A stretch of DNA of 56,027 nt from a virus: IMG/VR virus record IMGVR_UViG_3300010316_000010, positions 1-56,027 of that record; one strand, 5' to 3'. This document shows, in pieces, positions 1 through 56,027 of this stretch. How positions within the stretch are numbered: position 1 is the stretch's first letter; every line of letters starts with the position of its first letter. A model generated the notes under the pieces. That model had not been told where the DNA came from and searched no databases. It was given only the letters and a program-made list of their open reading frames with translations. Made by a program: the position numbers and the translations under genes.

Positions 1-56
1 AGTGCGGAAGCCTCTGCGGACAGGGCGGCGAAGTTCGGGCGGTAATGCTCCATCAT
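1..56 (-). CDS. Partial small CDS running off the left edge
   Basis: The minus strand begins with two ATG codons (MMEHYRPNF) three bases after the stop of the gene at 60-365 and stays open for 18 codons to the edge of the window. The tight spacing matches the early operons elsewhere here. Function cannot be judged. If the right end of the window (29-bp repeats) is joined to this edge, the reading frame continues into unnatural Cys/Trp-rich sequence, so the two ends are probably not directly contiguous. Confidence 0.45.
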   Translation of the reverse strand, partial: MMEHYRPNFAALSAEASA

Positions 57-59
57 CGG

Positions 60-365
60 TCAGCCCTCCAGTCCGGAGTACTGCACGAAGTGCTCGCGCA
101 GACTGACCATGATGCTGACCAGCTCCAGCGGATCGTCGCTGATCTCGCGTGCCATGACCTCGCGGCTAACCTTCAGGTCGTGCGCGGCCAGCGTCACCGT
201 GACGAAGGTCTCGGGATCGTCCAGGCTGGTGCGGAGTTCGTCCATCAAGCCCTGCGGCGTCAGCGGCCCCACGCTGTCAACGTGAAGCATGACGCCCTCG
301 TGCTCCAGCAGAGTCGCAGCGGCGTGGATCAGGCGCAGTTGCGCCGCGTTCAGTATGTTCGTCAT
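60..365 (-). CDS. Hypothetical protein, 101 aa
   Basis: Unrecognised soluble acidic protein starting MTNILNAAQ. I chose the internal ATG at 365 because it carries the leader AGCAACAAGGGTAGACACG seen before many early genes here, and because the candidate promoter at 418-447 leaves only that start downstream. Predicted mostly helical, no membrane segment, no cysteines. It lies between the putative small terminase and the left edge, so on a circular map it would be between the small and large terminase genes. Confidence 0.65.
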   Translation of the reverse strand: MTNILNAAQLRLIHAAATLLEHEGVMLHVDSVGPLTPQGLMDELRTSLDDPETFVTVTLAAHDLKVSREVMAREISDDPLELVSIMVSLREHFVQYSGLEG

Positions 366-417
366 CGTGTCTACCCTTGTTGCTATCGTGTCCGGCAACC
401 GCGCCGTCCATAGATAC

Positions 418-447
418 ACTATAGCACTTGGGCCTTGTCTTCCGCAA
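418..447 (-). promoter_or_regulatory. Candidate sigma70-type promoter
   Basis: Minus strand reads TTGCGG, an 18-base spacer, then TATAGT. The spacer (AAGACAAGGCCCAAGTGC) resembles the spacers of the candidate promoters at 5592-5621 and 6623-6652. It would drive the gene starting at 365. Confidence 0.5.
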
Positions 448-468
448 GCCTCTTTGTGCGCGAAGAGG

Positions 469-483
469 GTAACATAATGTTAC
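469..483. promoter_or_regulatory. 15-bp perfect palindrome, possible operator
   Basis: GTAACATAATGTTAC is a perfect palindrome about its central base. It lies about 20 bp upstream of the -35 of the candidate promoter at 418-447, where a dimeric repressor or activator could bind. No other exact copy was noticed. Confidence 0.35.
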
Positions 484-602
484 AGTGACTCCGTCGTCGC
501 CGGGCGGTCCGCGATTCGGCGAACAGGCGACGCGAGTTCCCCGACTCTGGGAGCGCCGGATTCGCGGAGCGACGTATGCGAATACGCGAGCGGAGGATCG
601 CG

Positions 603-650
603 CACCCCCTCCCGGTTTATCGTGCGCACCCCATCCCGGTTTATCGTTCC
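603..650. repeat. Two tandem 24-bp repeats at the 3' end of terS
   Basis: Two adjacent 24-bp units (603-626 and 627-650) share CACCCC(C/A)TCCCGGTTTATCG. A third copy, identical to the second over 24 bp, lies at 1147-1170 upstream of the same gene. The second unit overlaps the stop codon of the putative small terminase (641-643). Repeats around a small terminase gene fit a packaging (pac-like) site or regulator iterons; this role is inferred. Confidence 0.6.
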
Positions 651-1066
651 TCGCCCGTGGCCTTCTTCGCTCGGCTCGCGGCTTCCAGGAGTCCAAGAAG
701 ATTTCCCGCCAGGACCTTCTTCTGCTCCTCGTGCTCGAGGACGTCCGGCGAGTCCAGGATAGAGACCGCGGAGAGTTTCGGGCGAAGATAAGGAGCCGCG
801 TCGCTGTTGGCCTGTCTGCGGAGGGAGGGTTCGTTGCTGTAGTCCGAAGCCATGATCGCGAGCTCTACGACAGGATCGTACTCCTCGATCAGCGGCTGGA
901 TGCGGTCGAGTTCTCGCTCGTCGATCGGCAATCCGTGCTCCTCGAGATACCGCGCACGGATCTCGTCGCGTTTCAGCGAGGTGAAGTGGTGGACTGCGTC
1001 TTGGCTCGCGGCGCGAAGAGCAGTCTTCGAGCGAACACCATGTTGAGGTCTCATAGGGCTGTTCAT
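641..1066 (-). CDS. terS: Putative terminase small subunit
   Basis: A 141-residue protein that would recognise the phage DNA and hand it to the large terminase for packaging. The middle matches the layout of many phage small terminases: DPVVELAIMA, then LRRQANSDAAPYLRPKL, resembling the common DPxxFLL...LRxxAAxxAAPYxHPKL signature. The C-terminus is helical and charged. I chose the ATG at 1066 rather than an in-frame GTG two codons earlier. A promoter (1113-1141) lies just upstream and 24-bp repeats flank the gene. It is distant from terL on the linear map, but upstream of it by a few genes if the map is circular. Recognition is by motif only. Confidence 0.55.
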   Translation of the reverse strand: MNSPMRPQHGVRSKTALRAASQDAVHHFTSLKRDEIRARYLEEHGLPIDERELDRIQPLIEEYDPVVELAIMASDYSNEPSLRRQANSDAAPYLRPKLSAVSILDSPDVLEHEEQKKVLAGNLLGLLEAASRAKKATGEER

Positions 1067-1112
1067 TCGCACAATCTTTCACAAAATCTGACGAAGACGA
1101 TTCATGGAAATT

Positions 1113-1141
1113 ATTCTAACACGACCTTTAATCCCGCGCAA
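1113..1141 (-). promoter_or_regulatory. Promoter upstream of terS
   Basis: Minus strand TTGCGC, 17-base spacer, TAGAAT, about 45 bp before the terS start. The third 24-bp repeat (1147-1170) abuts the -35 region, a good position for a regulator. Confidence 0.55.
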
Positions 1142-1146
1142 GTACT

Positions 1147-1170
1147 CACCCCATCCCGGTTTATCGTTCC
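1147..1170. repeat. Third copy of the 24-bp terS-flanking repeat
   Basis: Identical over 24 bp to the unit at 627-650. It sits 5 bp upstream of the -35 hexamer at 1136-1141. Confidence 0.6.
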
Positions 1171-1332
1171 AGTTTGAGGAGCGGGGGGCTATTGTTCCCC
1201 TGCACCGAAACAATAATTGAGCACCGCAAAACCAATAACCGAACGTTTGATCTGTGCAAAAATGCGCAGTTTCGCACAAAATCCCCTCAAACACCTACTC
1301 GAGAGCACATCACAGTATTACTCTCCCCCGCT
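1171..1332. other. AT-rich gene-free stretch
   Basis: Together with the neighbouring element this makes about 460 bp without a convincing gene. It contains ACCAATAA near 1231 (the motif recurs near 1355 and twice near 24960) and a short symmetrical stretch GTGCAAAAATGCGC...GCAC around 1255-1280. The plus-strand open frame across it has no recognisable features and crosses the conserved non-coding element, so I do not call it a gene. Confidence 0.4.
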
Positions 1333-1458
1333 CACGCCACTTAGCAATAAAGAACCAATAACTCTTTTATCCATACGTTACAGTGACATAGACCTCAAGT
1401 TATTACTTTATCAGTTACATTTGGGGGTTTGGAACTTTTACAAACAGCGATGGGCGCG
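1333..1458 (+). repeat. Non-coding element, left copy (inverted partner at 24916-25042)
   Basis: Three blocks occur here and, in inverted orientation and the same order and spacing, at 24916-25042: CACGCCACTTAG (1333-1344), GTTACATTTGGGGGTTT (1414-1430) and ACAAAC...GATGGGCGCG (1440-1458). Total spans are 126 and 127 bp although the sequence between the blocks has diverged. TTATCCATA at 1367-1375 is one mismatch from a DnaA box. Candidate replication origin or regulatory region; function inferred. Confidence 0.65.
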
Positions 1459-1527
1459 TAGCGCATAGACAGGCTCACGCGTGAATGGGCGCGCGCGAAT
1501 ACATCAAGACCACCCCCGTGACAACCC

Positions 1528-1734
1528 CTAAACGTCATCCTCGAGCGGAACAAGGTCCAAGGAGCTCACCTTCCGCACCCTGCTACTCTTCTCGTCCCTC
1601 ACGTACCTGCCGTCAGGGTAGTGCTTCGTCACCCCCCCGAATATGTCCATCGCGACCAAGGACCCCGAACCCGGAGCGTCCCTACACAGAATTCGGACCT
1701 CCACACTCGGAGCTTTCCTGTACGCCACCCGCAT
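1528..1734 (-). CDS. Hypothetical protein, 68 aa
   Basis: Unrecognised small basic protein starting MRVAYRKAP, followed by a GGVTKHYPDGRYVRDEK segment that could form a beta hairpin. Upstream lies a sequence (1744-1779) repeated before the gene at 6855-7310, which supports a real, separately regulated gene. It is the last gene before the long non-coding region. Confidence 0.5.
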   Translation of the reverse strand: MRVAYRKAPSVEVRILCRDAPGSGSLVAMDIFGGVTKHYPDGRYVRDEKSSRVRKVSSLDLVPLEDDV

Positions 1735-1743
1735 TTAGCCACC

Positions 1744-1779
1744 TACACTCTCGCTTTGCCCTGCCAGCACCCTACCACC
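1744..1779 (-). repeat. Upstream element shared with 7340-7374
   Basis: About 36 bp, nearly identical to 7340-7374 (plus strand TACACTCTC..TTTGCCCT.CC.GCACC.TACCACC). Each copy lies shortly upstream of a minus-strand gene (starts 1734 and 7310). No sigma70 hexamers are obvious in it, so it may be an operator or an alternative promoter. Confidence 0.5.
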
Positions 1780-1872
1780 ACCAGCACCCCCAACTGAGAC
1801 CCCAGCCCCCCAGCCAGCGCCTCCTAGCCCCATCTGTGCACCCCCACCACCCACGCCCTAGCGGGGGACGCC
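1780..1872 (-). other. Strongly G-rich (minus strand) intergenic tract
   Basis: The plus strand is nearly pure C/A/T with runs of C; the minus strand carries many runs of three to six G separated by short spacers (GGGCGTGGGTGGTGGGGG is one). This is compatible with G-quadruplex formation in the transcript between the genes ending at 1873 and starting at 1734. Confidence 0.4.
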
Positions 1873-2553
1873 TCATGCCAGTAGCCTCGGGCCGCTGGCT
1901 CCGCTCACCCGCCCACCCAGATGGACCTTGTTCCCCGCAGCGATACCAGCCCGCGCACCTTCCCCTACGAGTTTAGACCCGCGACCCTTAGACGATGTCG
2001 TCTGCATATGTTCACCCATCCACGCTTGTACTTGCTGATACTCTTTCAAGAGCACGAGCCCAGTCCCCTCCACCTTCGCTTTAGACTCACTCGCTTCACG
2101 CATCTCGTACAGGCGTCCGGCGATACGTGTTCCGCAACCCCTCTCGAAAGCGAGCAGATATCGCCTATCTCCCCCCGCCTCCCGCCGCGCGGCCAGAGCC
2201 AAGCGCCGAACCTCGTCATCGAGGAACTGGATCATACTCGCTGCGACAGTCGCACCAGCCTCGCGACCGATGATGTCGTACCTGTTCACCGACCCGCCCT
2301 TGTAGAAGACGGCCTCGCAGCCGTAGAGGCGGGAACACTGGATTATGATCTGACGTCGCCACGGATCGATGTACTTCGGGTTGACCGTGTGCGGACCGAT
2401 AACCCCCCGCTCCTCCAGGACGGACTCGTCCAAGCCGTGCTCCTCCATCAATTTGCGGGCCTTCTCGGCACAGGTCAAGGCCTCAGCCTCGCCAGCCGCC
2501 GCGTCGCGGGCCTTAGCCATCAACTTCTTGATCTTGTCTGCGATGTCACTCAT
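1873..2553 (-). CDS. DUF2786-type protein, 226 aa
   Basis: The N-terminus (residues 1-42: KIKKLMAKA, GEAEALTCAEKARKLMEEHGL) is the DUF2786 signature found in many phage and bacterial proteins. The remainder (YGCEAVFYKGG, IIGREAGATVAASMIQFL) matches the region that normally follows it (DUF7168-like). Biochemical role unknown. The start carries the leader CAGCAACGAGGAGTATCAAG, and GTTCGTAAGTTAAAATG just upstream resembles the region before the gene at 15086-15511. The C-terminus is basic and Gly-rich. Confidence 0.8.
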   Translation of the reverse strand: MSDIADKIKKLMAKARDAAAGEAEALTCAEKARKLMEEHGLDESVLEERGVIGPHTVNPKYIDPWRRQIIIQCSRLYGCEAVFYKGGSVNRYDIIGREAGATVAASMIQFLDDEVRRLALAARREAGGDRRYLLAFERGCGTRIAGRLYEMREASESKAKVEGTGLVLLKEYQQVQAWMGEHMQTTSSKGRGSKLVGEGARAGIAAGNKVHLGGRVSGASGPRLLA

Positions 2554-2590
2554 CTTGATACTCCTCGTTGCTGTGTGAATACATTTTAAC

Positions 2591-2863
2591 TTACGAACGG
2601 TCTCGTAGACCAGCCTCCACCCCTCGGATCAGGCCCATCTTGCCGTACGAGTGAGCCAAGATACTCGCGTCTGTGATGTTCGCCCCACCCGCCGCCAGAT
2701 AGCCGACGAGGTAGAAGACTTCCTGCGCCGCCGCCGCTGCCGCGACGAGGCGCTCGTAGTCGTCCATCCCGTCTATCGCAGCCTGCGAGTGTATCTCCTG
2801 CATCGCAGCTCGCGCTATCGTCTGGCCCATCAACTCCGCTGCTCGGGCGTCCTCATGATTCAT
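2591..2863 (-). CDS. Hypothetical protein, 90 aa
   Basis: Unrecognised. Ala-rich helical protein (residues 40-60 AAAAAAQEVFYLVGYLAAGGAN are moderately hydrophobic but not a clear membrane helix). Its start overlaps the end of the upstream gene by 11 bases, indicating translational coupling in the small-gene operon. Confidence 0.65.
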   Translation of the reverse strand: MNHEDARAAELMGQTIARAAMQEIHSQAAIDGMDDYERLVAAAAAAQEVFYLVGYLAAGGANITDASILAHSYGKMGLIRGVEAGLRDRS

Positions 2864-3143
2864 CTAGTCGTCCTCTCATCAGTTTTCTCGCGGACCGCAC
2901 GATGCCTTGACGCCTGTTCTTGTCAGCATCTGGACCCATGAATATGGAGCGATCATGCGTGTCCAGCGCCACCAGTACAGACTCAATCACAACCATCTGC
3001 TCCTCGAGCACCTTTCTCTCATGCTCTGATGCACAGAACTTCGTGTACGTCTCCAGCACCAAGGCACACAGATTACCGTTCTTTTCGTGAAGAACCTCGA
3101 TCTGCGCCTGCAAATCCTCCACTATCTCAGGATACGTCGTCAC
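2853..3143 (-). CDS. Hypothetical protein, 96 aa
   Basis: Unrecognised, predicted coiled coil at residues 5-55 (IVEDLQAQIEVLHEKNGNL and following). I chose the GTG at 3143 because GGGAG lies seven bases upstream; the longer frame would overlap the preceding gene more deeply. The C-terminus is basic (NRRQGIVRSARKLMRGR), which may contact nucleic acid. Confidence 0.6.
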   Translation of the reverse strand: MTTYPEIVEDLQAQIEVLHEKNGNLCALVLETYTKFCASEHERKVLEEQMVVIESVLVALDTHDRSIFMGPDADKNRRQGIVRSARKLMRGRLDES

Positions 3144-3459
3144 GCTCAATCTCCCACACCCCGTAGCAGGCTCCGTCACCTTCGTGCGCACCTATCCACA
3201 ACCCTGCCGGAGCAAGGACCTCGCACCACCACCGCTCGTACTCCTCGAGCAGTTCAGCGAACTCGAGTTCGTCGACCTGCTCGGCCAGAGCCTCCTCAGC
3301 CTCGTGGTGGACGCCGGGACGGCGAGTCAGATACCCCCGCCCCAGCCCGACCAGACACCGCAACCTGAGCCGCGAACCGAGATGCCCCTCTGTGAGCACC
3401 CCCACCGCGATTTTGCCCTGAGGAAATACTTCCTCGCGCCGTGCACCACCTATCATCAT
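3127..3459 (-). CDS. Hypothetical protein, 110 aa
   Basis: Unrecognised. Basic N-terminal half and acidic helical centre (EAEEALAEQVDELEFAELLEE). Overlaps the upstream gene by ATGA, the usual coupling in this operon. Confidence 0.6.
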   Translation of the reverse strand: MMIGGARREEVFPQGKIAVGVLTEGHLGSRLRLRCLVGLGRGYLTRRPGVHHEAEEALAEQVDELEFAELLEEYERWWCEVLAPAGLWIGAHEGDGACYGVWEIERDDVS

Positions 3460-3674
3460 TTTTTCATCTCCTCAGCATCCCTCAGTGCGCTCAGCTTGTA
3501 CTGACACCAGTCGGGGGTCCACATGTCAGCGGGCAGCCGTAGAGTGCCGCTGTTCCAGAGGCAGGAGTTACCCAGCCGACCAGCACAGTCAAAGCGTCCG
3601 CTCTGGCACTTGGCGACCATCTCACCATCTCGCTCGATCACGACTGGTCCGAATGTCTTCTGATAATCACTCAT
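3456..3674 (-). CDS. Hypothetical protein, 72 aa
   Basis: Unrecognised small protein with four cysteines (C at about residues 23, 30, 38 and 58), so a metal-binding fold is possible but not shown. Its stop overlaps the next start by four bases and its start overlaps the upstream gene. Confidence 0.6.
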   Translation of the reverse strand: MSDYQKTFGPVVIERDGEMVAKCQSGRFDCAGRLGNSCLWNSGTLRLPADMWTPDWCQYKLSALRDAEEMKK

Positions 3675-3813
3675 TCTCTGTCTCCAGCTTCTTTATCTCT
3701 TGCTTCAGTTGCTCCACGTACTTCGGATCGCCGAGGTGCGGATACTTCGCCAGTACCTTCGGGTTCGTGCAGTCTGCGAGATCGCTTCGCAGTATCTTCA
3801 GCCTACCCGCCAT
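3667..3813 (-). CDS. Hypothetical protein, 48 aa
   Basis: Short protein starting MAGRLKILRSDL and ending in a charged helix (KYVEQLKQEIKKLETENE). I chose this ATG because the longer frame runs antisense-like through the upstream gene. Overlaps both neighbours by about 10 bases. Function unknown. Confidence 0.5.
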   Translation of the reverse strand: MAGRLKILRSDLADCTNPKVLAKYPHLGDPKYVEQLKQEIKKLETENE

Positions 3814-4057
3814 CGCCCCACTCCCCCAACTCAATACGTATCTTCCGCTCCAGCTCGGCCCAGCCGTCGAAAGCGTGGACCGTGTTCCTCGCAGCCTGAT
3901 CAGCCAGCTCGCGCAGGAACGCTGCGCGAGCATCAGGCATGACGACGATACTCAGCTGCTCGATACCCGTGAGTCGCTGATCACCCACAGTGACTTCTGC
4001 ACTGTGCGCGTCGCCGTCTGTGATCTTGATGTGAACGAGTTTCCCTGCTTCAGCCAT
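3803..4057 (-). CDS. Hypothetical protein, 84 aa
   Basis: Starts MAEAGKLVHIKITDGDA, predicted beta-rich then helical (AAFLRELADQAARNTV). Overlaps the upstream stop by eight bases. The longer in-frame extension is low-complexity Ser/Arg-rich and duplicates the coding space of the gene at 4050-4307, so I reject it. Confidence 0.6.
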   Translation of the reverse strand: MAEAGKLVHIKITDGDAHSAEVTVGDQRLTGIEQLSIVVMPDARAAFLRELADQAARNTVHAFDGWAELERKIRIELGEWGDGG

Positions 4058-4307
4058 TACTCCACTCCACGTTGTCGTCGTCGGACGCCTGCTCGGCCAC
4101 CAGTGCGGCGAGTTTCTCGCCGAACTTTTCTGCGAACTCTTCTTCACTGTACTCCTTATCTTCGTAGGAGATACCGCGAACCTCGACGTTCTCAGGCTCG
4201 TACCAGATGGGCGAGCGGGCGACACCGTAGTCGTTGCGGACCATCTCGGCGTCCATCTCCACGTAGAACTCCATCGTCACGCAGACTGTTCTCGTTGCTC
4301 TAGTCAT
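4050..4307 (-). CDS. Hypothetical protein, 85 aa
   Basis: Unrecognised acidic protein. Predicted N-terminal beta strands (RTVCVTMEFYVEMDAEMV) and an acidic helix (EEEFAEKFGEKLAALVAEQ). Stop and start overlap with both neighbours. Confidence 0.6.
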   Translation of the reverse strand: MTRATRTVCVTMEFYVEMDAEMVRNDYGVARSPIWYEPENVEVRGISYEDKEYSEEEFAEKFGEKLAALVAEQASDDDNVEWSNG

Positions 4308-4491
4308 TGCTCACCCTCACCCCCAGACGCTCGCACATGCGCCACATCGTTCCCACGTTGACGACGAGCTTCCTGCTCGCCGACGTGATGCTGCCGCACT
4401 CGTCCACCGCAGCCTGAAGCATTTCCTTCAGCTCGGTATCGTGTCGCGCTCTGAGGGCGGCGTACTCACCACCGCTGTTCTTCTGTTCCAT
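4300..4491 (-). CDS. Small Fis-type helix-turn-helix protein, 63 aa
   Basis: The C-terminal half (GSITSASRKLVVNVGTMWRM) fits a Fis/NtrC-type or homeodomain-like helix-turn-helix, with recognition helix GTMWRMCERLG. Likely a small DNA-binding regulator; target unknown. Its start overlaps the preceding gene by 26 bases. Confidence 0.55.
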   Translation of the reverse strand: MEQKNSGGEYAALRARHDTELKEMLQAAVDECGSITSASRKLVVNVGTMWRMCERLGVRVSND

Positions 4492-4663
4492 CTACCAGTC
4501 CTTTCTTTGTTCCACCCATAAGGATGTGCTTGATCTCACCGCCCGTCAGGCCGCACATGCCACCCAGAGTCAGCACGGTGATATTCGTCGTGTCGAAGAA
4601 GTCACGTATCTCCTCATCGGACCAGTCCCCCGCTCGGCGGGGGTCGCACCACTTCTCACCCAT
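4466..4663 (-). CDS. Small helical, possibly HTH, protein, 65 aa
   Basis: Segment ITVLTLGGMCGLTGGEIKHI has the rhythm of a helix-turn-helix (layered helices with a GGMCGLT turn), preceded by SDEEIRDFFDT. A DNA-binding role is plausible, not established. Confidence 0.5.
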   Translation of the reverse strand: MGEKWCDPRRAGDWSDEEIRDFFDTTNITVLTLGGMCGLTGGEIKHILMGGTKKGLVDGTEEQRW

Positions 4664-4880
4664 CTAGTCTCATCCTTGTCTCTGTTCCGAGCCAGCGACC
4701 CTCGCAGGTCCAGAAGCTCAGTTCGACCACTGTTCCGTCGTCGAAGAGTTCGCTGACTTTCTTGTCGCGCTCGCGCTTGGTCCGCATGTACCACAACTGA
4801 GCAAAGCTGCCGCCAGGACCACCACAGACCCCGAGGACGTAGGTCCCCGAAGCCTGTCGCCACGTCTGAGCCTCAGGCAC
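4656..4880 (-). CDS. Hypothetical protein, 74 aa
   Basis: Unrecognised, starts MPEAQTWRQASGTYVL, mixed beta pattern with a charged centre (RTKRERDKKVSELF). Overlaps both neighbours by eight bases. Confidence 0.55.
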   Translation of the reverse strand: MPEAQTWRQASGTYVLGVCGGPGGSFAQLWYMRTKRERDKKVSELFDDGTVVELSFWTCEGRWLGTETRMRLDG

Positions 4881-5097
4881 CGCGCTGCGCCCTCACCCAA
4901 GCGTCGAGATCAGCCACTGCTGCGTCAGCCTCGGTTCGCTTGTACGTCTTGCCGACGATGCGTCCCGCTGCTGCAAGAGCCTTGGTCATCGTCCAGCCAC
5001 GGTTCGGTCGCATACCGAGCTTCATCATCTTGATGCCGTGCTTGGTGGTGATCGCCTGAAATACGGTGACCTCTTCGATACCTGCGAAAGTCGTCAT
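4873..5097 (-). CDS. Hypothetical protein, 74 aa
   Basis: Unrecognised basic protein with two predicted helices (TMTKALAAAGRIVGK and ADAAVADLDAWVRAQ). It lies three bases after the next upstream stop. Confidence 0.6.
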   Translation of the reverse strand: MTTFAGIEEVTVFQAITTKHGIKMMKLGMRPNRGWTMTKALAAAGRIVGKTYKRTEADAAVADLDAWVRAQRGA

Positions 5098-5100
5098 GAT

Positions 5101-5289
5101 TTATCTCCTGACCTGTACAGTGAATTCCATGTTGTCGAGGATGTCTTCGACAGCTCGCTCGATCGCACCCTCACGCTCGAATTCTTCCAGCAACTTGCGC
5201 TCAACCATCTCACCGACTATCTCTTCCAAGTCGTCGGAGATGTACGTCAGCAAGGCTTTTGCGATAGCTTTCATCATATCTTCCATCAC
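5101..5289 (-). CDS. Hypothetical acidic helical protein, 62 aa
   Basis: Almost entirely predicted helix and strongly acidic (DDLEEIVGEMVERKLLEEF). Overlaps the upstream gene by ATGA. Unknown function; small acidic early proteins often act as host-protein inhibitors, which is speculation here. Confidence 0.6.
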   Translation of the reverse strand: MMEDMMKAIAKALLTYISDDLEEIVGEMVERKLLEEFEREGAIERAVEDILDNMEFTVQVRR

Positions 5290-5555
5290 ACCACCTCCGC
5301 GAGCAGTTCGCTCACCCAGTCAGGCACCCCTGTCGGCAACGTCTCCACAGCGTTCAGCCAGCCGCGAGCTTCGTCCAGGAACATCTCGTAGTGGTCGTCG
5401 TTCTCGATGAACTCTTCGCAGATGGTCAGCACTGCGCTCACGAGCGTCGTGTGCTCGTTGAAACTCCACCACCGCATATTCTCAGCGGTCGGGCGGGGCA
5501 TCCCGCAGTTTGAGCGGGCGAGCATCGCCGCTGCTACGAACTTGATATGATTCAT
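5286..5555 (-). CDS. Hypothetical protein, 89 aa
   Basis: Unrecognised; helical, aromatic-rich (MRWWSFNEH, DDHYEMFLDEARGWLNAV). Leader ACAACAACGGAGAATATC matches the early-gene leader, and a promoter candidate lies at 5592-5621, so this is the first gene of a transcription unit running left. Confidence 0.65.
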   Translation of the reverse strand: MNHIKFVAAAMLARSNCGMPRPTAENMRWWSFNEHTTLVSAVLTICEEFIENDDHYEMFLDEARGWLNAVETLPTGVPDWVSELLAEVV

Positions 5556-5591
5556 GATATTCTCCGTTGTTGTGTGCTACTGCGTAGAGCA

Positions 5592-5621
5592 AGCCTAACC
5601 TGCGACCCTTGTCAAGCGCAA
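5592..5621 (-). promoter_or_regulatory. Candidate promoter
   Basis: Minus strand TTGCGC, 18-base spacer TTGACAAGGGTCGCAGGT, TAGGCT. The promoter candidate at 6623-6652 has the same -10 and a spacer identical at most positions. It overlaps the end of the upstream gene by ten bases. Confidence 0.55.
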
Positions 5622-5848
5622 GTTCGTTTTATGTAGGGAAGATACGTTTTCACGCTGATCATGTGATGATTGCCCTCCTCGTCCTGACAGTGCAGAATCC
5701 CGTCCGCCTCCAGGTAGACGGGGTGGTTCTTGTACACGTAGACCGCACCGTCGTCTGCCTCCAGTCCGTTATTCTTCCACGCCTCTGCGGGTGTGGCGAA
5801 GTGGAACTCACCGTCCACGAGTGCCTGAACATAGTCGTTGATTGTCAT
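5612..5848 (-). CDS. Hypothetical protein, 78 aa
   Basis: Starts MTINDYVQALVDGEF. It has alternating beta-strand patterns (GAVYVYKNHPVYLEADG, HHMISVKTYLPY), compatible with a small beta-rich fold. Overlaps the upstream 55-residue gene by four bases. Confidence 0.6.
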   Translation of the reverse strand: MTINDYVQALVDGEFHFATPAEAWKNNGLEADDGAVYVYKNHPVYLEADGILHCQDEEGNHHMISVKTYLPYIKRTCA

Positions 5849-6012
5849 AGTCCCTCATCCAGTCTGTCTGCGGCGCGACGCAGCTTCGTCGCCCATTCCT
5901 TCATTGTCCATCTGCCAACGGAGCGGCGAGTCTCCATGTGCAGGTGAAGCGTACCGACCACCCCCGCCATTTCGGCGAGGGCTTCACGTATCCTCTGACC
6001 CGCTGTTCTCAC
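5845..6012 (-). CDS. Hypothetical protein, 55 aa (GTG start)
   Basis: A short frame that exactly fills the space between two neighbours, with GTGA overlap at its start and ATGA overlap at its end. It begins (M)RTAGQRIREALAEMAG and ends WATKLRRAADRLDEGL. Helical and basic, amphipathic. The exact coupling at both ends is the main support for its being real. Confidence 0.6.
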   Translation of the reverse strand: MRTAGQRIREALAEMAGVVGTLHLHMETRRSVGRWTMKEWATKLRRAADRLDEGL

Positions 6013-6359
6013 CGCAGAATCCGATAGAGGTGGTCAGCCTTGACCATACTTACCCCCGCCTGAACCTGCTCCAGCGTGAGGTTCGACTCAGTGTTCTCGC
6101 CGTCGTCGTCGCAGTCGCCCACGACGAGCGCGCGACCACAGATCAACTCAGGGTGATCGGGGGTCATTAAGAAGCCCTCGTGCTCTCTGAGAAGCCCCTC
6201 GTCGTCGCAGTAGATCACGTTCTTCTCGTCGTACTGCGCGATCGTCACGCAGCTACACTGGAGGAGTTCGTAGGAGCACTCGAGGAAGCCGCTGCCTGAG
6301 CGGGGGATATTGTGCTCGGTGACTTTGCCCGCGATCGGGTCGATCAGAAATACTTTCAT
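6009..6359 (-). CDS. Hypothetical protein, 116 aa (DUF3846-like layout)
   Basis: Begins MKVFLIDPIAGKVTEH. Further on it has NVIYCDDEGLL, GFLMTPDHPELICGRALVVG and DCDDDGE, an arrangement resembling the small DUF3846-type phage proteins (start, DEG, LICGRALVVG, acidic turn). Function unknown. One-base junction with the upstream gene. Confidence 0.6.
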   Translation of the reverse strand: MKVFLIDPIAGKVTEHNIPRSGSGFLECSYELLQCSCVTIAQYDEKNVIYCDDEGLLREHEGFLMTPDHPELICGRALVVGDCDDDGENTESNLTLEQVQAGVSMVKADHLYRILR

Positions 6360-6586
6360 CAGAACACCATCCAGTAGTTGTCTTCAGTCAAGGGATCTCC
6401 TGGCTCGCCGTTCACGTACCAGCCCTCCTCCTCGTTATCTACTGGGGAGGCCACGGGGGCCATCACTTCCACAGGGCAACCCATCGGGCCGTCCAGCACG
6501 TAGCGGAAACCTTCGTGTACGAAGTCGTCGTTCTCGCGGCAGCGCCGCTGCGCCTCAAGTGGTGATAAAGTCGGGGTCTTACTCAT
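6359..6586 (-). CDS. Hypothetical protein, 75 aa
   Basis: Unrecognised acidic protein starting MSKTPTLSPLEAQRR. First gene of a leftward unit: leader CAGCAAGGAGAACTATC before the ATG and promoter at 6623-6652. Confidence 0.65.
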   Translation of the reverse strand: MSKTPTLSPLEAQRRCRENDDFVHEGFRYVLDGPMGCPVEVMAPVASPVDNEEEGWYVNGEPGDPLTEDNYWMVF

Positions 6587-6622
6587 GATAGTTCTCCTTG
6601 CTGAGCACCGTTGCTCTGAGCA

Positions 6623-6652
6623 AGCCTACCATGCGGCCCTTGTCAAGGACAA
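6623..6652 (-). promoter_or_regulatory. Candidate promoter
   Basis: Minus strand TTGTCC, 18-base spacer TTGACAAGGGCCGCATGG, TAGGCT. The following TTGCTC also matches 5592-5621. It fills the only gap between 6587 and 6657. Confidence 0.6.
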
Positions 6653-6657
6653 GCCTC

Positions 6658-6864
6658 TTATTGTTCTTTCTTCTTGTAGACCTTGATCTCCTCGATACCG
6701 AGGTGCTCCATGATCTTGAACCCCGGAGCGCGATGCCCCCACAGAACAGCGTTTAGGAATGATGGGTAGACTCCGAGCTTGTCCGCGAAGGCTGACTGAG
6801 AAGAGTAACCCCTCAGTTCTTCCTTCAGTGTCTCGATGATCTCTTCTCGTGTTATTATCTGCAC
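6658..6864 (-). CDS. Cro/XRE-like DNA-binding protein, 68 aa
   Basis: A short helix-turn-helix protein: SQSAFADKLGVYPSFLNAVL fits helices 2-3 of the lambda-repressor/Cro fold, followed by GHRAPGFKIMEHLGIEEI. Probably a transcriptional regulator of the early genes. I chose the GTG at 6864, which overlaps the upstream stop and has GGAAAG nine bases upstream. The downstream promoter at 6623-6652 is an obvious candidate target, though this is inference. Confidence 0.65.
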   Translation of the reverse strand: MQIITREEIIETLKEELRGYSSQSAFADKLGVYPSFLNAVLWGHRAPGFKIMEHLGIEEIKVYKKKEQ

Positions 6865-7310
6865 AATATCTTTCCTATCTTCTCCCAGTCCCAGTTCTCC
6901 GGACCACCGGAGCAGACGATCAGCGGTTCTGGTCCTTTGAGTCCGTGCTTCCCGAGTTCCGAGACGACGCGACCCGAGTGGAGCCAAATCTCGTCGACAG
7001 GCGCACCGAGGCGCACCCCACCCTGAGTTTGTCTCCGAGTCGCCACGAACACGCGACCTCCTCGAATCGTACGTTCTCTGATCCAACCGATCTGCTCGGT
7101 TCGCAGACCGACGGACCAAGCATCAGTCTTCTTGAACTCGATCCAGCCCTCCACACCCACGATCCACCCGTCTCCGGACGGGTGGCTCGTCGATGCGCAG
7201 AAGTTCGAGTCAGGAATCCCGCGCCCCGTCCCTCCGGTCTCGACGGACTGCCAGTGCCACCCCCGCCGGAGTTTATCTCGGAACTTGTCTCGCAGTCCGC
7301 CGTCGATCAT
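6855..7310 (-). CDS. PD-(D/E)XK-like nuclease, 151 aa
   Basis: Residues around 33 (RGIPDSN), 58 (WIEFKK) and 70 (RTEQIGWI) give the spacing of the restriction-endonuclease-like core used by VRR-NUC and phage resolvase-like nucleases: PD, then E-x-K, then a Q-containing helix. The next strand, GGRVFVATRR, also fits. Likely processes branched or host DNA. Leader AGCAGTTGGAGAACTAACG precedes the ATG, and an element shared with the gene at 1528 lies upstream. Confidence 0.6.
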   Translation of the reverse strand: MIDGGLRDKFRDKLRRGWHWQSVETGGTGRGIPDSNFCASTSHPSGDGWIVGVEGWIEFKKTDAWSVGLRTEQIGWIRERTIRGGRVFVATRRQTQGGVRLGAPVDEIWLHSGRVVSELGKHGLKGPEPLIVCSGGPENWDWEKIGKILCR

Positions 7311-7339
7311 CGTTAGTTCTCCAACTGCTGTGCGGGCCG

Positions 7340-7374
7340 TACACTCTCAGTTTGCCCTACCCGCACCTACCACC
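7340..7374 (-). repeat. Upstream element shared with 1744-1779
   Basis: Second copy of the element described at 1744-1779, about 30 bp upstream of the nuclease start, within the 119-bp gap between two genes. No other gene is visible in that gap. Confidence 0.5.
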
Positions 7375-7429
7375 CCAAAACAGCGTTCCTGACCGCTGGG
7401 CGACCGCGCCAGCGCGTCTGACGCGTCAT

Positions 7430-8095
7430 CTACCGCATGTAGTGGCGTGCGGTGTGCAAAACGTCGCCGTCGAAGTCCTGTTTGGTGATCCAGGAGAGGT
7501 AGCTCTGCGGCACCTCAGACCAGAGTTCGCCGAAGTGCTTGCCGAACCCGACCTTCTTGAGCAGAATGGGGGCAGTGCTGAGGTAAATCAGCTCCTCGAC
7601 GCTGCGATCCTTCGCCAAGAATTCCAGGAGTTTCTGAGTCACCCACGCGTCGTAGAGGGCGCGGTGAGCCAAGACCCCCGCCTCAGCGGGCATGTCCGAC
7701 CAGTCCAGACCGAACTCGTAGGCGAGCGACATGTTCTTGTGCGACTCGGCGTCGGGAAGAAGGTGCATGGCGAGTCGATACGTGCAGATCCAAGGTTTCT
7801 CCTGCATCCACTTCGGGAGAAACGCCTTGTCGAAGGCAGCGTTGTGAGCAGCGAATACGATGTCATCCTCCGGACCGCAGCAGTAGTCGATCACAGACTC
7901 GAGAGTCGGCGCATCAGCGACCATCTCTTCTGTAATGTGGTGCGTCGCCATCGCTCCGAAGCTGATCTTGTGCTCGGGTTTGATGAGACTGTGGTGGTAG
8001 TCTCCGATCTTGTCTACAGTCGCAAACTCCACGACGCTGTTCGTCAGTGGGTCGAATCCGGTAGTCTCGGTGTCGATAGTCCAGATGTTAGTCAT
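7430..8095 (-). CDS. DnaQ-family 3'-5' exonuclease (ExoX-like), 221 aa
   Basis: DEDD-type exonuclease that removes nucleotides from 3' ends. Exo I is DTETTGFD (residues 8-15), Exo II AHNAAFDKAF (about 89-98) and Exo III HRALYDAW (about 149-156), the DEDDh form. The C-terminal part (GKHFGELWSEVPQSYLSWI) matches the small GKHKG..VPxxYLxW domain seen in ExoX. It may supply repair or host-DNA degradation. It has its own promoter region shared back to back with the gene at 8156. Confidence 0.85.
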   Translation of the reverse strand: MTNIWTIDTETTGFDPLTNSVVEFATVDKIGDYHHSLIKPEHKISFGAMATHHITEEMVADAPTLESVIDYCCGPEDDIVFAAHNAAFDKAFLPKWMQEKPWICTYRLAMHLLPDAESHKNMSLAYEFGLDWSDMPAEAGVLAHRALYDAWVTQKLLEFLAKDRSVEELIYLSTAPILLKKVGFGKHFGELWSEVPQSYLSWITKQDFDGDVLHTARHYMR

Positions 8096-8101
8096 GTCGG
8101 G

Positions 8102-8153
8102 TTGTCCTGTGATTGTTCCGCGATTATACTACAAACTACCAAAGGAGTTACAA
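8102..8153. promoter_or_regulatory. Divergent promoters with overlapping -10 boxes
   Basis: Plus strand: TTGTCC (8102-8107), 17-base spacer, TATACT (8125-8130), driving the gene at 8156. Minus strand: TATAAT (8123-8128) with a weak TTGTAA 19 bases upstream (8148-8153), driving the exonuclease. The two -10 boxes overlap, so the promoters should compete. Confidence 0.6.
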
Positions 8154-8155
8154 TC

Positions 8156-8818
8156 ATGCAACACGTACACGAAATTCCGAGAATGCGTCGTACGAAGCAC
8201 GACTTCACGACCTACACTGACGCTCAACTTCTCAGCGCGTTCAACGCCGTGAATACTCGAGAGATACGGCACTTCTCTGATCGTCAGGTCCTCGAGAGGC
8301 GACTCATCCAGCTTCTCGACAGCCGAGAGCTGATGCTGGACTGGTTCGCGAACGGCAGTGAGATTATGATAACGGAGGACGGCGTCGCCATATACTCACT
8401 GCGAAACCACCCGAGCAACCGAGTTGCTCTCGGTCACGCGGCAGACTACAAGGATCTGATCATCCACATGCTGGTGGACGAGAACCCGAAGACTGGTCGC
8501 TCCATGCGACGATTCGACCTGTACGAGGAGGGTATCTCAGTCGCCGACTACGTCGCCCGCTGCATGGTGCTGATGGGTGAGAAAAATGGCAGAGTATGGG
8601 CTCATCAGGACCTGAGGTGGGACGTAGCTCGCGGCTTCATATCGCTGGAGTGTCCGTACACGGGGGAGACTATCATCAAGGTGGAGCAGTTCGACACGTG
8701 GTGGATCGGCGTAATAGCTATGAGTCGAAAGAAGCGCGACAAGGAGAGATACGAGCGCGGCGAGATACCGCGCCCGACATTCATGGAACCGGAAGATATC
8801 AGTCAGACAGTTTCTTGA
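8156..8818 (+). CDS. NPK-domain protein, 220 aa
   Basis: One of only four plus-strand genes. The start ATG follows AAAGGAG and the promoter at 8102-8130. Residues about 112-170 contain a degenerate copy of a small domain found also at 19597-20280 and 55489-55812: NPKTGRSMRRFDLYEEG ... DLRWDVARGFISL. In this copy the middle is expanded by about 15 residues. The rest (HFSDRQVLERRLIQLLDSREL and a basic tail) is unrecognised. The domain is common in uncharacterised mobile-element proteins; role unknown. Its end overlaps the convergent gene at 8799 by 20 bases. Confidence 0.7.
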   Translation: MQHVHEIPRMRRTKHDFTTYTDAQLLSAFNAVNTREIRHFSDRQVLERRLIQLLDSRELMLDWFANGSEIMITEDGVAIYSLRNHPSNRVALGHAADYKDLIIHMLVDENPKTGRSMRRFDLYEEGISVADYVARCMVLMGEKNGRVWAHQDLRWDVARGFISLECPYTGETIIKVEQFDTWWIGVIAMSRKKRDKERYERGEIPRPTFMEPEDISQTVS

Positions 8819-9044
8819 TAATGTCTTCGTAGACTTCGTCTACAGTCTGCGGGTGCGCTGTGGTGAGTTTCTTGTGAACTATGCTTCGCACCTTGTCAGA
8901 CAGAGTTGAAACTTTTCTCACATGTTCTCTGTCCAGAGTACACCCCCTGCATCTACAGTTATCGAAGTATCTGTGTTCGTTACCGTAGATGCAGGTAACT
9001 GTCTCATCTTCTTTTTCTGCCGCCCAGCCTCTACTACTTCCCAT
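8799..9044 (-). CDS. Small Cys-rich protein, 81 aa
   Basis: CIYGNEHRYFDNCRCRGC contains four cysteines plus histidine within 18 residues, suggesting a zinc-binding knuckle. I chose the ATG at 9044, nine bases after the polymerase stop and preceded by AGCAACATAGGAGCGAAA, the early leader. The C-terminus is helical. Function unknown; the position after the polymerase suggests a replication accessory. Confidence 0.55.
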   Translation of the reverse strand: MGSSRGWAAEKEDETVTCIYGNEHRYFDNCRCRGCTLDREHVRKVSTLSDKVRSIVHKKLTTAHPQTVDEVYEDIIKKLSD

Positions 9045-9052
9045 TTTCGCTC

Positions 9053-11041
9053 CTATGTTGCTATCTGTGCCATCGCTGTGTTGAACTTGGCATCGTAACC
9101 ATCTTTCTCTTTGGCTGTCCCCCAAGTTTTCCCGAACTCAGCGTCGACGACGACGGGTACGCTCAGCTTGACTGACTCCACCATGCAAGCCTGAGCAATC
9201 TCAGCCTGACGCTCTGTACTAAAACTGAAATCTAACTCGTCGTGCATCTGTAGTAGGGGCAGAAGACCTTCTTTCCAACACATACGCATAGAAAGTTTCG
9301 TCTGCCGCGCGGCCGAGCCTTGGATCAACCAGTTGAGCGACTTGTGTGTGAACGCTCTGCGGAGGTTGCCGGACCAAGGGTGATCAGGGTCGGACATCCG
9401 CCGCATAGCTTCCTCGCGGTCACACGGCCCCAGAGGTTTTCCGCTGCGGGCAGCTTCCTTGTAGTCTACCCATCGCGGTTCCCAGCGCTCGAAGCGAACC
9501 CGCGCACCGTCGATGAGCCGGATGTACCCCCGCCTCCCCGCGACTGACTGCACGAACTCGGAGAGGCGCTTCACGAAAGGTGCCTCCTCATCGTACTGCT
9601 CCATCGTAGCCTTCGCCTCCTCCAACGTCATGCCCGTCATGAGTGCGAACTTCGGCACACCAGCCCCGAAGGCTTTCGCGAAGTTTACATCTTTGGCGCG
9701 GCGGCGGGGGAGACCTGTCAGTTCTGCTACGAGACTGTGAAAGTCTGTACGAGGATCGTCGTTGTAGCGAGCCACAGGCTTGTCCGCACCCTGCACTCCA
9801 CAGGCGTGTGCGAAGTGTACGATCAGGCGATACTCCTGCTGCGAGTAGTCCAGCGCACCCCAGACCTCACCGTGCTCCGGCATGAACAGGCCGCGAATAG
9901 AGTCAGCGATCTCGGGGTCGCGCGACGGCATCTGCTGTAGCGGGGGATCACTGTAGGCGAAGCGGCTGGTCTTCGTGCCGCCGCGATCGTTCTTGAACTG
10001 GTGGATCTCGGCGTGGATGCGACCGCGGTGAGCGTAGTCGATGAGATACCCCTGCACGAACTTGTCCCCAGCGTCGTGCATCTTGTGGGTCCGCGCTACG
10101 AGTTGCGGGAGCCAGTGGTCGATCTTGTTCATCCAGTCAGCCTGGAAGGACGGCGCACCTTTCTCCGTGTAAGGATACACGATATTCTCGTCTTTGAACC
10201 ACTTTTCGAGGAACTTGGGCGACTTGACGTCTTTCATTGTGACGTCGCGCCCCATGCAGAGTTTACGACTCAACTCAGCCAGAGCATCGTCGCGTTTGGT
10301 CAGCAGGTCGTCGCGGATTTCTGGTGCGCGGCGCGTGTCGAACCGAACACCCCTCCGACGCATAGCCATCACCATCGGTATCAGGTCGCGCTCCAGCCCG
10401 TAACTCTCAGTAATATTCTGCGCCTGTATCTGGGGCCAGAACTTCTCGTACAGTTTCAGTGTACTGACGGCGTCCTGCTCAGCATACGGGGCCACGAACC
10501 GAGCAGGCAGTTTCCAGAGCTCACCTTTCGGGTTGTAGCCGAAGGCTCGGGCAGCATCTTGCAACATACTCTCATCTTTGCCCTCGATCCCCTGCCACTT
10601 GCAGAGGCTGTCCAGATTGTAGGTGAGGCGCTGCTCGTCGAGTGAGTAGGCCATAGCAAGAGTATCGTGGAACTTCTCGGGTGTAGGTATATCCCACTCT
10701 GCACTGATCCAGCCGAGGTCGTACGCGGCGTTCTGGAATACGATCCACTCGTCGGCTCCCATGTGGTCCCGCAGCCACCGACCCACATTCTCGTGCGGGA
10801 AGTTGTCAGTCTCGGGGTGGGCGACCGGGACGTAGACACTCCCCCGCTTGGAGGCCATGCTGACCCCCACGATTTTCCCTGCACCGTACACCCATCCGGG
10901 ACCTCGGCTGTTTGCGAGACCATCGTCGCGCGTCTCGGTATCGATCGCTATGACGCCAGACCCGCGAAGGTCTGGCAATTCTTTCGGCACTACCCAGTCA
11001 CTCTTGGGCAGGAGGAAGTCCATGGGGAGTTGATCAGCCAT
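9053..11041 (-). CDS. Family A DNA polymerase with proofreading domain, 662 aa
   Basis: Replicative polymerase. The exonuclease domain has DTE (about residues 34-36), NAAYDL (about 104-109) and YAEQDAVST (about 186-194), so all acidic residues are present. Polymerase motif A is DYSQQEYRL (about 398-406), motif B RRRAKDVNFAKAFGAG (about 446-461) and motif C HDE (about 600-602). There is no 5' nuclease domain. Motif B has AKAFG where most family A enzymes have GxxYG, a Tyr-to-Phe change at the position linked to ddNTP discrimination and fidelity. The ATG at 11041 overlaps the upstream stop by one base. Sits with nucleotide-pool genes, as in phages with altered bases. Confidence 0.93.
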   Translation of the reverse strand: MADQLPMDFLLPKSDWVVPKELPDLRGSGVIAIDTETRDDGLANSRGPGWVYGAGKIVGVSMASKRGSVYVPVAHPETDNFPHENVGRWLRDHMGADEWIVFQNAAYDLGWISAEWDIPTPEKFHDTLAMAYSLDEQRLTYNLDSLCKWQGIEGKDESMLQDAARAFGYNPKGELWKLPARFVAPYAEQDAVSTLKLYEKFWPQIQAQNITESYGLERDLIPMVMAMRRRGVRFDTRRAPEIRDDLLTKRDDALAELSRKLCMGRDVTMKDVKSPKFLEKWFKDENIVYPYTEKGAPSFQADWMNKIDHWLPQLVARTHKMHDAGDKFVQGYLIDYAHRGRIHAEIHQFKNDRGGTKTSRFAYSDPPLQQMPSRDPEIADSIRGLFMPEHGEVWGALDYSQQEYRLIVHFAHACGVQGADKPVARYNDDPRTDFHSLVAELTGLPRRRAKDVNFAKAFGAGVPKFALMTGMTLEEAKATMEQYDEEAPFVKRLSEFVQSVAGRRGYIRLIDGARVRFERWEPRWVDYKEAARSGKPLGPCDREEAMRRMSDPDHPWSGNLRRAFTHKSLNWLIQGSAARQTKLSMRMCWKEGLLPLLQMHDELDFSFSTERQAEIAQACMVESVKLSVPVVVDAEFGKTWGTAKEKDGYDAKFNTAMAQIAT

Positions 11042-11415
11042 CAGATATCTATCATCGGGACGTAGCCGCGACCAGTCGGACACTCTACCTTGGCTTGACG
11101 CGGGCCGCGAGAATAGGTTCGCATTGCTGCGGTCTCAGTATCCTCAGCGGTGAGGCGTTCGCGCACACGGTCAGCACTCAGTTTGGAGTATCCGGCCATG
11201 TCGTCCCAGTGGTCAGCGATGTCAGGGTTGCCAGTGACCACGCGCCCCATCTTGTGGGCGATCATGTGCAGTGTCTCTTTCTGATCGTCTGCCAGCATGT
11301 TCCAGTTGCGGTGACTCTGTAGAACACGCATCAGCTCCTGCGTACAGTTCGCGTGTTCGGTGTAGTCTCCGTGGGTCTTGGCCCGCTCTTGTAGGATTTT
11401 GTCGATGTCGGTCAT
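11041..11415 (-). CDS. MazZ/DUF6378-like protein, 124 aa
   Basis: Helical protein with ERAKTHGDY at the start and QKETLHMIAHKMGRVVTG...DHWDDMAGY in the middle. This is the DUF6378 pattern, a MazG-like group that includes the dGTP/dATP diphosphohydrolase MazZ of diaminopurine phages. MazG-type enzymes cleave dNTPs to dNMPs and PPi. Here it lies between an HD nucleotidase and PolA, the same company as in Z-genome phages, but no purZ is seen. Likely trims a canonical dNTP from the pool. SD AAAAAGGA precedes the ATG. Confidence 0.7.
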   Translation of the reverse strand: MTDIDKILQERAKTHGDYTEHANCTQELMRVLQSHRNWNMLADDQKETLHMIAHKMGRVVTGNPDIADHWDDMAGYSKLSADRVRERLTAEDTETAAMRTYSRGPRQAKVECPTGRGYVPMIDI

Positions 11416-11918
11416 CTTATGGTTCCTTTTTCTACGAACTTGGCGACTGCAAGGTTTTCATGCGGTGTCTCACACATCTGGAGCGCGGCCTCGAGTGTGC
11501 GATCGATGATCGGTTGAGCCAAGGTGTTCCCCTTGGCCCGCTCTTCTACGCCGTACTCCCACATCTCGAGCAGATCGCATATCTTGAGATAGCGGTGCTC
11601 GTCGACGGTGGTGCTGTCCTCGGGGTCGACACCATCCAGGAGTTTGCTGCGGTGAATTGCTTCCACGCGATCATACGCAGCCTTCATGTCAGAGTTCTCG
11701 CGCTTGACTGGAAACGGTGCATCACCTGTCTTCACCTCGCCGACGTCGTGGTAGATTACAGCACGAATTGCGTTCAGACTAGGTAGCCCGAATATCTGGT
11801 CGTAGATGCGCAGAACGTGCCACGTGTGCTCGGCGACTGTCTGCTCACGAATGACGGGCCACGTGTGATAACGCTTGACGAGTCCCGCGTACCGGAGGCT
11901 ATCTGTTGGGATATTCAT
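11412..11918 (-). CDS. HD-domain 5'-deoxynucleotidase (YfbR/DatZ-like), 168 aa
   Basis: Metal-dependent HD phosphohydrolase. H31 (AEHTWHVL), H57-D58 (YHDVGEVKTGD) and D115 (KICDLLE) supply the HD metal site, and TGDAPFPVKR matches the substrate loop of YfbR-type 5'-deoxynucleotidases. DatZ, the dATP triphosphohydrolase of diaminopurine phages, has the same fold. It probably hydrolyses dNMP or dNTP to bias the pool. The ATG at 11918 follows GGAGAAAG; ATGA overlaps couple it to both neighbours. Confidence 0.8.
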   Translation of the reverse strand: MNIPTDSLRYAGLVKRYHTWPVIREQTVAEHTWHVLRIYDQIFGLPSLNAIRAVIYHDVGEVKTGDAPFPVKRENSDMKAAYDRVEAIHRSKLLDGVDPEDSTTVDEHRYLKICDLLEMWEYGVEERAKGNTLAQPIIDRTLEAALQMCETPHENLAVAKFVEKGTIR

Positions 11919-12109
11919 ACGATTTCTTTCTCCACTGCGAGCCACTCTGGAATCCAGAGTGTGTAGATACCGTCGTGACCACTCTCCTCAAGCTGGCACT
12001 GGCTCTTCGGAACCCAGACAGCCTCTTCAGGTATGCTGTCTGTCACGAGCCACTCCGAACTTGTCTCGTGCAGAAGTTGCACACTGACGTCGATAACCTC
12101 ATCCATCAC
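11915..12109 (-). CDS. Hypothetical protein, 64 aa
   Basis: Small acidic protein (MMDEVIDVSVQLLHE ... GIYTLWIPEWLAVEKEIV), unrecognised, coupled by ATGA overlaps between the thymidylate-synthase homologue and the HD enzyme. Confidence 0.55.
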   Translation of the reverse strand: MMDEVIDVSVQLLHETSSEWLVTDSIPEEAVWVPKSQCQLEESGHDGIYTLWIPEWLAVEKEIV

Positions 12110-13065
12110 TCAGCTCCGATATACTGTAGAACAGCTTTGCGCCAGTCAGCAGCACGAATCAACTTCGCCCAGCGAGCAGCCTCGTCCCCCCGCTTCTGCC
12201 TGTGGTAGCGATGAGCTTCCCACATCGGCAGCGCGACTTCCAGGAAGAAGCTGTTGGAGTACGACGCACCCATCGGGTCTACGAAGAACTTGCTCAGGTC
12301 TAAGTCCCACGTCTGCCAGTTCTGCACGATCGGGTACGTGCCGGGATAGTCCTCCAAGTTGTCCGACTGGAACTTGGACTCCACAGCTTCGTAGAGGTGC
12401 CAGTTGTTGCTGATCTGGTAGTATCGGCCGACAGGTACGCCGATCCGCGCAGCCATGTACTCCTGTAGAAAGCTAAAGTGAACAGCATTCGCACCGTAGC
12501 AGCCCCAGACCACGTCGTTAGACCTGCACATCACAGTGATGTCGAGACGACCATCTACGATGCGGGGATAGAGCTGCGTGTTGCATGGAACATCTTTAGC
12601 GGGGGAGCCTGACTTCGTGTGCTTCGAGCTCTCGAGATCACAGGTTGCGTCCCACATCTGGATAACGACACGGCGATCTTTGTTGTCTCGGGCAAGGCGG
12701 GAACATACTTCTGCAATCTGGTCGTAACCGAAGTGGTTGCGCCACCGATAACCATACGCGCCGAACATCTTACCGTTTTCTTCTGCGTAGCGGCTAGAGA
12801 AATCACCCACGAACTGGTCGAGCCACTTAGCATCATCAGTACCGCGCATCATCCACAGGCACTCGAAGAAGTGGAAGAACGGGTTGGCTCGGCGAGCGGT
12901 GTTGAACAGCACCCGCTCCGTAGGTCGGTTGTATATCGTCGTGACTGGTGCGGTTGACACGATGACAGGTCCGTTGCGGCTGTCCTCCCGAACACCGTAG
13001 TCCTGCATCCTGTAGACTGCTTTCTCGTAGGCGTCGTTGACGTTGTTTGCATCAATCACTAGCAC
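12106..13065 (-). CDS. Thymidylate-synthase-family enzyme (TS or dUMP hydroxymethylase), 319 aa
   Basis: Transfers a one-carbon unit from methylenetetrahydrofolate to C5 of a pyrimidine nucleotide. Catalytic cysteine C161 is in KDVPCNTQLYP; the phosphate/base loop is RSND (181-184) followed by GCYGANAVHFSFL, in which N193 aligns with the Asn that selects uracil over cytosine. GAYGYRWR and RRVVIQMWDA also match the family. The sequence is far from canonical ThyA (no LGLPFNI). Because pyrophosphorylase and glycosyltransferase genes of thymine hypermodification lie nearby, it may make 5-hydroxymethyl-dUMP rather than dTMP; sequence alone does not decide. Confidence 0.85.
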   Translation of the reverse strand: MLVIDANNVNDAYEKAVYRMQDYGVREDSRNGPVIVSTAPVTTIYNRPTERVLFNTARRANPFFHFFECLWMMRGTDDAKWLDQFVGDFSSRYAEENGKMFGAYGYRWRNHFGYDQIAEVCSRLARDNKDRRVVIQMWDATCDLESSKHTKSGSPAKDVPCNTQLYPRIVDGRLDITVMCRSNDVVWGCYGANAVHFSFLQEYMAARIGVPVGRYYQISNNWHLYEAVESKFQSDNLEDYPGTYPIVQNWQTWDLDLSKFFVDPMGASYSNSFFLEVALPMWEAHRYHRQKRGDEAARWAKLIRAADWRKAVLQYIGAE

Positions 13066-13379
13066 AGTGTTCTTCTCCTGTTTTCTGACCCGTGCGGGTC
13101 GTTCTTCTTGGTTGAGTAGGCGTACATCAGCTCAGCTATCTTCTCTGCTTTCTTCATCACAGCCTCTATCTCCTGCAAGTCGATCCCGGTGCTTTCACGA
13201 AGATGGATCTTCTGTACAGCGATCAGGATAGCTGTGTTGTAGACACACAGATCATGCGTCTGGCTGACGCCGTTCAGCATGTCGATCGCCCACGTGCAGG
13301 CTGAGTAGACGCGTGTCTTCAGTTGTGGGACTTCACAGTCGCACAGCGGATGCACCGAGTTTGGTGAGTCATCAGCCAT
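13059..13379 (-). CDS. Hypothetical protein, 106 aa
   Basis: Helical protein, Cys in the first part (PLCDCEVP), then two long helices (EAVMKKAEKIAELMYAYS). Not recognised. Coupled by overlaps to the glycosyltransferase upstream and the TS homologue downstream, so probably part of the same process. Confidence 0.6.
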   Translation of the reverse strand: MADDSPNSVHPLCDCEVPQLKTRVYSACTWAIDMLNGVSQTHDLCVYNTAILIAVQKIHLRESTGIDLQEIEAVMKKAEKIAELMYAYSTKKNDPHGSENRRRTLC

Positions 13380-14190
13380 TCTCCAGAGCTTTCTTCCAGT
13401 AGACAGTCACCTCAGTGCGCTCGCCAGCCATGCGCCCCGTCTTGTTGACTTTGATGCGCGTATTGACGTAGGCGGGGTGAAGTGCTACCAGAGCTTCGGC
13501 CGTCACCTTGAGTTGGTCCTGATCGCGCACACCCTCGAGGCCTCCTGGACTGTCGGCTGAGCGTTGGTCCTGCGCCCAGTGGTAGGTGACGATATTCTTG
13601 TGCCCCATACGCAGAAGTTGGAGGGTCACGTCCAAGTCCTCCCGCCCCTCGACCTCGGTCCGATACCGCACAGCGCCCGACTTGAAGTGGTCGAGCCTGA
13701 ACCCGACGCAGCGGATGCAGCGCGTCGCCTCCGCTACAGCGTGAAGACCTTTCCTGTGGTTGTTACCGTCACGCGTACTGACGCCGACGTGGTGAGTTTC
13801 GTCGAGGGTCCTCCACATCCAGTCGAACATCGCGCGGTCGTCGTTCGGCAGGGAAGGTTTCAGACGGTAGTCCCAGCCGTTCTCGTCAGGTTGAAAACCA
13901 CCGCGCGAAGCAAACTTCAAGTCATCGTCGACCATGATGATTTTGTCGTAGCCCCTGCTCACGGCATTGTTCACAATCCACTGGCGCGTCGTGGCGATAC
14001 CGCTGACAGCGCCATCTGGAATGATCCACAGGTTGTCTCTGCTGCGACCGAGCTTCGTGATCAAGGCTTGGTAGAGCGGCGCTTCATCTTGCCGAACGAC
14101 CAGTGTCAGCGGTAGATCGCGCGGAAGATTGGTGAGTGAAGTCGCCTCACCGTTAGAGTGTCTGCGGTACGTCGGGACGACTATAAGCAT
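13372..14190 (-). CDS. TET-associated-type glycosyltransferase (TAGT-like), 272 aa
   Basis: GT-A fold glycosyltransferase. VVPTYRR starts the first strand, IIMVDDDLKF (about 84-93) is the DxD metal/nucleotide-sugar site, HVGVSTRDGNN (134-144) follows, and EDLDVTLQLLR (184-194) matches the catalytic E-D-x-D segment of the TET/JBP-associated glycosyltransferases, proposed to glycosylate hydroxymethylated pyrimidines in phage DNA. It ends YWKKAL, also typical of that group. No TET/JBP dioxygenase is seen here, so the acceptor may come from the TS homologue. Overlaps the sugar-nucleotide epimerase by ten bases, suggesting that enzyme supplies its donor. Confidence 0.75.
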   Translation of the reverse strand: MLIVVPTYRRHSNGEATSLTNLPRDLPLTLVVRQDEAPLYQALITKLGRSRDNLWIIPDGAVSGIATTRQWIVNNAVSRGYDKIIMVDDDLKFASRGGFQPDENGWDYRLKPSLPNDDRAMFDWMWRTLDETHHVGVSTRDGNNHRKGLHAVAEATRCIRCVGFRLDHFKSGAVRYRTEVEGREDLDVTLQLLRMGHKNIVTYHWAQDQRSADSPGGLEGVRDQDQLKVTAEALVALHPAYVNTRIKVNKTGRMAGERTEVTVYWKKALENG

Positions 14191-15089
14191 TTCTTGATAC
14201 CCTCCTCAAGGTGTGTATAATTCGGAAGAACACCAATAATCTTGGTGAGCTTTTCCAGTTCGGGCTTGCGCCAGACGGGGTCATGCGGGCGAGCGGGGGT
14301 GTGTCTGATATCTACACCTCCTGCAAGTTTGGATACCAAGTTCGCCGCCTGACTGATTGTGACCTGTTCGTCGCAGCCGCAGTTTACCACTGTGAAACCC
14401 TCGGGCGCAAACTCGCGCAGCCGCCAGAAGATCTCAATCAGGTCGTCCACGTAGCAGAACGATCTGTTCTGAAGCCCGCTGCCGTGAACAGTCAGAGCCT
14501 CCCCCGCCTTCGCCTGCTTCACGAACGTGTTGATCACACGTCCGTCGTCCGGCATGTCGGGTCCGTAGGTGTTGAAGATGCGGAGCGCCACGACCCGCGC
14601 CTCCGGCTTGTCCTGCGCTATCTGCCACCCCAAGCCCTCGCTGAGGCGCTTGCACTCGTCGTAGACGCTGCGGACCGTGTCTGTGCGGACGCAGCCCGCG
14701 TTGCCCTCCTCCATCGGAGCGAGTGTCTTGCCGTAGGCCTCGCTGGATGTGGCGATGTAGAGTGTACCGTCCTCGTGCAGAAGATCTTTGAAGTACCTGA
14801 ACGGTGTGATGTTCGCCTGCAAGATGCGCTCCCAGTCGCGGAAGTCGTCGGGGCTGGCGGGGGAGGCAAAGCTCCAGATCTCGTCGTACTTGTTCATGAC
14901 CAGAAACTTGATCTTGCTCGCGTCGGACCCGAAGACGTCGACCCGCGGATCGTTCATGAACGGTTTCCTGGAACCTGTACTCATGTCGTCGACGATGTCG
15001 ATCTGTAGTTCAGGTCCACCCTCCGCCAAGTGGCGGCGAGCGATGGCTGAGCCCAAGAACCCAGCACCTCCGATAATCAGTACTCTCAC
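14181..15089 (-). CDS. NAD-dependent epimerase/dehydratase, UDP-xylose-synthase-like, 302 aa
   Basis: Short-chain dehydrogenase-type sugar-nucleotide enzyme. NAD loop GGAGFLG is at residues 7-13; the active-site segment SVYDECKRLSE gives Y-x3-K; then RIFNTYGPDMPDDGRVI and QNRSFCYVDDLI. YDExKRxxE, NTYGPxMxxxDGRV and RSFCYVDDL are hallmark stretches of UDP-glucuronate decarboxylase (UXS), which makes UDP-xylose. The start is a GTG at 15089 in a GTGA overlap; a 45-residue Arg-rich extension upstream is spurious. Probably supplies the donor sugar to the adjacent glycosyltransferase. Confidence 0.82.
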   Translation of the reverse strand: MRVLIIGGAGFLGSAIARRHLAEGGPELQIDIVDDMSTGSRKPFMNDPRVDVFGSDASKIKFLVMNKYDEIWSFASPASPDDFRDWERILQANITPFRYFKDLLHEDGTLYIATSSEAYGKTLAPMEEGNAGCVRTDTVRSVYDECKRLSEGLGWQIAQDKPEARVVALRIFNTYGPDMPDDGRVINTFVKQAKAGEALTVHGSGLQNRSFCYVDDLIEIFWRLREFAPEGFTVVNCGCDEQVTISQAANLVSKLAGGVDIRHTPARPHDPVWRKPELEKLTKIIGVLPNYTHLEEGIKKCL

Positions 15090-15511
15090 GTCGTTTCCTC
15101 TACAGTGGGCCAGAAGTATTCTAGCTTCGGTTCTTCGGTCCAGTCGAACTGACTGTACCACTCGGGGTCTTTGTGGAGCAGAGCGGCGCGGTGCGAAGAG
15201 TGCAGGCGCTCGTCGCCGAGCCACGGCGGCATCTCGATGTCCAAGAAGTACGGCTTGGAGTGATCAAGCATCAGTGGCATGTTGTTCTCGTAGCCGCGAC
15301 GAATCCACTCTTTGATGCAGCAGTCGGTGTACATCATCAGGGCTGTCACGTGCTGCGACCACATCTTCGTGCATGGGTGATTAGACCACCCTGAGCCTTC
15401 CTGAATAGCGGTCTGCATCTGTCTACCCTCCACGCGCTGTTTGCCGAGGCGGGCGCGGTCGAGAACCTGCGCTGACGCCACGAAGTTAGGATATGGTAAG
15501 AAACTCTGCAT
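15086..15511 (-). CDS. MSMEG_6728-type (pyrimidine-dimer glycosylase-like) protein, 141 aa
   Basis: The N-terminus MQSFLPYPNFVASAQVLDRARLGKQRVEG... carries the FLPYPxFxxSAxxLDxxRLGKQRVE signature, followed by GWSNHPCTKMW, PPWLGDERLHSSHRAALLHKDP and YFWP. This family is annotated as pyrimidine dimer DNA glycosylase/endonuclease V-like; activity is poorly documented. A plausible role is repair, or reading of modified bases. First gene of the hypermodification operon: leader AAACAACTTAGGGGTTGAG and a TATAAA box at 15541-15546. Confidence 0.75.
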   Translation of the reverse strand: MQSFLPYPNFVASAQVLDRARLGKQRVEGRQMQTAIQEGSGWSNHPCTKMWSQHVTALMMYTDCCIKEWIRRGYENNMPLMLDHSKPYFLDIEMPPWLGDERLHSSHRAALLHKDPEWYSQFDWTEEPKLEYFWPTVEETT

Positions 15512-15540
15512 CTCAACCCCTAAGTTGTTTGTGAGAACAT

Positions 15541-15569
15541 TTTATACTACGAACAGCATGTGGACCAGT
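15541..15569 (-). promoter_or_regulatory. Weak promoter candidate for the epimerase-glycosyltransferase-TS operon
   Basis: Minus strand -10 TATAAA at 15541-15546 with only a weak ACTGGT 17 bases upstream. The stretch CTGTTCGTAGTATAAAATG is close to CCGTTCGTAAGTTAAAATG before the gene at 1873-2553, which suggests a shared control element. The rest of the 138-bp gap shows nothing else. Confidence 0.35.
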
Positions 15570-15649
15570 TAGTTCGGTCTCGCCTTGGGGCGGGGATAGC
15601 GTTGCCGCAGGACATGTCGTCAGGAAACGGAACGACCCCGCTGATACCG

Positions 15650-15979
15650 TCATCGAGCGTGATGATCAGGATAATCCACGTCACTCCCCGTGTCCCTCCA
15701 GTTGTGCGAGGGTGGTTCGGGCAATGGCATCCAATGCGTTGGGCATTCTGCTATATCTTCTCGCAGTATACCGCCTTGAGCTTCGGCGTCCCATTCACCG
15801 TTGTTTAGACTGGCTACGCAAGGATATAGAACATCACCGCCGCATATAAGAACGGCCTCGTCTGTCGGTGCTGTTTCAATCGGTCGCCACTCCACCGCCT
15901 TCGCCAGCTTGGCTTCCAGTTCCTCGATGCGCTTTGTCGTGCCGACAGGGTGCGTTTCAAAGTCTCCCCACTTAGCCAT
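15650..15979 (-). CDS. DUF551-type protein, 109 aa
   Basis: EWRPIETAPTDEAVLICGGD and CPTHWMPLPEPP are the two conserved ends of the DUF551 domain, common in phage and prophage early regions and of unknown function. A short coiled-coil segment (KRIEELEAKLAKAV) precedes the domain. Start ATG at 15979. Confidence 0.8.
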   Translation of the reverse strand: MAKWGDFETHPVGTTKRIEELEAKLAKAVEWRPIETAPTDEAVLICGGDVLYPCVASLNNGEWDAEAQGGILREDIAECPTHWMPLPEPPSHNWRDTGSDVDYPDHHAR

Positions 15980-16000
15980 CAGTCATCATCCCCGTCGTCA

Positions 16001-16192
16001 TCATACCCCGTACCTCTTCGCTGCTGTGAGAGCTTCTTTCCACGCACTCAGTTCATCGACTTTGTCGCTGACTTCACGCAGTTCTTGCTCGATCTGTTCA
16101 GGGGTCATGCCCTTCAGATCGTTGTAGAATTCTTTGATAGCGCCGCGAGCCATCTGCTCATGAATGCGGTCCAAGTCTTCTTTACCCAGCAT
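16001..16192 (-). CDS. Hypothetical helical protein, 63 aa
   Basis: Starts MLGKEDLDRIHEQMARGA, nearly all helix, charged. The ATG at 16192 has leader CACAACGGAGGACAAC and overlaps the upstream stop by 11 bases. Function unknown. Confidence 0.6.
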   Translation of the reverse strand: MLGKEDLDRIHEQMARGAIKEFYNDLKGMTPEQIEQELREVSDKVDELSAWKEALTAAKRYGV

Positions 16193-16637
16193 GTTGTCCT
16201 CCGTTGTGGTAAAGTTCTTCAAGTCTGAGGCCGACTGCCAGCCTCATGCGTGGATCATTGTAGTCGTGGGTCAGGCCAGACGGGTGTGGAATGTAGCACC
16301 ACCTCACCCCGTGCGAGACGCTGTAAGCCAGCGTGGCTCTCGCTTGCAGCCACAGCACCCGTTGCACCTGCCGCCCACACACGATGACTGTGCGACCCAC
16401 CCAGCCACTCCACAACCCCTCAACCTTGGTACGCGCACCAATAGGGTCCCAGTCACGGCTGTCGAGCAGGTTCACCCTCTCAAATCCGGTCATGTAGGCG
16501 TTCCTGGGAAGACCTGTGACTTCCTGGAACATCTTCCATAGTCTCCACCCAGATGAGTTGACTGGGTGGGCCATGAGTGCTGCCCGAGGATCCTCGGACA
16601 GCGGGTTGTTCATACCAATGATAATCGCCCTGCTCAC
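16182..16637 (-). CDS. Uracil-DNA-glycosylase-superfamily-like protein, 151 aa
   Basis: IIIGMNNPLSEDPR near the start and YIPHPSGLTHDYN near the end correspond in place and composition to the G-x-N-P and H-P-S segments of the uracil/mismatch DNA glycosylase fold; RTVIVCGRQVQ is the central strand. HPVNSSGWRLWKMF and FERVNLLD recur in uncharacterised homologues. The catalytic residue of classical UDG (GQDPY) is not present, so it may bind rather than cleave, or recognise another base. Next to a pyrimidine-dimer-glycosylase-like gene, it may police or tolerate altered bases (inference). Confidence 0.6.
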   Translation of the reverse strand: MSRAIIIGMNNPLSEDPRAALMAHPVNSSGWRLWKMFQEVTGLPRNAYMTGFERVNLLDSRDWDPIGARTKVEGLWSGWVGRTVIVCGRQVQRVLWLQARATLAYSVSHGVRWCYIPHPSGLTHDYNDPRMRLAVGLRLEELYHNGGQHAG

Positions 16638-17797
16638 ACTGCTTCCTCGTGTGCGTCAGTAACCGTACCGATCAAACGACTCAGTAGGTAGGTCTGCATC
16701 GCGCGGGTGTTGTCCTGGAGCTTGTGGCGCTTGTGAAGCCACTCCTCGAACAGCACCATCGCCAAGTAGTGCGGACCATTCGAGACAGCTTCGCGGCACA
16801 CGAAGATCTGGTCGCGGCCACGGTGGTAGATACCCATGACGCTCGGCCCCAGTGTCTCGGTAAGTTGGACCTCGTACAGGTTCAGGTCGCACTCGAGGTA
16901 CTCGAGAATACTGAACGCCTCGCGCAGTTTGTCAGCCTCCCCCGCCGTCGGGTCGACTTCTGGAAAGCTGCCGTCGCGCTGGTCAGCCGCCTCGACCATC
17001 TGGCGCTTGGCGCTGGACAAGTTCGCGTCGTCGCGATAGCGGCGGGCTACGTCCATGAAAGTGTCTGTCGGTGCGCCGCACAGCGAGAAGTTCAGGTTCT
17101 GATCCCAAGTCTTCGAGCCAGCAATCAGACTCATAGCGACGTCGCGGTTGGTGGTGCGGGGGAGGGTGGTCTCCAGCAGGTACTCCAGCGACCACATGGA
17201 GGCCAAGGTGCGGTCCTCGGTGAGGCTCATCTCAGACAGGACGTTGTAGGTGAACATGGTCTCCTCAGGCAGGGTGCCGACGCGCACACCGCGATAGTAG
17301 ACGTATCGGCTCTTGGTGGCGTAGACCTCAATCTTGCCGTCGATCACCTCGATCGGCGTACCGTCGATGAAAATGTCGCGACGGTTCTTGTAGCACCGCT
17401 GGAACTCCTCACCAGTTACGGCGAATACGGTGTCGGCTTGGGGGCGCTTGTCGCTGATAACACCGCTCTCGTCGAGCGTGTTGCTGTGGAGCTCGCGGTA
17501 CGCCTGCCAGACCTCCCAGTTGCGGCCGAGTTGCGTCGTGAACGGCAGCGCCTCGTCGTTCATGTAGACGCGGCGCACCTCCTGATCGCGAATGGCCTCG
17601 CTCTTGACGTGGAAGACGTACTGCTCACCGCCAGCGTAGAGCGTCAGCTCGTGTCCGGTGCGCAGGATGGTTGCGATTGCGAACTTCAGACCTGTCCCGA
17701 AGTACCCGATAGGGCTGTCAGTGGTCTTGACACTGACACCCATGACTCGGATGACGTCGAGGTCGATCACACCCGCGTTGGAGAAATAGACAGTCAT
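16634..17797 (-). CDS. GHKL-type ATP-binding protein, 387 aa
   Basis: The N-terminus (FSNAGVIDLDVIRVMGVSV, SPIGYFGTGLKFAIATILR at about 27-46) fits a GHKL/HATPase core: an acidic strand-helix followed by a GxGLK ATP lid. The middle is beta-rich. The C-terminal part has FEEWLHKRH, which is reminiscent of, but not identical to, a zincin HExxH helix. Homologous phage proteins are annotated only as ATP-binding. A chaperone- or gyrase-like ATPase action on DNA or protein is possible. The ATG at 17797 follows AGCAACAAGGGAGCACATC; a 15-residue extension is rejected. Confidence 0.6.
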   Translation of the reverse strand: MTVYFSNAGVIDLDVIRVMGVSVKTTDSPIGYFGTGLKFAIATILRTGHELTLYAGGEQYVFHVKSEAIRDQEVRRVYMNDEALPFTTQLGRNWEVWQAYRELHSNTLDESGVISDKRPQADTVFAVTGEEFQRCYKNRRDIFIDGTPIEVIDGKIEVYATKSRYVYYRGVRVGTLPEETMFTYNVLSEMSLTEDRTLASMWSLEYLLETTLPRTTNRDVAMSLIAGSKTWDQNLNFSLCGAPTDTFMDVARRYRDDANLSSAKRQMVEAADQRDGSFPEVDPTAGEADKLREAFSILEYLECDLNLYEVQLTETLGPSVMGIYHRGRDQIFVCREAVSNGPHYLAMVLFEEWLHKRHKLQDNTRAMQTYLLSRLIGTVTDAHEEAV

Positions 17798-17813
17798 GAT
17801 GTGCTCCCTTGTT

Positions 17814-17862
17814 GCTATACTTGCACGAGACAAGTATAGCATTTGACCAGCATCATTGACTA
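17814..17862 (-). promoter_or_regulatory. Promoter with 10-bp inverted-repeat operator
   Basis: GCTATACTTG (17814-17823) and CAAGTATAGC (17831-17840) form a perfect 10-bp inverted repeat around a 7-base centre. The right arm contains the minus-strand -10 TATACT (17833-17838); a weak TAGTCA -35 lies 18 bases upstream. A dimeric regulator bound here would block the promoter of the GHKL gene. Confidence 0.55.
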
Positions 17863-17868
17863 GCCTCT

Positions 17869-18318
17869 CTAAAGCGCCTCCTGAGGACCGCGCTTCTGAT
17901 TCTGGTACTTGCCGTCGTAGGGTATGTCAGTCGGATCGTCCAACATGTGGAACAGAATCTGGGCGATCGGCGTACCCTCCGGCAAGATTATCTCACCCTC
18001 TCCGTGGTTCGTGAGCTCGAGAGTCAAGAACCCTGACCATCCCGGCTCGATCACGGTGTTCTGGACCGCGAGTCCGCGCCGCGCCCACGTGGACTTGTCA
18101 TGCACGATACCGACGATCCAGTTCGGCATGTCGAATTTCTCGAGAGTAGATGCGAGTGCGAACGCACCCCTACCGAGGGTTATCTCTTGATCGAGACGCA
18201 CGTCGTATCCGCAGGCGCTGAGGCCGAACGTGGTGTTCGTAGCCTCGTGCCGTGTGCGCTCTACGAACGGCTCGACCGGCCTGACCTGACGCAGTGTTCG
18301 CGAAGACAGTACAGTCAT
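17869..18318 (-). CDS. dcd: dCTP deaminase / dUTPase-family protein, 149 aa
   Basis: Trimeric dUTPase-fold enzyme producing dUTP or dUMP for the thymidylate branch. Conserved segments: GYDVRL (37-42), VHDKSTWARRG (72-82), EPGWSGFLTLE (91-101, with the catalytic Glu at 101) and GTPIAQILF. The sequence is shorter than E. coli Dcd (about 190) but ends with the usual KYQNQKRGPQ. Feeds dUMP to the TS homologue. The ATG at 18318 overlaps the upstream stop (TGATG); a 70-residue extension is spurious. Confidence 0.88.
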   Translation of the reverse strand: MTVLSSRTLRQVRPVEPFVERTRHEATNTTFGLSACGYDVRLDQEITLGRGAFALASTLEKFDMPNWIVGIVHDKSTWARRGLAVQNTVIEPGWSGFLTLELTNHGEGEIILPEGTPIAQILFHMLDDPTDIPYDGKYQNQKRGPQEAL

Positions 18319-18614
18319 CAGAACACACCTCTCTCTAGTAGTTCGATGAACTTCTCCGGCGATCCGCGCTTGATCTTTCCGGTCTTCGCAGACTGCCACT
18401 TGTTCGCGCTCGGCCAGTACTGAGCGACGACCTTGTCGTTGCGAATACGCTTCACGGGCCAGTGAGCGGGAGTGGAGTTGACCAGATAGTATCCTCCCCG
18501 CTCCGCCGCGTATGCGAATTCGCCCCATCGATCCTCGGCTTTCTCCAGAGTCGCGCGACGTTTTTCTTTGATCTCGCGTTTCTGCTGCTGCCAGTACTCG
18601 ATCATCTCACCCAT
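18318..18614 (-). CDS. Hypothetical basic protein, 98 aa
   Basis: Starts MGEMIEYWQQQKREIKEKRR with a basic coiled helix, then beta-rich VVAQYWPSANKWQS...GKIKRGSPEKFIELL, which resembles short domains in other phage small proteins. Function unknown. Coupled to Dcd downstream and the pyrophosphorylase homologue upstream. Confidence 0.65.
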   Translation of the reverse strand: MGEMIEYWQQQKREIKEKRRATLEKAEDRWGEFAYAAERGGYYLVNSTPAHWPVKRIRNDKVVAQYWPSANKWQSAKTGKIKRGSPEKFIELLERGVF

Positions 18615-19479
18615 GTCTGTAGATCCCCCGAGGTTTGCCTTGTCCAGTCTTCACGCGCAGATACTTGTCGACCTCGCAGAGTGTGTGCTCCACCTCGCGC
18701 ATCTCGAGGATGGGCCAGTCGATCGGCCAGTTGCGGGGGTCTCTGCTCGCAGCCATGATCGCCCGCATCTCGTCGATGAACAGGTGCTTCTTCTGTTTAC
18801 TCGTCAGGTTGCGACCGAAGATGCGGTTCAGGCCGCGCATGGCTCCAGGACCAGGATTCGCCCACGTGAGGATGTCTGGCGCATTGTAGAGCAAATCAGT
18901 CCAGCGCAGGTCGGTGACGAACTCGTAGCTGGTGAAGTCGGCGATGTGTGGGAACTTGGTGAACGCGGACCACGTAGCTTCTAGCGTTCCTGCCTGCTCG
19001 ATCGCGCGGAACACGTCGGCCCTGCCGTCCCAGACCCACTGGATCATCTGTAGAACACCAGTCAGCTTGTCCATGCCGTTCGGGCTGTTGATGATATAGG
19101 CTCCGGTGCAGTACGGCCCCCTCCCGCAGAAAGAAAGGATCGAAGGCTTCATGACGCCAGAGTCGCCCGTATGTAGGAACTCCTCGAAGGCTGTCCGGTT
19201 CCCGAAGCTGGTCTGGTTGAAGATAGCTTCACCAGTGATATTTCGGTTGAATAACCGGAAGACCACGGTCGCCATCAGGGTTGCGACGTTGTCGCCCTCG
19301 TAGCGATTACGTGCATTCGCAGCGAACCAGAGCGTGACGTTGTCCAGTTCGCGATAGACGTTCGTGAACCTGTAGCGGTGAAGAATGGGGTCGTCGGTCC
19401 ACGGGGAGGCACTCCCGGCTTTTCTCCGAAGATAGATCTCGTGGCGCTCGCGAGCGAAGGCGAAAAATTCGTCGTACAT
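18607..19479 (-). CDS. Alpha-glutamyl/putrescinyl thymine pyrophosphorylase-like protein, 290 aa
   Basis: The family (aGPT-PPlase) was defined in phages with hypermodified thymine, where it is proposed to displace pyrophosphate from 5-(pyrophosphoryloxymethyl)uracil in DNA with an amine or amino acid. The signature here is ERHEIYLRR (about 11-19), PWTDDPIL (26-33) and RFTNVYRELD (37-46), all strongly conserved, followed by a helical body and FCGRGPYCTGAYI. Length fits. The start is ATG at 19479 with leader AGCATATGGGAGATAACC; a longer frame would cross the terminator at 19496-19535. It is the clearest sign of a DNA base hypermodification pathway in this phage. The in-DNA hydroxymethyluracil kinase expected before it is not recognised. 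Confidence 0.8.
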   Translation of the reverse strand: MYDEFFAFARERHEIYLRRKAGSASPWTDDPILHRYRFTNVYRELDNVTLWFAANARNRYEGDNVATLMATVVFRLFNRNITGEAIFNQTSFGNRTAFEEFLHTGDSGVMKPSILSFCGRGPYCTGAYIINSPNGMDKLTGVLQMIQWVWDGRADVFRAIEQAGTLEATWSAFTKFPHIADFTSYEFVTDLRWTDLLYNAPDILTWANPGPGAMRGLNRIFGRNLTSKQKKHLFIDEMRAIMAASRDPRNWPIDWPILEMREVEHTLCEVDKYLRVKTGQGKPRGIYRHG

Positions 19480-19495
19480 GGTTATCTCCCATATG

Positions 19496-19535
19496 CTAAA
19501 GAAAAGCCCCCCACACCAGAAGGTGCGGAGGGCTT
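19496..19535 (-). terminator. Rho-independent terminator between NPK-domain gene and pyrophosphorylase homologue
   Basis: Minus-strand RNA forms a 14-bp stem AAGCCCUCCGCACC / GGUGUGGGGGGCUU (two G-U pairs, loop UUCU) followed by UUCUUU. The pairing is good only on the minus strand. It ends the unit from 20280 but sits only about 17 bases before the pyrophosphorylase start, so it may act as an attenuator. Confidence 0.75.
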
Positions 19536-19547
19536 CAGCAACAAGAG

Positions 19548-19570
19548 TATGTGCCGAGGGTAGCGGCACA
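19548..19570 (-). other. Small stem-loop ATGTGCCG/CGGCACAT
   Basis: An 8-bp perfect inverted repeat with a 7-base loop, between the NPK-domain gene stop (19597) and the terminator. It could compete with or stabilise the terminator structure. Confidence 0.4.
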
Positions 19571-19596
19571 TCCCCCTTGTAGCATGTGACCACAAA

Positions 19597-20280
19597 TCAG
19601 GCAACAGCCTTGACAGTGATGAAACCCTTCTTGAGGTCCCAGGAGATGTCGGTGGTCTTCACACCAGCGGTCAGCGCCTGCTCGATCGTCATGCCTTCTT
19701 TGTACATGTTGAAGCGATCTGCCGACGCGCTGCCGTCACGCTTCGGGTTGTTCGAGGCGCCGTACTTCTGGCCCTCTTTGTCGGCACCGAAGTGGATGGT
19801 CGACTTTGGGTTGTGAACGCTCAGCTTGCGCGGGGTCTTCTCAACAGGTGCCTTGCCGTCGGGCTTCGTCGTCGGGGTTGCAGTAGTCATTTGTCTGGAC
19901 TCCTCTATTGCCAGTTTGCGATCCAAGCGGATCAGGTTAACGACCTCGGTCGATTCTTTCGGTGTCTCGCGAGCCTTCTCACACATGACGGCCCACATCT
20001 GCTTGGAGAACCTCTGCATCGACGCTATCCGCATCTGATGTGTCATCCCAGCAGTTTCTTCCAAACTCCTCGCAGTCTCCTGCGCTAGATGGTCGGCCCC
20101 GAGCCTGCTCATCAGGCTTGGGATACGATTCAGTGGTATCTGTTCGGTGATTTTCTCGTGACCCACGATGAGTGGATCTCCGAGCTGGTAGACAGGATCA
20201 AGACCTGCCTCTCTGACATCTTTGAAGGCCCAGAGGTCCCCAAGTCCGTCACGCGTTATTGCGATGCACCCAATCATCAT
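19597..20280 (-). CDS. NPK-domain protein with N-terminal helical region, 227 aa
   Basis: Residues 1-125 are helical and unrecognised. The C-terminal 45 residues (NPKRDGSASADRFNMYKEG ... TTDISWDLKKGFITV) are clearly homologous to the C-terminus of the protein at 55489-55812, sharing NPKR-G-A-RF-Y-G-T-QA-AG-DI-WD-K-I, and more distantly to 8156-8818. A Lys/Pro/Thr-rich linker joins the halves. The start at 20280 has leader AGCAACTGGGGTT and promoter 20305-20333, so the full length is real although an internal ATG precedes the linker. DNA-binding or structural role possible; unknown. Confidence 0.7.
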   Translation of the reverse strand: MMIGCIAITRDGLGDLWAFKDVREAGLDPVYQLGDPLIVGHEKITEQIPLNRIPSLMSRLGADHLAQETARSLEETAGMTHQMRIASMQRFSKQMWAVMCEKARETPKESTEVVNLIRLDRKLAIEESRQMTTATPTTKPDGKAPVEKTPRKLSVHNPKSTIHFGADKEGQKYGASNNPKRDGSASADRFNMYKEGMTIEQALTAGVKTTDISWDLKKGFITVKAVA

Positions 20281-20304
20281 AACCCCAGTTGCTGTCGTAG
20301 TTCA

Positions 20305-20333
20305 AATTTAGCGTTCGATTAGATCAAACGCAA
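20305..20333 (-). promoter_or_regulatory. Candidate promoter
   Basis: Minus strand TTGCGT, 17-base spacer, TAAATT, in the 55-bp gap before the gene starting at 20280. Confidence 0.5.
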
Positions 20334-20335
20334 GC

Positions 20336-21835
20336 TCAAATTGGGTAGCTCATGCGAGTTTCTGGGGCCATGATGCTGAGCTGCTTTTTCGCCCGAGTTG
20401 CCGCCACGTACCAGACCCGATCCTCGTCCTCAGGGTTCTCCTCGTACTCTTTGTGAGTCCGCTTCGCCATGTCTGTGACGAGAACAACGTGGTCTGCCTC
20501 CCCGCCCTTCGAGCCGTGGATGGTGCTGAGCCTGACGCGGGGGTCGCCTGTCAGTTTCTCGCCGTTGCGCAGAGCGCGAAGCATGTAGGCTACCTCCTTC
20601 TCCTCGATGCGATCTAGGGCTTGGTGCCAGATGTCGTCGCGGAGCAACCCGCCGTGCTCAGTCAACCAGTTCATGTTGACCATCTGCTCCTGCGGCACGT
20701 TGCTCAGTTTCTTGTATCCTCGCTTCACACCCTTGCCGGAGCTCATCTGGTCGTAGACCTTGATGACGTCACTCGCTGGAACTTCGTTGCCCTTGCGCAG
20801 ACTTTCCCAGATGCGGATGGAGTCGAGCGTCGAGCGACGGATAGAGCTGTGTCCACGAACCTCGTAGATCACACCCTCCTGCTGAAGATACGGCTCGATG
20901 TCCCTGAGCTGGTATCCGTTGCGAGCCAGCACGAGAACGTCCTCGCCCTTGAAGTCGATCTCCTCGATGCTGACAGGACGCTGGATCAGACCGTCCTCGC
21001 TCTTCGGATTCCACAGCTTCTCGCGTCGGTTCCTCACCCGACTTATCACCCCGTCGGCGATCTTCTGCACGTTGATAGGTACGCGCCACGATTGGCCGAG
21101 AACAGTCGCGTCACCCTCCATACTGATGAAGTGCTCGACGGCGGCACCCGCCCACCGATAGATAGCTTGATCGTCGTCCCCCGCCACCACGACGCGCCGC
21201 GCGTCACGCGCCAGACGCTCCACGACACGCCACTGTAGCAGAGACAAGTCCTGCGCCTCGTCGACGAAGAGCACATCAATCGGCGGAGTCCAACCCTGAT
21301 CAGCAAACAGTGAGAGCATGTCGGTGTAGTCGATCAGATGACGGTCAGCCTTGAACTGCTCCAACCCCCGCCGGAGTTTATCTACGAAGCTCCAAGATAG
21401 TCCGTCGCAGTCGCGATCGTACATCTCGCGCAGGGGAACGCAGGTCACGCGGGCCAGATTTTCCATGAACAGGGCGCGGTCACCGTCGGTGAACCCGAAC
21501 ATCGTAGTCTCATCCATGCGACGGTTGATAGTCAGGCTGGTTCCTATCCAGTCGCCGAACTCGAGCATCTTCTTACCCTCGAAGACGTCGCCGTTACTCA
21601 GCCCCAGTGTGCGAAAACACATGGAGTGGAGTGTGCGGAAGTACGGCAGGTCGCGGGGGGATAATTTGAACTTCTCGCAGGCTCGCTGAGCGGCCTCGGT
21701 GGCAGCTTTGCGTGTGAAACTCACGTAGCCTATGCGGTCAGGTGGAACACCTCTGGTCAACTCCTCGTCGACCATCTTGAGGAGTGTCGTAGTCTTTCCC
21801 GTCCCAGGAGGACCGAGTACAATCTCTGGATACAT
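20336..21835 (-). CDS. SF1 DNA helicase (UvrD/Dda-like), 499 aa
   Basis: ATP-driven DNA unwinding for replication. Walker A GPPGTGKTT (8-16), motif Ia GYVSFTRKAATEA, motif II VDEAQDLS, motif III VAGDDDQAIYRWAGA, motif IV VLARNGYQL, motif V STIHGSKGGEADHVVL and motif VI YVAATRAKKQL are all present, in the UvrD/PcrA order. At 499 residues it is shorter than UvrD, lacking most of domain 1B/2B insertions, like other phage versions. Leader AGCAACAAGGGTGAACT precedes the ATG. Follows the primase by 15 bases, so primase and helicase are co-expressed. Confidence 0.92.
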   Translation of the reverse strand: MYPEIVLGPPGTGKTTTLLKMVDEELTRGVPPDRIGYVSFTRKAATEAAQRACEKFKLSPRDLPYFRTLHSMCFRTLGLSNGDVFEGKKMLEFGDWIGTSLTINRRMDETTMFGFTDGDRALFMENLARVTCVPLREMYDRDCDGLSWSFVDKLRRGLEQFKADRHLIDYTDMLSLFADQGWTPPIDVLFVDEAQDLSLLQWRVVERLARDARRVVVAGDDDQAIYRWAGAAVEHFISMEGDATVLGQSWRVPINVQKIADGVISRVRNRREKLWNPKSEDGLIQRPVSIEEIDFKGEDVLVLARNGYQLRDIEPYLQQEGVIYEVRGHSSIRRSTLDSIRIWESLRKGNEVPASDVIKVYDQMSSGKGVKRGYKKLSNVPQEQMVNMNWLTEHGGLLRDDIWHQALDRIEEKEVAYMLRALRNGEKLTGDPRVRLSTIHGSKGGEADHVVLVTDMAKRTHKEYEENPEDEDRVWYVAATRAKKQLSIMAPETRMSYPI

Positions 21836-21850
21836 AGTTCACCCTTGTTG

Positions 21851-23377
21851 CTAGATTGGTTCTGGTTTAGACTTCGGCAGCGGAACCTGTGGATCGAGTT
21901 GGAAGTCCTGCTGGACCCAGACCACGTTCACACCCTTCCCGCGCAGGTTGAAGAAGTGCCGCCCACCCAGTTCCTCAGTCACAGTCTTTCCGACCGTGTT
22001 CCTGCCCCACTGCTTGAAACCCTGCTTCTCCAGGAACTGCATGAGAGCACTGAGCTTGAAGTAGTGACGCCCACTCTCCGGGTCCTGCCACGGCTTGCCG
22101 AGGATGATGTCTTCCTTGTTCTCGCCACGGTGGCGCGACATGCAGAAGTCTTCCAACAGTTCCATGAAGTGGCCCCGCGTACTCATCTCAGGCGCTGCCT
22201 CGATGATGATAGCGTTCTTCATCGCGTCGCCGATCATGGAGGCCCACTCGTCGTTCTTCATAGGCATGTAGTAGACGGTCAGTTGCTCCATGCAGACGAG
22301 CTGAAAATCCCGATAGTTCTGGAGTTGGCGCGTCTCGAGGACTACACGCTGATCCTCGATATCGAGGAACCAGAGCGGGGGGTCTGTCTCCAGCTTGCTC
22401 AGGCCGGACACCTCTGGAAACATCCCTCCCCCGCCGACGCCGAACTTGCGCGTTCTGCAGAGCGACGAGTTGCAGTAAGAGCAGAGGGGCTGGTCCTTGC
22501 AGGCGTAGCGATATTCCTTCTTCTCGAGGTTCTTGATGATCATCAGAACTTCTTCGCTCGGCAGCGGCGGCTTCATGTACAGAAAGTTGTACTTCTCGAG
22601 CATCTCCTTCCACTTCTCTCCGAACTTCTTCTGGCAGAACACGCCGAGGTTGAACAAGCCGCTGTTTCTCACACCCCCTGGGAACCCGACGTTGGTCAGG
22701 TGCTGGAGACACGGCGGACCATCGTCCAGTGTCTCGTCCTGCTTCTTGACCTTCTTGGCTGGCTTGATCTGCTCAAGCGTGACGCGCATCGACTCGGCGT
22801 AGTCGAGGAACTCTTCGAGACCGTAAGCCGCCATCGTCTTCTTGACTGCGTACCTGTCAGTCTCGTCGCCGCCCAGATACGGCATGTTGAGCCAGTTGCC
22901 CAGATCGCCCTGCTCGCTCAGAACCTGATTCTGTTTTGGGAATATCTCGCAGTCGCCCCAGCCGAGGCTCGCAGCGAGGTCTTTCACGACAGCCCGAGCA
23001 TCTTCCGCCTGCACTGGTTCTCTCAAGAACAGGTAGACGTGAGCGCCACCTGACTTGGACCTACAGACGACGAGCGGTATCTTCTGTTCTTCTAGACTCT
23101 TGACCGTACCAGCCAGATCGATGTCGTAGCGGTCCACGTCGATGCAGAGCCAGAGACACGTGTGGTCTTCGCGTATCGGTATAATTCCGAGTGGTCTTTC
23201 ACCTCTCAGGTGCTGGAGCCAGAGATCATCGGTTACTGCCTGCCTGATTGTTCTCGCAGTTTTCTTGATTTCCTTCTTGCCACCCTTCATCTGGTTGCTA
23301 GAAGTATCTCCGTGTGTTCCGTGTGCCTGAGAGTAACCCTCGAAGAGGCGATGCATCCGCCTAGCAAGTTCTTCCAT
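21851..23377 (-). CDS. Archaeo-eukaryotic-type primase (PrimPol-like), 508 aa
   Basis: N-terminal AEP domain: CIDVDRYD (about 87-94) gives the D-x-D metal site, VCRSKSGGAHVYLFLREP the S-x-G-x-H segment, and IFPKQ...GNWLNMPYLGG the rest of the core found in phage PrimPol/TOTE-type primases. A Cys cluster, YACKDQPLCSYCNSSLC at about 300, resembles the metal/Fe-S site of primase C-terminal domains. The C-terminal 180 residues (DPPLWFLDIEDQRVVLETRQL onward) may form an OB/winged-helix accessory region. Makes primers for PolA. Leader AAGCAGATAGGGAAACCC supports the ATG at 23377. Confidence 0.85.
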   Translation of the reverse strand: MEELARRMHRLFEGYSQAHGTHGDTSSNQMKGGKKEIKKTARTIRQAVTDDLWLQHLRGERPLGIIPIREDHTCLWLCIDVDRYDIDLAGTVKSLEEQKIPLVVCRSKSGGAHVYLFLREPVQAEDARAVVKDLAASLGWGDCEIFPKQNQVLSEQGDLGNWLNMPYLGGDETDRYAVKKTMAAYGLEEFLDYAESMRVTLEQIKPAKKVKKQDETLDDGPPCLQHLTNVGFPGGVRNSGLFNLGVFCQKKFGEKWKEMLEKYNFLYMKPPLPSEEVLMIIKNLEKKEYRYACKDQPLCSYCNSSLCRTRKFGVGGGGMFPEVSGLSKLETDPPLWFLDIEDQRVVLETRQLQNYRDFQLVCMEQLTVYYMPMKNDEWASMIGDAMKNAIIIEAAPEMSTRGHFMELLEDFCMSRHRGENKEDIILGKPWQDPESGRHYFKLSALMQFLEKQGFKQWGRNTVGKTVTEELGGRHFFNLRGKGVNVVWVQQDFQLDPQVPLPKSKPEPI

Positions 23378-23405
23378 GGGTTTCCCTATCTGCTTGAATT
23401 GGTGT

Positions 23406-23431
23406 GACCCGCGCCCGAGTAGGCGCGGGTC
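23406..23431 (-). terminator. Strong GC hairpin between SSB and primase genes
   Basis: GACCCGCGCC and GGCGCGGGTC form a perfect 10-bp stem with a 6-base loop. There is no U-run on either side, so it may be an RNA-processing or partial-termination site that lowers primase relative to SSB expression. Confidence 0.5.
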
Positions 23432-23440
23432 CGCGTATCA

Positions 23441-24238
23441 TCAGACGGGGATGTCGTTGTCGTCGATCGGATCGGCTGCGTCAGCTTCCATCGCTGCCTT
23501 CACCTCCTGCGCGGCGACAGCTTTGGCGAACTTGAAGCCTTCTTCGAGCATAGTGCGGTCTGCGACCCAACCGGCATCTTTCACCTTGTACTTGTACCAC
23601 GACTGCTGACCCTTCTGACTGAACACAGTCGAAATATCGTACAGGCGCATGAACGCAGGTGCCTTGACGTTCTTGCCGGGAACGCGGAACTGCTTCATCA
23701 GGGCGGTCCACTGGCGGCTGACCGAATGGTTTGTGCCGGACATCGCTACGACGACTGGAAGCATCTCGCCTGCGGGGGAGACAACGTGGCCGAAGTGGTG
23801 GCGAGTCTCAACAAGACGGTTGTTGCTCTCAGGCATACGCCACTCTTTGCGACCTTGTGCGTCGACAACTTCTTCTGCCTCTACCGGACGTGACTCAAAG
23901 TCGTACTGACCCACTGGAGCACCGCCTTCTCCTGGCTCACCAGTCCACTCGACCCACGAGTGGCTGAACCCGCACGGCTGGAACATGATCGGCTGCTCGG
24001 GGGGGAACACAAGTTGAAGTGAGCGGATAATCATCATGCCTGCTTCGGCACCTTCGATGTGACGCTCGTGGCGCTTCTTCACCTCACCGGAGTTGTCCTG
24101 CAAGATGCTCAGTACAGGAATAAGACTGTCGTCTGCCTTCTCGGAGTAACCAAGAACGTCGTCTCCGAGCATCGAGTCATCGATCATCGGTAGCTGTGTG
24201 TCGTCCATAATCGTCAGGGCTGTATCTGTCATCTTCAT
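23441..24238 (-). CDS. Probable single-stranded DNA-binding protein, 265 aa
   Basis: Mixed beta domain with many aromatics (FPPEQPIMFQPCGFSHSWVEW, QQSWYKYKVKDAGW) and an acidic C-terminus ending DPIDDNDIPV, the hallmark tail of SSB-type proteins used to recruit replication partners. Not a bacterial SSB sequence; resembles the phage families annotated as ssDNA-binding. Sits immediately before primase, helicase and downstream of a coiled-coil protein. Function inferred from tail and context. Confidence 0.6.
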   Translation of the reverse strand: MKMTDTALTIMDDTQLPMIDDSMLGDDVLGYSEKADDSLIPVLSILQDNSGEVKKRHERHIEGAEAGMMIIRSLQLVFPPEQPIMFQPCGFSHSWVEWTGEPGEGGAPVGQYDFESRPVEAEEVVDAQGRKEWRMPESNNRLVETRHHFGHVVSPAGEMLPVVVAMSGTNHSVSRQWTALMKQFRVPGKNVKAPAFMRLYDISTVFSQKGQQSWYKYKVKDAGWVADRTMLEEGFKFAKAVAAQEVKAAMEADAADPIDDNDIPV

Positions 24239-24828
24239 TTCTCCTTGGTGATGATTTCTGCTACAGTCTCGTAAGTGGCACCCACCACCTCGAGGTCAAT
24301 CGGGTCGCCGCTCTTGACGATCGATTTTACGAATGAGGTCAAGCTGTTCCACTGAACATTGGGCTCCATCTTGACACTCGCGTTGATGTTGTACTCCGCG
24401 AGCATCTGCTGGACGCGGTTGGCGAGCTGCTCCATCGCGGCGTCGTGGCCCTTGCCCGCTGCTACGACTAGCTCCGTCTTGATGAGGTCGCCGCCGCCAG
24501 CGCGACGCAGTTCCTCGAACGCTTTGAACCGCTTCTCAGCGTCCCAAGTTTTCGAGATACTCGCGTGGCAGTGGTCTTTGAGTGCGACGTCCACCCCCGC
24601 TCCGGGGACGCCGATCCGGTCGACACCTACCTCGTGCATCATGTCGGGGATGGTGCGGGTGCGCATCTCGTGGCGGCGGGTCTTGAGGTCTTTGAGTTTT
24701 TCCTCGAGCTCTTTGGTCTCCTGCTCGATCTGTGCGAGTTCCGCAGCTTTCTCAGCCAGTCGGCGGAGGTCAGCGTCTGCGGGACCGTCGTTTGCCATAG
24801 CGGCGAACTCTTCCAACATGTTCGTCAT
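24235..24828 (-). CDS. Coiled-coil protein of the replication operon, 197 aa
   Basis: Residues 20-60 form a long coiled coil (AEKAAELAQIEQETKELEEK and following), then a mixed domain (DVALKDHCHASISKTWDAEKRF). Not assigned; the layout recalls Gam-like or scaffold-type DNA-end proteins only loosely. First gene of the main leftward replication operon, with promoter 24858-24886 and leader AGCAACACGAAAGGGTAGAT. Confidence 0.65.
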   Translation of the reverse strand: MTNMLEEFAAMANDGPADADLRRLAEKAAELAQIEQETKELEEKLKDLKTRRHEMRTRTIPDMMHEVGVDRIGVPGAGVDVALKDHCHASISKTWDAEKRFKAFEELRRAGGGDLIKTELVVAAGKGHDAAMEQLANRVQQMLAEYNINASVKMEPNVQWNSLTSFVKSIVKSGDPIDLEVVGATYETVAEIITKEK

Positions 24829-24857
24829 ATCTACCCTTTCGTGTTGCTGGTCCGACC

Positions 24858-24886
24858 ACAATAAACTGCGAATAGCGGGGGTGCAA
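24858..24886 (-). promoter_or_regulatory. Promoter of the leftward replication operon
   Basis: Minus strand TTGCAC, 17-base spacer CCCCGCTATTCGCAGTT, TATTGT. The spacer shares CCCCGCTxxTCGCA with the plus-strand promoter at 25085-25113, so both directions probably answer to the same regulator. Confidence 0.65.
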
Positions 24887-24915
24887 GTTGATGATTATTG
24901 GCCCCTTACGCGCGC

Positions 24916-25042
24916 GCGCCCATCGACAGTTTGTCAAACATTAAACCCCCAAATGTAACCAATAAACCAATAGGAGCGGACCGACAAGCCTGTAAATACT
25001 GGAGTTTTGTCGTATTGCTTCGCTATTGAACTAAGTGGCGTG
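24916..25042 (-). repeat. Non-coding element, right copy (inverted partner at 1333-1458)
   Basis: On the minus strand: CACGCCACTTAG (25042-25031), GTTACATTTGGGGGTTT (24959-24943), then ACAAAC...CGATGGGCGCG (about 24934-24914), the same order and nearly the same spacing as in the left copy. ACCAATA occurs twice near 24960. Lies between the divergent promoters of the replication operon and the SNF2 gene. The roughly 316-bp gap holds no convincing gene. Confidence 0.65.
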
Positions 25043-25084
25043 TGACGTGAAAGCAATAGTTTTGAACCGATGTACGTATGATAT

Positions 25085-25113
25085 TTGTCCCCCCGCTGGT
25101 CGCAAGTTATAAT
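25085..25113 (+). promoter_or_regulatory. Rightward promoter of the SNF2-helicase unit
   Basis: TTGTCC, 17-base spacer CCCCGCTGGTCGCAAGT, TATAAT. Consensus-like -10; the spacer matches that of 24858-24886. Followed by the leader CGCAACAAACAGGGTATCACG before the ATG. Confidence 0.75.
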
Positions 25114-25144
25114 GGTTTCTCGCAACAAACAGGGTATCACGACT

Positions 25145-26584
25145 ATGGCTTACGAATTCAAGACCAACCCGTACAACCACCAGAAAGAAGCTCTGAAGCG
25201 AATGCTGCCGACTGACGCATTCGCACTGCTCATGGAGATGGGCAGCGGCAAGACGAAGGTCGCAATCGACGAGATAGGTATTCTGAGCGACCAAGGCTTG
25301 ATCGACCGCGCACTCATACTCGCACCGAAGGGCGTGTACGCGAACTGGACGGAGCGGGAGATACCTGCTCACATGCCTGACGACCTGTTGTCAAGAACTG
25401 CGATGTACCGCTGGGACGGCCTCACCAAGCAGACGTCTAAGAACTTGTTCGCACGAGCTGTCGGTTGGAGGGGCCTCGCGATTATGGTCATGAACATCGA
25501 GGCGTTCAGTATGAGCAAGAAGGCCATGGAGGCAGCGCGGACCTTCATCCAGAGCGGCACGTGCGTCATGTACGTCGACGAGAGTACGCTCATCAAGAAC
25601 CACCAGTCGAAGCGCACGAAGAACATCTGCAAGGTCGGCGAGCTCGCTGCGCGGCGGCGCATCATGACAGGTTCGCCAGTCCCCCGCAGCCCGCTCGACT
25701 TCTTCGCGCAGTTCCACTTCCTGAAGCCCGGACTGATAGGAACCAAGAACTACTTCGCGTTCCGCAGTCGCTACGCCAAGATGGAGACGCGCGTGTTCGG
25801 CGGGAGGAGTGTCCAAGTGGTGGCTGGATACTTCAACCTTGAGGACTTGACCCAGCGGACCCAGGAGCACAGCTACCGCGTCACGAAAGACGAGTGCATG
25901 GACCTGCCACCGAAAATCTACACCCGCCGAGACGTAGAGCTAACTCCTGAGCAGGCCAGCGCCTATCAGTCTATGAAGGAGGAGGCGTTCGCAGAAGTAG
26001 CTGACGGGTTCGCAAGCGCCTCGGCCGTTATCACGCAGATCATGCGCCTGCATCAGATATCCTGCGGTCACGTGACGAACGCTGACGGTGACGTGATAGA
26101 CCTACCCCACCGGCGCACAGAGGCGCTGCTCGAAGTCGCAGATGAGACACAGGGTAAGATGATCGTCTGGGCGCGGTATCGTCGCGACATCGCTAACATC
26201 TGCGCCGCCCTGCGAGCTGAGTACGGTGACGCGTCCGTGGTGGAGTACCATGGCGGAACCAAGGGCCAAGACCGCGAGACCGCGGTCACACGGTTCCAGG
26301 ACGACCCCTCGTGCAGGTTCTTCGTAGCGAACCAGCAGACGGGCGGCTACGGCATCACCCTGACGGCAGCGTCCACCGTCGTCTACTACTCCAACGACTA
26401 CGACCTCGAGAAGCGGCTCCAATCCGAGGACCGCGCCCACCGCAGCGGACAGACTAAGTCTGTTCTGTACGTCGACCTCGCTGCACCGAATACCGTCGAC
26501 ATTAAAATCCTAGAAGCACTCAGAAGCAAGAAGAGCCTAGCTGACCTCGTTACAGGTGACGATGTTCGCGACTGGTTCGAGTAA
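25145..26584 (+). CDS. SNF2-type DEAD helicase/ATPase, 479 aa
   Basis: SF2 translocase of the SWI2/SNF2 group. Motif I MEMGSGKTKVA (about 30-40), motif II YVDESTLIKNH (DEST form), motif III MTGSPVPRSPLDFFAQF, motif IV GKMIVWARYRRDI, motif V TGGYGITLTAASTVVYY and motif VI QSEDRAHRSGQ. Such phage helicases are thought to help replication initiation or recombination or displace proteins from DNA. The ATG at 25145 is chosen because it follows the early leader and lies 30 bases from the -10. Starts a three-gene plus-strand unit. Confidence 0.9.
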   Translation: MAYEFKTNPYNHQKEALKRMLPTDAFALLMEMGSGKTKVAIDEIGILSDQGLIDRALILAPKGVYANWTEREIPAHMPDDLLSRTAMYRWDGLTKQTSKNLFARAVGWRGLAIMVMNIEAFSMSKKAMEAARTFIQSGTCVMYVDESTLIKNHQSKRTKNICKVGELAARRRIMTGSPVPRSPLDFFAQFHFLKPGLIGTKNYFAFRSRYAKMETRVFGGRSVQVVAGYFNLEDLTQRTQEHSYRVTKDECMDLPPKIYTRRDVELTPEQASAYQSMKEEAFAEVADGFASASAVITQIMRLHQISCGHVTNADGDVIDLPHRRTEALLEVADETQGKMIVWARYRRDIANICAALRAEYGDASVVEYHGGTKGQDRETAVTRFQDDPSCRFFVANQQTGGYGITLTAASTVVYYSNDYDLEKRLQSEDRAHRSGQTKSVLYVDLAAPNTVDIKILEALRSKKSLADLVTGDDVRDWFE

Positions 26585-26595
26585 GGAGAAAATAC

Positions 26596-27108
26596 GTGGA
26601 ACACTCCAAAGAAGTTATCATCACACAAGTCAAGTTCACCCATACACTGGATAACGGTGCCGGGTTCGCTGTTCGCACAGACAACATGGAAGACTGCTAC
26701 GTTCCTAAGAAGGTAGCCTCCATGGTCAAGCCTGAGATCGGAAACGTCTACACCGCCAAAGTCGTAGATAATCCGTTCGGCGACAGTCGCAACCGCACCC
26801 CGTGGATGCTCACCTACATGCAGGAGCAACCCCCGCTCGCGGTTGTTCCGGACAGTCGCAAGCCGATCTACGACAGAGTCTGCGATACACTGATGTTTGG
26901 TGGGGTCTGGACAGGACGTACGATAGCTGAGAACCTGCTCAACAGCCCTACTGAGGATATTGTGGTGTCGTGCAGAACTGCACTCGAGAAAGCACACCGC
27001 GAGGGTATCGCCAGCAAGGTGAGCTTCTTCAAAACTCACGGCCAGGAGCGCTCGTCGCGAGACTACTTTCACGCAGTCAACACTTTAGTCAAGGTAGTAG
27101 CAGAATGA
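26596..27108 (+). CDS. Hypothetical protein with OB-like and winged-helix-like parts, 170 aa
   Basis: GTG start after TAAGGAG, 11 bases from the SNF2 stop. Residues 1-70 look like a small beta barrel (ITQVKFTHTLDNGAGFAVRT, GNVYTAKVVDNPF); residues 95-165 look like a winged helix (IYDRVCDTLMFGGVWTGRTI ... TALEKAHREGIASKVSFF). It could bind nucleic acid and serve as a regulator. Not assigned to a known family. Confidence 0.65.
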   Translation: MEHSKEVIITQVKFTHTLDNGAGFAVRTDNMEDCYVPKKVASMVKPEIGNVYTAKVVDNPFGDSRNRTPWMLTYMQEQPPLAVVPDSRKPIYDRVCDTLMFGGVWTGRTIAENLLNSPTEDIVVSCRTALEKAHREGIASKVSFFKTHGQERSSRDYFHAVNTLVKVVAE

Positions 27109-27566
27109 ACTCCATAACAGACAAGCTGAACAGAGCAGCAGAACACGCACCTCTGTACGAAGACTACCCAGAGTTCACCCCATTCACCACCCCCGCTTGG
27201 TTGATGCGTCTCGGTGTGTTCGACGGGACGTACTTCCGACACGACCCCGAGTCATGCCCTAAAGACGCGATCATCGTGGCTTCTTCCAACATGTTCGCAG
27301 CACACGTGTCGCTCAGCAGAAAAGAGTGGGAGGCTAACGGCTGGATAACCCCGGAAGACCCACTCGGATGGTTCCAGTGGTTCTGCAGATTCCACGAAGG
27401 TCGTCGTCTGCCGGAACTCGACGCTTGGCAGATCAAACGGTGGAAGGCTTACACACGCCACCTCGGTCAAGTCAGGTCGATGGGTGGTGCTGACATAAAG
27501 CGACGACTGCGACAACGACAGAGTTTGCTTCACTGGGCGCACGACCCGATCCCAGACTTCAGATAA
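27105..27566 (+). CDS. Conserved uncharacterised protein, 153 aa
   Basis: ATGA overlap with the upstream gene. Segments TPAWLMRLGVFDGTYFR, WITPEDPLGWFQWFCRFHEG, DAWQIKRWKAYTRHLGQV and RQRQSLLHWAHD match a widespread bacterial/phage family with no assigned function (typically TPxEMLxLGVFxGKY ... DPRGWFQWYCRYxxGRR ... RQRQALLHWAYD). Rich in Trp/His/Arg, suggesting a binding pocket. Last gene before the convergent terminator. Confidence 0.7.
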   Translation: MNSITDKLNRAAEHAPLYEDYPEFTPFTTPAWLMRLGVFDGTYFRHDPESCPKDAIIVASSNMFAAHVSLSRKEWEANGWITPEDPLGWFQWFCRFHEGRRLPELDAWQIKRWKAYTRHLGQVRSMGGADIKRRLRQRQSLLHWAHDPIPDFR

Positions 27567-27567
27567 G

Positions 27568-27607
27568 AAAAAACCTCGGTCAGCGGGGAGGAGGTCGCTG
27601 ACCGAGG
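27568..27607 (-). terminator. Terminator of the late operon
   Basis: CCTCGGTCAGCG (27574-27585) pairs perfectly with CGCTGACCGAGG (27596-27607); on the minus strand the stem is followed by TTTTTT (27573-27568). It stops leftward late transcription before it runs into the plus-strand unit; the same stem lies just after the plus-strand stop at 27566. Confidence 0.9.
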
Positions 27608-27637
27608 AGTCCAGGGAGGATGCACCACTTAGTGTGC

Positions 27638-27847
27638 TCAGTTGCAGAGACGATCCCACTTCTCGTTGTTCGACAACGTCGGTACGAGAAAGTCCCTGTC
27701 ATTCTTCAGAAGCCAGTCTATCGTCGCGTCTTGTCCGAAGTAGACTGGATCGTAGTTCAGGCAAAAAGTGTCAACGATTACGCGAACCCCGCACCCACTC
27801 AAGAGCAGCGTCCCGAAGAGCAGTGTCGTCCAAGCTGCGTATCTCAT
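27638..27847 (-). CDS. Outer-membrane lipoprotein, probable o-spanin (Rz1-like), 69 aa
   Basis: Signal peptide with lipobox LLLSGCG (Cys at about 19) predicts an outer-membrane lipoprotein. The remainder (FCLNYDPVYFGQDATIDWLL, NEKWDRLC) resembles the small C-x-Y-x-P-I...D..T...N..W..LC lipoproteins next to phage lysis genes. It overlaps the 3' end of the inner-membrane spanin by about 77 bases in another frame, the classical Rz/Rz1 arrangement. Disrupts the outer membrane at lysis. I prefer the ATG at 27847 to the GTG before it. Confidence 0.7.
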   Translation of the reverse strand: MRYAAWTTLLFGTLLLSGCGVRVIVDTFCLNYDPVYFGQDATIDWLLKNDRDFLVPTLSNNEKWDRLCN

Positions 27848-28079
27848 CACTTACGACCTTTCCGTGTATAGACTGATCTATCTGATCAAGGACCTTGTCC
27901 CGCTCCAGCTTCAGCTCAGCTACGCGCGTCCAGTGATGGCGAAGACCGAAGAACCCGAGAACTACGCCGAGCAGCACCAGACCGTAGAGTTTGAGTTTAC
28001 TCATCTTTTTGCCCGCTGCGAGAGCCTCAGCATCACCATATCGAACATCAGCGAGGTACGCCAGTTCGTGATAAAACAT
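27771..28079 (-). CDS. Probable i-spanin (Rz-like), 102 aa
   Basis: N-terminal 25 residues, then a membrane helix LYGLVLLGVVLGFFGL (about 30-45), then a charged helical periplasmic part (WTRVAELKLERDKVLDQIDQ). This is the topology of inner-membrane spanins, and the lipoprotein gene overlaps its end. Translation may start at 28079 (right after the endolysin stop) or at the internal ATG at 28004; both keep the membrane helix. Confidence 0.65.
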   Translation of the reverse strand: MFYHELAYLADVRYGDAEALAAGKKMSKLKLYGLVLLGVVLGFFGLRHHWTRVAELKLERDKVLDQIDQSIHGKVVSDEIRSLDDTALRDAALEWVRGSRNR

Positions 28080-28080
28080 A

Positions 28081-28713
28081 TCATCTTGCTCCCCCTGCAA
28101 AGTCTTTGAGTCGGTTGCGGAAGAACCAGAGCCCGAAAGCGAGAAGCACGAACCCACCGACGATAGCTACCATCTGCGCCTGACCGTCGAGTGCTGCGAT
28201 AGCTCCCCCGACAGAACCTGCCCCAGCCACGACTTGAGCAGCCGAGACTTTCGCCGTCTTGGTCTCTGTGACAGACTGACGAGGCTGTGGTGCGCGGCGC
28301 ACCGCCAGAAGCCGGCTCACAGGGTATGGAGCGATGGAAACCTTGTTGCCCTGATTGCCTCCAAGTACGAGGAGACCTCTCTCGTCTTGACCAGCGTAGA
28401 AGCCCACGTGGCCTGTCGCTGCTCCAGGAGAACCGCGCCAGAAAACAAGAATGTCTCCGAGTTGTGCATCAGCAAGACTCACTGACTCACCCCAAGTCAG
28501 GTAAGACCGAGCGTTGAGTTTCCCGGTGTGCTGGAGGCCGACCTGCGCCAGCACCGCACCAACGAAAGATGCACACCACGGAGTCTCATCGTCCTTGACC
28601 CAGCCGTGCCCGACGGCTTTTGCGAATCCGACGACAGTCTCGTTGTGGCGTGCGCCCGGATATTCTTTGAGTCCGAGGTAGCCCTCTGCTGCACTGAAGA
28701 TAGCTTCATTCAT
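28081..28713 (-). CDS. Endolysin (CHAP/NlpC-P60-type) with C-terminal membrane helix, 210 aa
   Basis: Residues 1-135 form a cysteine peptidase of the TIGR02594/CHAP type: TPWCASFVGAVL (catalytic Cys), GDILVFWRG and GHVGFYAG (His), then GGNQGNKVSI (Asn). It cleaves peptidoglycan. The C-terminus has Ala/Gly-rich AAQVVAGAGSVGGAIAAL and a strong membrane helix (MVAIVGGFVLLAFGLWFF, about 180-197), followed by a positive tail, unusual for a soluble endolysin and suggesting membrane tethering. Several closely spaced starts exist; I chose MNEAIFSAAEG at 28713. Confidence 0.78.
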   Translation of the reverse strand: MNEAIFSAAEGYLGLKEYPGARHNETVVGFAKAVGHGWVKDDETPWCASFVGAVLAQVGLQHTGKLNARSYLTWGESVSLADAQLGDILVFWRGSPGAATGHVGFYAGQDERGLLVLGGNQGNKVSIAPYPVSRLLAVRRAPQPRQSVTETKTAKVSAAQVVAGAGSVGGAIAALDGQAQMVAIVGGFVLLAFGLWFFRNRLKDFAGGAR

Positions 28714-28714
28714 T

Positions 28715-28987
28715 TTACCCATCACCCTGTTTGAAAATGTAGGTCACGCCAGCCGCCAAAACGATCCAGAAGATCCGCTCTGCGAAGCGCAAGGCTTGGC
28801 CGTTGTTGTCAGAGTTCTGCTCGACGGCAGTGATCCGGTCGTTGTGCTTCTTGTTCGTCTCTTCGAAGTTGTCGATCCGCTTGAAGACTGTCACCAACCT
28901 CTCTTCGACGCGAGCAAGCACCACGATGGCCTTGCGAATTTCCTTGAGCTCGACCTCGATGCTCGCTAATCTCGCGTCGTCAGACAT
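28715..28987 (-). CDS. XhlA-like holin or holin partner, 90 aa
   Basis: Long charged coiled coil (residues 5-65) followed by a C-terminal membrane helix (IFWIVLAAGVTYIF) and a short tail. This is the XhlA/hemolysin-type topology, in which the helix inserts in the membrane and works with an endolysin. The ATG at 28987 overlaps the upstream stop. Confidence 0.65.
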   Translation of the reverse strand: MSDDARLASIEVELKEIRKAIVVLARVEERLVTVFKRIDNFEETNKKHNDRITAVEQNSDNNGQALRFAERIFWIVLAAGVTYIFKQGDG

Positions 28988-29504
28988 GACCAACCTTCTC
29001 TATAATTTCGTCCATCACACCGAGAAGAGCTGCGAAACAGTCGCGAGACTCCTGTACGATGTCTGTGCGGCCACGGTACACCATCAGCCCCTGGAGCGCC
29101 AGCTTCCTGTCGTCCCAGATGAGATGTTTTGTCGGGTATCCATCAAGACGGCGACGCATTATCTCCCCGCCCATCAGATGAGCTCCAGTGAGAACATACG
29201 CGGCCCCGCAAAGCGCCTCGCTGGTGGTCAGTTGTGCCGCGTAGGCAGTAGCGGCCCCGCTGCACCCAAACTGAGAGCCAGCGACCAGCATATCCGACGC
29301 CAGCCGCTCAGTACGGTGTAGGGCGGGGGGTAGGTGAGGGTCCAGCACTGCATGTATCGTGTGCAGACCACTCAACCACCACCTGTACCACTTCATCGGA
29401 GGTTTTCCTGAGGCCATAGCTGCTCCGACAAGGTGTTCTTCGCAGGCGTGGTGAAGATCGCGTGTTTGCTCCCAGAGGTAGCCGAGACTCTTACTGGATG
29501 ACAT
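28980..29504 (-). CDS. Heme-oxygenase-like protein, 174 aa
   Basis: Helical protein with LWEQTRDLHHACEEHL at the start (position of the proximal His in heme oxygenases, LREATRxxHxxxE) and GAAYVLTGAHLMGGEIMRRRL in the second half, matching the Gly-rich distal helix (GxxYVLEGxxLGGR). Length (about 175-200) fits bacterial BphO/HemO-type enzymes that open heme to biliverdin with release of iron. It lies between tail-fibre genes and the holin, an unexpected place. Could also be a heme-binding or non-catalytic member of the heme-oxygenase fold. The ATG at 29504 overlaps the upstream stop. Confidence 0.6.
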   Translation of the reverse strand: MSSSKSLGYLWEQTRDLHHACEEHLVGAAMASGKPPMKWYRWWLSGLHTIHAVLDPHLPPALHRTERLASDMLVAGSQFGCSGAATAYAAQLTTSEALCGAAYVLTGAHLMGGEIMRRRLDGYPTKHLIWDDRKLALQGLMVYRGRTDIVQESRDCFAALLGVMDEIIEKVGHV

Positions 29505-30297
29505 CGAAGTACTCCCTCGTATTCGCGACCACTCCGACTGAGACGTAGACAGAACCCCCACTGACGACACGAGCTTCCAGTATTTCTTGACCTGACAGCG
29601 TCATACCTCTCACAGGGAGTTCGGTGAGACCGTCTACAGAAATTCTAGAACTCAGTACTCGCGTACGAAACGCGAAAGGATCATTCTGTCCGTCGACGAC
29701 GCGCATCTCGATTACTGAACCAAGAACCTCATCTGTAGACGCGATCGCAGCGGTTATCGTGAAGCGGTTTGACCGAATGTCGTCTGCACGACCTGAGAAT
29801 AAAGCTGGAACACTGTACTCGAAAGTCTGAGCAATACTGAACCAGTCAGATGCGTCGACTGCGACACGATAACCGAGATTTAACCCGACCGGGGGTCTCG
29901 GCGTTTTGACCAGTACGGGTCCGTATCGTGATACAGCGACGTCACTCACCAGAATCCCACTGCCTGACAAGTCGCTGCTCAGTAGCTGCGGATAGACGAG
30001 CACGGCGTCACCATCCACAGAACTAGAGCCACTGACGTCACACTCGACAGAGTAGAGTGCGTACGCCGAACTTGTGATCGCAGATCTACCGACTAGATCA
30101 CCAGTGACGTACATCTCCTGCGTAGCTGCTGCGAAAACAACTGATCCACCAGACACGTCTGCCGTGATGTCGGAGAATACCTCACCACTGAGTAAGAGAT
30201 CGGATGAACCGATTAAATCAGCCGTTGCCGACAGAAGTTTGCCGGATGTTGGTGATGATGTGATCGCTGTCGACGCTAATGCTGAAAATCCGAGCAT
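29491..30297 (-). CDS. Virion surface/tail protein, 268 aa
   Basis: Ser/Gly/Val-rich beta-structure throughout (SGEVFSDITADVSGGSVVF). The C-terminal half begins TPRPPVGLNL and ends SGGSVYVSVGVVANTREYFD, echoing the protein at 33973-34389 (TPRPPLNLF, SGEEIYISVSAGD..NQREEFTV), so the two share a module. Probably an appendage protein; no enzymatic motif. Confidence 0.6.
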   Translation of the reverse strand: MLGFSALASTAITSSPTSGKLLSATADLIGSSDLLLSGEVFSDITADVSGGSVVFAAATQEMYVTGDLVGRSAITSSAYALYSVECDVSGSSSVDGDAVLVYPQLLSSDLSGSGILVSDVAVSRYGPVLVKTPRPPVGLNLGYRVAVDASDWFSIAQTFEYSVPALFSGRADDIRSNRFTITAAIASTDEVLGSVIEMRVVDGQNDPFAFRTRVLSSRISVDGLTELPVRGMTLSGQEILEARVVSGGSVYVSVGVVANTREYFDVIQ

Positions 30298-30300
30298 AAC

Positions 30301-30756
30301 TTACTCCGGCTCTGTGGGCCATACGACAGAATGGGGGAAACCCACTTGGGCCGTTATATCACGAAGTGCTTGGCGGTAGGAAGCCCACACTGTCGACAGT
30401 GTGCTGTCGGTCAAAGCCATCCAGTCTGTTTGAGAAAGCAGACTGTCACGCTGATTGCGCACGCCGGAAGCTGCATCCAAATCGTACGCTGCTATTTCTT
30501 CCGGTGTGTTATCTACGACGACATGGCCTGCTTTCCAAACGCCATCGACGAAATATGGTTGAATGTCTGGAATTGCCTTTTGGGTTCTTAAATCGAACTC
30601 CGGCTGCGCTTGGACGACAACAGGGAACACACCCCACGCAGCCAGCATCTCGTCTGTGATTACTGCCGGGAAGCTGACTTGCGGATTATCCCGACGCAGG
30701 TTTCCTACGGTGTAGGGGTATTTTCTGACTGAACCGTCTGTGGTTTTGACGAACAT
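30301..30756 (-). CDS. Tail-fibre assembly/chaperone-type protein, 151 aa
   Basis: The C-terminal half (RNQRDSLLSQTDWMALTD, WASYRQALRDITAQVGFP, VVWPTEPE) is the widespread phage tail fibre assembly motif (RxxLLxxTDWxxL...YRQALRDIT...FPxxxxWPxxP). It helps the preceding fibre fold or attach. The N-terminus FVKTTDGSVRKYPYTVGNLRRDNP is typical of these proteins as well. Confidence 0.8.
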   Translation of the reverse strand: MFVKTTDGSVRKYPYTVGNLRRDNPQVSFPAVITDEMLAAWGVFPVVVQAQPEFDLRTQKAIPDIQPYFVDGVWKAGHVVVDNTPEEIAAYDLDAASGVRNQRDSLLSQTDWMALTDSTLSTVWASYRQALRDITAQVGFPHSVVWPTEPE

Positions 30757-32460
30757 CTACAAGTCTCCTATGCTGATTCGGCCTGACTTTGAAACTGTCA
30801 CCAGCTTTGTACTATTTTTGAACACCCTCGGCTCGATCCCGATCGAGCCGGTATCCACGACTGATGTATCAACGACACCTGTGTTACGGTTCCAGACTGC
30901 TCCACCAAACCCATACCCACCCAAAGTGGTGAAAGTCTCGCCGTCTGGGTGAACTAAGAAAGTCTTCGCCACGAACGCTGTGTTGTAAGCTGAAAGACGG
31001 TAAGGAGCGAACCCTATTGGGTCGCCTTCGTTGTCAAACAGCTCGACACTGCTGTAGACCATCGTAGGTGCGGCGGGGTTTGCTACGTTGAACCTGAGCA
31101 TGGCTCCACTGGTACTCGGTAAAGTGATGAACACTTCATTGCCCACTTTTGTAGCGCAGAAACTCATAGGGATGTTCGCACCACTGAGTGTATATCCAGT
31201 AGACACTGATCCTACCGGAATGAGAGCTTGCCCTTGGGTTCTCCCCGCTAGAGAGTAAACTTCAAAGATAAGTAGACCATACCCAGTCCCACTTGAAGCT
31301 GAAACGCTGTATAGGTAGTCACCTTCTAACAGCACTGTCGATGACTCTAGCGACCCCGTCGCGGCGCTGGTAGGCGCTGCTGGATTGGTGACGTCAACTT
31401 CCCAGTGATACCTGTGTCCGAATACGAACACAGAGTTACCGTATTTCAGAAGCACACTCGCCTGCAAATATGTCAGAGGGTAAATCACACTGCCAGATAT
31501 AATCGGCGTGTTACCACTCACATCGAATACGAAGAACTTGGTGTCCTGAGCGCCTGAAAGACCCAGAGAGACGTACAGATAGTTACCATCCAGAGCAGGC
31601 TTACCAACAAAATAGTTCAACACACCTTCCGTCACAGTTAGGTCGGCTGTCCGCCCTAGCAACACTGGCGAGGCTTTGTTCGTCACGTCGTACTTTGCGA
31701 GCGTCAGTTGTCCGTTAGTGGCGTCAAGCTCAAATGCGTAGAGAGTGTTTCCGTCCGCACTCGTAATAATCTCTTCGATCCTGATGCTGGCATATCCCAC
31801 ACTACCTACCAAGGAGAGATTGTTAAGGTCAGATGCGTCAAAAATCTTTGTCGTGTTATACTCGGACATAAACACGTATAAACCACGAACATCAGCAGGT
31901 GTGTTTACAAATGTCCCCAGCCAATCTCCGTCAGGAGTCGCAGGGACGATCCCATCTGACGACCCGGTCAACAAGTCAAACACTTCGTACGCGTTGTCCG
32001 TTCTGGGTGTGACGTAGACCTTGTTGCCTGATGCGAGGGCGTAACTAACCGACGGATAAGTTGCAGAACCTATGAAAGACAGGCTTCCCGGTGTGGAGGC
32101 GTCAAGAACGTAGGCTATCTGATTAGAATCTACGTAGAACTTGTCGCCCTCCAATCTCGATGTGATGTATCCCCAGAAAACAGTGTGCGGGTAGTCGTAG
32201 GATGTCTGAGCATTAGTCACCAGATTTACGACCACGGTCCTGAACAACACAGGAGAGTACGATACAGTTCCTGTGACGTAGGCGTAGGTTCCTGTATCGT
32301 CGATAGCCAAGCTGGCGATATTCGCAAATCCACTAACTGTTCGGGTAGATCGGGTTATCGAGAAGTCTTGCGCTATGCTGCCAAAATCATTCTTATATCT
32401 TTTCGCAGTCACCGTCCCACCTGAGGAAACATACGCCAGCCATTGACCGCTAGTAGCCAT
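30757..32460 (-). CDS. Beta-propeller tail fibre/receptor-binding protein, 567 aa
   Basis: Repeated blocks of about 45-60 residues of the type GDKFYVDSNQIAYVLDASTPGSLSFIGS and GNTLYAFELD..NGQLTLAKYDVTNKASPVLLG resemble LVIVD/WD-like propeller blades. Likely host-recognition part of the tail. Its first 50 bases overlap the gene at 32409-32915 in another frame; that upstream protein may be its missing N-terminal part. Confidence 0.65.
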   Translation of the reverse strand: MATSGQWLAYVSSGGTVTAKRYKNDFGSIAQDFSITRSTRTVSGFANIASLAIDDTGTYAYVTGTVSYSPVLFRTVVVNLVTNAQTSYDYPHTVFWGYITSRLEGDKFYVDSNQIAYVLDASTPGSLSFIGSATYPSVSYALASGNKVYVTPRTDNAYEVFDLLTGSSDGIVPATPDGDWLGTFVNTPADVRGLYVFMSEYNTTKIFDASDLNNLSLVGSVGYASIRIEEIITSADGNTLYAFELDATNGQLTLAKYDVTNKASPVLLGRTADLTVTEGVLNYFVGKPALDGNYLYVSLGLSGAQDTKFFVFDVSGNTPIISGSVIYPLTYLQASVLLKYGNSVFVFGHRYHWEVDVTNPAAPTSAATGSLESSTVLLEGDYLYSVSASSGTGYGLLIFEVYSLAGRTQGQALIPVGSVSTGYTLSGANIPMSFCATKVGNEVFITLPSTSGAMLRFNVANPAAPTMVYSSVELFDNEGDPIGFAPYRLSAYNTAFVAKTFLVHPDGETFTTLGGYGFGGAVWNRNTGVVDTSVVDTGSIGIEPRVFKNSTKLVTVSKSGRISIGDL

Positions 32461-32915
32461 GCACGGGTAGTTGTTGACAGCGGTATACCCAGACCCGAGA
32501 TAAGGCCGTATGTGCCTGTAACAGAAGGCGAAGCGATGCCCAGAAAATACTGATCGGTCGATTTAGTGTAAAAAAGCCCAACAGCTTCTTCACCGGTTGT
32601 GAGCTGAAGGCTGTGAAGTCCACGGGGATTGGCAGCCCACGGAAAGAAGGTGGCGGAAATATTGGAGGCGCTGAGCAAGGTTTTCTTGGCCCCGGGAGAG
32701 CCAGACGAGATGTCAACCGAAACGAGCTTGTACGTGGAGTCAGCCAGCAATTCCGCTGCATTATCTAAGTCCAACTCGACGCCGTAGAGAAAATTTTCAC
32801 CAACCTCAAATCCAGCGTTTATGCTGTTGTACGGAGCAATAATTGGCAATTGGAAAGACGGCGCGCCTACAGCTCCACCAACCCCACCCGCTCCTTGGAC
32901 CTTGCGCGACAGCAT
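32409..32915 (-). CDS. Tail fibre N-terminal part or separate fibre protein, 168 aa
   Basis: Gly-rich start (KVQGAGGVGGAVGAP) like phage fibre collars, then beta-rich blocks (YKLVSVDISSGSPGAKKTLL, GLHSLQLTTGEEAVGLFYT) like those of the propeller downstream. The ATG overlaps the upstream stop. It ends within the first 17 codons of the propeller gene in another frame, so a frameshifted 700-plus-residue product is conceivable. Confidence 0.55.
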   Translation of the reverse strand: MLSRKVQGAGGVGGAVGAPSFQLPIIAPYNSINAGFEVGENFLYGVELDLDNAAELLADSTYKLVSVDISSGSPGAKKTLLSASNISATFFPWAANPRGLHSLQLTTGEEAVGLFYTKSTDQYFLGIASPSVTGTYGLISGLGIPLSTTTRAWLLAVNGWRMFPQVGR

Positions 32916-33571
32916 CAGGAACCATCCCCAACAAGCGCGCCGTAGAGCGTCGTTCCAACCTTCCAGAGCGCGATCACAGTGTATCCAGTAGTCGCTAGTG
33001 TAGGCGCAACTCCGCCATTGTTCACCCACGTGGTCGTCGGCCACGTGACGGTTGCACCCGCACCATCATCCACCATTAACGTAATAGTTTCGCCATTTGC
33101 AAAACTGTCTGTGTATGTAGTTGCACCAGAAAGCGTATGGGTTTGCACAGTTCCGTTAGATGGGTCGAGGGTAGGGGTAGTTCCAGTAAGCGCGAATACC
33201 TGCTCTGCTATTGAACCTGTGAACTCTGCATCGGTGTACGTCTTGTTGACTAACGTCTGCACCTTCTCCGGTTGTACGATGTCAGTCTCCGCAGCGGTGA
33301 CGTAGACCACCGCGCTGCCTGTGAGTGTTATCTCGGAACCAGCAGAAGAGCTTTCTGTAGCTCCTCGTGACAACGTGGGTCCGATGGAGGAGTATGTCCC
33401 GAGACCTATCTCCCAAAGATCTCCGTCTTCGATGGCGTATCGAACCTGATCACTGTCGACCACCCCAGCAGAAGCGAAGGACTGGTGCTTGGCAACCGCA
33501 GCGACTAGCGTGACGGTCCCTGTGCCGACAGTGGTTGTGGTCATTTTCGCCCGGTTGACAAGTTTCACCAT
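32915..33571 (-). CDS. Tail fibre/appendage protein, 218 aa
   Basis: The N-terminus MVKLVNRAKMTTTTVGTGTVTL and the C-terminal block SGATTYTDSFANGETITLMV...ATVTWPTTTWVNNGGVAP are recurring modules of siphovirus fibres. Structural, beta-rich, no enzymatic site. Confidence 0.75.
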   Translation of the reverse strand: MVKLVNRAKMTTTTVGTGTVTLVAAVAKHQSFASAGVVDSDQVRYAIEDGDLWEIGLGTYSSIGPTLSRGATESSSAGSEITLTGSAVVYVTAAETDIVQPEKVQTLVNKTYTDAEFTGSIAEQVFALTGTTPTLDPSNGTVQTHTLSGATTYTDSFANGETITLMVDDGAGATVTWPTTTWVNNGGVAPTLATTGYTVIALWKVGTTLYGALVGDGS

Positions 33572-33572
33572 T

Positions 33573-33959
33573 TTACGTCTCCGACACAGTCATCGAACCG
33601 ATGTCAAAAGCCAGACGATCATCGATCCCGACTGTACGAGTGTCGTTCAGTGCTCCTTGGTAGATCGGGTTTCCAGCCGCTACAGCATCCCACACTGAGA
33701 AGTGCGATACCACACCCCAAGCGCCTGTCGCAGGTCCGAAGTTGACTGCGACAGTATTCGTAGCTGTCTGATTCGTTACTTCAAAACTGCACGTGATTCG
33801 TGTGTACCCCAACCCGACGAGTTCATTCAGAGCAGCATCTTCACCTGGATCACCAGTGTGCAGACCGACGAACCACTCAGATGGTCGGGATGTTACGTCA
33901 GCAGTCAGAAGCCACTTCAAGACTTGGGCTTCAGAGTAGTTGGTCTTCGCGTCTGTCAT
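33573..33959 (-). CDS. Phage tail appendage protein, 128 aa
   Basis: SEWFVGLHTGDPGEDAALNEL, GLGYTRITCSF, FGPATGAWGVVSHFSVWDA and GNPIYQGALN form the well-known pattern of a short conserved virion protein (WxVGLHTxDPGxxGxxNEL...ATGxWGxVTHFxxxDA) found beside tail fibre genes. Exact position in the tail unknown. Confidence 0.75.
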   Translation of the reverse strand: MTDAKTNYSEAQVLKWLLTADVTSRPSEWFVGLHTGDPGEDAALNELVGLGYTRITCSFEVTNQTATNTVAVNFGPATGAWGVVSHFSVWDAVAAGNPIYQGALNDTRTVGIDDRLAFDIGSMTVSET

Positions 33960-33972
33960 TTCCTTGCTCCGG

Positions 33973-34389
33973 TCAAACGATTACTGTAAACTCTTCGCGC
34001 TGGTTTAGCACGAAAGATAGATGCGCTTCAGCGGTGTCACCCGCGCTGACGCTGATGTATATCTCCTCACCACTGAGCAGAACCTGCTTGTCCAAGTCAA
34101 TCCGAGCATAACTCTCGAGAGCAATCTCGACCGAAGACGCCAGAGTGAACTCAGTTAGAACCTTGTCGACCACCCAGATCGTCGCAGTCGTCGCCCCTGT
34201 GCTCGTATTCGCAATCATCAGGCTGGTCAGGATTGCCGCAGCGTCTACGTCGCGTTGAGGTGTCGGCCCGTTTTCCGGGATACGATAAGTCGGTACTGAG
34301 TAGATCAGTGTTCCAACATCACCAGAAACTGTCTTCCGCACTACCTCGAAAAGATTTAACGGGGGGCGGGGTGTTACGATTGTCGTCAT
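33973..34389 (-). CDS. Small virion protein sharing a module with 29491-30297, 138 aa
   Basis: Beta-rich (TTATIWVVDKVLTEFTLAS, LLSGEEIYISVSAG) with TPRPPLNLF near the start and LNQREEFTV at the end, as in the C-terminal half of the protein at 29491-30297. Probably a subunit of the same appendage. Confidence 0.6.
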   Translation of the reverse strand: MTTIVTPRPPLNLFEVVRKTVSGDVGTLIYSVPTYRIPENGPTPQRDVDAAAILTSLMIANTSTGATTATIWVVDKVLTEFTLASSVEIALESYARIDLDKQVLLSGEEIYISVSAGDTAEAHLSFVLNQREEFTVIV

Positions 34390-34392
34390 CTG

Positions 34393-36987
34393 TTATGCTC
34401 CGATGGCTAGTATCAGCGGTAAAGTGATATTCTGTACCCCACGAGAAAATGCCTGACCCTCGATAGTCGACCGCTCAAAATCCACCCGCAAGTCTTCTCC
34501 CAGATAGGTGTCACCGACTTCTGTCGAGAATGTAGCGTAGATCTTACCCCCACCAGATTTATACGTCGCAGTCGCTGGGTCTGGATTCTGACCAGTTCCA
34601 CGCTGGCTGTACGGAAGTGAGTTGTAATTGACACCACTTCCCGCATTGCTGAACTGTTGGCCCGATGCTTCAATCACAGACGGGAATGCAGTGCGGTAGT
34701 TCTGTGGATTCTGAACCACGTCACTGATCAAAGTGATCAGTGCTGTGATCATTGCCTCTGCATCTGTGTCAGATACACGAGAAAGGAGTTCTAGTCGAAC
34801 CTGCTCCCAAGCATCCAAGAAAAGCTGCAAGATCGATGCTGAGAATGCGTATTCTGCATTCCAGTCAAACAGTCCCTTGGTGAAATACTGTGCGCCCCGG
34901 TCTTGTCCGGAGTTGAGATCATTTATGATAGAGCGAAGAAGTGTTCTGGTGTCACGCTCTGTGAGCAGCAGTTGGTCTGGAGTCAGAGACCCCCAGCCCA
35001 CTATAGTCGGATACCGGACATTCATCAGGTTGGTAACAATCGATTCCAGGTTCGCAGACAGTACGGAAGCAACGTCGGTAAACGGGCTTATCAGGTTCTG
35101 ATCCGGAACACCCTCGATCTGTATTGCGCTGCGAAACCCTGTAGAAACCAGAGCATAGTCACCGAATGTATTGTTCGAGTTGGCGACAGTCACCTGACCA
35201 CCTTCGTGCGCCCACAGGCCGACCCTCGACCAGTTGGTGAACACTGAGACAAGCTGTACGAAAGCATTTCGCTTGACTGCGTAACCCACCCCATTCGGAT
35301 TGATTGATGTGAAACTGTCAACTACGACGGATCGGAGCGGGCTGTCGTAGTCTAGAACTGAACCATCAGCCAAGATGTTTCCAGCACCGACAGGCACTAG
35401 CGGATTTCCAGCAGCCTTGTCGATCGGAAGAGTCAACTGTTGTTGTGTGAGATCGTGCAACATCGAACAGTCGGAGATGTACGGCGATCGGGTGATAATT
35501 TCTCCGGGTTTGAATACGAAGGCATAGCCTTTGGTCGGTGGTCCACCTTCGATAGTGAAGGCTTCGTGCTGCATCCCCGTAAACGTGAACCCACGAACCT
35601 TGATCCCACTGGTCATCAAGAACATGTTATTCTGTTTCTCTAAACCGACAGCCGCCGTCGTTCCGGTCGCGTCAGCCAGTATCAACTTCGTGACACGCAG
35701 GTCGTATCCGTAGAGCGCACAGTTCGTCGGAACCACGGTATCTGGAGCGACGAGGTACTCTCCGGGTTGAACGATGACTATGCAGGACAGTGGTGCCAGC
35801 GCAGCCATCTTCGCGATAGCTGCCGCGACAGAAGCCAGTGGGTGTGAGATTGTCTCACCCGAGTTCGTGTCCGAACCGTCTGAAGTCACGTAGAATGTCC
35901 TCGCGACAGGAAACTCCGGGATGTTGACCTTCTCGAACTGAAACTCCTCTGGAAGAACGATACTCGCCGCACTCAGAACATCGGTCTCGACAGAGACCCC
36001 CGCCACTACACTGTCCAGACTCAGTGTTCCAGTGGATGGGACATAGGTCACACCTGCGTCAGCTCTGAGCTTGTTCGCACCGGAGGTATTCTGTGTGAAT
36101 GATACGTGGTGTGTGCCGGGATCAGAGGACACATCCTCCACGTCTACCAGTTCACCGACCCCCGAACTATCTGCTCGGAACGACGAACTTTCGCACCCGA
36201 TACGAAGAAAGTCAGTGACTCCATCTGGTCCGTAAGTCTGCACATAGGGCACCATGTAGACAGCGCCAGCGGGGGGAGCGATGTCTTCAGAACCTGCGAC
36301 CTCGTCGACCACATAACGCGAACGATTGACAACACCGCTCGCTACGTAGAGACTCACGTCTTCGATGACTTGATCACCCCCGGAGATCAGGGTTTTTGAT
36401 CCATCGAGCCAGTATATCCCAAAACGAACAGCGTCACCAGCGGGATCTACAGGATCTGTCTGACGCCGAACAGACCATGTGATCTTGTAATCTCGACCAG
36501 CTTCCTTCTTGTACCGCTCAACTGTTCCGATCACCTGAGAACCAGTTACACGGATTGCGGCACCTGTGATCGTGTCGACGACGTCACCCACAAGATCACT
36601 GACACTCTGAACATCGCCGTCCAGTGTAGGTGTGAAGTTCTGAGGAACATCACCGGGTAGATAAGACTGTCGAAGAACAGCGAAACCAGTCAACTCATCA
36701 GAGAGCGACGCGAAGGCGGGGGGAAGTTCTGCTGTCTTGGTCCAAGCTGATCCGTTGAACTTGTACGAGCCGGATGCCGCACCGTCATTCAGCACAAAGC
36801 CGACGTCATTCAGTAGTGGCGTGATCACGCCGTCCAAGTCAGCGACCGTGTCTTCGAAGAAGATGTTAGTCCCAGTCGCAGCTGAGTTTTGAATCTGCTC
36901 GAGCAGGTTACTGAGCTGAAGTGGGTTGATCTTGTGTCGGGGGGACACAGGGGTTCCCAGCACTACGTCTTTCACTCTCAGAGCCAT
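34393..36987 (-). CDS. Large tail fibre with beta-helix domain, 864 aa
   Basis: N-terminus MALRVKDVVLGTPVSPRHKI and FEDTVADLDGVITPLLNDVGFVLNDGAASG form a virion-anchoring head. Residues about 375-620 (TSDGSDTNSGETISHPLASV, CIVIVQPGEYLVAP, NCALYGYDL) are a right-handed beta-helix of the pectate-lyase type; the C-terminal 250 residues are helical then beta-rich. Likely trimeric receptor-binding or depolymerising fibre. No catalytic residues can be assigned by eye. Confidence 0.7.
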   Translation of the reverse strand: MALRVKDVVLGTPVSPRHKINPLQLSNLLEQIQNSAATGTNIFFEDTVADLDGVITPLLNDVGFVLNDGAASGSYKFNGSAWTKTAELPPAFASLSDELTGFAVLRQSYLPGDVPQNFTPTLDGDVQSVSDLVGDVVDTITGAAIRVTGSQVIGTVERYKKEAGRDYKITWSVRRQTDPVDPAGDAVRFGIYWLDGSKTLISGGDQVIEDVSLYVASGVVNRSRYVVDEVAGSEDIAPPAGAVYMVPYVQTYGPDGVTDFLRIGCESSSFRADSSGVGELVDVEDVSSDPGTHHVSFTQNTSGANKLRADAGVTYVPSTGTLSLDSVVAGVSVETDVLSAASIVLPEEFQFEKVNIPEFPVARTFYVTSDGSDTNSGETISHPLASVAAAIAKMAALAPLSCIVIVQPGEYLVAPDTVVPTNCALYGYDLRVTKLILADATGTTAAVGLEKQNNMFLMTSGIKVRGFTFTGMQHEAFTIEGGPPTKGYAFVFKPGEIITRSPYISDCSMLHDLTQQQLTLPIDKAAGNPLVPVGAGNILADGSVLDYDSPLRSVVVDSFTSINPNGVGYAVKRNAFVQLVSVFTNWSRVGLWAHEGGQVTVANSNNTFGDYALVSTGFRSAIQIEGVPDQNLISPFTDVASVLSANLESIVTNLMNVRYPTIVGWGSLTPDQLLLTERDTRTLLRSIINDLNSGQDRGAQYFTKGLFDWNAEYAFSASILQLFLDAWEQVRLELLSRVSDTDAEAMITALITLISDVVQNPQNYRTAFPSVIEASGQQFSNAGSGVNYNSLPYSQRGTGQNPDPATATYKSGGGKIYATFSTEVGDTYLGEDLRVDFERSTIEGQAFSRGVQNITLPLILAIGA

Positions 36988-37027
36988 GTGTATCCTCCAC
37001 AGTCAGCCCGAGATGGGCTCCTGCCCC

Positions 37028-37056
37028 ACTATACACCGACTCAGTACTCTAGACCA
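37028..37056 (-). promoter_or_regulatory. Possible promoter before the large fibre gene
   Basis: Minus strand TGGTCT, 17-base spacer, TATAGT in the only sizeable gap of the tail region (36988-37064). The small hairpin AGCCC-GAGAT-GGGCT follows at about 37008-37022. Weak -35, so support is modest. Confidence 0.35.
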
Positions 37057-37064
37057 GCACGAGT

Positions 37065-39383
37065 TTACGGAATCGTAACAGAAGTTGATGGAGTCGTGTT
37101 TCCTGCGACACCGGATGAGTTAATCGGTACACCCCAGTAGAAGTAAGTCAGACCTCCCACGATATTCGTGTCGTAGTACTTGTCAGAAGAGTTCGGTGCA
37201 CCGTACTCCGTGTCGATCAGTGATGCAGACTCGAAGGTATCCACAGTGTTCCGATAGATTCGGGTCGCGTAGTAGTTCGGATCGTTAGGGGCGAAGAGTG
37301 TGATCTCGACACGCCCCCCATCCACAGAGTACGTTCCGTCGAATGTGACGACGTCAAGTGGCGCTGTCGGGTTCGAGATGACCGAAACACTGAGTGCAGG
37401 CGACGGCAGGTAGCCTGAGAGCAACCTGCCTGTGACGCCACCGACCGCAGCAACCTGAACATCGTACGTGAGACCATCAACCAGAGGGTTGATCAGGTAG
37501 CTGTATATCAGTGGAGAAATCACGTCAGAGTAGGTCCAGTCAGTCGTCCCCGAAGGAGCCCATCTGACGATGTGGCTCAAAGATTCGAATGCACTATCCC
37601 ACGTGACAGCAATCGCGGGCACACCACTCACAGGAGAACTAGACGCGACGATATTGCTGGGGTCGTAGTTTGTCTGAAGTTCGTCAGACTCTGAGCTGTC
37701 AGGGCGCTGAGGTTCTTCTGTCGTGTGATCGAACTCGAAATCTTCAGCAGTGACGGATACAGCCTCTAGTGTGAACGACATACCGTCTTCACTGCGAGTC
37801 AAACTCTGAACCTCAAACACCTCATTCACACCAAGTTCAGTGTGAATAACGCGGATAAATCTCTCACCCACGATCTGGTGACCCACGTACTTGATCACAC
37901 CACGGAGAGTGTACTCGGCGTGCTGTGCACGAGAAATGCGTTTCGCGACCCTGACAGCTTGATTATGTGTGTTGATGAAGTATGCCGGAACTGTGTCGCG
38001 TGTTCTGCGACCCTCGGGGTCATGCACCCACGGACCAGATGCGTTCTCCCTCCATTCGCGAGCCTGCTCCACGTAATTGATAACTGTCTCGTTAGTTGTG
38101 TCCAGAGCATTCTCACCATCACTGAGTGTGAGACTGTAGAAATCATCATCCGTGATTATTTCTGTCGGCTCATAGTATCGACCGACTTTGAACCCTACAG
38201 AGCCGTCTGGTCTTTCGTAGAAGAACGCGTCGCACGAGAGACCAAGCTGGGCACGAATAACTTCATCATCCTCATTGTCACTGAAGACACCATTCAGAGT
38301 CCACTTGCGCTGTGTTCCGTCGTATCGAGAGTCTACGATCACGTCACAGGCGTCTGCCTCTTCAGCAACTTCTGTCCAGTCAACAGTCTTATTCATGTAG
38401 TACGTGATCCAGTGTGCAATCACGAGAGCAGCGTTGTCCGTAAATCCGACAGTGTCAGTCCTCGGGTCAAGTATATCGTCACGACCAGCGATGAGGCTTG
38501 TGAGAACCCACTCTCTGCCTCGAGGATAGTTATCGTTGAATTCTTTTGGCGACGGTTTCTGCGCCACGAGTTCAGCAACAGCGAGTCCAGCAAAGTCGTG
38601 AAAAGGGGTCAGTTCAGGAAATTTGCTCACACAAGGAAGAAGAGTCTGTGGCACTGTACCGAGTCTCGTGTGAATCTGTGCAAGCGATCCCGGTGGTGTT
38701 GTGCTCACGACACCTGCGCCGGGATCAGACCTCGAAACGACGGTGATGTATGTTGGTGAGGCAGATGTAAGTCCCAGATCATCCACCATCGCGTCGTATC
38801 CCTCTGTTCCCTGCGTGTAGGTTCCGAGTTCGTAGAAGACAGATGAGGATACAGTTTTCGCACTGATACTGTCCAGAAAAGCGTAATACTCGATCTCATA
38901 GACGTAGTCATCTACAGAAACAAGCCACTCGTCCAACCAGAAGAGATCGAATGACGCAATCTTGTGGCCGCAGAAAAGAATGACGACATGACGCCGATTG
39001 TCACCAAAATTCGTGTAGGCGAGTGGACCACCCTTGCGAGCACGACCGTACACTGTCTCAAAGAATGTCAGGGGTTGCGCGTAGTTCACCATCCTGTTTG
39101 ATGGATCAGGTGTCTGCGGCTTCGGCATCAGAGCCTGAGCTAACTTGAGGAGACCAATCCCGACGACGAGAGACACACCGAGGGTGTACAGAGTAACACC
39201 TAGAGCTGATGTGATTCCAAGTGTAGCGGCAGATGCAGCGAAAGCCGCAGTCAAACCTCCCCCCGCAAAAACAGTGGTCGCAAAGGCGACAACGGGGGGC
39301 ATAGCCTTTGCCTCGACAGGCACGAGAGCTGTGGTGCACATCAGACCAACAGCTACGAGAGAATTTCTGGTCTTATGCTCCAT
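37065..39383 (-). CDS. Tail tip / host-specificity protein (J-like), 772 aa
   Basis: Large tail-tip protein: an N-terminal Ala/Gly hydrophobic stretch of about 70 residues (VVAFATTVFAGGGLTAAFAA onward), then a J-type body (DPSNRMVNYAQPLTFFETVYG, GWLD-type and RDDILDPRTDTVGFTDNAAL) and C-terminal fibronectin-III-like domains (SPVSGVPAIAVTWDSAFESL, GLTYDVQVAAVGGVTGR). It follows the NlpC/P60-like gene, as in other siphoviruses. The ATG at 39383 overlaps the upstream stop by 11 bases. Confidence 0.8.
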   Translation of the reverse strand: MEHKTRNSLVAVGLMCTTALVPVEAKAMPPVVAFATTVFAGGGLTAAFAASAATLGITSALGVTLYTLGVSLVVGIGLLKLAQALMPKPQTPDPSNRMVNYAQPLTFFETVYGRARKGGPLAYTNFGDNRRHVVILFCGHKIASFDLFWLDEWLVSVDDYVYEIEYYAFLDSISAKTVSSSVFYELGTYTQGTEGYDAMVDDLGLTSASPTYITVVSRSDPGAGVVSTTPPGSLAQIHTRLGTVPQTLLPCVSKFPELTPFHDFAGLAVAELVAQKPSPKEFNDNYPRGREWVLTSLIAGRDDILDPRTDTVGFTDNAALVIAHWITYYMNKTVDWTEVAEEADACDVIVDSRYDGTQRKWTLNGVFSDNEDDEVIRAQLGLSCDAFFYERPDGSVGFKVGRYYEPTEIITDDDFYSLTLSDGENALDTTNETVINYVEQAREWRENASGPWVHDPEGRRTRDTVPAYFINTHNQAVRVAKRISRAQHAEYTLRGVIKYVGHQIVGERFIRVIHTELGVNEVFEVQSLTRSEDGMSFTLEAVSVTAEDFEFDHTTEEPQRPDSSESDELQTNYDPSNIVASSSPVSGVPAIAVTWDSAFESLSHIVRWAPSGTTDWTYSDVISPLIYSYLINPLVDGLTYDVQVAAVGGVTGRLLSGYLPSPALSVSVISNPTAPLDVVTFDGTYSVDGGRVEITLFAPNDPNYYATRIYRNTVDTFESASLIDTEYGAPNSSDKYYDTNIVGGLTYFYWGVPINSSGVAGNTTPSTSVTIP

Positions 39384-39786
39384 AGCCGACACCCCACACA
39401 GCTTTGATCTCGTGTGGCTGAAGCGTAGTCACACCATCTGGAGCTTTCACGGCCCAACTCTTTCCAGTAAAGATACCCCCGACTGGAGTCATCTTCTTAT
39501 CGACAGGAAGATACAGGATACCGACATCACCCTTCACGAACGAATCAGTGCGACTGAAATTACAAACATCTTCCGCCATCGACGCTACGACAGATACAGG
39601 GTTCGTGAAGAATCTGGTGTGACGCTGACAAGAAGATGCGCTGTCGTACGTAAAGCGAAGATGCTCAGCTGGATCATACCCGTACACTTCTCTTATCCAG
39701 TCAGCGAGGATTAGACAACAATCGTTCTCACCCCAGACGAAAGGTCTGCCGATTTGTTGATTTAGAAATCTGTAAAGTCTATCCAT
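39373..39786 (-). CDS. DUF6950/NlpC-P60-like tail protein, 137 aa
   Basis: RPFVWGENDCCLILADWIREV is the Cys-containing helix of the short NlpC/P60-related tail proteins (FxWGxNDCxxxxADW), and GDVGILYLPV with GIFTGKSWAVKAPDGV is the second half. Predicted cell-wall peptidase or tail-tip structural remnant; the catalytic His is not obvious. Confidence 0.75.
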   Translation of the reverse strand: MDRLYRFLNQQIGRPFVWGENDCCLILADWIREVYGYDPAEHLRFTYDSASSCQRHTRFFTNPVSVVASMAEDVCNFSRTDSFVKGDVGILYLPVDKKMTPVGGIFTGKSWAVKAPDGVTTLQPHEIKAVWGVGYGA

Positions 39787-40358
39787 CAGTCGAACAACTT
39801 CTGTTCTTGAAAGTCGACCGTTGGTATGAATTCCAGTGACGGATTGAAGTAACCGATCGCAGAACTGTGGTCGGCTGTATTGTAAACGAAGCGTCGAGCT
39901 TTCTTCCTATCGACCCAAGCTGTCTCGTAAGTCAGTGTGATCTGTCTATTCTGTAGACCCTGTGCAGTATAGCGAAGAGTTTTCATAGTTCTGGTGAGAA
40001 CCATCTGAGGAGGCATCGTGGGATTGTAGAGATCAGCCATAGCTGTGATCGGCTGTACGTAGAACGTGATGTACCTATCTTTGATGTAGGTGTTACCTAG
40101 ATCTCTGATCTGACTAATTAGGTCCGGTTGGTCAGGATCTTGGATGAAGCTTAGAGTCAGCTCACCTCCCGGAGCATTTCCTGAGTAAGAGTACTGCTGG
40201 TCACCGACATTGATCAATGTCGATCCGTACCACGATTTTCCGTTGATGTCTGTGAAAATACCGTCAGTTCCGACCATGAAGCCGAAGTCACCGTCTGGTG
40301 TGTTGATGTTCACCAACTCTAGACGACCGATAACTTCTTGTCTGAAGTCGTAACTCAT
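39786..40358 (-). CDS. Minor tail protein, 190 aa
   Basis: Beta-rich (GRLELVNINTPDGDFGFMVG, GGELTLSFIQDPDQPDL, ALTYETAWVD-like end). Size and position between the NlpC-like gene and the next minor tail gene fit the distal-tail region (lambda L/K-like order). The ATG at 40358 is in an ATGA overlap. Confidence 0.65.
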   Translation of the reverse strand: MSYDFRQEVIGRLELVNINTPDGDFGFMVGTDGIFTDINGKSWYGSTLINVGDQQYSYSGNAPGGELTLSFIQDPDQPDLISQIRDLGNTYIKDRYITFYVQPITAMADLYNPTMPPQMVLTRTMKTLRYTAQGLQNRQITLTYETAWVDRKKARRFVYNTADHSSAIGYFNPSLEFIPTVDFQEQKLFD

Positions 40359-41122
40359 CTGAGCCACTCCACGAAATTGAACTTCACCTTGCTTCCGTAG
40401 TTTGGTCCGTAGGTGATGGCACCATCTGTATCACTGTCTACAGTGAAGAGACCATACGCAAGCAATTCCAACCTACCACCTGAGTATCCGTCTGACAACA
40501 TGGTTGCGACAGGTTTCCGCAGTGGTGTCTCAATCTTCAGCTCGTACAGGTTGATCGCACCTGGAAGAACACTCTCATCCAGTGTGTTCTCCAGTGTACG
40601 AACTTCAGTGATGATGTACGGAAAATCATTCACAGAGTGTATAGCGCCGATCTTGGGAACGTAGTTTGTCTTCATATCGTCAGCGACTGTGATGTACTCG
40701 GCCCCCGCACTCACAACACTGTCTCCAGGAAGAATAGTTCCATCTTCAGAAACCTTGACGACAGCCATGCTCGGACTGTACTCGAACCCGGCACCAGTGT
40801 CTAGCCGACCACCTGTACTGAGTTCAACCCCGCCAGAGTAGTCGTCCCACAGAGAACGCGAAGTCACGATACCGTCGATGATCGGAACACGATAGATGTT
40901 GGCCCTACCGCGAGCTGATGCTCGAATTGCTCTCCACAGAGGAATGTCACCCGCAAGAAGAGATAGTTCCGGTCTTCCGTACCAGCGGGGGAAGGCGTTG
41001 AATACAGTTTGTGTGAACCCAGAGTTTGACTGACTTGCAGCTTGTGAGCGCCAGTCGATGTCCCAGTCGAACTTAGACTGAAGCATCAACTCGCGCGGAA
41101 CTGTGATGTAACTTCTTTCCAT
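40355..41122 (-). CDS. Minor/distal tail protein, 255 aa
   Basis: The N-terminal MERSYITVPRELMLQ and FPRWYGRPELSLLAG, followed by beta-rich blocks, occur in siphovirus distal tail proteins. One-base junction with the tape-measure stop. Confidence 0.65.
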   Translation of the reverse strand: MERSYITVPRELMLQSKFDWDIDWRSQAASQSNSGFTQTVFNAFPRWYGRPELSLLAGDIPLWRAIRASARGRANIYRVPIIDGIVTSRSLWDDYSGGVELSTGGRLDTGAGFEYSPSMAVVKVSEDGTILPGDSVVSAGAEYITVADDMKTNYVPKIGAIHSVNDFPYIITEVRTLENTLDESVLPGAINLYELKIETPLRKPVATMLSDGYSGGRLELLAYGLFTVDSDTDGAITYGPNYGSKVKFNFVEWLR

Positions 41123-44100
41123 CAGGAAACTCCTCGTTTCTGCAACTGTGTGAAGTCACCCTCCAGACGCTTCGACTGCTCACCCATCGCCCGCTGTGAC
41201 ACCTGAACTGCTGACGTCGTACTGATCTGACGAACACGTGGAGCAAACATCTCACCTTCTTCTGCCGTTATGACTATCTCAACTTTCTGCGGCTTGTTGT
41301 TGGCGGACTGCACACCGAGTTTTCCGTCGGGTCCGCGCTTGAGTGGCATGATTGCTTCGGGACCGGCCTCACCCATGAGACCAGTGCGACCACCACTCAT
41401 CGGAAACATGGTCGGACCACCGACGACACCACCGTCAGCGAAAGGTGTCACGTTACCACCACTGAAGACACCGCCTTTGGCGAACAGCGGGATACCGAGC
41501 ACGTAGGAGAACAATGCCTTGAACGCGAAGTTAATGACCATCTGCGCCAACATGCGAAGAAGGTCTGCTGCGATTTCTCTCGCACTCTTGGCCCCCTCGA
41601 CGAAACTGATGAAGGCGCTGGTGAAAGAGTTTGCCAGTGTCTCAGCCATGTTCTCGAGACGATTGAGTCGTTCTTCTTGCTCCTTTAGAGCCATATTCTC
41701 GCGCGCAATCTGCTCGATGCGAGCTTGAGAATAGTTCTCCATCTCTGTACCGAGCGAGTTCTGGATAGAGAATATCTCCTCCATAAGATCTCGCTCGTCA
41801 CCGCGGAGACTAAGTAGAGTTTTTCGCTGCGAAATTTCTCGCTCGAGTTTTGCGAGTTGATCTGTGTCACCGCGACCACCACCCCGACCACCCCGACCAC
41901 CTCGTCCTCCGGAACGCGCGGACTGGCGACTAGATGCGAGTTGGTTCATAGCTTCCAGAAGAGTGGGTAGATTGCCCGTTGCAGAGGTGTAGGCAGACTC
42001 TGCCTCTGAGATGGGTGTACCCGCCTCGACAGCTCTCTGCATCTCCTGCTGAGCGCGGGTGTACTGGCCTGCGACGAAACCCGCAGCGGCCTCGTCAGCG
42101 CCAGAGCTGATCGCCTCGATACGTGCGCGAGTCTGCGCCAGACGAACTTCGACTGACGCCCCAATGCTCTCCAGTGATGACATAGCGGCAGCGGCGTCAC
42201 GCATTGCGTCAGCCAGTGCGCGAGCCTCAGCAGCTTGACCAGCAATAAGACTCTCGTTATCTTGGTTCAGTGAGAGCTGACTGAGAGCCGCGTCCAGAAT
42301 AGCCTGTTGCTCAGCGTTGAGTTCAGTCGTGGCGAACAACTCACGAATTTTGGTCTCCAGAGCATCTGCCTCAGACTGAGCGCGAGCTTCAGCAGCCTGA
42401 GAAGAGTTCTCACCAAACTGAGCAATCGCTGCCAGAACAGCCCCCTCGCGCTGAAGTGTGACGAGCATCTCCCCCGCAGACGCCTTGTTCTTGTCGTACT
42501 CGAGACCTGCTTCTCGGATCGCGTCCCGCGCTCTCTGGAGAATACGTTCGATCCGTGTCTGAGCTTCTTCGTTCTGCTTCGCAGCTTCTTTTCTGTCGTA
42601 CTCAGCTAGAGCGACAGCCTGCGTAGCAGTAAGATCAGCTAGTGCTGACCTCTCACGAGCTTCACCCGAGATGACACCTTGTTCGCGCAGTTGTGCAATC
42701 ATCCTCTCGCGCTCGAGTGTCTGCTCAGCGACTAAGAGTGCGCGACCGTCCAGACCTTGGAGAGCTTCTGCTTCACGACGTTCATTCTGCAGTTCTTGCA
42801 GAATCTCTGTGGCGTTTTCTGCGCGTCGTTTTGTAGCATCTTCAACCTGCTTCATTAATCGGAGATTTTCCTCAATCCGCTCATTTATCAGACGCTCAGC
42901 TTCTGCTGTACCGTCCGCTTGAGCTTCTACGCGAGCAGTGAATTCAGCTATCGCCCTGAATGCGTCAAGAAGAGCCAGTCCCTCGGTAGAGACACCCTGT
43001 AGTCCTTCAACAGTGTTTGGAAGTGCATCTCGCATGAGTTCAGCTATACCCTGAACAACTTTCGAGATTTCCCCTTTACCCGCCTGCTCCATGATACCTT
43101 GCGTCATCTGGTCGTAGACTTCCTTGCCGATATCGAAACCGAACTCGGCAAAATTCTCAGCTGCAAATGCTTTTTCATAGTCCTGATAGGTGATTGCACC
43201 CAAGCCCGCTCCGGTTCCCGCAGCCACACCAGAACTCAACTGTTGGAAGAACCCCGGTTCAATGTTCTCTGTGCGCAGGCGATCCAGAGTTTCGGATAGC
43301 TTCTTGAGAGACAAGGCGTTGTCGAGCTCCACAGCTTGTTCGGTGAGCATTCTGATCGAACCAGTCAAGCTACCGAACTCTTCGTTGAGTTTCTCGTTGT
43401 TGAGGATGTCGTAGCTGTCACCGAGACGTTCGAACGTGTCGCGCAACTCCTGCATCGAGTCGTCGAGCGTCTGTCCGGCCCCTCGCGCCTGCATAAACCC
43501 GTTGATTAAGGCTGTGGACATTGCTAGAACAGCACCAGCGATAGCACCCTGATATCCGAACAAACCGAGCAACTGTGAACCCTGTTGACCGAGAGCAACC
43601 ATCGCACTCGTACCACCCTGCACCTGAACAGCGAAGTCGCCGAACTGATAACCAGCCTGCTGAAGACCTGCTCGCATGTTTCGTGACAGAGCTCTGCTCG
43701 AACCCTCGAGAACGCGACCAAACTCGTTGACCTGATAGCCAGCGAGTTCCATCTGCTGTCTCACCTGTGCGAGAGCTTTCTGCTGTTCTTCGAGTGTGAT
43801 GACATTCTGCTCCAGAGAACGATTCAGTGTCTTGACTGCGGCGTCGTACTGCTGCTGAGCACGAGATGCTGGGTCGACAGACGACTTGAGAGACTTGTAA
43901 GCCATAGCGAGTTTCCGCTGTCCGTCTAGAGCTCGACGATTGCTGTCGAGCTCTTTCTGAATTTCACGCTCACGCTGCTGCTGAAGCCTGCGACGAGTAT
44001 CAGCCTGACGTCGAATTTCGTTCAAGTTGCGCTGGATGGACTTCGTGTAGTCCTCCATCGCTTTGATGGCTTGCTTCTCCCCGTATGTCCGGATAAGAAG

Positions 44101-44124
44101 ACCAATTTCACCTAGATCAGCCAT
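41122..44124 (-). CDS. Tape measure protein, 1000 aa
   Basis: Very long, Ala/Gln/Glu-rich and mostly helical coiled coil. Near the C-terminus it has a hydrophobic segment (MLAQMVINFAFKALFSYVLG) followed by FAKGGVFSGGNVTPFADGGVV and GRTGLMGEAGPEAIMPLKRG, the standard tape-measure ending. A tail about 1000 residues x 0.15 nm, roughly 150 nm, is expected from the usual length rule. Preceded by the frameshifted chaperone pair. Confidence 0.93.
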   Translation of the reverse strand: MADLGEIGLLIRTYGEKQAIKAMEDYTKSIQRNLNEIRRQADTRRRLQQQREREIQKELDSNRRALDGQRKLAMAYKSLKSSVDPASRAQQQYDAAVKTLNRSLEQNVITLEEQQKALAQVRQQMELAGYQVNEFGRVLEGSSRALSRNMRAGLQQAGYQFGDFAVQVQGGTSAMVALGQQGSQLLGLFGYQGAIAGAVLAMSTALINGFMQARGAGQTLDDSMQELRDTFERLGDSYDILNNEKLNEEFGSLTGSIRMLTEQAVELDNALSLKKLSETLDRLRTENIEPGFFQQLSSGVAAGTGAGLGAITYQDYEKAFAAENFAEFGFDIGKEVYDQMTQGIMEQAGKGEISKVVQGIAELMRDALPNTVEGLQGVSTEGLALLDAFRAIAEFTARVEAQADGTAEAERLINERIEENLRLMKQVEDATKRRAENATEILQELQNERREAEALQGLDGRALLVAEQTLERERMIAQLREQGVISGEARERSALADLTATQAVALAEYDRKEAAKQNEEAQTRIERILQRARDAIREAGLEYDKNKASAGEMLVTLQREGAVLAAIAQFGENSSQAAEARAQSEADALETKIRELFATTELNAEQQAILDAALSQLSLNQDNESLIAGQAAEARALADAMRDAAAAMSSLESIGASVEVRLAQTRARIEAISSGADEAAAGFVAGQYTRAQQEMQRAVEAGTPISEAESAYTSATGNLPTLLEAMNQLASSRQSARSGGRGGRGGRGGGRGDTDQLAKLEREISQRKTLLSLRGDERDLMEEIFSIQNSLGTEMENYSQARIEQIARENMALKEQEERLNRLENMAETLANSFTSAFISFVEGAKSAREIAADLLRMLAQMVINFAFKALFSYVLGIPLFAKGGVFSGGNVTPFADGGVVGGPTMFPMSGGRTGLMGEAGPEAIMPLKRGPDGKLGVQSANNKPQKVEIVITAEEGEMFAPRVRQISTTSAVQVSQRAMGEQSKRLEGDFTQLQKRGVS

Positions 44125-44485
44125 CAGTACCTTCCTTAGAGTCGTCGTTCACTGACTTCATCCAAAGCCTGTCCAAACGAAGAACCACGTCAATCTCCCA
44201 ACCTGAGAGAGCTTCACCACTTACGGTCATCCAAGCAAGAAGATCTTGATAGGATAGTGGATTTACACCCATTGTACCATAGGTTCTGCCCCTATGAACA
44301 TCAAGAAATTTAGACCACACATTCCTGAGGACTTCCGGGAACGGGGGGAGCTCCAGTTCTTCAGGTGCCTCCCCCGTTTGTTCATGAACTGACTCGAGGT
44401 GTTGCCGAATAGTCTTTCCTTCGTAGACCTTGTCCAGAGCGAAAAGACTCTCGGCATAGTTCAAGAGCTCCTCGGTCAGTTCGTC
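44117..44485 (-). CDS. Tail assembly chaperone, frameshift extension (T part), 122 aa beyond the slip
   Basis: This frame has no good start (its first plausible start is TTG) and is open upstream across the end of the preceding gene; reading begins DELTEELLNYAESLF after the slip at 44485-44491. The product would be a 253-residue fusion, as with lambda G-GT. EALSGWEIDVVLRLDRLWM is typical of the C-terminal part. Overlaps the tape-measure start by eight bases. Confidence 0.8.
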   Translation of the reverse strand, partial: DELTEELLNYAESLFALDKVYEGKTIRQHLESVHEQTGEAPEELELPPFPEVLRNVWSKFLDVHRGRTYGTMGVNPLSYQDLLAWMTVSGEALSGWEIDVVLRLDRLWMKSVNDDSKEGTDG

Positions 44486-44877
44486 AAAAAAGCCGCGCCG
44501 TCCTCCATCGCGAACTCGATCTGCTCACGAATCCACTTGAATTTTTCCAGGATGGTGCGAATGTTCTCTTCGTTGCACGGAAGCTTCTCGCCACTCATCT
44601 GGATATTCCACGACTCGATGCAGGCGACGATCATCTTGGTCTGATCTTCGTACAGCTCCTCCGCAGTCAGAGTCAGCTTGCCGCCCGTGCGCTGCGAACG
44701 CTTGATGCGGCGGTTCTGCTGCTGATCGCGGATGCGCTTCTGCTTCGAGCTGTACGGTCCGTGCAGTACGATAGTCATCGGCGTTTCGTCGTCGTTGTAG
44801 ATCACCGTCTGTGTGCGGATGTCGTACAGTTCGATCTCTGTGGTGTCGCTTACGGAACCAATATCGTTCAAGTCCAT
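44476..44877 (-). CDS. Tail assembly chaperone (G part), 133 aa
   Basis: MDLNDIGSVSDTTEIELYDI, a helical basic middle (QQQNRRIKRSQRT), and a conserved end (IRTILEKFKWIREQIEFAME). Located between tail tube and tape measure, the invariable place of the chaperone that wraps the tape measure. Ends GAAFLTN just after a slippery heptamer. Confidence 0.8.
   Translation of the reverse strand: MDLNDIGSVSDTTEIELYDIRTQTVIYNDDETPMTIVLHGPYSSKQKRIRDQQQNRRIKRSQRTGGKLTLTAEELYEDQTKMIVACIESWNIQMSGEKLPCNEENIRTILEKFKWIREQIEFAMEDGAAFLTN
44485..44491 (-). promoter_or_regulatory. -1 ribosomal frameshift site T TTT TTG
   Basis: Minus-strand heptamer TTTTTTG in phase (GCT TTT TTG ACG AAC TGA). A -1 slip avoids the stop two codons later and continues in the open downstream frame. 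Confidence 0.85.
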
Positions 44878-44907
44878 TTTCTCTACTCCTGTCGGGTTGT
44901 CGGGGTT

Positions 44908-44943
44908 GGAGAGGAGATCGCCCCGACGATCAACCCCCTCTCC
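44908..44943 (-). terminator. Hairpin after the tail tube gene
   Basis: GGAGAGG pairs with CCTCTCC around an inner GATCG/CGATC stem. No U-run, so it more likely protects or processes the abundant tail tube mRNA or lowers readthrough into the chaperone gene. Confidence 0.5.
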
Positions 44944-44961
44944 GGTATCCGCCGAGGCGAA

Positions 44962-45873
44962 TTACGCTGGTCGAGTGATCACCACATCGGACCCTTCCGT
45001 GCTGTCGAACAGCGCCACGAAAGGCAGCGTCACCAGACGAGCGGTGGGGTTGCTCACTGGAACACTCCCGCCGTTGTACTTGATCCGCGGGAATGTGAAC
45101 GTGTATCCGTTCGTACCAGTTGAGTCGTCGAAGGTCACAGAGAGGCTAGACTCAACCTCGTCGATGAACTTCTGGATTACGTCCGCGTTGACGTAGCGGA
45201 GAACAAGAGTGCCGGAGACTTGCGAGTTCCCGTACTCCAGTCCGTACGGTGTCTGCTGGCCAATGACCGGAGATGCCGAGAAACTGTTGTTGATCGAGAA
45301 GTCCAGGCTCGTTACAACACCGAGCGAAGTTCCTGCGTCCAGAACAAGACCACTGTGTGTGTCGAACGGTTCGTGGGTATCAGCATCCGCCGGAGACCCA
45401 ACCATGGCAGACGTGTTACTGTGAATCATGTCGCTGCCGACCATCTCAAGTGTGGTCTGAACAGCTTGATCCGTCGCGGCACTGACGTTCAGCTGAGATA
45501 CCGAGAGACCGTTAAAGAGGCGAAACTTGTTGATGTCAGCAGCGTGTTCTTCTATAGTGAAAAACTTCTGCGTACCACCTGTCTTCAGTGTGGTGCCGCT
45601 CCAGTCGCTCATGAGAGCTGACGCGATAAAATCGTCGTACGCGGTGCTGCGGAGATCGATCTCCAAGCTGCCCGCCGGATTACGTGTTCCGTGACGCGAG
45701 TGACGGCGCATACGGTCGCCGTACTGATCTTCACCTTCTACAAGGTTCTTGGTCAAGTCAAGACTGTGAGTCTTGTACGGAATCTTCTTCAAAGACGGCA
45801 GAGCGTTGACTGTACCGAAGACGTCTTGAACTTCGTACGCGAGACTCGCCTGTGATCCGTGAGATTGGGACAT
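44962..45873 (-). CDS. Major tail tube protein, 303 aa
   Basis: Beta-rich, starts MSQSHGSQASLAYEVQDVFG, with RNPAGSLEIDLRSTAYDDFI, SLDFSINNSFSASPVIG and YGNSQVSGTLVLRYVNADVI, the Phage_TTP-type pattern. Place before the chaperones supports it. Forms the tail tube as stacked hexamers. Confidence 0.85.
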   Translation of the reverse strand: MSQSHGSQASLAYEVQDVFGTVNALPSLKKIPYKTHSLDLTKNLVEGEDQYGDRMRRHSRHGTRNPAGSLEIDLRSTAYDDFIASALMSDWSGTTLKTGGTQKFFTIEEHAADINKFRLFNGLSVSQLNVSAATDQAVQTTLEMVGSDMIHSNTSAMVGSPADADTHEPFDTHSGLVLDAGTSLGVVTSLDFSINNSFSASPVIGQQTPYGLEYGNSQVSGTLVLRYVNADVIQKFIDEVESSLSVTFDDSTGTNGYTFTFPRIKYNGGSVPVSNPTARLVTLPFVALFDSTEGSDVVITRPA

Positions 45874-45884
45874 TTTATTTCTCC

Positions 45885-46295
45885 TCAGTGATAGCTGTAC
45901 CAGCTTATCGTGACAGGGGTGCAGTAGTGGGGTGGATCAGGATATGACAAGCCCAGTTCGGCGTATTCTATCCTCACTATGACCCCAGAGTTGGTGGCGG
46001 ATTTCGTCGCATCGAGGGTTTCGACGAGTAGCTCAGCGATCTGTAGTCCGGGTCCCGCCCCGACGTTCTCCGGAGTACAGACGAGCAGGTTGTACAGACC
46101 GAGATACTGCATCTCAGGGTCTGGACCCCTCACAGATGGTCTGCGCTGGGTCGGGGTAAACTGAGCACGAATAAACGTGTCGTCAGGTGTCGGGTCGAAG
46201 TCCACATTCTGTCGGGCGAACGGGGGGAGACCGCTCACACCACTGAGGGTCAGCTCGAGTGCAGCCCTGATGTTCGCGTAAACACTATCAACCAT
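45885..46295 (-). CDS. Tail terminator / DUF4128-type protein, 136 aa
   Basis: VYANIRAALELTL, PPFARQNVDFDPTPDDTFIR, GLYNLLVCTPENVGAGPGLQ and EYAELG match the DUF4128 (tail terminator/minor tail U-like) pattern. Closes the head-proximal end of the tail tube. Confidence 0.7.
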   Translation of the reverse strand: MVDSVYANIRAALELTLSGVSGLPPFARQNVDFDPTPDDTFIRAQFTPTQRRPSVRGPDPEMQYLGLYNLLVCTPENVGAGPGLQIAELLVETLDATKSATNSGVIVRIEYAELGLSYPDPPHYCTPVTISWYSYH

Positions 46296-46740
46296 TCTTC
46301 AAGTCCTCCACCACTTGCTCAGCGATACGCTTTGCGAGGCTTCGCGCTGTCTGGTACGGGGCGTAGATCACAGGCATCTTCGCTCCCCCGTACTCGACCA
46401 GAGGTGCGTGAACTGACTGATTGCGGAAGAACAGTTGCTCCCAGTCTTTGGGTGCTGCGTCGATCTGTGCGTTGAGTTTCTCTATCGCAACGGACGCGAA
46501 CTGGTCGCGAGATTGCCCCCGCTCTTTTCCGTGCGAGCTCTCTGTTCCTCTGCCACCTGTCCGAGTCGTGTTCAGGTCGTGAGATTCCATGTAGGTTCCG
46601 GTGTCAACAGGACTCGCCCGGACAACGACTTCAGTCATTCTGCGGAGATACTCAGTCTTAGCTTCACCGATCTGACCAGTCAGCTGAGACAAGATTGTCT
46701 CTACGTTTGTTCTCCTGTCGATAACGCGGTATTCGGTCAT
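46288..46740 (-). CDS. Tail completion / HK97 gp10-like protein, 150 aa
   Basis: VVVRASPVDTGTYMESHDLN and HAPLVEYGGAKMPVIYAPYQ follow the gp10-like neck protein pattern (ASPVDTGxxR...VEYGxxxQAPxG). Adaptor at the head-tail interface. Confidence 0.75.
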   Translation of the reverse strand: MTEYRVIDRRTNVETILSQLTGQIGEAKTEYLRRMTEVVVRASPVDTGTYMESHDLNTTRTGGRGTESSHGKERGQSRDQFASVAIEKLNAQIDAAPKDWEQLFFRNQSVHAPLVEYGGAKMPVIYAPYQTARSLAKRIAEQVVEDLKNG

Positions 46741-46792
46741 GCTGAACTCCTCGGAGCAATACTACACCAGACTGAGTCCGGTGAAAAGCCCA

Positions 46793-47161
46793 CTATCCTC
46801 TACCCTGACAAACGAATATCTGAGCTGTGCCGTCGCTGTTGACGAACACGTCCCAGACGCGCTGTATCCTGATCTTACCGAGAACACCCGCGTCGATCGT
46901 GTCACCCTCGTCCGGACTCACCGCGCCGCCCGAGCGGATATAGATCTTCCTGTCACCAACGATGATGTTCGTTCCGTCCACGTCGTCCTGAGAGAAACGC
47001 GTCAGCGCGATCTTGACGGGGTAGGTCTGCGGGGTTGAGGAGTTGGTCGCGGTCGCGACGTCGTAAGTCTGACCAGTAGCTCGGCGCAGAGTCGCGCTGA
47101 ACCCGAGATCGTCTACGATGTAGTTCGCTGTCCTTGCGAGTTCGTCACGTGTACTCGTCAT
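46793..47161 (-). CDS. Head-tail connector (stopper-like), 122 aa
   Basis: Beta-barrel-like protein (YPVKIALTRFSQDDVDGTNI, DRKIYIRSGGAVSPDEGDTI, IRIQRVWDVF) in the usual stopper position between adaptor and gp10-like protein. Confidence 0.7.
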   Translation of the reverse strand: MTSTRDELARTANYIVDDLGFSATLRRATGQTYDVATATNSSTPQTYPVKIALTRFSQDDVDGTNIIVGDRKIYIRSGGAVSPDEGDTIDAGVLGKIRIQRVWDVFVNSDGTAQIFVCQGRG

Positions 47162-47600
47162 CGCCGTTGGTCCTCAGCAGTTCGTCGACTGTGAAGACAG
47201 AGCCAAAGCGATCTTCATCGGAGCCGACCTGTTCCATTACTCCGCGAGATACGCCGCCCACGCGCGGCACACCGAGTCCAGTCTTGCCGAACTTCTTCGC
47301 TTGCTTCTCAAGCCGCGTTGCGAGAGCTGTGTAAGCCTCGCGGCGCTGCGAGTAGCTGGCCTTCATGCCGCCAGAGTCTACGTCTGTGTCTACGAGACGA
47401 GAGTACTTGGCTGCGATTGCGTAACAGATAGATGCGGAGGCGCGATAAACGTCGTCCCCCGCCTCCGATAGTGCGAAGGCGATCCCCTCGTCAGAGACCT
47501 GCTGATCCGTCGTCTCGACGTCACCGACAAGGTGCCGAACAGCGTCTCTGCGCTCTTCAGCTGTCTCTGTCCCAGGATTGCCTCCGAATGTCCAAGTCAC
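47145..47600 (-). CDS. Head-tail adaptor (gp6/gp15-like), 151 aa
   Basis: Helical protein with RRDAVRHLVGDVETTDQQVS, ISDEG-type start, ASICYAIAAKYSRLVDTDVD and MKASYSQRREAYTALATRLE, the familiar adaptor layout (RxxVRxxIGDtDxxxqlxdde...AA...YA...DvsvG...s.yy...A). Confidence 0.75.
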   Translation of the reverse strand: MTWTFGGNPGTETAEERRDAVRHLVGDVETTDQQVSDEGIAFALSEAGDDVYRASASICYAIAAKYSRLVDTDVDSGGMKASYSQRREAYTALATRLEKQAKKFGKTGLGVPRVGGVSRGVMEQVGSDEDRFGSVFTVDELLRTNGDDEYT

Positions 47601-47992
47601 TCTGCTTCTCCGTTGCGATGAGCGATGATTGCGTCACGCTGAGCAACCTTGGAAGACTTGAGTGATGCACCCTCACGCTCGGCAATGGCCCGAAGAACGA
47701 CCAAGTTGTCAACGTCGAGGTCGGCGTTGGGGTCCTCGGTGGTGGTCTGTACCGCAGGGGCGGGGGTAGTGTCCTGCACGGGTGTGGTGTCATCTACCTG
47801 ATCCTCCTCGACGGCCTGAGCACGCAGATGTCCGGACTCGAACATGCGGCGGGCTTTGTCGGCGCTGACGGAGAGTTGACGCCAAGGGAAGATGGTTCCC
47901 TTGGGCCAGAGTTTGCCCGCCGCCCGGAAGGGGCGACGAACGATCATGGTGTCGCCGGAACTGAAGGTCTTCGGTTCAATGCGTCGGGTCAT
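47597..47992 (-). CDS. Head protein with C-terminal SAP/HeH-like motif, 131 aa
   Basis: FSSGDTMIVRRPFRAAGKLW, a Thr/Pro/Asp-rich linker, then DNLVVLRAIAEREGASLKSS, which resembles a HeH/LEM-like short DNA-binding helical pair common just after capsid genes. GGAGGG nine bases before the ATG at 47992. Confidence 0.6.
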   Translation of the reverse strand: MTRRIEPKTFSSGDTMIVRRPFRAAGKLWPKGTIFPWRQLSVSADKARRMFESGHLRAQAVEEDQVDDTTPVQDTTPAPAVQTTTEDPNADLDVDNLVVLRAIAEREGASLKSSKVAQRDAIIAHRNGEAE

Positions 47993-48007
47993 TGTGAGTC
48001 CCTCCAA

Positions 48008-49009
48008 TTAGGCGACGATGGTGTTCCAGAGGTAGCCGAGATCGGCTGCGACCAGCTTGTGCGTGAACGCCATGCCACCTTCGATCCGGTCGGACTCCAG
48101 GTGATCCATGGGGATGCGCTTCATGGCGACACCGAACTCGTTGCCCTGACCGAGGTAGCCAGACCAGGAGAAGGTGTAACCAGCCGAAGCATCCATCAGC
48201 GAGGGTGCGGAGTTGGCGAAGCACAGCATCGCGGTCTTACCTGCGATGAAGTTGCTGTCCTCAGTCTCACCCTTCGTGGCGTCGTTGGCGATAGCCTTCG
48301 AGACCATGACGCGCTCCACGCCGAACAGTGCCGCGAGGGTCTGCTCGTTGACTCGCGCGGGGTTGCCGTTGCCGACACCGCCCGAGTACTTCACGCGATC
48401 CACGATATCTGGGTGGTCCTTCAGCGCACTGAAGGTACGCTTACCGAGGACGAGCGTGTTCGGCTCATATCCGGTGGATTCCAGGATCGTGTTCATGGCT
48501 TCTTCGATGTCGCCGATGGGGTCGCCGTCAGTGTAGTCGGACCACTGCTTGACCTGCGGGCCGGAGGGAGTACCGGAGACACCAGCGATGTCGGTAGTCC
48601 ACTTGCCTGTCGTCATATAGTTGTCGACGAAGCTCTTCTCCTTGCGGATCATCATCTTCTGCATGACGAAACGCTGAGCGGCAGAGGTCAGGTCGAGCAC
48701 AGAGTCTGCGTTCGACATCGTCTGCCAAGCCAAGTCCTTGTGGAACGAGGTCACGGGGGCGTAGTAGGTCGGCGTATTGTCCAGATCGAAACCTGAACCA
48801 GCCGACTCCGTCCCAGGAGCGCGAATACGGGCTTCGTCGCGATTGAAGTCGCCACGATCGAACGTGAAGTAGCGATCCGACTGCTTCGCCACAGCGACGT
48901 TCGGGAAAACGCGCGATGCGATGAAGTTCGCAGGATTCTGCATGAAGGCGATCGACAGGTTCGTGAGAACCGCGTCGACGTGGACCGCCTGATTGGTGGG
49001 GGTAGTCAT
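48008..49009 (-). CDS. Major capsid protein, 333 aa
   Basis: HK97-fold capsid protein of the type starting with QAVHVDAVLTNLSIAFMQNP. ASRVFPNVAVAKQSDRYFTF, RAPGTESAGSGFDLD, AMNTILESTGYEPNTLVLGK and WSGYLGQGNEFGVAMKRIPM match the Phage_cap_E-like/actinophage-type major capsid group. Downstream of the decoration and scaffold/protease genes, as usual. Confidence 0.9.
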   Translation of the reverse strand: MTTPTNQAVHVDAVLTNLSIAFMQNPANFIASRVFPNVAVAKQSDRYFTFDRGDFNRDEARIRAPGTESAGSGFDLDNTPTYYAPVTSFHKDLAWQTMSNADSVLDLTSAAQRFVMQKMMIRKEKSFVDNYMTTGKWTTDIAGVSGTPSGPQVKQWSDYTDGDPIGDIEEAMNTILESTGYEPNTLVLGKRTFSALKDHPDIVDRVKYSGGVGNGNPARVNEQTLAALFGVERVMVSKAIANDATKGETEDSNFIAGKTAMLCFANSAPSLMDASAGYTFSWSGYLGQGNEFGVAMKRIPMDHLESDRIEGGMAFTHKLVAADLGYLWNTIVA

Positions 49010-49023
49010 TGATCAGCCCTCCT

Positions 49024-49395
49024 TTACGCTGGCACGAGGCCACGGGGTTGGAACAAGATGGAACCGACAGTGCCGTCCCCACCAGCTTCTGTCGCGACAC
49101 CGAGAATCTGGTCGCCGACTGCGGCTGCGACGGCTTTACCCGCGGCGTCCGAGGCGAGACTGAGACCGATGGTGACGACGCCGCCGAATTCTACAGGCAC
49201 GACACCCGAGATAGCGACTTCTGCGGCGCGACCAGCGGCTGCTGGGTCGTTCTGCAGAACACCGACGGCGGAGAGTCCGGCACCTGCCGGATCAACCTGA
49301 CCGTCTGAGGCGAGAGCCACGAAGCGGTACTGCGATCCCGAGAGATCTTGGCCCGCCTGCATGGTCACGCTCACTTTGCTTTCACTGTAAGCCAT
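49024..49395 (-). CDS. Capsid decoration protein (DUF2190-like), 123 aa
   Basis: QAGQDLSGSQYRFVALASDGQV, AVGVLQNDPAAAGRAAEVAISG and GDQILGVATEAGGDG give the DUF2190/gpD-like head decoration pattern. Ala/Gly/Val rich, directly before the capsid gene. Confidence 0.8.
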   Translation of the reverse strand: MAYSESKVSVTMQAGQDLSGSQYRFVALASDGQVDPAGAGLSAVGVLQNDPAAAGRAAEVAISGVVPVEFGGVVTIGLSLASDAAGKAVAAAVGDQILGVATEAGGDGTVGSILFQPRGLVPA

Positions 49396-49407
49396 GAGTG
49401 CAACTCC

Positions 49408-50199
49408 TTAGTTCTGGGCCTCAGAGGCCAGTTTCCGACCTTCGGCGGTCTTGATGACCTCCGCAAAGCCCTGATGGAAGGTCACGCCGTTTTTGTCTGC
49501 GTGTTCCTGCGCCATCTTGTTGAGACGAGCGGTGGGAGTACCCTCGTCGATGTGATCAGCACCTTTCTCGATGAAAGCCTTGCCGAGAGCAGCGTCTGCT
49601 TCTTTCAGGGACTTCATCAGTGCTTCGCGAGCGTCCTTGTCCTGAACAGCCTCAGCGGCCTTCAGGATAGCGGCCTTCGCAACATGGGTTCCACCCAGAT
49701 GCTCGAAAGTCTCGCCAGCACGCTTCTCGAGTTGCTCCTGCTCGCGCTCAGCCTTCATCTTGTTGAGCTCGACGTTCTGGGCCTCGATCTGCTTGAGAAT
49801 CGGTGCAGGAACGGCAGACTTCTCGATCTTCTCGCCGTTGAACTCGATGTACTCGGGGTCGGCCGCTTTCTTGAGCGACATCTTGCCCTCGTCATCTTCT
49901 TCGACGGACATACCTTCTTTCTCGACCATCGACTTGAGATTCTTGTACTTCTCGTCGTTGTTCATTGCTGCTTTCTGGAGTTCAGAGATTTGGTTCTCCT
50001 GCTCCTCGAGCTTCTTCGCGAGTTCTTTGGCGTCCACAGGCAGCCCTCCTTCTGATATCTCGCTGTGATTGTGGTGACTCTCGTCACCGGCTCTCTTCCA
50101 GAGTACGACACGCGAGTCTGGGTTCGCTGGGTCGTCAACGTGGCTGATCTCATTGATCACGAGATTGCGCACGATCTTCTTACCTTTATTCTGCGGCAT
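49408..50199 (-). CDS. Scaffold-like capsid assembly protein, 263 aa
   Basis: N-terminal RNLVINEISHVDDPANPDSR is the motif at the end of many phage prohead proteases (VNEVSxVDxPANP), then a long helical coiled coil (DAKELAKKLEEQENQISELQ ... KMKAEREQEQLEKRAGETFE), typical of a scaffold that is removed at maturation. The gene overlaps the protease polyprotein by 14 bases. The ATG at 50199 follows GGAGACCTTC. Confidence 0.75.
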   Translation of the reverse strand: MPQNKGKKIVRNLVINEISHVDDPANPDSRVVLWKRAGDESHHNHSEISEGGLPVDAKELAKKLEEQENQISELQKAAMNNDEKYKNLKSMVEKEGMSVEEDDEGKMSLKKAADPEYIEFNGEKIEKSAVPAPILKQIEAQNVELNKMKAEREQEQLEKRAGETFEHLGGTHVAKAAILKAAEAVQDKDAREALMKSLKEADAALGKAFIEKGADHIDEGTPTARLNKMAQEHADKNGVTFHQGFAEVIKTAEGRKLASEAQN

Positions 50200-51892
50200 G
50201 AAGGTCTCCAATTCCGCCGATCGAGAGCGCGGGAAGTTCCCCGCTCTTAATCATGTCCCACGTGGTGTCGTCGTGTACCTTGAAGCCGACGATCCAGCCC
50301 TCTTTCTCGGACGACACACCCAGCATGGACGCGAGTTCTTTGGAGAGGGGAAGCGAGTGAACGACGTCACTGCGCTTTGTCCCGAAGTGCATCGTCTTGC
50401 CGACGCGTGTCGTGAGCATGAACTCTGTCGACGCCTTGGTCAGCTCGCTCATCGGGATGTGATCGCCGTGAAGATCGAAGACTGGCTCTCCGTTCACCGT
50501 AGCGACTGAGGCCCAGCCCCAGACGATACGCTGCTCATCGTCCATTTTGACGATCTGCACACCTGAGATATGATCAACATTCTTCTTCATGACAGTTGCC
50601 ATGATAGCTGATACCACGCGCTCAAGCAAGTCCCCATTTTCATCCTCGGAATCATTTTCCTCGTCTTCGTCCAACTCGAACGCCTCGAGATAGTCCTCGT
50701 GATCCTCTCCGGGCATGTAGACGGCCTGACCATCGACCTCGTAGACGTGAATCTCGCCACCGAGACCGAGTTCTGCACTGCGGGCGCGAGCTTCCTCCGG
50801 CATGGTGAAGCTGTCTTCCTTCACCATTCGCTTCTCCACCTTCGAGGCGACTCCACGCGCCCAGTCTACGCCCGTGGTTCCGCCCCAGAGAAGCCAAGCG
50901 ACGTGACCAGCATCCTTCCACGGTTCGTCCCTGTACTTCGGGTCGACCTCGGAGTTCTTGCGGTGACGGTTGAACTGCGCCATCCGCTTGACAGTGCTGA
51001 GGCTCAGCTTCTCCCCGCCTGCGAGCTGACTCGCCCGAGTCCAGCCGACGCGGGTGCCGCCCTTGACTTCGTCGCCGTACTTCTCGCGCCACGTGATAGC
51101 CTTCTTGGCGTTGTTTCGCGCAGAAGCGGGGGGAGTGTAGCCGTCAACTTTCTTCATCGGCTTCTTGCGACCAGTGGTGGGTACGTGGACATCGTCATTC
51201 GTCGGTGCGGTCTTCTCTACGACACCACTCTTCCAGTCAGGGTCAAGTGGCTGATAGACCATCGGCCCGAGCACGATGTCGCCCTCGAACGGGGGGATGG
51301 TCTGCTCGCCAGCCTGATACGAGAGCGTGATGTGAGGTTGATACGTGTCCCAGTCCCACGACGCACCCATCTCACGGTGCTCCAGATGCTCGCGCGAGAG
51401 GCGCTCGTTCTCGATCTTCAGTACGAGAGCTTCACCTTCTTTGCCGAGCCGCGCGATTGCCCTCGAGCCACCGCGGACCACAACCTTGTCCGCCCACACC
51501 CCAGCAAGACCACCGTAGGGTTCGGGGTAGTTGTCTGGAATAGACGCATACGCTCTGCGACTGTACACGACAGTCACGTGCATGTCCTCAGGGTCCAGAG
51601 TCGTCTCCAGACCGTTCGACTTGGCCCAGTCGACGATCTCCTCAGCGTTCAGGACAGGGCGATAGGCGTACATCGGCACTGCGCCTCGCGCTTTCTTGAT
51701 CCACTTGCCTTCGTCACTCTTCTTGTAGCCAGCGTCCTCGATCGCGGCCCAAGCTGACGCGAAACTGACAGATTCAGACTTACCCGCGTCTAACTGGCTA
51801 TTCACGACGCGCATGAACATAGAGCGTCCTGCATCGCTCGGTATCGCGTTCCTAACTGACTGCGGAAGCTCCGATATGTTCTCGTAAGGCAT
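50186..51892 (-). CDS. Multidomain head protein: ChaB + 2H phosphoesterase-like + conserved region + XkdF-type protease, 568 aa
   Basis: Residues 1-67 are a ChaB domain (MPYENISELPQSVRNAIPSD ... EGKWIKKA). Residues about 75-225 have H-V-T (105-107) and H-I-T (187-189), the two H-x-T motifs of 2H/2'-5' RNA ligase-like phosphoesterases. Residues about 248-355 (DGYTPPASARNNAKKAITWR ... DPKYRDEPWKDAGHVAWLLW) form a conserved module also seen in other phage head proteins. An acidic linker follows (DEDEENDSEDENGD), then the XkdF-like serine-protease domain (QIVKMDDEQRIVWGWASVAT, DLHGDHIPMSEL, GWIVGFKVHD) to 568. Likely processes the prohead. The N-terminal domains are unusual passengers. Confidence 0.75.
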   Translation of the reverse strand: MPYENISELPQSVRNAIPSDAGRSMFMRVVNSQLDAGKSESVSFASAWAAIEDAGYKKSDEGKWIKKARGAVPMYAYRPVLNAEEIVDWAKSNGLETTLDPEDMHVTVVYSRRAYASIPDNYPEPYGGLAGVWADKVVVRGGSRAIARLGKEGEALVLKIENERLSREHLEHREMGASWDWDTYQPHITLSYQAGEQTIPPFEGDIVLGPMVYQPLDPDWKSGVVEKTAPTNDDVHVPTTGRKKPMKKVDGYTPPASARNNAKKAITWREKYGDEVKGGTRVGWTRASQLAGGEKLSLSTVKRMAQFNRHRKNSEVDPKYRDEPWKDAGHVAWLLWGGTTGVDWARGVASKVEKRMVKEDSFTMPEEARARSAELGLGGEIHVYEVDGQAVYMPGEDHEDYLEAFELDEDEENDSEDENGDLLERVVSAIMATVMKKNVDHISGVQIVKMDDEQRIVWGWASVATVNGEPVFDLHGDHIPMSELTKASTEFMLTTRVGKTMHFGTKRSDVVHSLPLSKELASMLGVSSEKEGWIVGFKVHDDTTWDMIKSGELPALSIGGIGDLHAAE

Positions 51893-51896
51893 CTTT

Positions 51897-52658
51897 TTAT
51901 CCTCTTATTGGTTCTATCCAGCCGAATAGTCCGGCTGTGACGTCCGCAGCCTTGTTACTCGTCGCAGTCAGACCGATCCACTCCCCCGACGGAACTGCGA
52001 GGGGATGCGGTAGACCGAGCGTCACGCTGGTGTCCTGGACTCCGACGGCTGCGAGCGGGTACAGAATCCCCTCGTCGGCGTAGCTGTCGAGCAGGACTCG
52101 GGTAGTCTGAATCTTGATCACCACCCGCGCGGCCGACGTACCACTCACCGCCCCGGCGTAGAGTGAGTGGACGACGAATATCTTCCCAGCAGGAACACGA
52201 AAGAAACTCGTGTCGAGCTGCACTGATCCCACTCCGATCTTGCCGTACGTCACCCCGCCGGACGTCATCGTCACGTCACCCGCTGGCGGACCACCCCGAT
52301 GATACGCGGAGAGCACTGCTCTCACGTCCGCCGCCTGTGTGAGGACCGGAGTCAGGCCGGTGAGTGTAATCACCTCCGTCTGCTCGTTCAGGTCGCCGTC
52401 GAGGTAGTGTAGAACGATCTGTCCGGTGTCGGCCGCGCTGGTGCTGACTACTGAGAGCTGAACTCTGTTCGGAACGACGAAGGTGCTGCCCATCGTCGTC
52501 TCCCAGACGGGCTGCTCGTTCATCGGTCCGCTGGAGACGTACTCACCGAACGTGCTGATCGGGCGAGACTCTGCGACATCACCCCTCGCGACGTCCAGTC
52601 CGTACTGGCTCCGCCAGATGCGCTCGGGCCAAGGCGTCTTAGACGACGTCATCGTCAT
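51897..52658 (-). CDS. Virion structural protein, 253 aa
   Basis: Beta-rich protein (RVQLSVVSTSAADTGQIVLH, KIGVGSVQLDTSFFRVPAGK, ARVVIKIQTTRVLLDSYADE) between portal and head protease; the C-terminus is GLFGWIEPIRG. Possibly a head fibre or decoration subunit. Starts just inside the portal stop. Confidence 0.55.
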   Translation of the reverse strand: MTMTSSKTPWPERIWRSQYGLDVARGDVAESRPISTFGEYVSSGPMNEQPVWETTMGSTFVVPNRVQLSVVSTSAADTGQIVLHYLDGDLNEQTEVITLTGLTPVLTQAADVRAVLSAYHRGGPPAGDVTMTSGGVTYGKIGVGSVQLDTSFFRVPAGKIFVVHSLYAGAVSGTSAARVVIKIQTTRVLLDSYADEGILYPLAAVGVQDTSVTLGLPHPLAVPSGEWIGLTATSNKAADVTAGLFGWIEPIRG

Positions 52659-53934
52659 CACCTATCTCTTCTTCCTCGACGTTGCGGGCCGAAGTCGGTG
52701 GCAGGCCGGCGGCCTTCCGCGCAGCGGACTCCAGAACGTCGTCCGGGAACATCTCAGCTCCTGCGAGGGCCATGGAGCGGATGAACTTACCGAGTTCGTC
52801 GATGTCGACGGGTGCGAGGTTGGAGTAGCCGAGGCGCGGCATCATCTCAGATGGGAATGAGTTCATGCTCCACAACTGCGGGAGAACCTTGCGGTTGATG
52901 GGATCACAGATGCTGTTCAGGAACGCCTGCATCGCCTTGATGAAGATGTCACTCTTGGAGCGACTCATCGCGAAGCTGCCTCGGTCGTTCATACCCATCG
53001 TCAGGAAGTCTGCGAGCACGGTGCGGGCGATGTCCTGCTGGTGGCGAACGACGACCTTGTGCGTGTCGATGTCGCGCGAGCCGTTGCTGGCGACGAGGTC
53101 GAAGGCGACGGCGTACTTGTCACTGAGCTTGCCGTCGTCGTCCTCCTGGAGGTCGGACGGCAGCATGACGAAACCCTGCTGGTTCTTCTTGACGTCCCGG
53201 AGAATGGTCTCGAACTTGTTGACGAACGCCTTCTTCCACTCAGGTGCGTCGTCTGCGAGGTAGTCGCTCGGTACGCGACCGACGGGCAGACCGTTCAGCT
53301 CCCGCTCGATGGCGACGGCCTCGTACTCCTGGATGTGCTTCGCGTAGACGTAGCTGCGATAGGCATTGCGCAGAACACTTCGGCCCGCTGGGTCCGCGTA
53401 GCTGGACATCGGCCGCAGGAGGAGCATCCGCTCAGCCTCGATGTAGACGTTCGGGAGGCCGGAGTAGCTGTTCTGCCAGACGCCGAAGATGTTGCCCTGA
53501 GCATCGACGTCGAACCGATCAACCGTCCACTGTGCGCGAGGACCGAACTTCTTGATCCCGATGCGACCGTCCGCGCGGCGCTTGAGTACGATCTCGAACA
53601 GCGAGAATCCGTACGTGAGGAAGCTCATCGCGTCGCTGAGGAACTGGTCGAACGTGAAGTCCATGTCCTCGAAGATACTCTCGGCGAACTTCGCGTACTC
53701 GCCCGTCGCGTCGGCGGGGGCGGGGGTGAAGCTCCACGTCGCCCCGCGAGCGAGCATCTCGATAGCTGACATCACGGAGCCGACCGTCGGGTCGTACTCC
53801 CGCATCTCGCGGAACTTCTTGATGCCGCGAAGCCCGCTGAGCTCGCGAAGAAGTTCGTCTGTGCGGATACCGTTGCGGAAATCGTACGCTCCGGCGACCC
53901 CGCGCTCACTGAATGACTTCGGGTTACGTCCCAC
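52639..53934 (-). CDS. Portal protein (DUF935-like), 431 aa
   Basis: REMREYDPTVGSVMSAIEML, ATWSFTPAPADATGEYAKFA, SFLTYGFSLFEIVLKRRADG, WMR-type crown helices (VRHQQDIARTVLADFLTMGM) and the conserved NPxxKRVLPQLWxMN-like end (INRKVLPQLWSMN) match the phage portal family with DUF935. Dodecameric DNA entry vertex, next to terL. Confidence 0.88.
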   Translation of the reverse strand: MGRNPKSFSERGVAGAYDFRNGIRTDELLRELSGLRGIKKFREMREYDPTVGSVMSAIEMLARGATWSFTPAPADATGEYAKFAESIFEDMDFTFDQFLSDAMSFLTYGFSLFEIVLKRRADGRIGIKKFGPRAQWTVDRFDVDAQGNIFGVWQNSYSGLPNVYIEAERMLLLRPMSSYADPAGRSVLRNAYRSYVYAKHIQEYEAVAIERELNGLPVGRVPSDYLADDAPEWKKAFVNKFETILRDVKKNQQGFVMLPSDLQEDDDGKLSDKYAVAFDLVASNGSRDIDTHKVVVRHQQDIARTVLADFLTMGMNDRGSFAMSRSKSDIFIKAMQAFLNSICDPINRKVLPQLWSMNSFPSEMMPRLGYSNLAPVDIDELGKFIRSMALAGAEMFPDDVLESAARKAAGLPPTSARNVEEEEIGDDDDVV

Positions 53935-53936
53935 GC

Positions 53937-55280
53937 TTATATCCTCGCGAATTCATTGTTCTGTTTACCCTCGCGCAGAGCGAGGTTCGTCTCTTTGCGC
54001 TTGCGCTTGCCCATCAGGTCTGTGATCGCCCAGACCAGAGCGTCGACGCGGTCGGGCGAGCCGTCGCCCACGTATCCGTCGTTCGTCATGAGCATCATCT
54101 GCTGCTCGAGCTTCTCCAAGCCCTTCACGTGCTTCACGCGCCCCTGCTCGTACAGAGCGGCGACTGGCTCAGCCCGAACGACCTTGCCCCTGCTCGCCCT
54201 GACTGACTTGTACGACACCTCGGGATCGACCGTGCGGATGACTGACTCAACCATCGCACCACCGAAGTTCACCTCGGCAACCATACGATCTGCCTCGAAG
54301 TCTTCGTAGGCGTTCACAGCAGCGCGGCCCCACGCGGACGGCCCGCCCTTGACGGTCCTGTCGGCGAGAACATAGTACTCGTCGGCGTCGTCGCCGCAGT
54401 CGATCACGCCGACTACGACGATACCGATCTCGTCCGCAGACTCCTCACCCCCGCCAGCGCCCGACGGGTCCACCGCCACGACGATGCGCGAGAGGTTCTC
54501 CGGCACCTGATCCACGTGGATCAGCATCTCGTCCGCCCAGATAGCGCCAGTCACCTCATCCAACAGTTCAGCCAGCAGCTCCTGCCGCCCGAGACGGGTT
54601 CCCTCATACTTCTCCTTGAACTTGCGGAGCACCGAGGCTGGCAGGTGAGCAGAGTTATCATATGTCGTAGCCCGACTGACGACTGTACTCGGGTCAGCCA
54701 AGATCGTGCGGATCAGGGGGGTCGTGCGGGGGGTAGTCGTCACCACGATTGTCGGTAACTCACCTAATCGCAGACCGAACAGGAGGTTGTCCCAGAGGTC
54801 AGGTCCGGCCTTGCCCCACGCACCGAGCTCGTCGCACCAAGCGCGGTGATGCTGCGGGCCGCGAAGGCGCTCGGCCTCCTCCGCGGAGTAGCCGAAGTAG
54901 AGCGACTCTCCGCCGTCGACGGTGCTAGTCTTCAGTTCGAGGCTCGTTCTGTTGTAGTTCACGACGAGTTCTTTCGGTATGCGAGCCAGGAGCCCAGACT
55001 CACCCTCGAAGCACGTCTTGCGAACGTCGTTGTTCGTCGGACCCACGACCGCGATTCGCTGCGGTTGTATGAAGCTCGGCCACCAGACGTCCTCGGCCCC
55101 TGCTCGGGTCTTACCTGATCCGCGGCCTCCCATCAGCATCCAGACGAAGTAGTCCTCAGGCGGGAGTTGGTCCGGGCGGGCAGTCTGCAACCACTCCAGA
55201 CGACGGTTCATGCCGATGAGTTGCTCCCCCGAGAGCAGGGCGAGTTCTGAGTGGATCTGGGCTCGGGTGCGGTCGTCCAT
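53937..55280 (-). CDS. terL: Terminase large subunit, 447 aa
   Basis: ATPase-nuclease motor for DNA packaging. Walker A is GGRGSGKTRAG (about 48-58), Walker B/adenine region WCDELGAWG, coupling motif TTTPRTTPLI, and the RNase H-like nuclease begins VVAVDPSGAGGGEESADEIG (first Asp) with ...RVDALVWAITDL supplying the last. The length is short but complete. The ATG at 55280 (MDDRTRAQIH) is chosen over a 21-residue extension. A promoter candidate lies at 55334-55363. Confidence 0.93.
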   Translation of the reverse strand: MDDRTRAQIHSELALLSGEQLIGMNRRLEWLQTARPDQLPPEDYFVWMLMGGRGSGKTRAGAEDVWWPSFIQPQRIAVVGPTNNDVRKTCFEGESGLLARIPKELVVNYNRTSLELKTSTVDGGESLYFGYSAEEAERLRGPQHHRAWCDELGAWGKAGPDLWDNLLFGLRLGELPTIVVTTTPRTTPLIRTILADPSTVVSRATTYDNSAHLPASVLRKFKEKYEGTRLGRQELLAELLDEVTGAIWADEMLIHVDQVPENLSRIVVAVDPSGAGGGEESADEIGIVVVGVIDCGDDADEYYVLADRTVKGGPSAWGRAAVNAYEDFEADRMVAEVNFGGAMVESVIRTVDPEVSYKSVRASRGKVVRAEPVAALYEQGRVKHVKGLEKLEQQMMLMTNDGYVGDGSPDRVDALVWAITDLMGKRKRKETNLALREGKQNNEFARI

Positions 55281-55333
55281 GAAGTTGGGTCTCTGTTCTG
55301 GGCGAAAAAATTTTGGTTCGGGGTCCTCGGCAC

Positions 55334-55363
55334 AGCGTAGCACACTCGAGGAGGCGCAGACAA
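55334..55363 (-). promoter_or_regulatory. Candidate late promoter upstream of terL
   Basis: Minus strand TTGTCT, 18-base spacer, TACGCT, resembling the TTGTCC-18-TAGGCT promoter at 6623-6652. It is the only candidate start for the 27-kb late operon. Confidence 0.45.
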
Positions 55364-55428
55364 GTGCGAAGAGTGGATTCTAATTTTGGTGATAGAGTTT
55401 GTGGGGTGGAGCGCGGCCCGTTTGGGCA

Positions 55429-55446
55429 AGCCCGTCCGGGCTTTTT
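55429..55446 (+). terminator. Rho-independent terminator on the plus strand
   Basis: AGCCC-GTCC-GGGCT followed by TTTTT. No plus-strand gene upstream needs it, so it may belong to a neighbouring unit or isolate terL from rightward transcription. It marks the left border of the compositionally odd end. Confidence 0.65.
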
Positions 55447-55456
55447 GTAATTTGTT

Positions 55457-55480
55457 GTGGGCGGGGGTACCCCCACCCAC
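55457..55480 (-). terminator. Perfect 24-bp inverted repeat downstream of the Ala-rich gene
   Basis: GTGGGNGGGGGTACCCCCNCCCAC: twelve-base arms with one G-T pair, nine bases after the stop at 55489. Strong stem but no U-run on the minus strand; termination or replication-related function. Confidence 0.5.
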
Positions 55481-55488
55481 CGTTTGCG

Positions 55489-55812
55489 TTAGCCTAGTAC
55501 AATGTGGGCGCGCTTTACATCCCAACGTATATCCTCTCTGGTTGCACCTGCTTGTACAGCTTGCGCAACTGTTTGGCCAACCTTGTACGCGGCAAACCGG
55601 GCATGGGCGGCGGTACCGGGGCGCTTGGGGTTGGCAACAACCGCCACAATAGTGGCAGCGTTGTTGGCAGGTGTATTGCCTTTAGTGGCTTGTACGGTTG
55701 CGCCAATGGTTGCTTGCGGGTTGGTGGCGGGCGCGGCGGGCGCGGCGGGCGCGGGCGCGGCGGGCGCGGTTGCTTTGGTTGCGGTTGCTTTGGTTGCGGT
55801 TGCGTTAGCCAT
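55489..55812 (-). CDS. Ala-rich protein with C-terminal NPKR domain, 107 aa
   Basis: The first 30 residues are Ala/Thr/Lys/Pro low complexity (MANATATKATATKATAPAAP). The C-terminal 46 (NPKRPGTAAHARFAAYKVGQ ... TREDIRWDVKRAHIVL) are clearly homologous to the C-terminus of the protein at 19597-20280. The gene has no Asp or Glu except in the TREDIRWDV motif and uses no codon creating GA or TC outside it. The ATG at 55812 follows AAAGG. Codon and dinucleotide use differ sharply from the rest of the window, suggesting a foreign or chimeric segment. Confidence 0.7.
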   Translation of the reverse strand: MANATATKATATKATAPAAPAPAAPAAPATNPQATIGATVQATKGNTPANNAATIVAVVANPKRPGTAAHARFAAYKVGQTVAQAVQAGATREDIRWDVKRAHIVLG

Positions 55813-55848
55813 TGTATTAGTGCCTTTGTATAAATGGCCAGCCATTAT

Positions 55849-55906
55849 GGCGGGCCTATGGCAAGCCGCAAAAGCGCGGCTTGTACAACCCGTATAACGG
55901 CCCGCC
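55849..55906. repeat. Nested inverted repeats upstream of the Ala-rich gene
   Basis: The outer pair is GGCGGGCC (55849-55856) and GGCCCGCC (55899-55906); inside lies CAAGCCGC (55862-55869) and GCGGCTTG (55876-55883). A cruciform or regulatory/origin structure is possible. Confidence 0.5.
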
Positions 55907-55940
55907 TTGTATAGTGCAAGCCCTAAAATAAACTAATTAG

Positions 55941-56027
55941 CAGGGCAGGGCCACAGCTGCACCACAGGGCAGGGCAGGGCCACAGCTGCACCACAGGGCA
56001 GGGCAGGGCCACAGCTGCACCACAGGG
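55941..56027. repeat. Three exact tandem copies of a 29-bp unit at the right edge
   Basis: Units 55941-55969, 55970-55998 and 55999-56027 are identical (begin CAGGGCAGGGCCACAGCTGC). The array ends exactly with the window, the behaviour expected when assembly stops inside a longer array. No spacers, so not CRISPR. Confidence 0.85.

Follow-up and report, generated by a model that had tools for sequence, protein, structure and literature searches.

Two distant iteron arrays of shared layout, candidate paired replication origins, in tailed phages with a TOTE-type primase module

To our knowledge, it has not been established for most lytic phages where replication begins, and few of them, such as SPP1, have documented paired origins. 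Plasmid origins of the iteron type carry short direct repeats with near-helical phasing, and the letters of these repeats are specific to the replicon. In the Bacillus subtilis phage SPP1, oriL and oriR lie one in the replication region and the other in the late region, and both have repeats, an AT-rich region and a common binding protein, gp38 (G38P) (PMC6316719, PMC3485210).

The window of the present study, that is, the whole stretch of DNA analysed, is the entire IMG/VR virus record IMGVR_UViG_3300010316_000010 (56,027 bases, classed as linear). It encodes tailed-phage genes (terminase, portal, head, tape measure and tail), and its replication module consists of a TOTE-type archaeo-eukaryotic primase, a UvrD-like helicase, a DNA polymerase A and an SNF2-type helicase. 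Two iteron arrays, sites A and B, are located relative to the relevant genes as follows.

641..1072, minus strand: gene of unknown family adjoining site B; homologues flank site B in contigs G002, G014 and G015
about 1190..1500, minus strand: site B, the second array, inverted with respect to site A and flanked by the end of the early operon and by the leftward block toward terminase
9053..11083, minus strand: DNA polymerase A family
20336..21835, minus strand: UvrD-like helicase
21851..23377, minus strand: primase with a TOTE-type archaeo-eukaryotic primase domain; candidate binder
23441..24238, minus strand: Pam3 gp34-like protein with weak OB-fold resemblance; possible single-stranded-DNA-binding protein
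24235..24828, minus strand: DUF7307 (Pam3 gp33-like) protein with a coiled coil, adjoining site A; candidate binder
24862..25113, plus strand: site A, iteron array and core, with the leftward replication operon on one side and the SNF2-type helicase gene, which runs rightward, on the other; position and layout conserved in relatives
25148..26584, plus strand: SNF2-type helicase, the rightward gene adjoining site A
53937..55343, minus strand: terminase large subunit

If the contig ends are taken as joined, site B is upstream of a leftward block that reaches the large terminase. The two sites resemble oriL and oriR of SPP1 in that a single genome has two far-apart sites organised alike, with direct repeats at both. 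However, the SPP1 module comprises gp38, the helicase loader gp39 and a DnaB-family helicase, whereas the module here has the TOTE-type primase, the UvrD-like helicase and DNA polymerase A; neither a gp38-type initiator, a gp39-type loader nor a DnaB-family helicase was found among the main proteins scanned, the helicases being UvrD-like and SNF2-type. Furthermore, oriL sits within gene 38 while the sites here are largely intergenic, the spacing is about 12-13 kb in SPP1 and about half the genome here, and the repeats here, unlike those of SPP1, stand in alternating orientation around a GC-rich core. With iteron plasmid origins the sites share short direct repeats, near-helical phasing and genome-specific letters, but there are two arrays per genome and three repeat blocks in alternating orientation; no RepA-type initiator was seen among the proteins scanned. 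In the literature searched, which was covered in part, no earlier description of these site pairs was found.

Several other features of the record were observed. No match to window positions 1-20000 was obtained by megablast among named phages. A viral contig of 14 kb that comes from a different sample, L007, has 100% identity with the window across the part of the helicase that it covers. Thymidylate-synthase-like, dCTP-deaminase-like and glucosyltransferase-like genes lie at 11412-18528, and this gene set suggests that the phage may carry modified DNA bases. A single ORF at 50186-51892 has profile matches to an RNA ligase, a DNA methyltransferase and a head maturation protease; a plus-strand ORF of 541 codons at 7193-8818, amid leftward genes and with no PHROG match, may not be a gene. 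At the right contig end (55940-56027) there is an exact tandem repeat of 29 bp in three copies, and a direct repeat of 71 nt (72% identity) is found at 5552-5622 and 6583-6653, 1031 bp apart.

Each site is an array of an iteron X, which is TATTG in the window. Read toward the helicase, the order is X, the GC-rich core (often alternating purine/pyrimidine), an rcX rcX pair with a period of 8-9 bp, 40-60 bp of other DNA, an X X pair with a period of 11 bp and then often GCGGGGGAG. Same-strand spacings inside the sites are 8 (11 cases), 9 (5 cases) and 11 (10 cases), counts that describe the layout rather than test it because the sites were picked for their repeats. The elements in the window are listed below.

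1113..1141, minus strand: promoter-like TTGCGC-17-TAGAAT toward the terminase-side block; read from the sequence, absent from the consensus scan output
1333..1344, plus strand: block CACGCCACTTAG, site B copy
1345..1360, minus strand: X pair of site B, TATTGgttcttTATTG on the minus strand, 11-bp period
1400..1413, minus strand: degenerate rcX pair of site B, TGATAAAGTAATAA on the minus strand, read from the sequence
1414..1430, plus strand: block GTTACATTTGGGGGTTT, site B copy
1449..1497, minus strand: GC-rich core of site B with GCGCGCGCG
24858..24886, minus strand: promoter-like TTGCAC-17-TATTGT toward the replication operon; read from the sequence, absent from the consensus scan output
24896..24900, plus strand: first X (TATTG) of site A, left of the core
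24907..24919, plus strand: core of site A, alternating purine/pyrimidine tract TACGCGCGCGCGC
24943..24959, minus strand: block GTTACATTTGGGGGTTT, site A copy
24960..24972, plus strand: rcX pair of site A, CAATAaacCAATA, 8-bp period
25013..25028, plus strand: X pair of site A, TATTGcttcgcTATTG, 11-bp period
25031..25042, minus strand: block CACGCCACTTAG, site A copy
25085..25113, plus strand: promoter-like TTGTCC-17-TATAAT toward the helicase; from the consensus scan

Tracts of 13 or more alternating purines and pyrimidines occur only twice in the window, TACGCGCGCGCGC being one of them, and the tract in the core of site B is not significant alone (P 0.26). Such a tract was rejected as a universal feature, since it is unusual at many sites but not in G014, G015 or at site B of the window. 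The sites contain AT-rich stretches: the minimum GC content in 60 bp is unusual at most of them (P 0.003-0.07, with one at 0.19), against a control that was not specifically intergenic DNA, where AT-rich stretches are common. No Rfam match to a structured RNA was obtained. Separately, GTTACAGTGAC is present exactly twice in the window, at 479-489 and, within site B, at 1377-1387, and three copies of a CACCCCATCCCGGTTTATCGTTCC-like repeat lie left of site B (598-650 and 1142-1170).

An earlier note on this DNA had described an inverted duplication of a 126-bp element with CAATAA repeats at both copies. When the two copies were aligned in inverted orientation, sites A and B gave a local alignment score of 57, beyond the best of 1000 dinucleotide shuffles (26), and no other location in the window approached this score. 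The blocks CACGCCACTTAG and GTTACATTTGGGGGTTT each occur exactly twice in the window, at the positions listed; for GTTACATTTGGGGGTTT the chance expectation is 0.04 even with three mismatches allowed, and a third block, ACAAAC..CGATGGGCGCG, falls inside the alignment. In the window, CAATA is most densely clustered at 24859-25054 and next most densely at 1190-1356, with Poisson E of about 1e-7 and 2e-4, respectively. The inverted duplication is thus borne out and the repeats are real, but the length of 126 bp was too small, the actual extents being about 24862-25113 and 1190-1500.

The helicase and the primase served to locate loci in relatives, and the full length of 22 related contigs was read. 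The close relatives G001 and G013, which are shorter contigs, carry the site A element itself, but neither a second site nor the large terminase was found in them. In G011, G012, G002, G003, G014 and G015, CAATA clusters most densely at the position of site A and at a single remote location; in G011 the helicase gene has been relocated and adjoins the other site. At G011:1-1017, L148:5600-7733 and L153:5190-6949 the SNF2-type helicase gene is away from the DUF7307 gene, with an iteron array still directly upstream. When no letters were preset, k-mers enriched at site A clustered strongly at a single further location in most of the long contigs, and the repeats found de novo were different ones in G014, G015, G018, G020 and G023. 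The few random controls that matched the real score in this test probably overlap the sites themselves. The alignment of site A with site B exceeded all 200 shuffles in the window, G011, G012, G002, G003, G014, G015, G018, G020 and G023, the better orientation being inverted in nine of these contigs and direct in G012. The pairs of G019 and G021, hinted at by k-mers, did not exceed the shuffles in alignment and were left out of the count.

The pattern CAATA-N2-5-CAATA-N25-90-TATTG-N3-7-TATTG matched at these sites only (28 genomes, 1.6 Mb), and a 5-mer scan for the layout with no preset sequence added G022 (GTATT) and G025 (TAATA). No such pair was detected in 023Pt_psg01, DSL-LC04, MW202510, G016, G017, G024 or G026-G029. 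It is the iteron layout that is conserved in relatives, while the exact blocks named in the earlier note are lineage-specific; a scan of viral contigs with GTTACATTTGGGGGTTT returned a single match, which was unrelated.

Altogether the two-site layout was observed in 12 uncultured contigs, the window included, and in four cultured phages. Pair-bearing relatives include cultured phages of Salmonella, Klebsiella, Pseudomonas and Providencia. The positions in the cultured phages are given here.

PMBT28: sites at 20885 and 43643
VLCpiS6a: sites at 25371 and 1778
PSA28: sites at 8236 and 31252
Kokobel2: sites at 39186 and 14182

A sequence-agnostic 6-mer scan detected shared pairs in these four phages and in G011 and G002, and in none of 310 shuffled genomes, the shuffles preserving base composition only. 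In all four cultured phages both sites fall largely in non-coding gaps; one of them coincides with the primase gene or immediately precedes it, and within each genome the sites are direct, in the same orientation. In 15 of the 16 genomes the sites stand 0.42-0.58 of the record apart, and in G018, whose contig starts at site B, 0.67; these fractions are approximate, because many of the records are linear and their completeness is unknown. Sites A and B divide the early from the late genes, so the half-genome spacing could come from the gene layout alone. The repeat letters vary across phages (TATTG, TAATA, TGATAA, TGGAACG, TGGAACC), while both sites of one genome agree. In Acinetobacter phage JeffCo, GGTAAC repeats at 20.6 and 42.9-43.1 kb resemble such a pair by eye; they were missed by the scans and were not counted. 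These results confirm the observation and extend it to phages far removed from the window.

For the window taken by itself, one might think of fortuitous similarity or of a recent, functionless duplication. Its copies share short blocks only, and the k-mer test is weak there, with 13 of 300 controls matching the real score; the case for the window rests on the alignment. Such an explanation is scarcely credible, given the shuffle tests and the recurrence of the layout with other repeat letters in distant phages, and the comparative data already contradict it.

Because the repeats agree within a genome and differ between phages, the pattern implies that a co-evolving, sequence-specific DNA-binding protein would act at both sites. 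The primase, the DUF7307 protein, the gp34-like protein and the SNF2-type helicase are candidates. Replication proteins of ColE2 and pRN1 are primase-type proteins that serve as initiators. This precedent makes the phage primase a candidate binder, though the likeness is a lead only, no DNA-binding domain having been demonstrated in the phage primase. For the DUF7307 protein, tblastn gave no hit in PMBT28 or JeffCo, a search of viral contigs with the protein gave no match, and its fold had no PDB match. The gp34-like protein may bind single-stranded DNA; its fold search returned weak hits only, many of them OB-fold proteins.

We consider it rather probable that the two sites serve as paired origins of replication, or else that one is an origin and the other a secondary initiator-binding site. 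A pair of origins had been one proposal of the earlier note, and it is the best-supported reading on account of the phasing of the iterons, the presence of two sites per genome, their near-antipodal placement in most records, an anatomy that is kept while the letters vary, the proximity of replication genes and the precedent of SPP1, but GC skew lends it no support. No turning point of the skew was seen at either site in the window, nor at the sites in PMBT28 or PSA28, where all genes are on one strand. The window has a strong negative skew at 1001-5000 (-0.19 to -0.28), far more pronounced than in the rest of it. The near-DnaA box that had been noticed, TTATCCATA at 1367, is present at the left copy only and is not general in relatives. 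DnaA-dependent origins are not supported, since most sites have 0 or 1 DnaA-box near-matches, near the expected 0.05-0.5; enrichment was found only at site B of the window (4) and site B of PMBT28 (3).

The pair may best be read as working like oriL and oriR of SPP1 on an unrelated replication module. One putative phage-encoded protein would bind the phased iterons at both sites and, as the common binder, would co-evolve with the repeats. Its assembly might open the DNA beside the array, where the phage primase, the UvrD-like helicase and DNA polymerase A could load; with two sites about half a genome apart, both halves would be copied in parallel. Alternatively, the second site might stall forks and start concatemer synthesis, as has been proposed for SPP1 oriR.

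The main rival is that the arrays are operators or enhancers through which one phage regulator co-regulates the helicase and replication operons and the late operon. Both sites are upstream of operons and have promoter-like sequences nearby; the orientation of the array relative to the adjacent operon is the same in most genomes, so that this mostly tracking orientation fits an operator too, and a co-evolving regulator would likewise explain repeats common to one genome. Mildly against it, in the window two weak terminator-like hairpins (2 found, 0.9 expected) separate the site B array from the promoter-like sequence, and in G012 the array is reversed with respect to the neighbouring operon. 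Moreover, origins are the more usual setting for large phased arrays whose orientation alternates about a GC-rich core. We regard operators as the less likely reading, and origins as the most likely one.

It might also be that a single origin is active and that the other site, bound by the same protein, titrates it, acts as a barrier to forks or signals a change in the mode of replication. The degenerate rcX pair at site B of the window is in keeping with this, as is the SPP1 model in which gp38-bound oriR is a fork barrier (PMC6316719, PMC3485210). Nevertheless, both arrays are equally complete in other genomes, such as G002, PMBT28 and VLCpiS6a, and a single origin seems improbable.

A recombination or packaging control pair, the other proposal of the earlier note, has in its favour that site B adjoins the terminase block in several genomes. 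This proposal does not hold up well: about half a genome separates site A from terminase, the genes that were examined showed no recombinase, and the inverted orientation is not conserved, the sites being direct in G012 and the four cultured phages. We judge it very improbable.

Returning to paired origins, it is tentatively proposed, at somewhat less than even confidence, that a broad group of phages with the TOTE-type primase module has two near-antipodal origins whose architecture is conserved and whose iteron letters change from lineage to lineage together with a dedicated initiator. Since the layout can be recognised with no knowledge of the repeat sequence, and in cultured phages as well, the number of origins, the specificity of the initiator and their co-evolution are directly testable, and the layout can be used for predicting where origins lie in phages known from metagenomes. 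If the proposal is true, origin specificity would diversify in these phages while the replication machine is kept.

Follow-up and report, generated by a model that had tools for sequence, protein, structure and literature searches.

The Pseudomonas phages M6/YuA and PaMx11 (Mesyanzhinovviridae) carry DNA hypermodification cassettes in which a thymidylate synthase (TS) homologue, a protein of the Pfam family PF18723 and an HD nucleotidase are found next to a PolA-type DNA polymerase, together with a P-loop kinase, an amino acid:DNA transferase (ADDT) and tailoring enzymes. In hypermodifying phages, the P-loop kinase activates 5-hydroxymethyldeoxyuridine (5-hmdU) for amino-acid transfer. Sphaerotilus phage SN1 is M6-like, and the DNA of M6 contains 5-(2-aminoethyl)dU (PMC6449724, PMC9476957).

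Two protein clades of these cassettes share the name alpha-glutamyl/putrescinyl-thymine pyrophosphorylase (aGPT-PPlase), and the single cassette of SN1 holds both of them. The name reportedly originates from Iyer et al. 2013. Clade 1 corresponds to PF18723 (HMUDK_hel) and comprises SN1_020, M6 gp055 and PaMx11 gp50, while clade 2 corresponds to PF18724, the ADDT family, and comprises SN1_024 and PaMx11 gp46. Structures have been solved for clade 2 (8z2m/8z2n, which are PaMx11 gp46 and are annotated as Glycinyltransferase, and 25qc); for the clade-1 protein, no direct functional evidence was found in the accessible literature. The installation of amine or amino-acid adducts is the role of clade 2, and the name aGPT-PPlase, in use for clade 1 since 2013, is misleading. 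In the Bacillus phages SP10 and Goe26, the same helical domain forms the C-terminal half of the 5-hmdU DNA kinase (F8WQ30, WCS68057.1), where it is naturally fused behind a P-loop kinase (PF18748), a fusion that probably accounts for the Pfam name HMUDK_hel.

Other phages combine related genes with glycosyltransferases. In pelagiphages of the HTVC023P type, the association of TS, aG/PT-PPlase1, a 5'-deoxynucleotidase and a beta-glucosyl-HMC-alpha-glucosyltransferase near PolA has already been noted (PMC9599517); the accessible part of that paper reports neither an exclusivity of kinase and glycosyltransferase nor sugar-nucleotide enzymes, and treats the genes as general thymidine hypermodification. 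Brevibacterium phage LuckyBarnes possesses a TS-GT-GT-PF18723 block with adjacent glycosyltransferases of the TAGT family and has no kinase or ADDT in its whole 50.8-kb genome. Pentosylated pyrimidines are described for T4-like RB69 (arabinosyl-hmC) and for Thanatos (deoxypentose-C), and a UDP-xylose route was proposed by the RB69 authors (PMC6024577, PMC12838424); in both phages, however, the modified base is cytosine and not uracil, the glycosyltransferases are different ones, and PF18723 has not been reported.

The window analysed here, 56,027 bases long, spans an entire IMG/VR contig of an uncultured phage and encodes terminase, portal, tape-measure, tail-fibre and replication genes. A DNA search of its first 25 kb against 50,697 phage records gave no near match, and the phage therefore has no close isolate among them. 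The genes of its modification cassette are listed in Table 1. Outside the cassette, the replication region encodes an archaeo-eukaryotic primase of the TOTE conflict-system type (PF22548; 21851-23377, minus strand), and the head region encodes a 568-aa protein (50186-51892, minus strand) in which PHROG matches to 'RNA ligase' (residues 83-221) and to 'DNA methyltransferase'/head protease (residues 419-566) point to an unusual fusion. At its right end (55940-56027), the contig breaks off in a repeat in which a 29-bp unit (GCAGGGCAGGGCCACAGCTGCACCACAGG) is present in three perfect copies, possibly an assembly artefact or a genome-end repeat.

Table 1. Coordinates of the modification cassette and its adjoining genes in the 56,027-base window.
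Feature	Position	Strand	Evidence
DNA polymerase I, M6/PaMx11 type	9053..11083	-	33% identity to PaMx11 gp55, E 5e-96
DUF6378 protein	11041..11415	-	PF19905, 28.0 bits (cut-off 27.1)
HD-domain 5'-deoxynucleotidase (YfbR-like)	11412..11945	-	PF12917, E 1.4e-13
TS homologue, dUMP-hydroxymethylase type, 319 aa	12106..13065	-	PF00303, E 4e-21; PHROG 5131, E 7e-96
TAGT-family glycosyltransferase, 272 aa, DDD and ED motifs	13372..14190	-	PF20691, E 3.8e-16
UDP-glucuronate decarboxylase (UDP-xylose synthase, UXS)-like SDR enzyme	14181..15089	-	PDB 4gll/2b69, E 1.5e-34
Pyrimidine-dimer DNA glycosylase-family protein	15086..15511	-	PF03013, E 3.6e-23
dCTP deaminase (Dcd)	17869..18318	-	TIGR02274, 102.2 bits (cut-off 92.8)
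PF18723 (HMUDK_hel / aGPT-PPlase clade 1) protein, 290 aa	18607..19479	-	Pfam, E 4.1e-48

An earlier note had placed an aGPT-PPlase-like gene at the last of these positions, and the gene is indeed there: the open reading frame starts with an ATG at 19479 and stops at 18609-18607, while the plus strand is broken by stop codons. All three motifs cited in support were located in the protein (ERHEIYLRR at residues 11-19, PWTDDPIL at 26-33 and RFTNVYRELD at 37-46). Residues 1-279 match PF18723 (164.6 bits; gathering score, 25), and the protein also matches PHROG 2396 (E 2e-55). Its identity to the M6/PaMx11-type proteins is 44% for PaMx11 gp50 and 34% for SN1_020; its identity to the LuckyBarnes protein is 24% over the alignment (28% or less). 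The family assignment thus holds for the clade-1 lineage, but the adduct-installing role that came with it is outdated and belongs to PF18724, which SN1_024 and PaMx11 gp46 match in Pfam and the window's protein does not. The protein lacks a Walker A motif or P-loop, and it is not a member of the 5-hmdU DNA kinase family PF18748.

The AlphaFold2 model of the protein shows a single, confident (pLDDT 96) and nearly all-helical fold. Among viral models (BFVD), its structural matches are the PF18723 members of phiRSL1, PhiW-14 (a helical-domain protein) and SP10 (the 5-hmdU DNA kinase fusion), with a TM-score to the query of 0.69-0.80, followed by ADDT-domain proteins (prob 1.00, TM 0.50-0.56). 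The relationship with the ADDTs is distant at the profile level as well (E 0.002, probability 14%, collinear across 117 columns), and a C-terminal E-[VI]-E-x-x-LC motif is common to both families. No relative was found when the PF18723 profile was compared with PDB sequences. The best match of the fold in the PDB was the 8-oxoguanine DNA glycosylase MjOgg (prob 0.72, E 0.52), with OGG1, AlkA and AGOG scoring lower, a weak match that is only suggestive of a likeness to DNA glycosylases.

The M6/PaMx11-type pathway is represented in the window in part. A tblastn search with the PaMx11 and SN1 cassettes found TS, the HD nucleotidase, the DNA polymerase and PF18723, and found no ADDT, P-loop kinase, FAD enzyme, acetyltransferase, radical SAM (rSAM) enzyme, PLP enzyme or Nmad5 in the window. 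A profile search of the whole 56-kb contig, which is possibly incomplete, with alignments of 35 kinases and 21 ADDTs found neither, while the positive controls M6, PaMx11 and the kinase locus L025 were all detected; Walker-A motifs across the window were confined to the terminase and helicase genes and to frames that are non-kinase or have the motif by chance. The putative dUMP hydroxymethylase of that pathway is thus present, and the 5-hmdU kinase and the ADDT were not found anywhere on the contig. It is consequently very improbable that the protein itself couples amines or amino acids to pyrophosphorylated 5-hmdU, giving a thymine of the putrescinyl or glutamyl type, as the old family name and the distant homology to ADDTs would have it: the contig offers neither a kinase for the activated base nor tailoring enzymes, and phages of proven amino-acid chemistry perform the transfer with PF18724 (PaMx11 gp46, PDB 8z2m) while also having PF18723. 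The absence of ADDT and kinase ruled out amino-acid or amine transfer as the main reading.

Several enzymes of the cassette are predicted to act on the nucleotide pool. The TS homologue, 41% identical to PaMx11 gp51 and 41.7% to SN1_017, retains the catalytic Cys (DVPCN). At the position occupied by Asn in uracil-specific TS and by Asp in the CMP hydroxymethylase MilA, it has Asn, a residue present in 208/208 of the cassette TS homologues having the motif. Because the uracil-type Asn is kept, dUMP is favoured over dCMP as the substrate, and the place of the protein in the M6-type family leads us to infer that it hydroxymethylates rather than methylates. The HD protein is a homologue of that of the M6 group (35% identity to SN1_016; PDB YfbR E 1e-9, DatZ 8e-5), and the DNA polymerase I gene adjoins the cassette as in M6/PaMx11 phages. 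The pool and sugar genes that the earlier note had listed around the clade-1 gene (TS homologue, Dcd, HD protein, glycosyltransferase and sugar-nucleotide enzyme) were recovered, except that the MazZ-like assignment of the gene at 11041-11415 was not supported, as it has a DUF6378 match alone and matches no MazZ or other PDB structure.

The glycosyltransferase scores 60.1 bits against the PF20691 cut-off of 27.5, matches PHROG 842 (E 2e-32), and its DDD motif is invariant in the alignment. With TS, the clade-1 protein, the nucleotidase and this glycosyltransferase near PolA, the window has all four functions noted in the HTVC023P-type pelagiphages. Since the TAGT family is named for TET-linked 5-hmC glycosylation and PHROG 842 for the T4-type HMC glucosyltransferase, one could suppose that the TS homologue makes hydroxymethyl-dCMP, that the glycosyltransferase modifies 5-hmC and that PF18723 acts separately. 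We consider this improbable in view of the uracil-type Asn of the TS and its similarity (41% identity) to the TS of the M6 group, whose phages hypermodify thymine, and also of Dcd, which turns dCTP into dUTP. A search for PF12851 (TET/JBP) in 25 TAGT-type records gave no match, and neither did its positive control.

The neighbouring SDR enzyme distinguishes the window from both M6/PaMx11 and LuckyBarnes; the former have a kinase, an ADDT and tailoring enzymes where the window has the TAGT glycosyltransferase and this UXS-like enzyme, and the latter has two glycosyltransferases, a longer TS and no UXS-like gene. Its best solved relatives are structures of UDP-glucuronic acid decarboxylase 1 (4gll/2b69), to which it is roughly 30% identical and in alignment with which the UXS motifs SSExYG, YDExKR and GSGxQxR are kept. 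NCBIfam names for the enzyme (heptose epimerase etc.) all scored far below cut-off and were dropped for UXS on the PDB evidence. The enzyme is accordingly annotated as UDP-xylose synthase-like, and decarboxylation of UDP-GlcA is predicted. Its open reading frame overlaps that of the glycosyltransferase by 10 nt. Of the loci compared, only three have a UXS-like gene, namely the window, L023 and L100, and in each of them this gene overlaps the frame of the glycosyltransferase; the glycosyltransferases of L023 and L100 are the closest to that of the window (53-56% identity, vs at most 36% for the other enzymes compared). This restriction to three loci with the most similar glycosyltransferases, and the overlap with their frame, suggest UDP-xylose or a related pentose as the donor. 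SDR enzymes related to UXS make other sugars as well. Directly before the sugar-nucleotide gene, with a GTGA overlap, lies the gene of the T4 endonuclease V family (15086-15511), which is also found in the cassettes of L004 (14050-14472) and L005.

The partners of PF18723 were surveyed in IMG/VR loci fetched with PF18723 alignments and one glycosyltransferase alignment, in which all open reading frames were scanned with gene-class HMMs built for this study. The glycosyltransferase-based fetch enriches TAGT loci, yet it cannot create exclusivity; flanks were 8-10 kb, so that a distant second partner could lie beyond them, except in the records checked whole. The 252 PF18723 loci (some contigs being represented more than once) comprised 103 with TAGT, 41 with a methyltransferase, 34 with a kinase, 28 with kinase and ADDT, one with an ADDT and no detected kinase (L009), and 45 others, and in none of the 252 did two of kinase, TAGT and methyltransferase occur together. 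After reduction to 101 non-redundant loci (70%), the numbers were 36 for kinase, 34 for TAGT, eight for SAM methyltransferase and 23 for other, again with no locus combining kinase and TAGT (Fisher p 5e-9, a value that ignores phylogeny). Where whole records were searched, no kinase or ADDT was found in 41 TAGT records and no TAGT in 34 comparison records, nearly all of them kinase-bearing, with the positive controls detected in both cases.

The TS homologue is almost always present together with PF18723 in the surveyed loci, and the usual gene orders are kinase-PF18723-TS (53 loci), methyltransferase-PF18723-TS (41) and PF18723-GT-TS (87 of the 103 TAGT loci). The partner overlaps or abuts PF18723 in 41/41 cases for the methyltransferase, 47/61 for the kinase, 62/105 for TAGT and 0/29 for ADDT. 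Surface glycans are possible substrates of phage glycosyltransferases and TS is absent from three TAGT loci (L148, L151 and L152), which would fit an enzyme whose substrate is a surface polymer of the host or the virion, the DNA containing plain 5-hmdU alone or no modification. We regard this as most improbable, given that a search with the glycosyltransferase alone recovered PF18723 and TS in 74 of 80 IMG/VR loci (and kinase or ADDT in none of the 80), and given the predominance of the PF18723-GT-TS order, in which the median gap from GT to TS is -11.5 nt.

Some surveyed loci deserve mention in their own right. The SAM methyltransferase frame overlaps PF18723 and is followed by TS in L036, L038, L074 and 38 other marine loci, a candidate cassette for methylated 5-hydroxymethyluracil. 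Many of the 'other' loci have transferase-like neighbours, namely FkbM-type methyltransferase, cytidylyltransferase plus cupin, PIG-L deacetylase and GT-B-like candidates. FkbM-like neighbours occur in L039, L047, L049, L053, L042, L044 and L231 (PF05050 shown for L039); the neighbours in L091, L242, L191 and L195 were judged GT-B-like by eye and have no Pfam match. A PIG-L deacetylase lies beside PF18723 in L215 (596-1144, 2028-2411) and L247, with an APS-kinase-like P-loop protein also present in L215, possibly as a writer set. In L020, two divergent PF18723 proteins (8905-9903 and 14024-14866) flank one TAGT glycosyltransferase, the second of them on a very long branch.

On a maximum-likelihood tree of the 101 non-redundant proteins, parsimony on the best tree required 27 changes for the four partner labels, and 14 for kinase vs TAGT, or 11 when the five longest rows were left out. 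All labels are nonetheless clustered on the tree (0/500 shuffles as low for any of them). The supported clade that contains the window comprises 27 rows, 14 with TAGT, 11 with kinase and two others, and partner swaps therefore occurred close to the window. A strict sign test limited to fully supported branches gave p 0.125 from only 7 pairs, too few to reach significance. We found no report of the kinase/glycosyltransferase/methyltransferase exclusivity, of the repeated swaps or of the UXS association in the accessible literature, though Lee 2018 and 2022 may contain parts of it.

Despite these exchanges, at least 12 residues of PF18723 are near-invariant (R12, D30, R43, D46, F182, D190, D202, GPG, G216, C268, E269 and K272; 96-100% per partner class), and R12, D30, R43, D46, GPG, C268-E269 and K272 are present in the window's protein. 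As these residues are unchanged across the partner classes, the module probably does one and the same job with any partner. Such a job could be an enzymatic step of its own on 5-hmdU in DNA, for example activation or the transfer of an additional group, with the partner acting on the product. The conserved Arg, Asp, Cys-Glu and Lys residues would fit this, as would the fold and C-terminal motif common with the ADDTs, themselves enzymes; one product feeding kinase, glycosyltransferase and methyltransferase is, however, chemically harder to imagine than 5-hmdU as the common acceptor, and the purified M6 kinase is reported, as unpublished work, to phosphorylate 5-hmdU in phage DNA (PMC6449724). 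A catalytic step of PF18723 is thus unlikely, although far from negligible.

The explanation that we prefer, and which we hold to be somewhat better than an even chance, is that 5-hmdU is made, incorporated and then glycosylated, possibly with a pentose, PF18723 being a helper that presents 5-hmdU to the partner transferase. The TS homologue would make 5-hydroxymethyl-dUMP, with Dcd supplying dUTP and the HD nucleotidase clearing the pool, and 5-hydroxymethyl-dU would be polymerised into DNA in the place of thymidine. The UDP-glucuronate-decarboxylase-like enzyme would probably provide the sugar donor, a pentose such as xylose being the leading guess. PF18723 would descend from a base-flipping DNA-glycosylase-like fold, find 5-hmdU and flip it out, and the TAGT glycosyltransferase would place the sugar on the exposed hydroxymethyl group. 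The same module would serve the P-loop kinase in M6/PaMx11-type phages and apparently the methyltransferase in marine phages. Partner exclusivity, partner switching and the unchanged polar residues argue that PF18723 is probably a shared, DNA-glycosylase-like module for presenting 5-hmdU to interchangeable writers. Its physical partnership with the glycosyltransferase is something we infer, since the latter lies more than 250 nt away in 43 of 105 TAGT loci and about 4.4 kb away in the window.

Judged from its gene content, the phage very probably carries a sugar-bearing thymine in place of thymine. The modified-base genome of the earlier note is upheld to this extent, while its chemistry is less open than was then proposed, as the gene set points to glycosylation; glycosylation rather than amination is the best reading, and the sugar is possibly a pentose. 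The full claim, that PF18723 is a universal 5-hydroxymethyluracil-presenting module for kinase, glycosyltransferase, methyltransferase and other writers and that this phage carries xylosyl- or other pentosyl-5-hydroxymethyluracil, is put forward tentatively, as a possibility that falls short of being probable. To our knowledge, such a pentosylated base is known from no organism.

With a constant, conserved core and a partner swapped at least 11 times by parsimony, the role of the clade-1 protein becomes simply testable. If the proposed role is true, thymine hypermodification would be a modular platform. A further prediction is that abundant environmental phages carry a class of glycosylated thymine, by which the restriction, the CRISPR sensitivity and the sequencing of their DNA would be altered.
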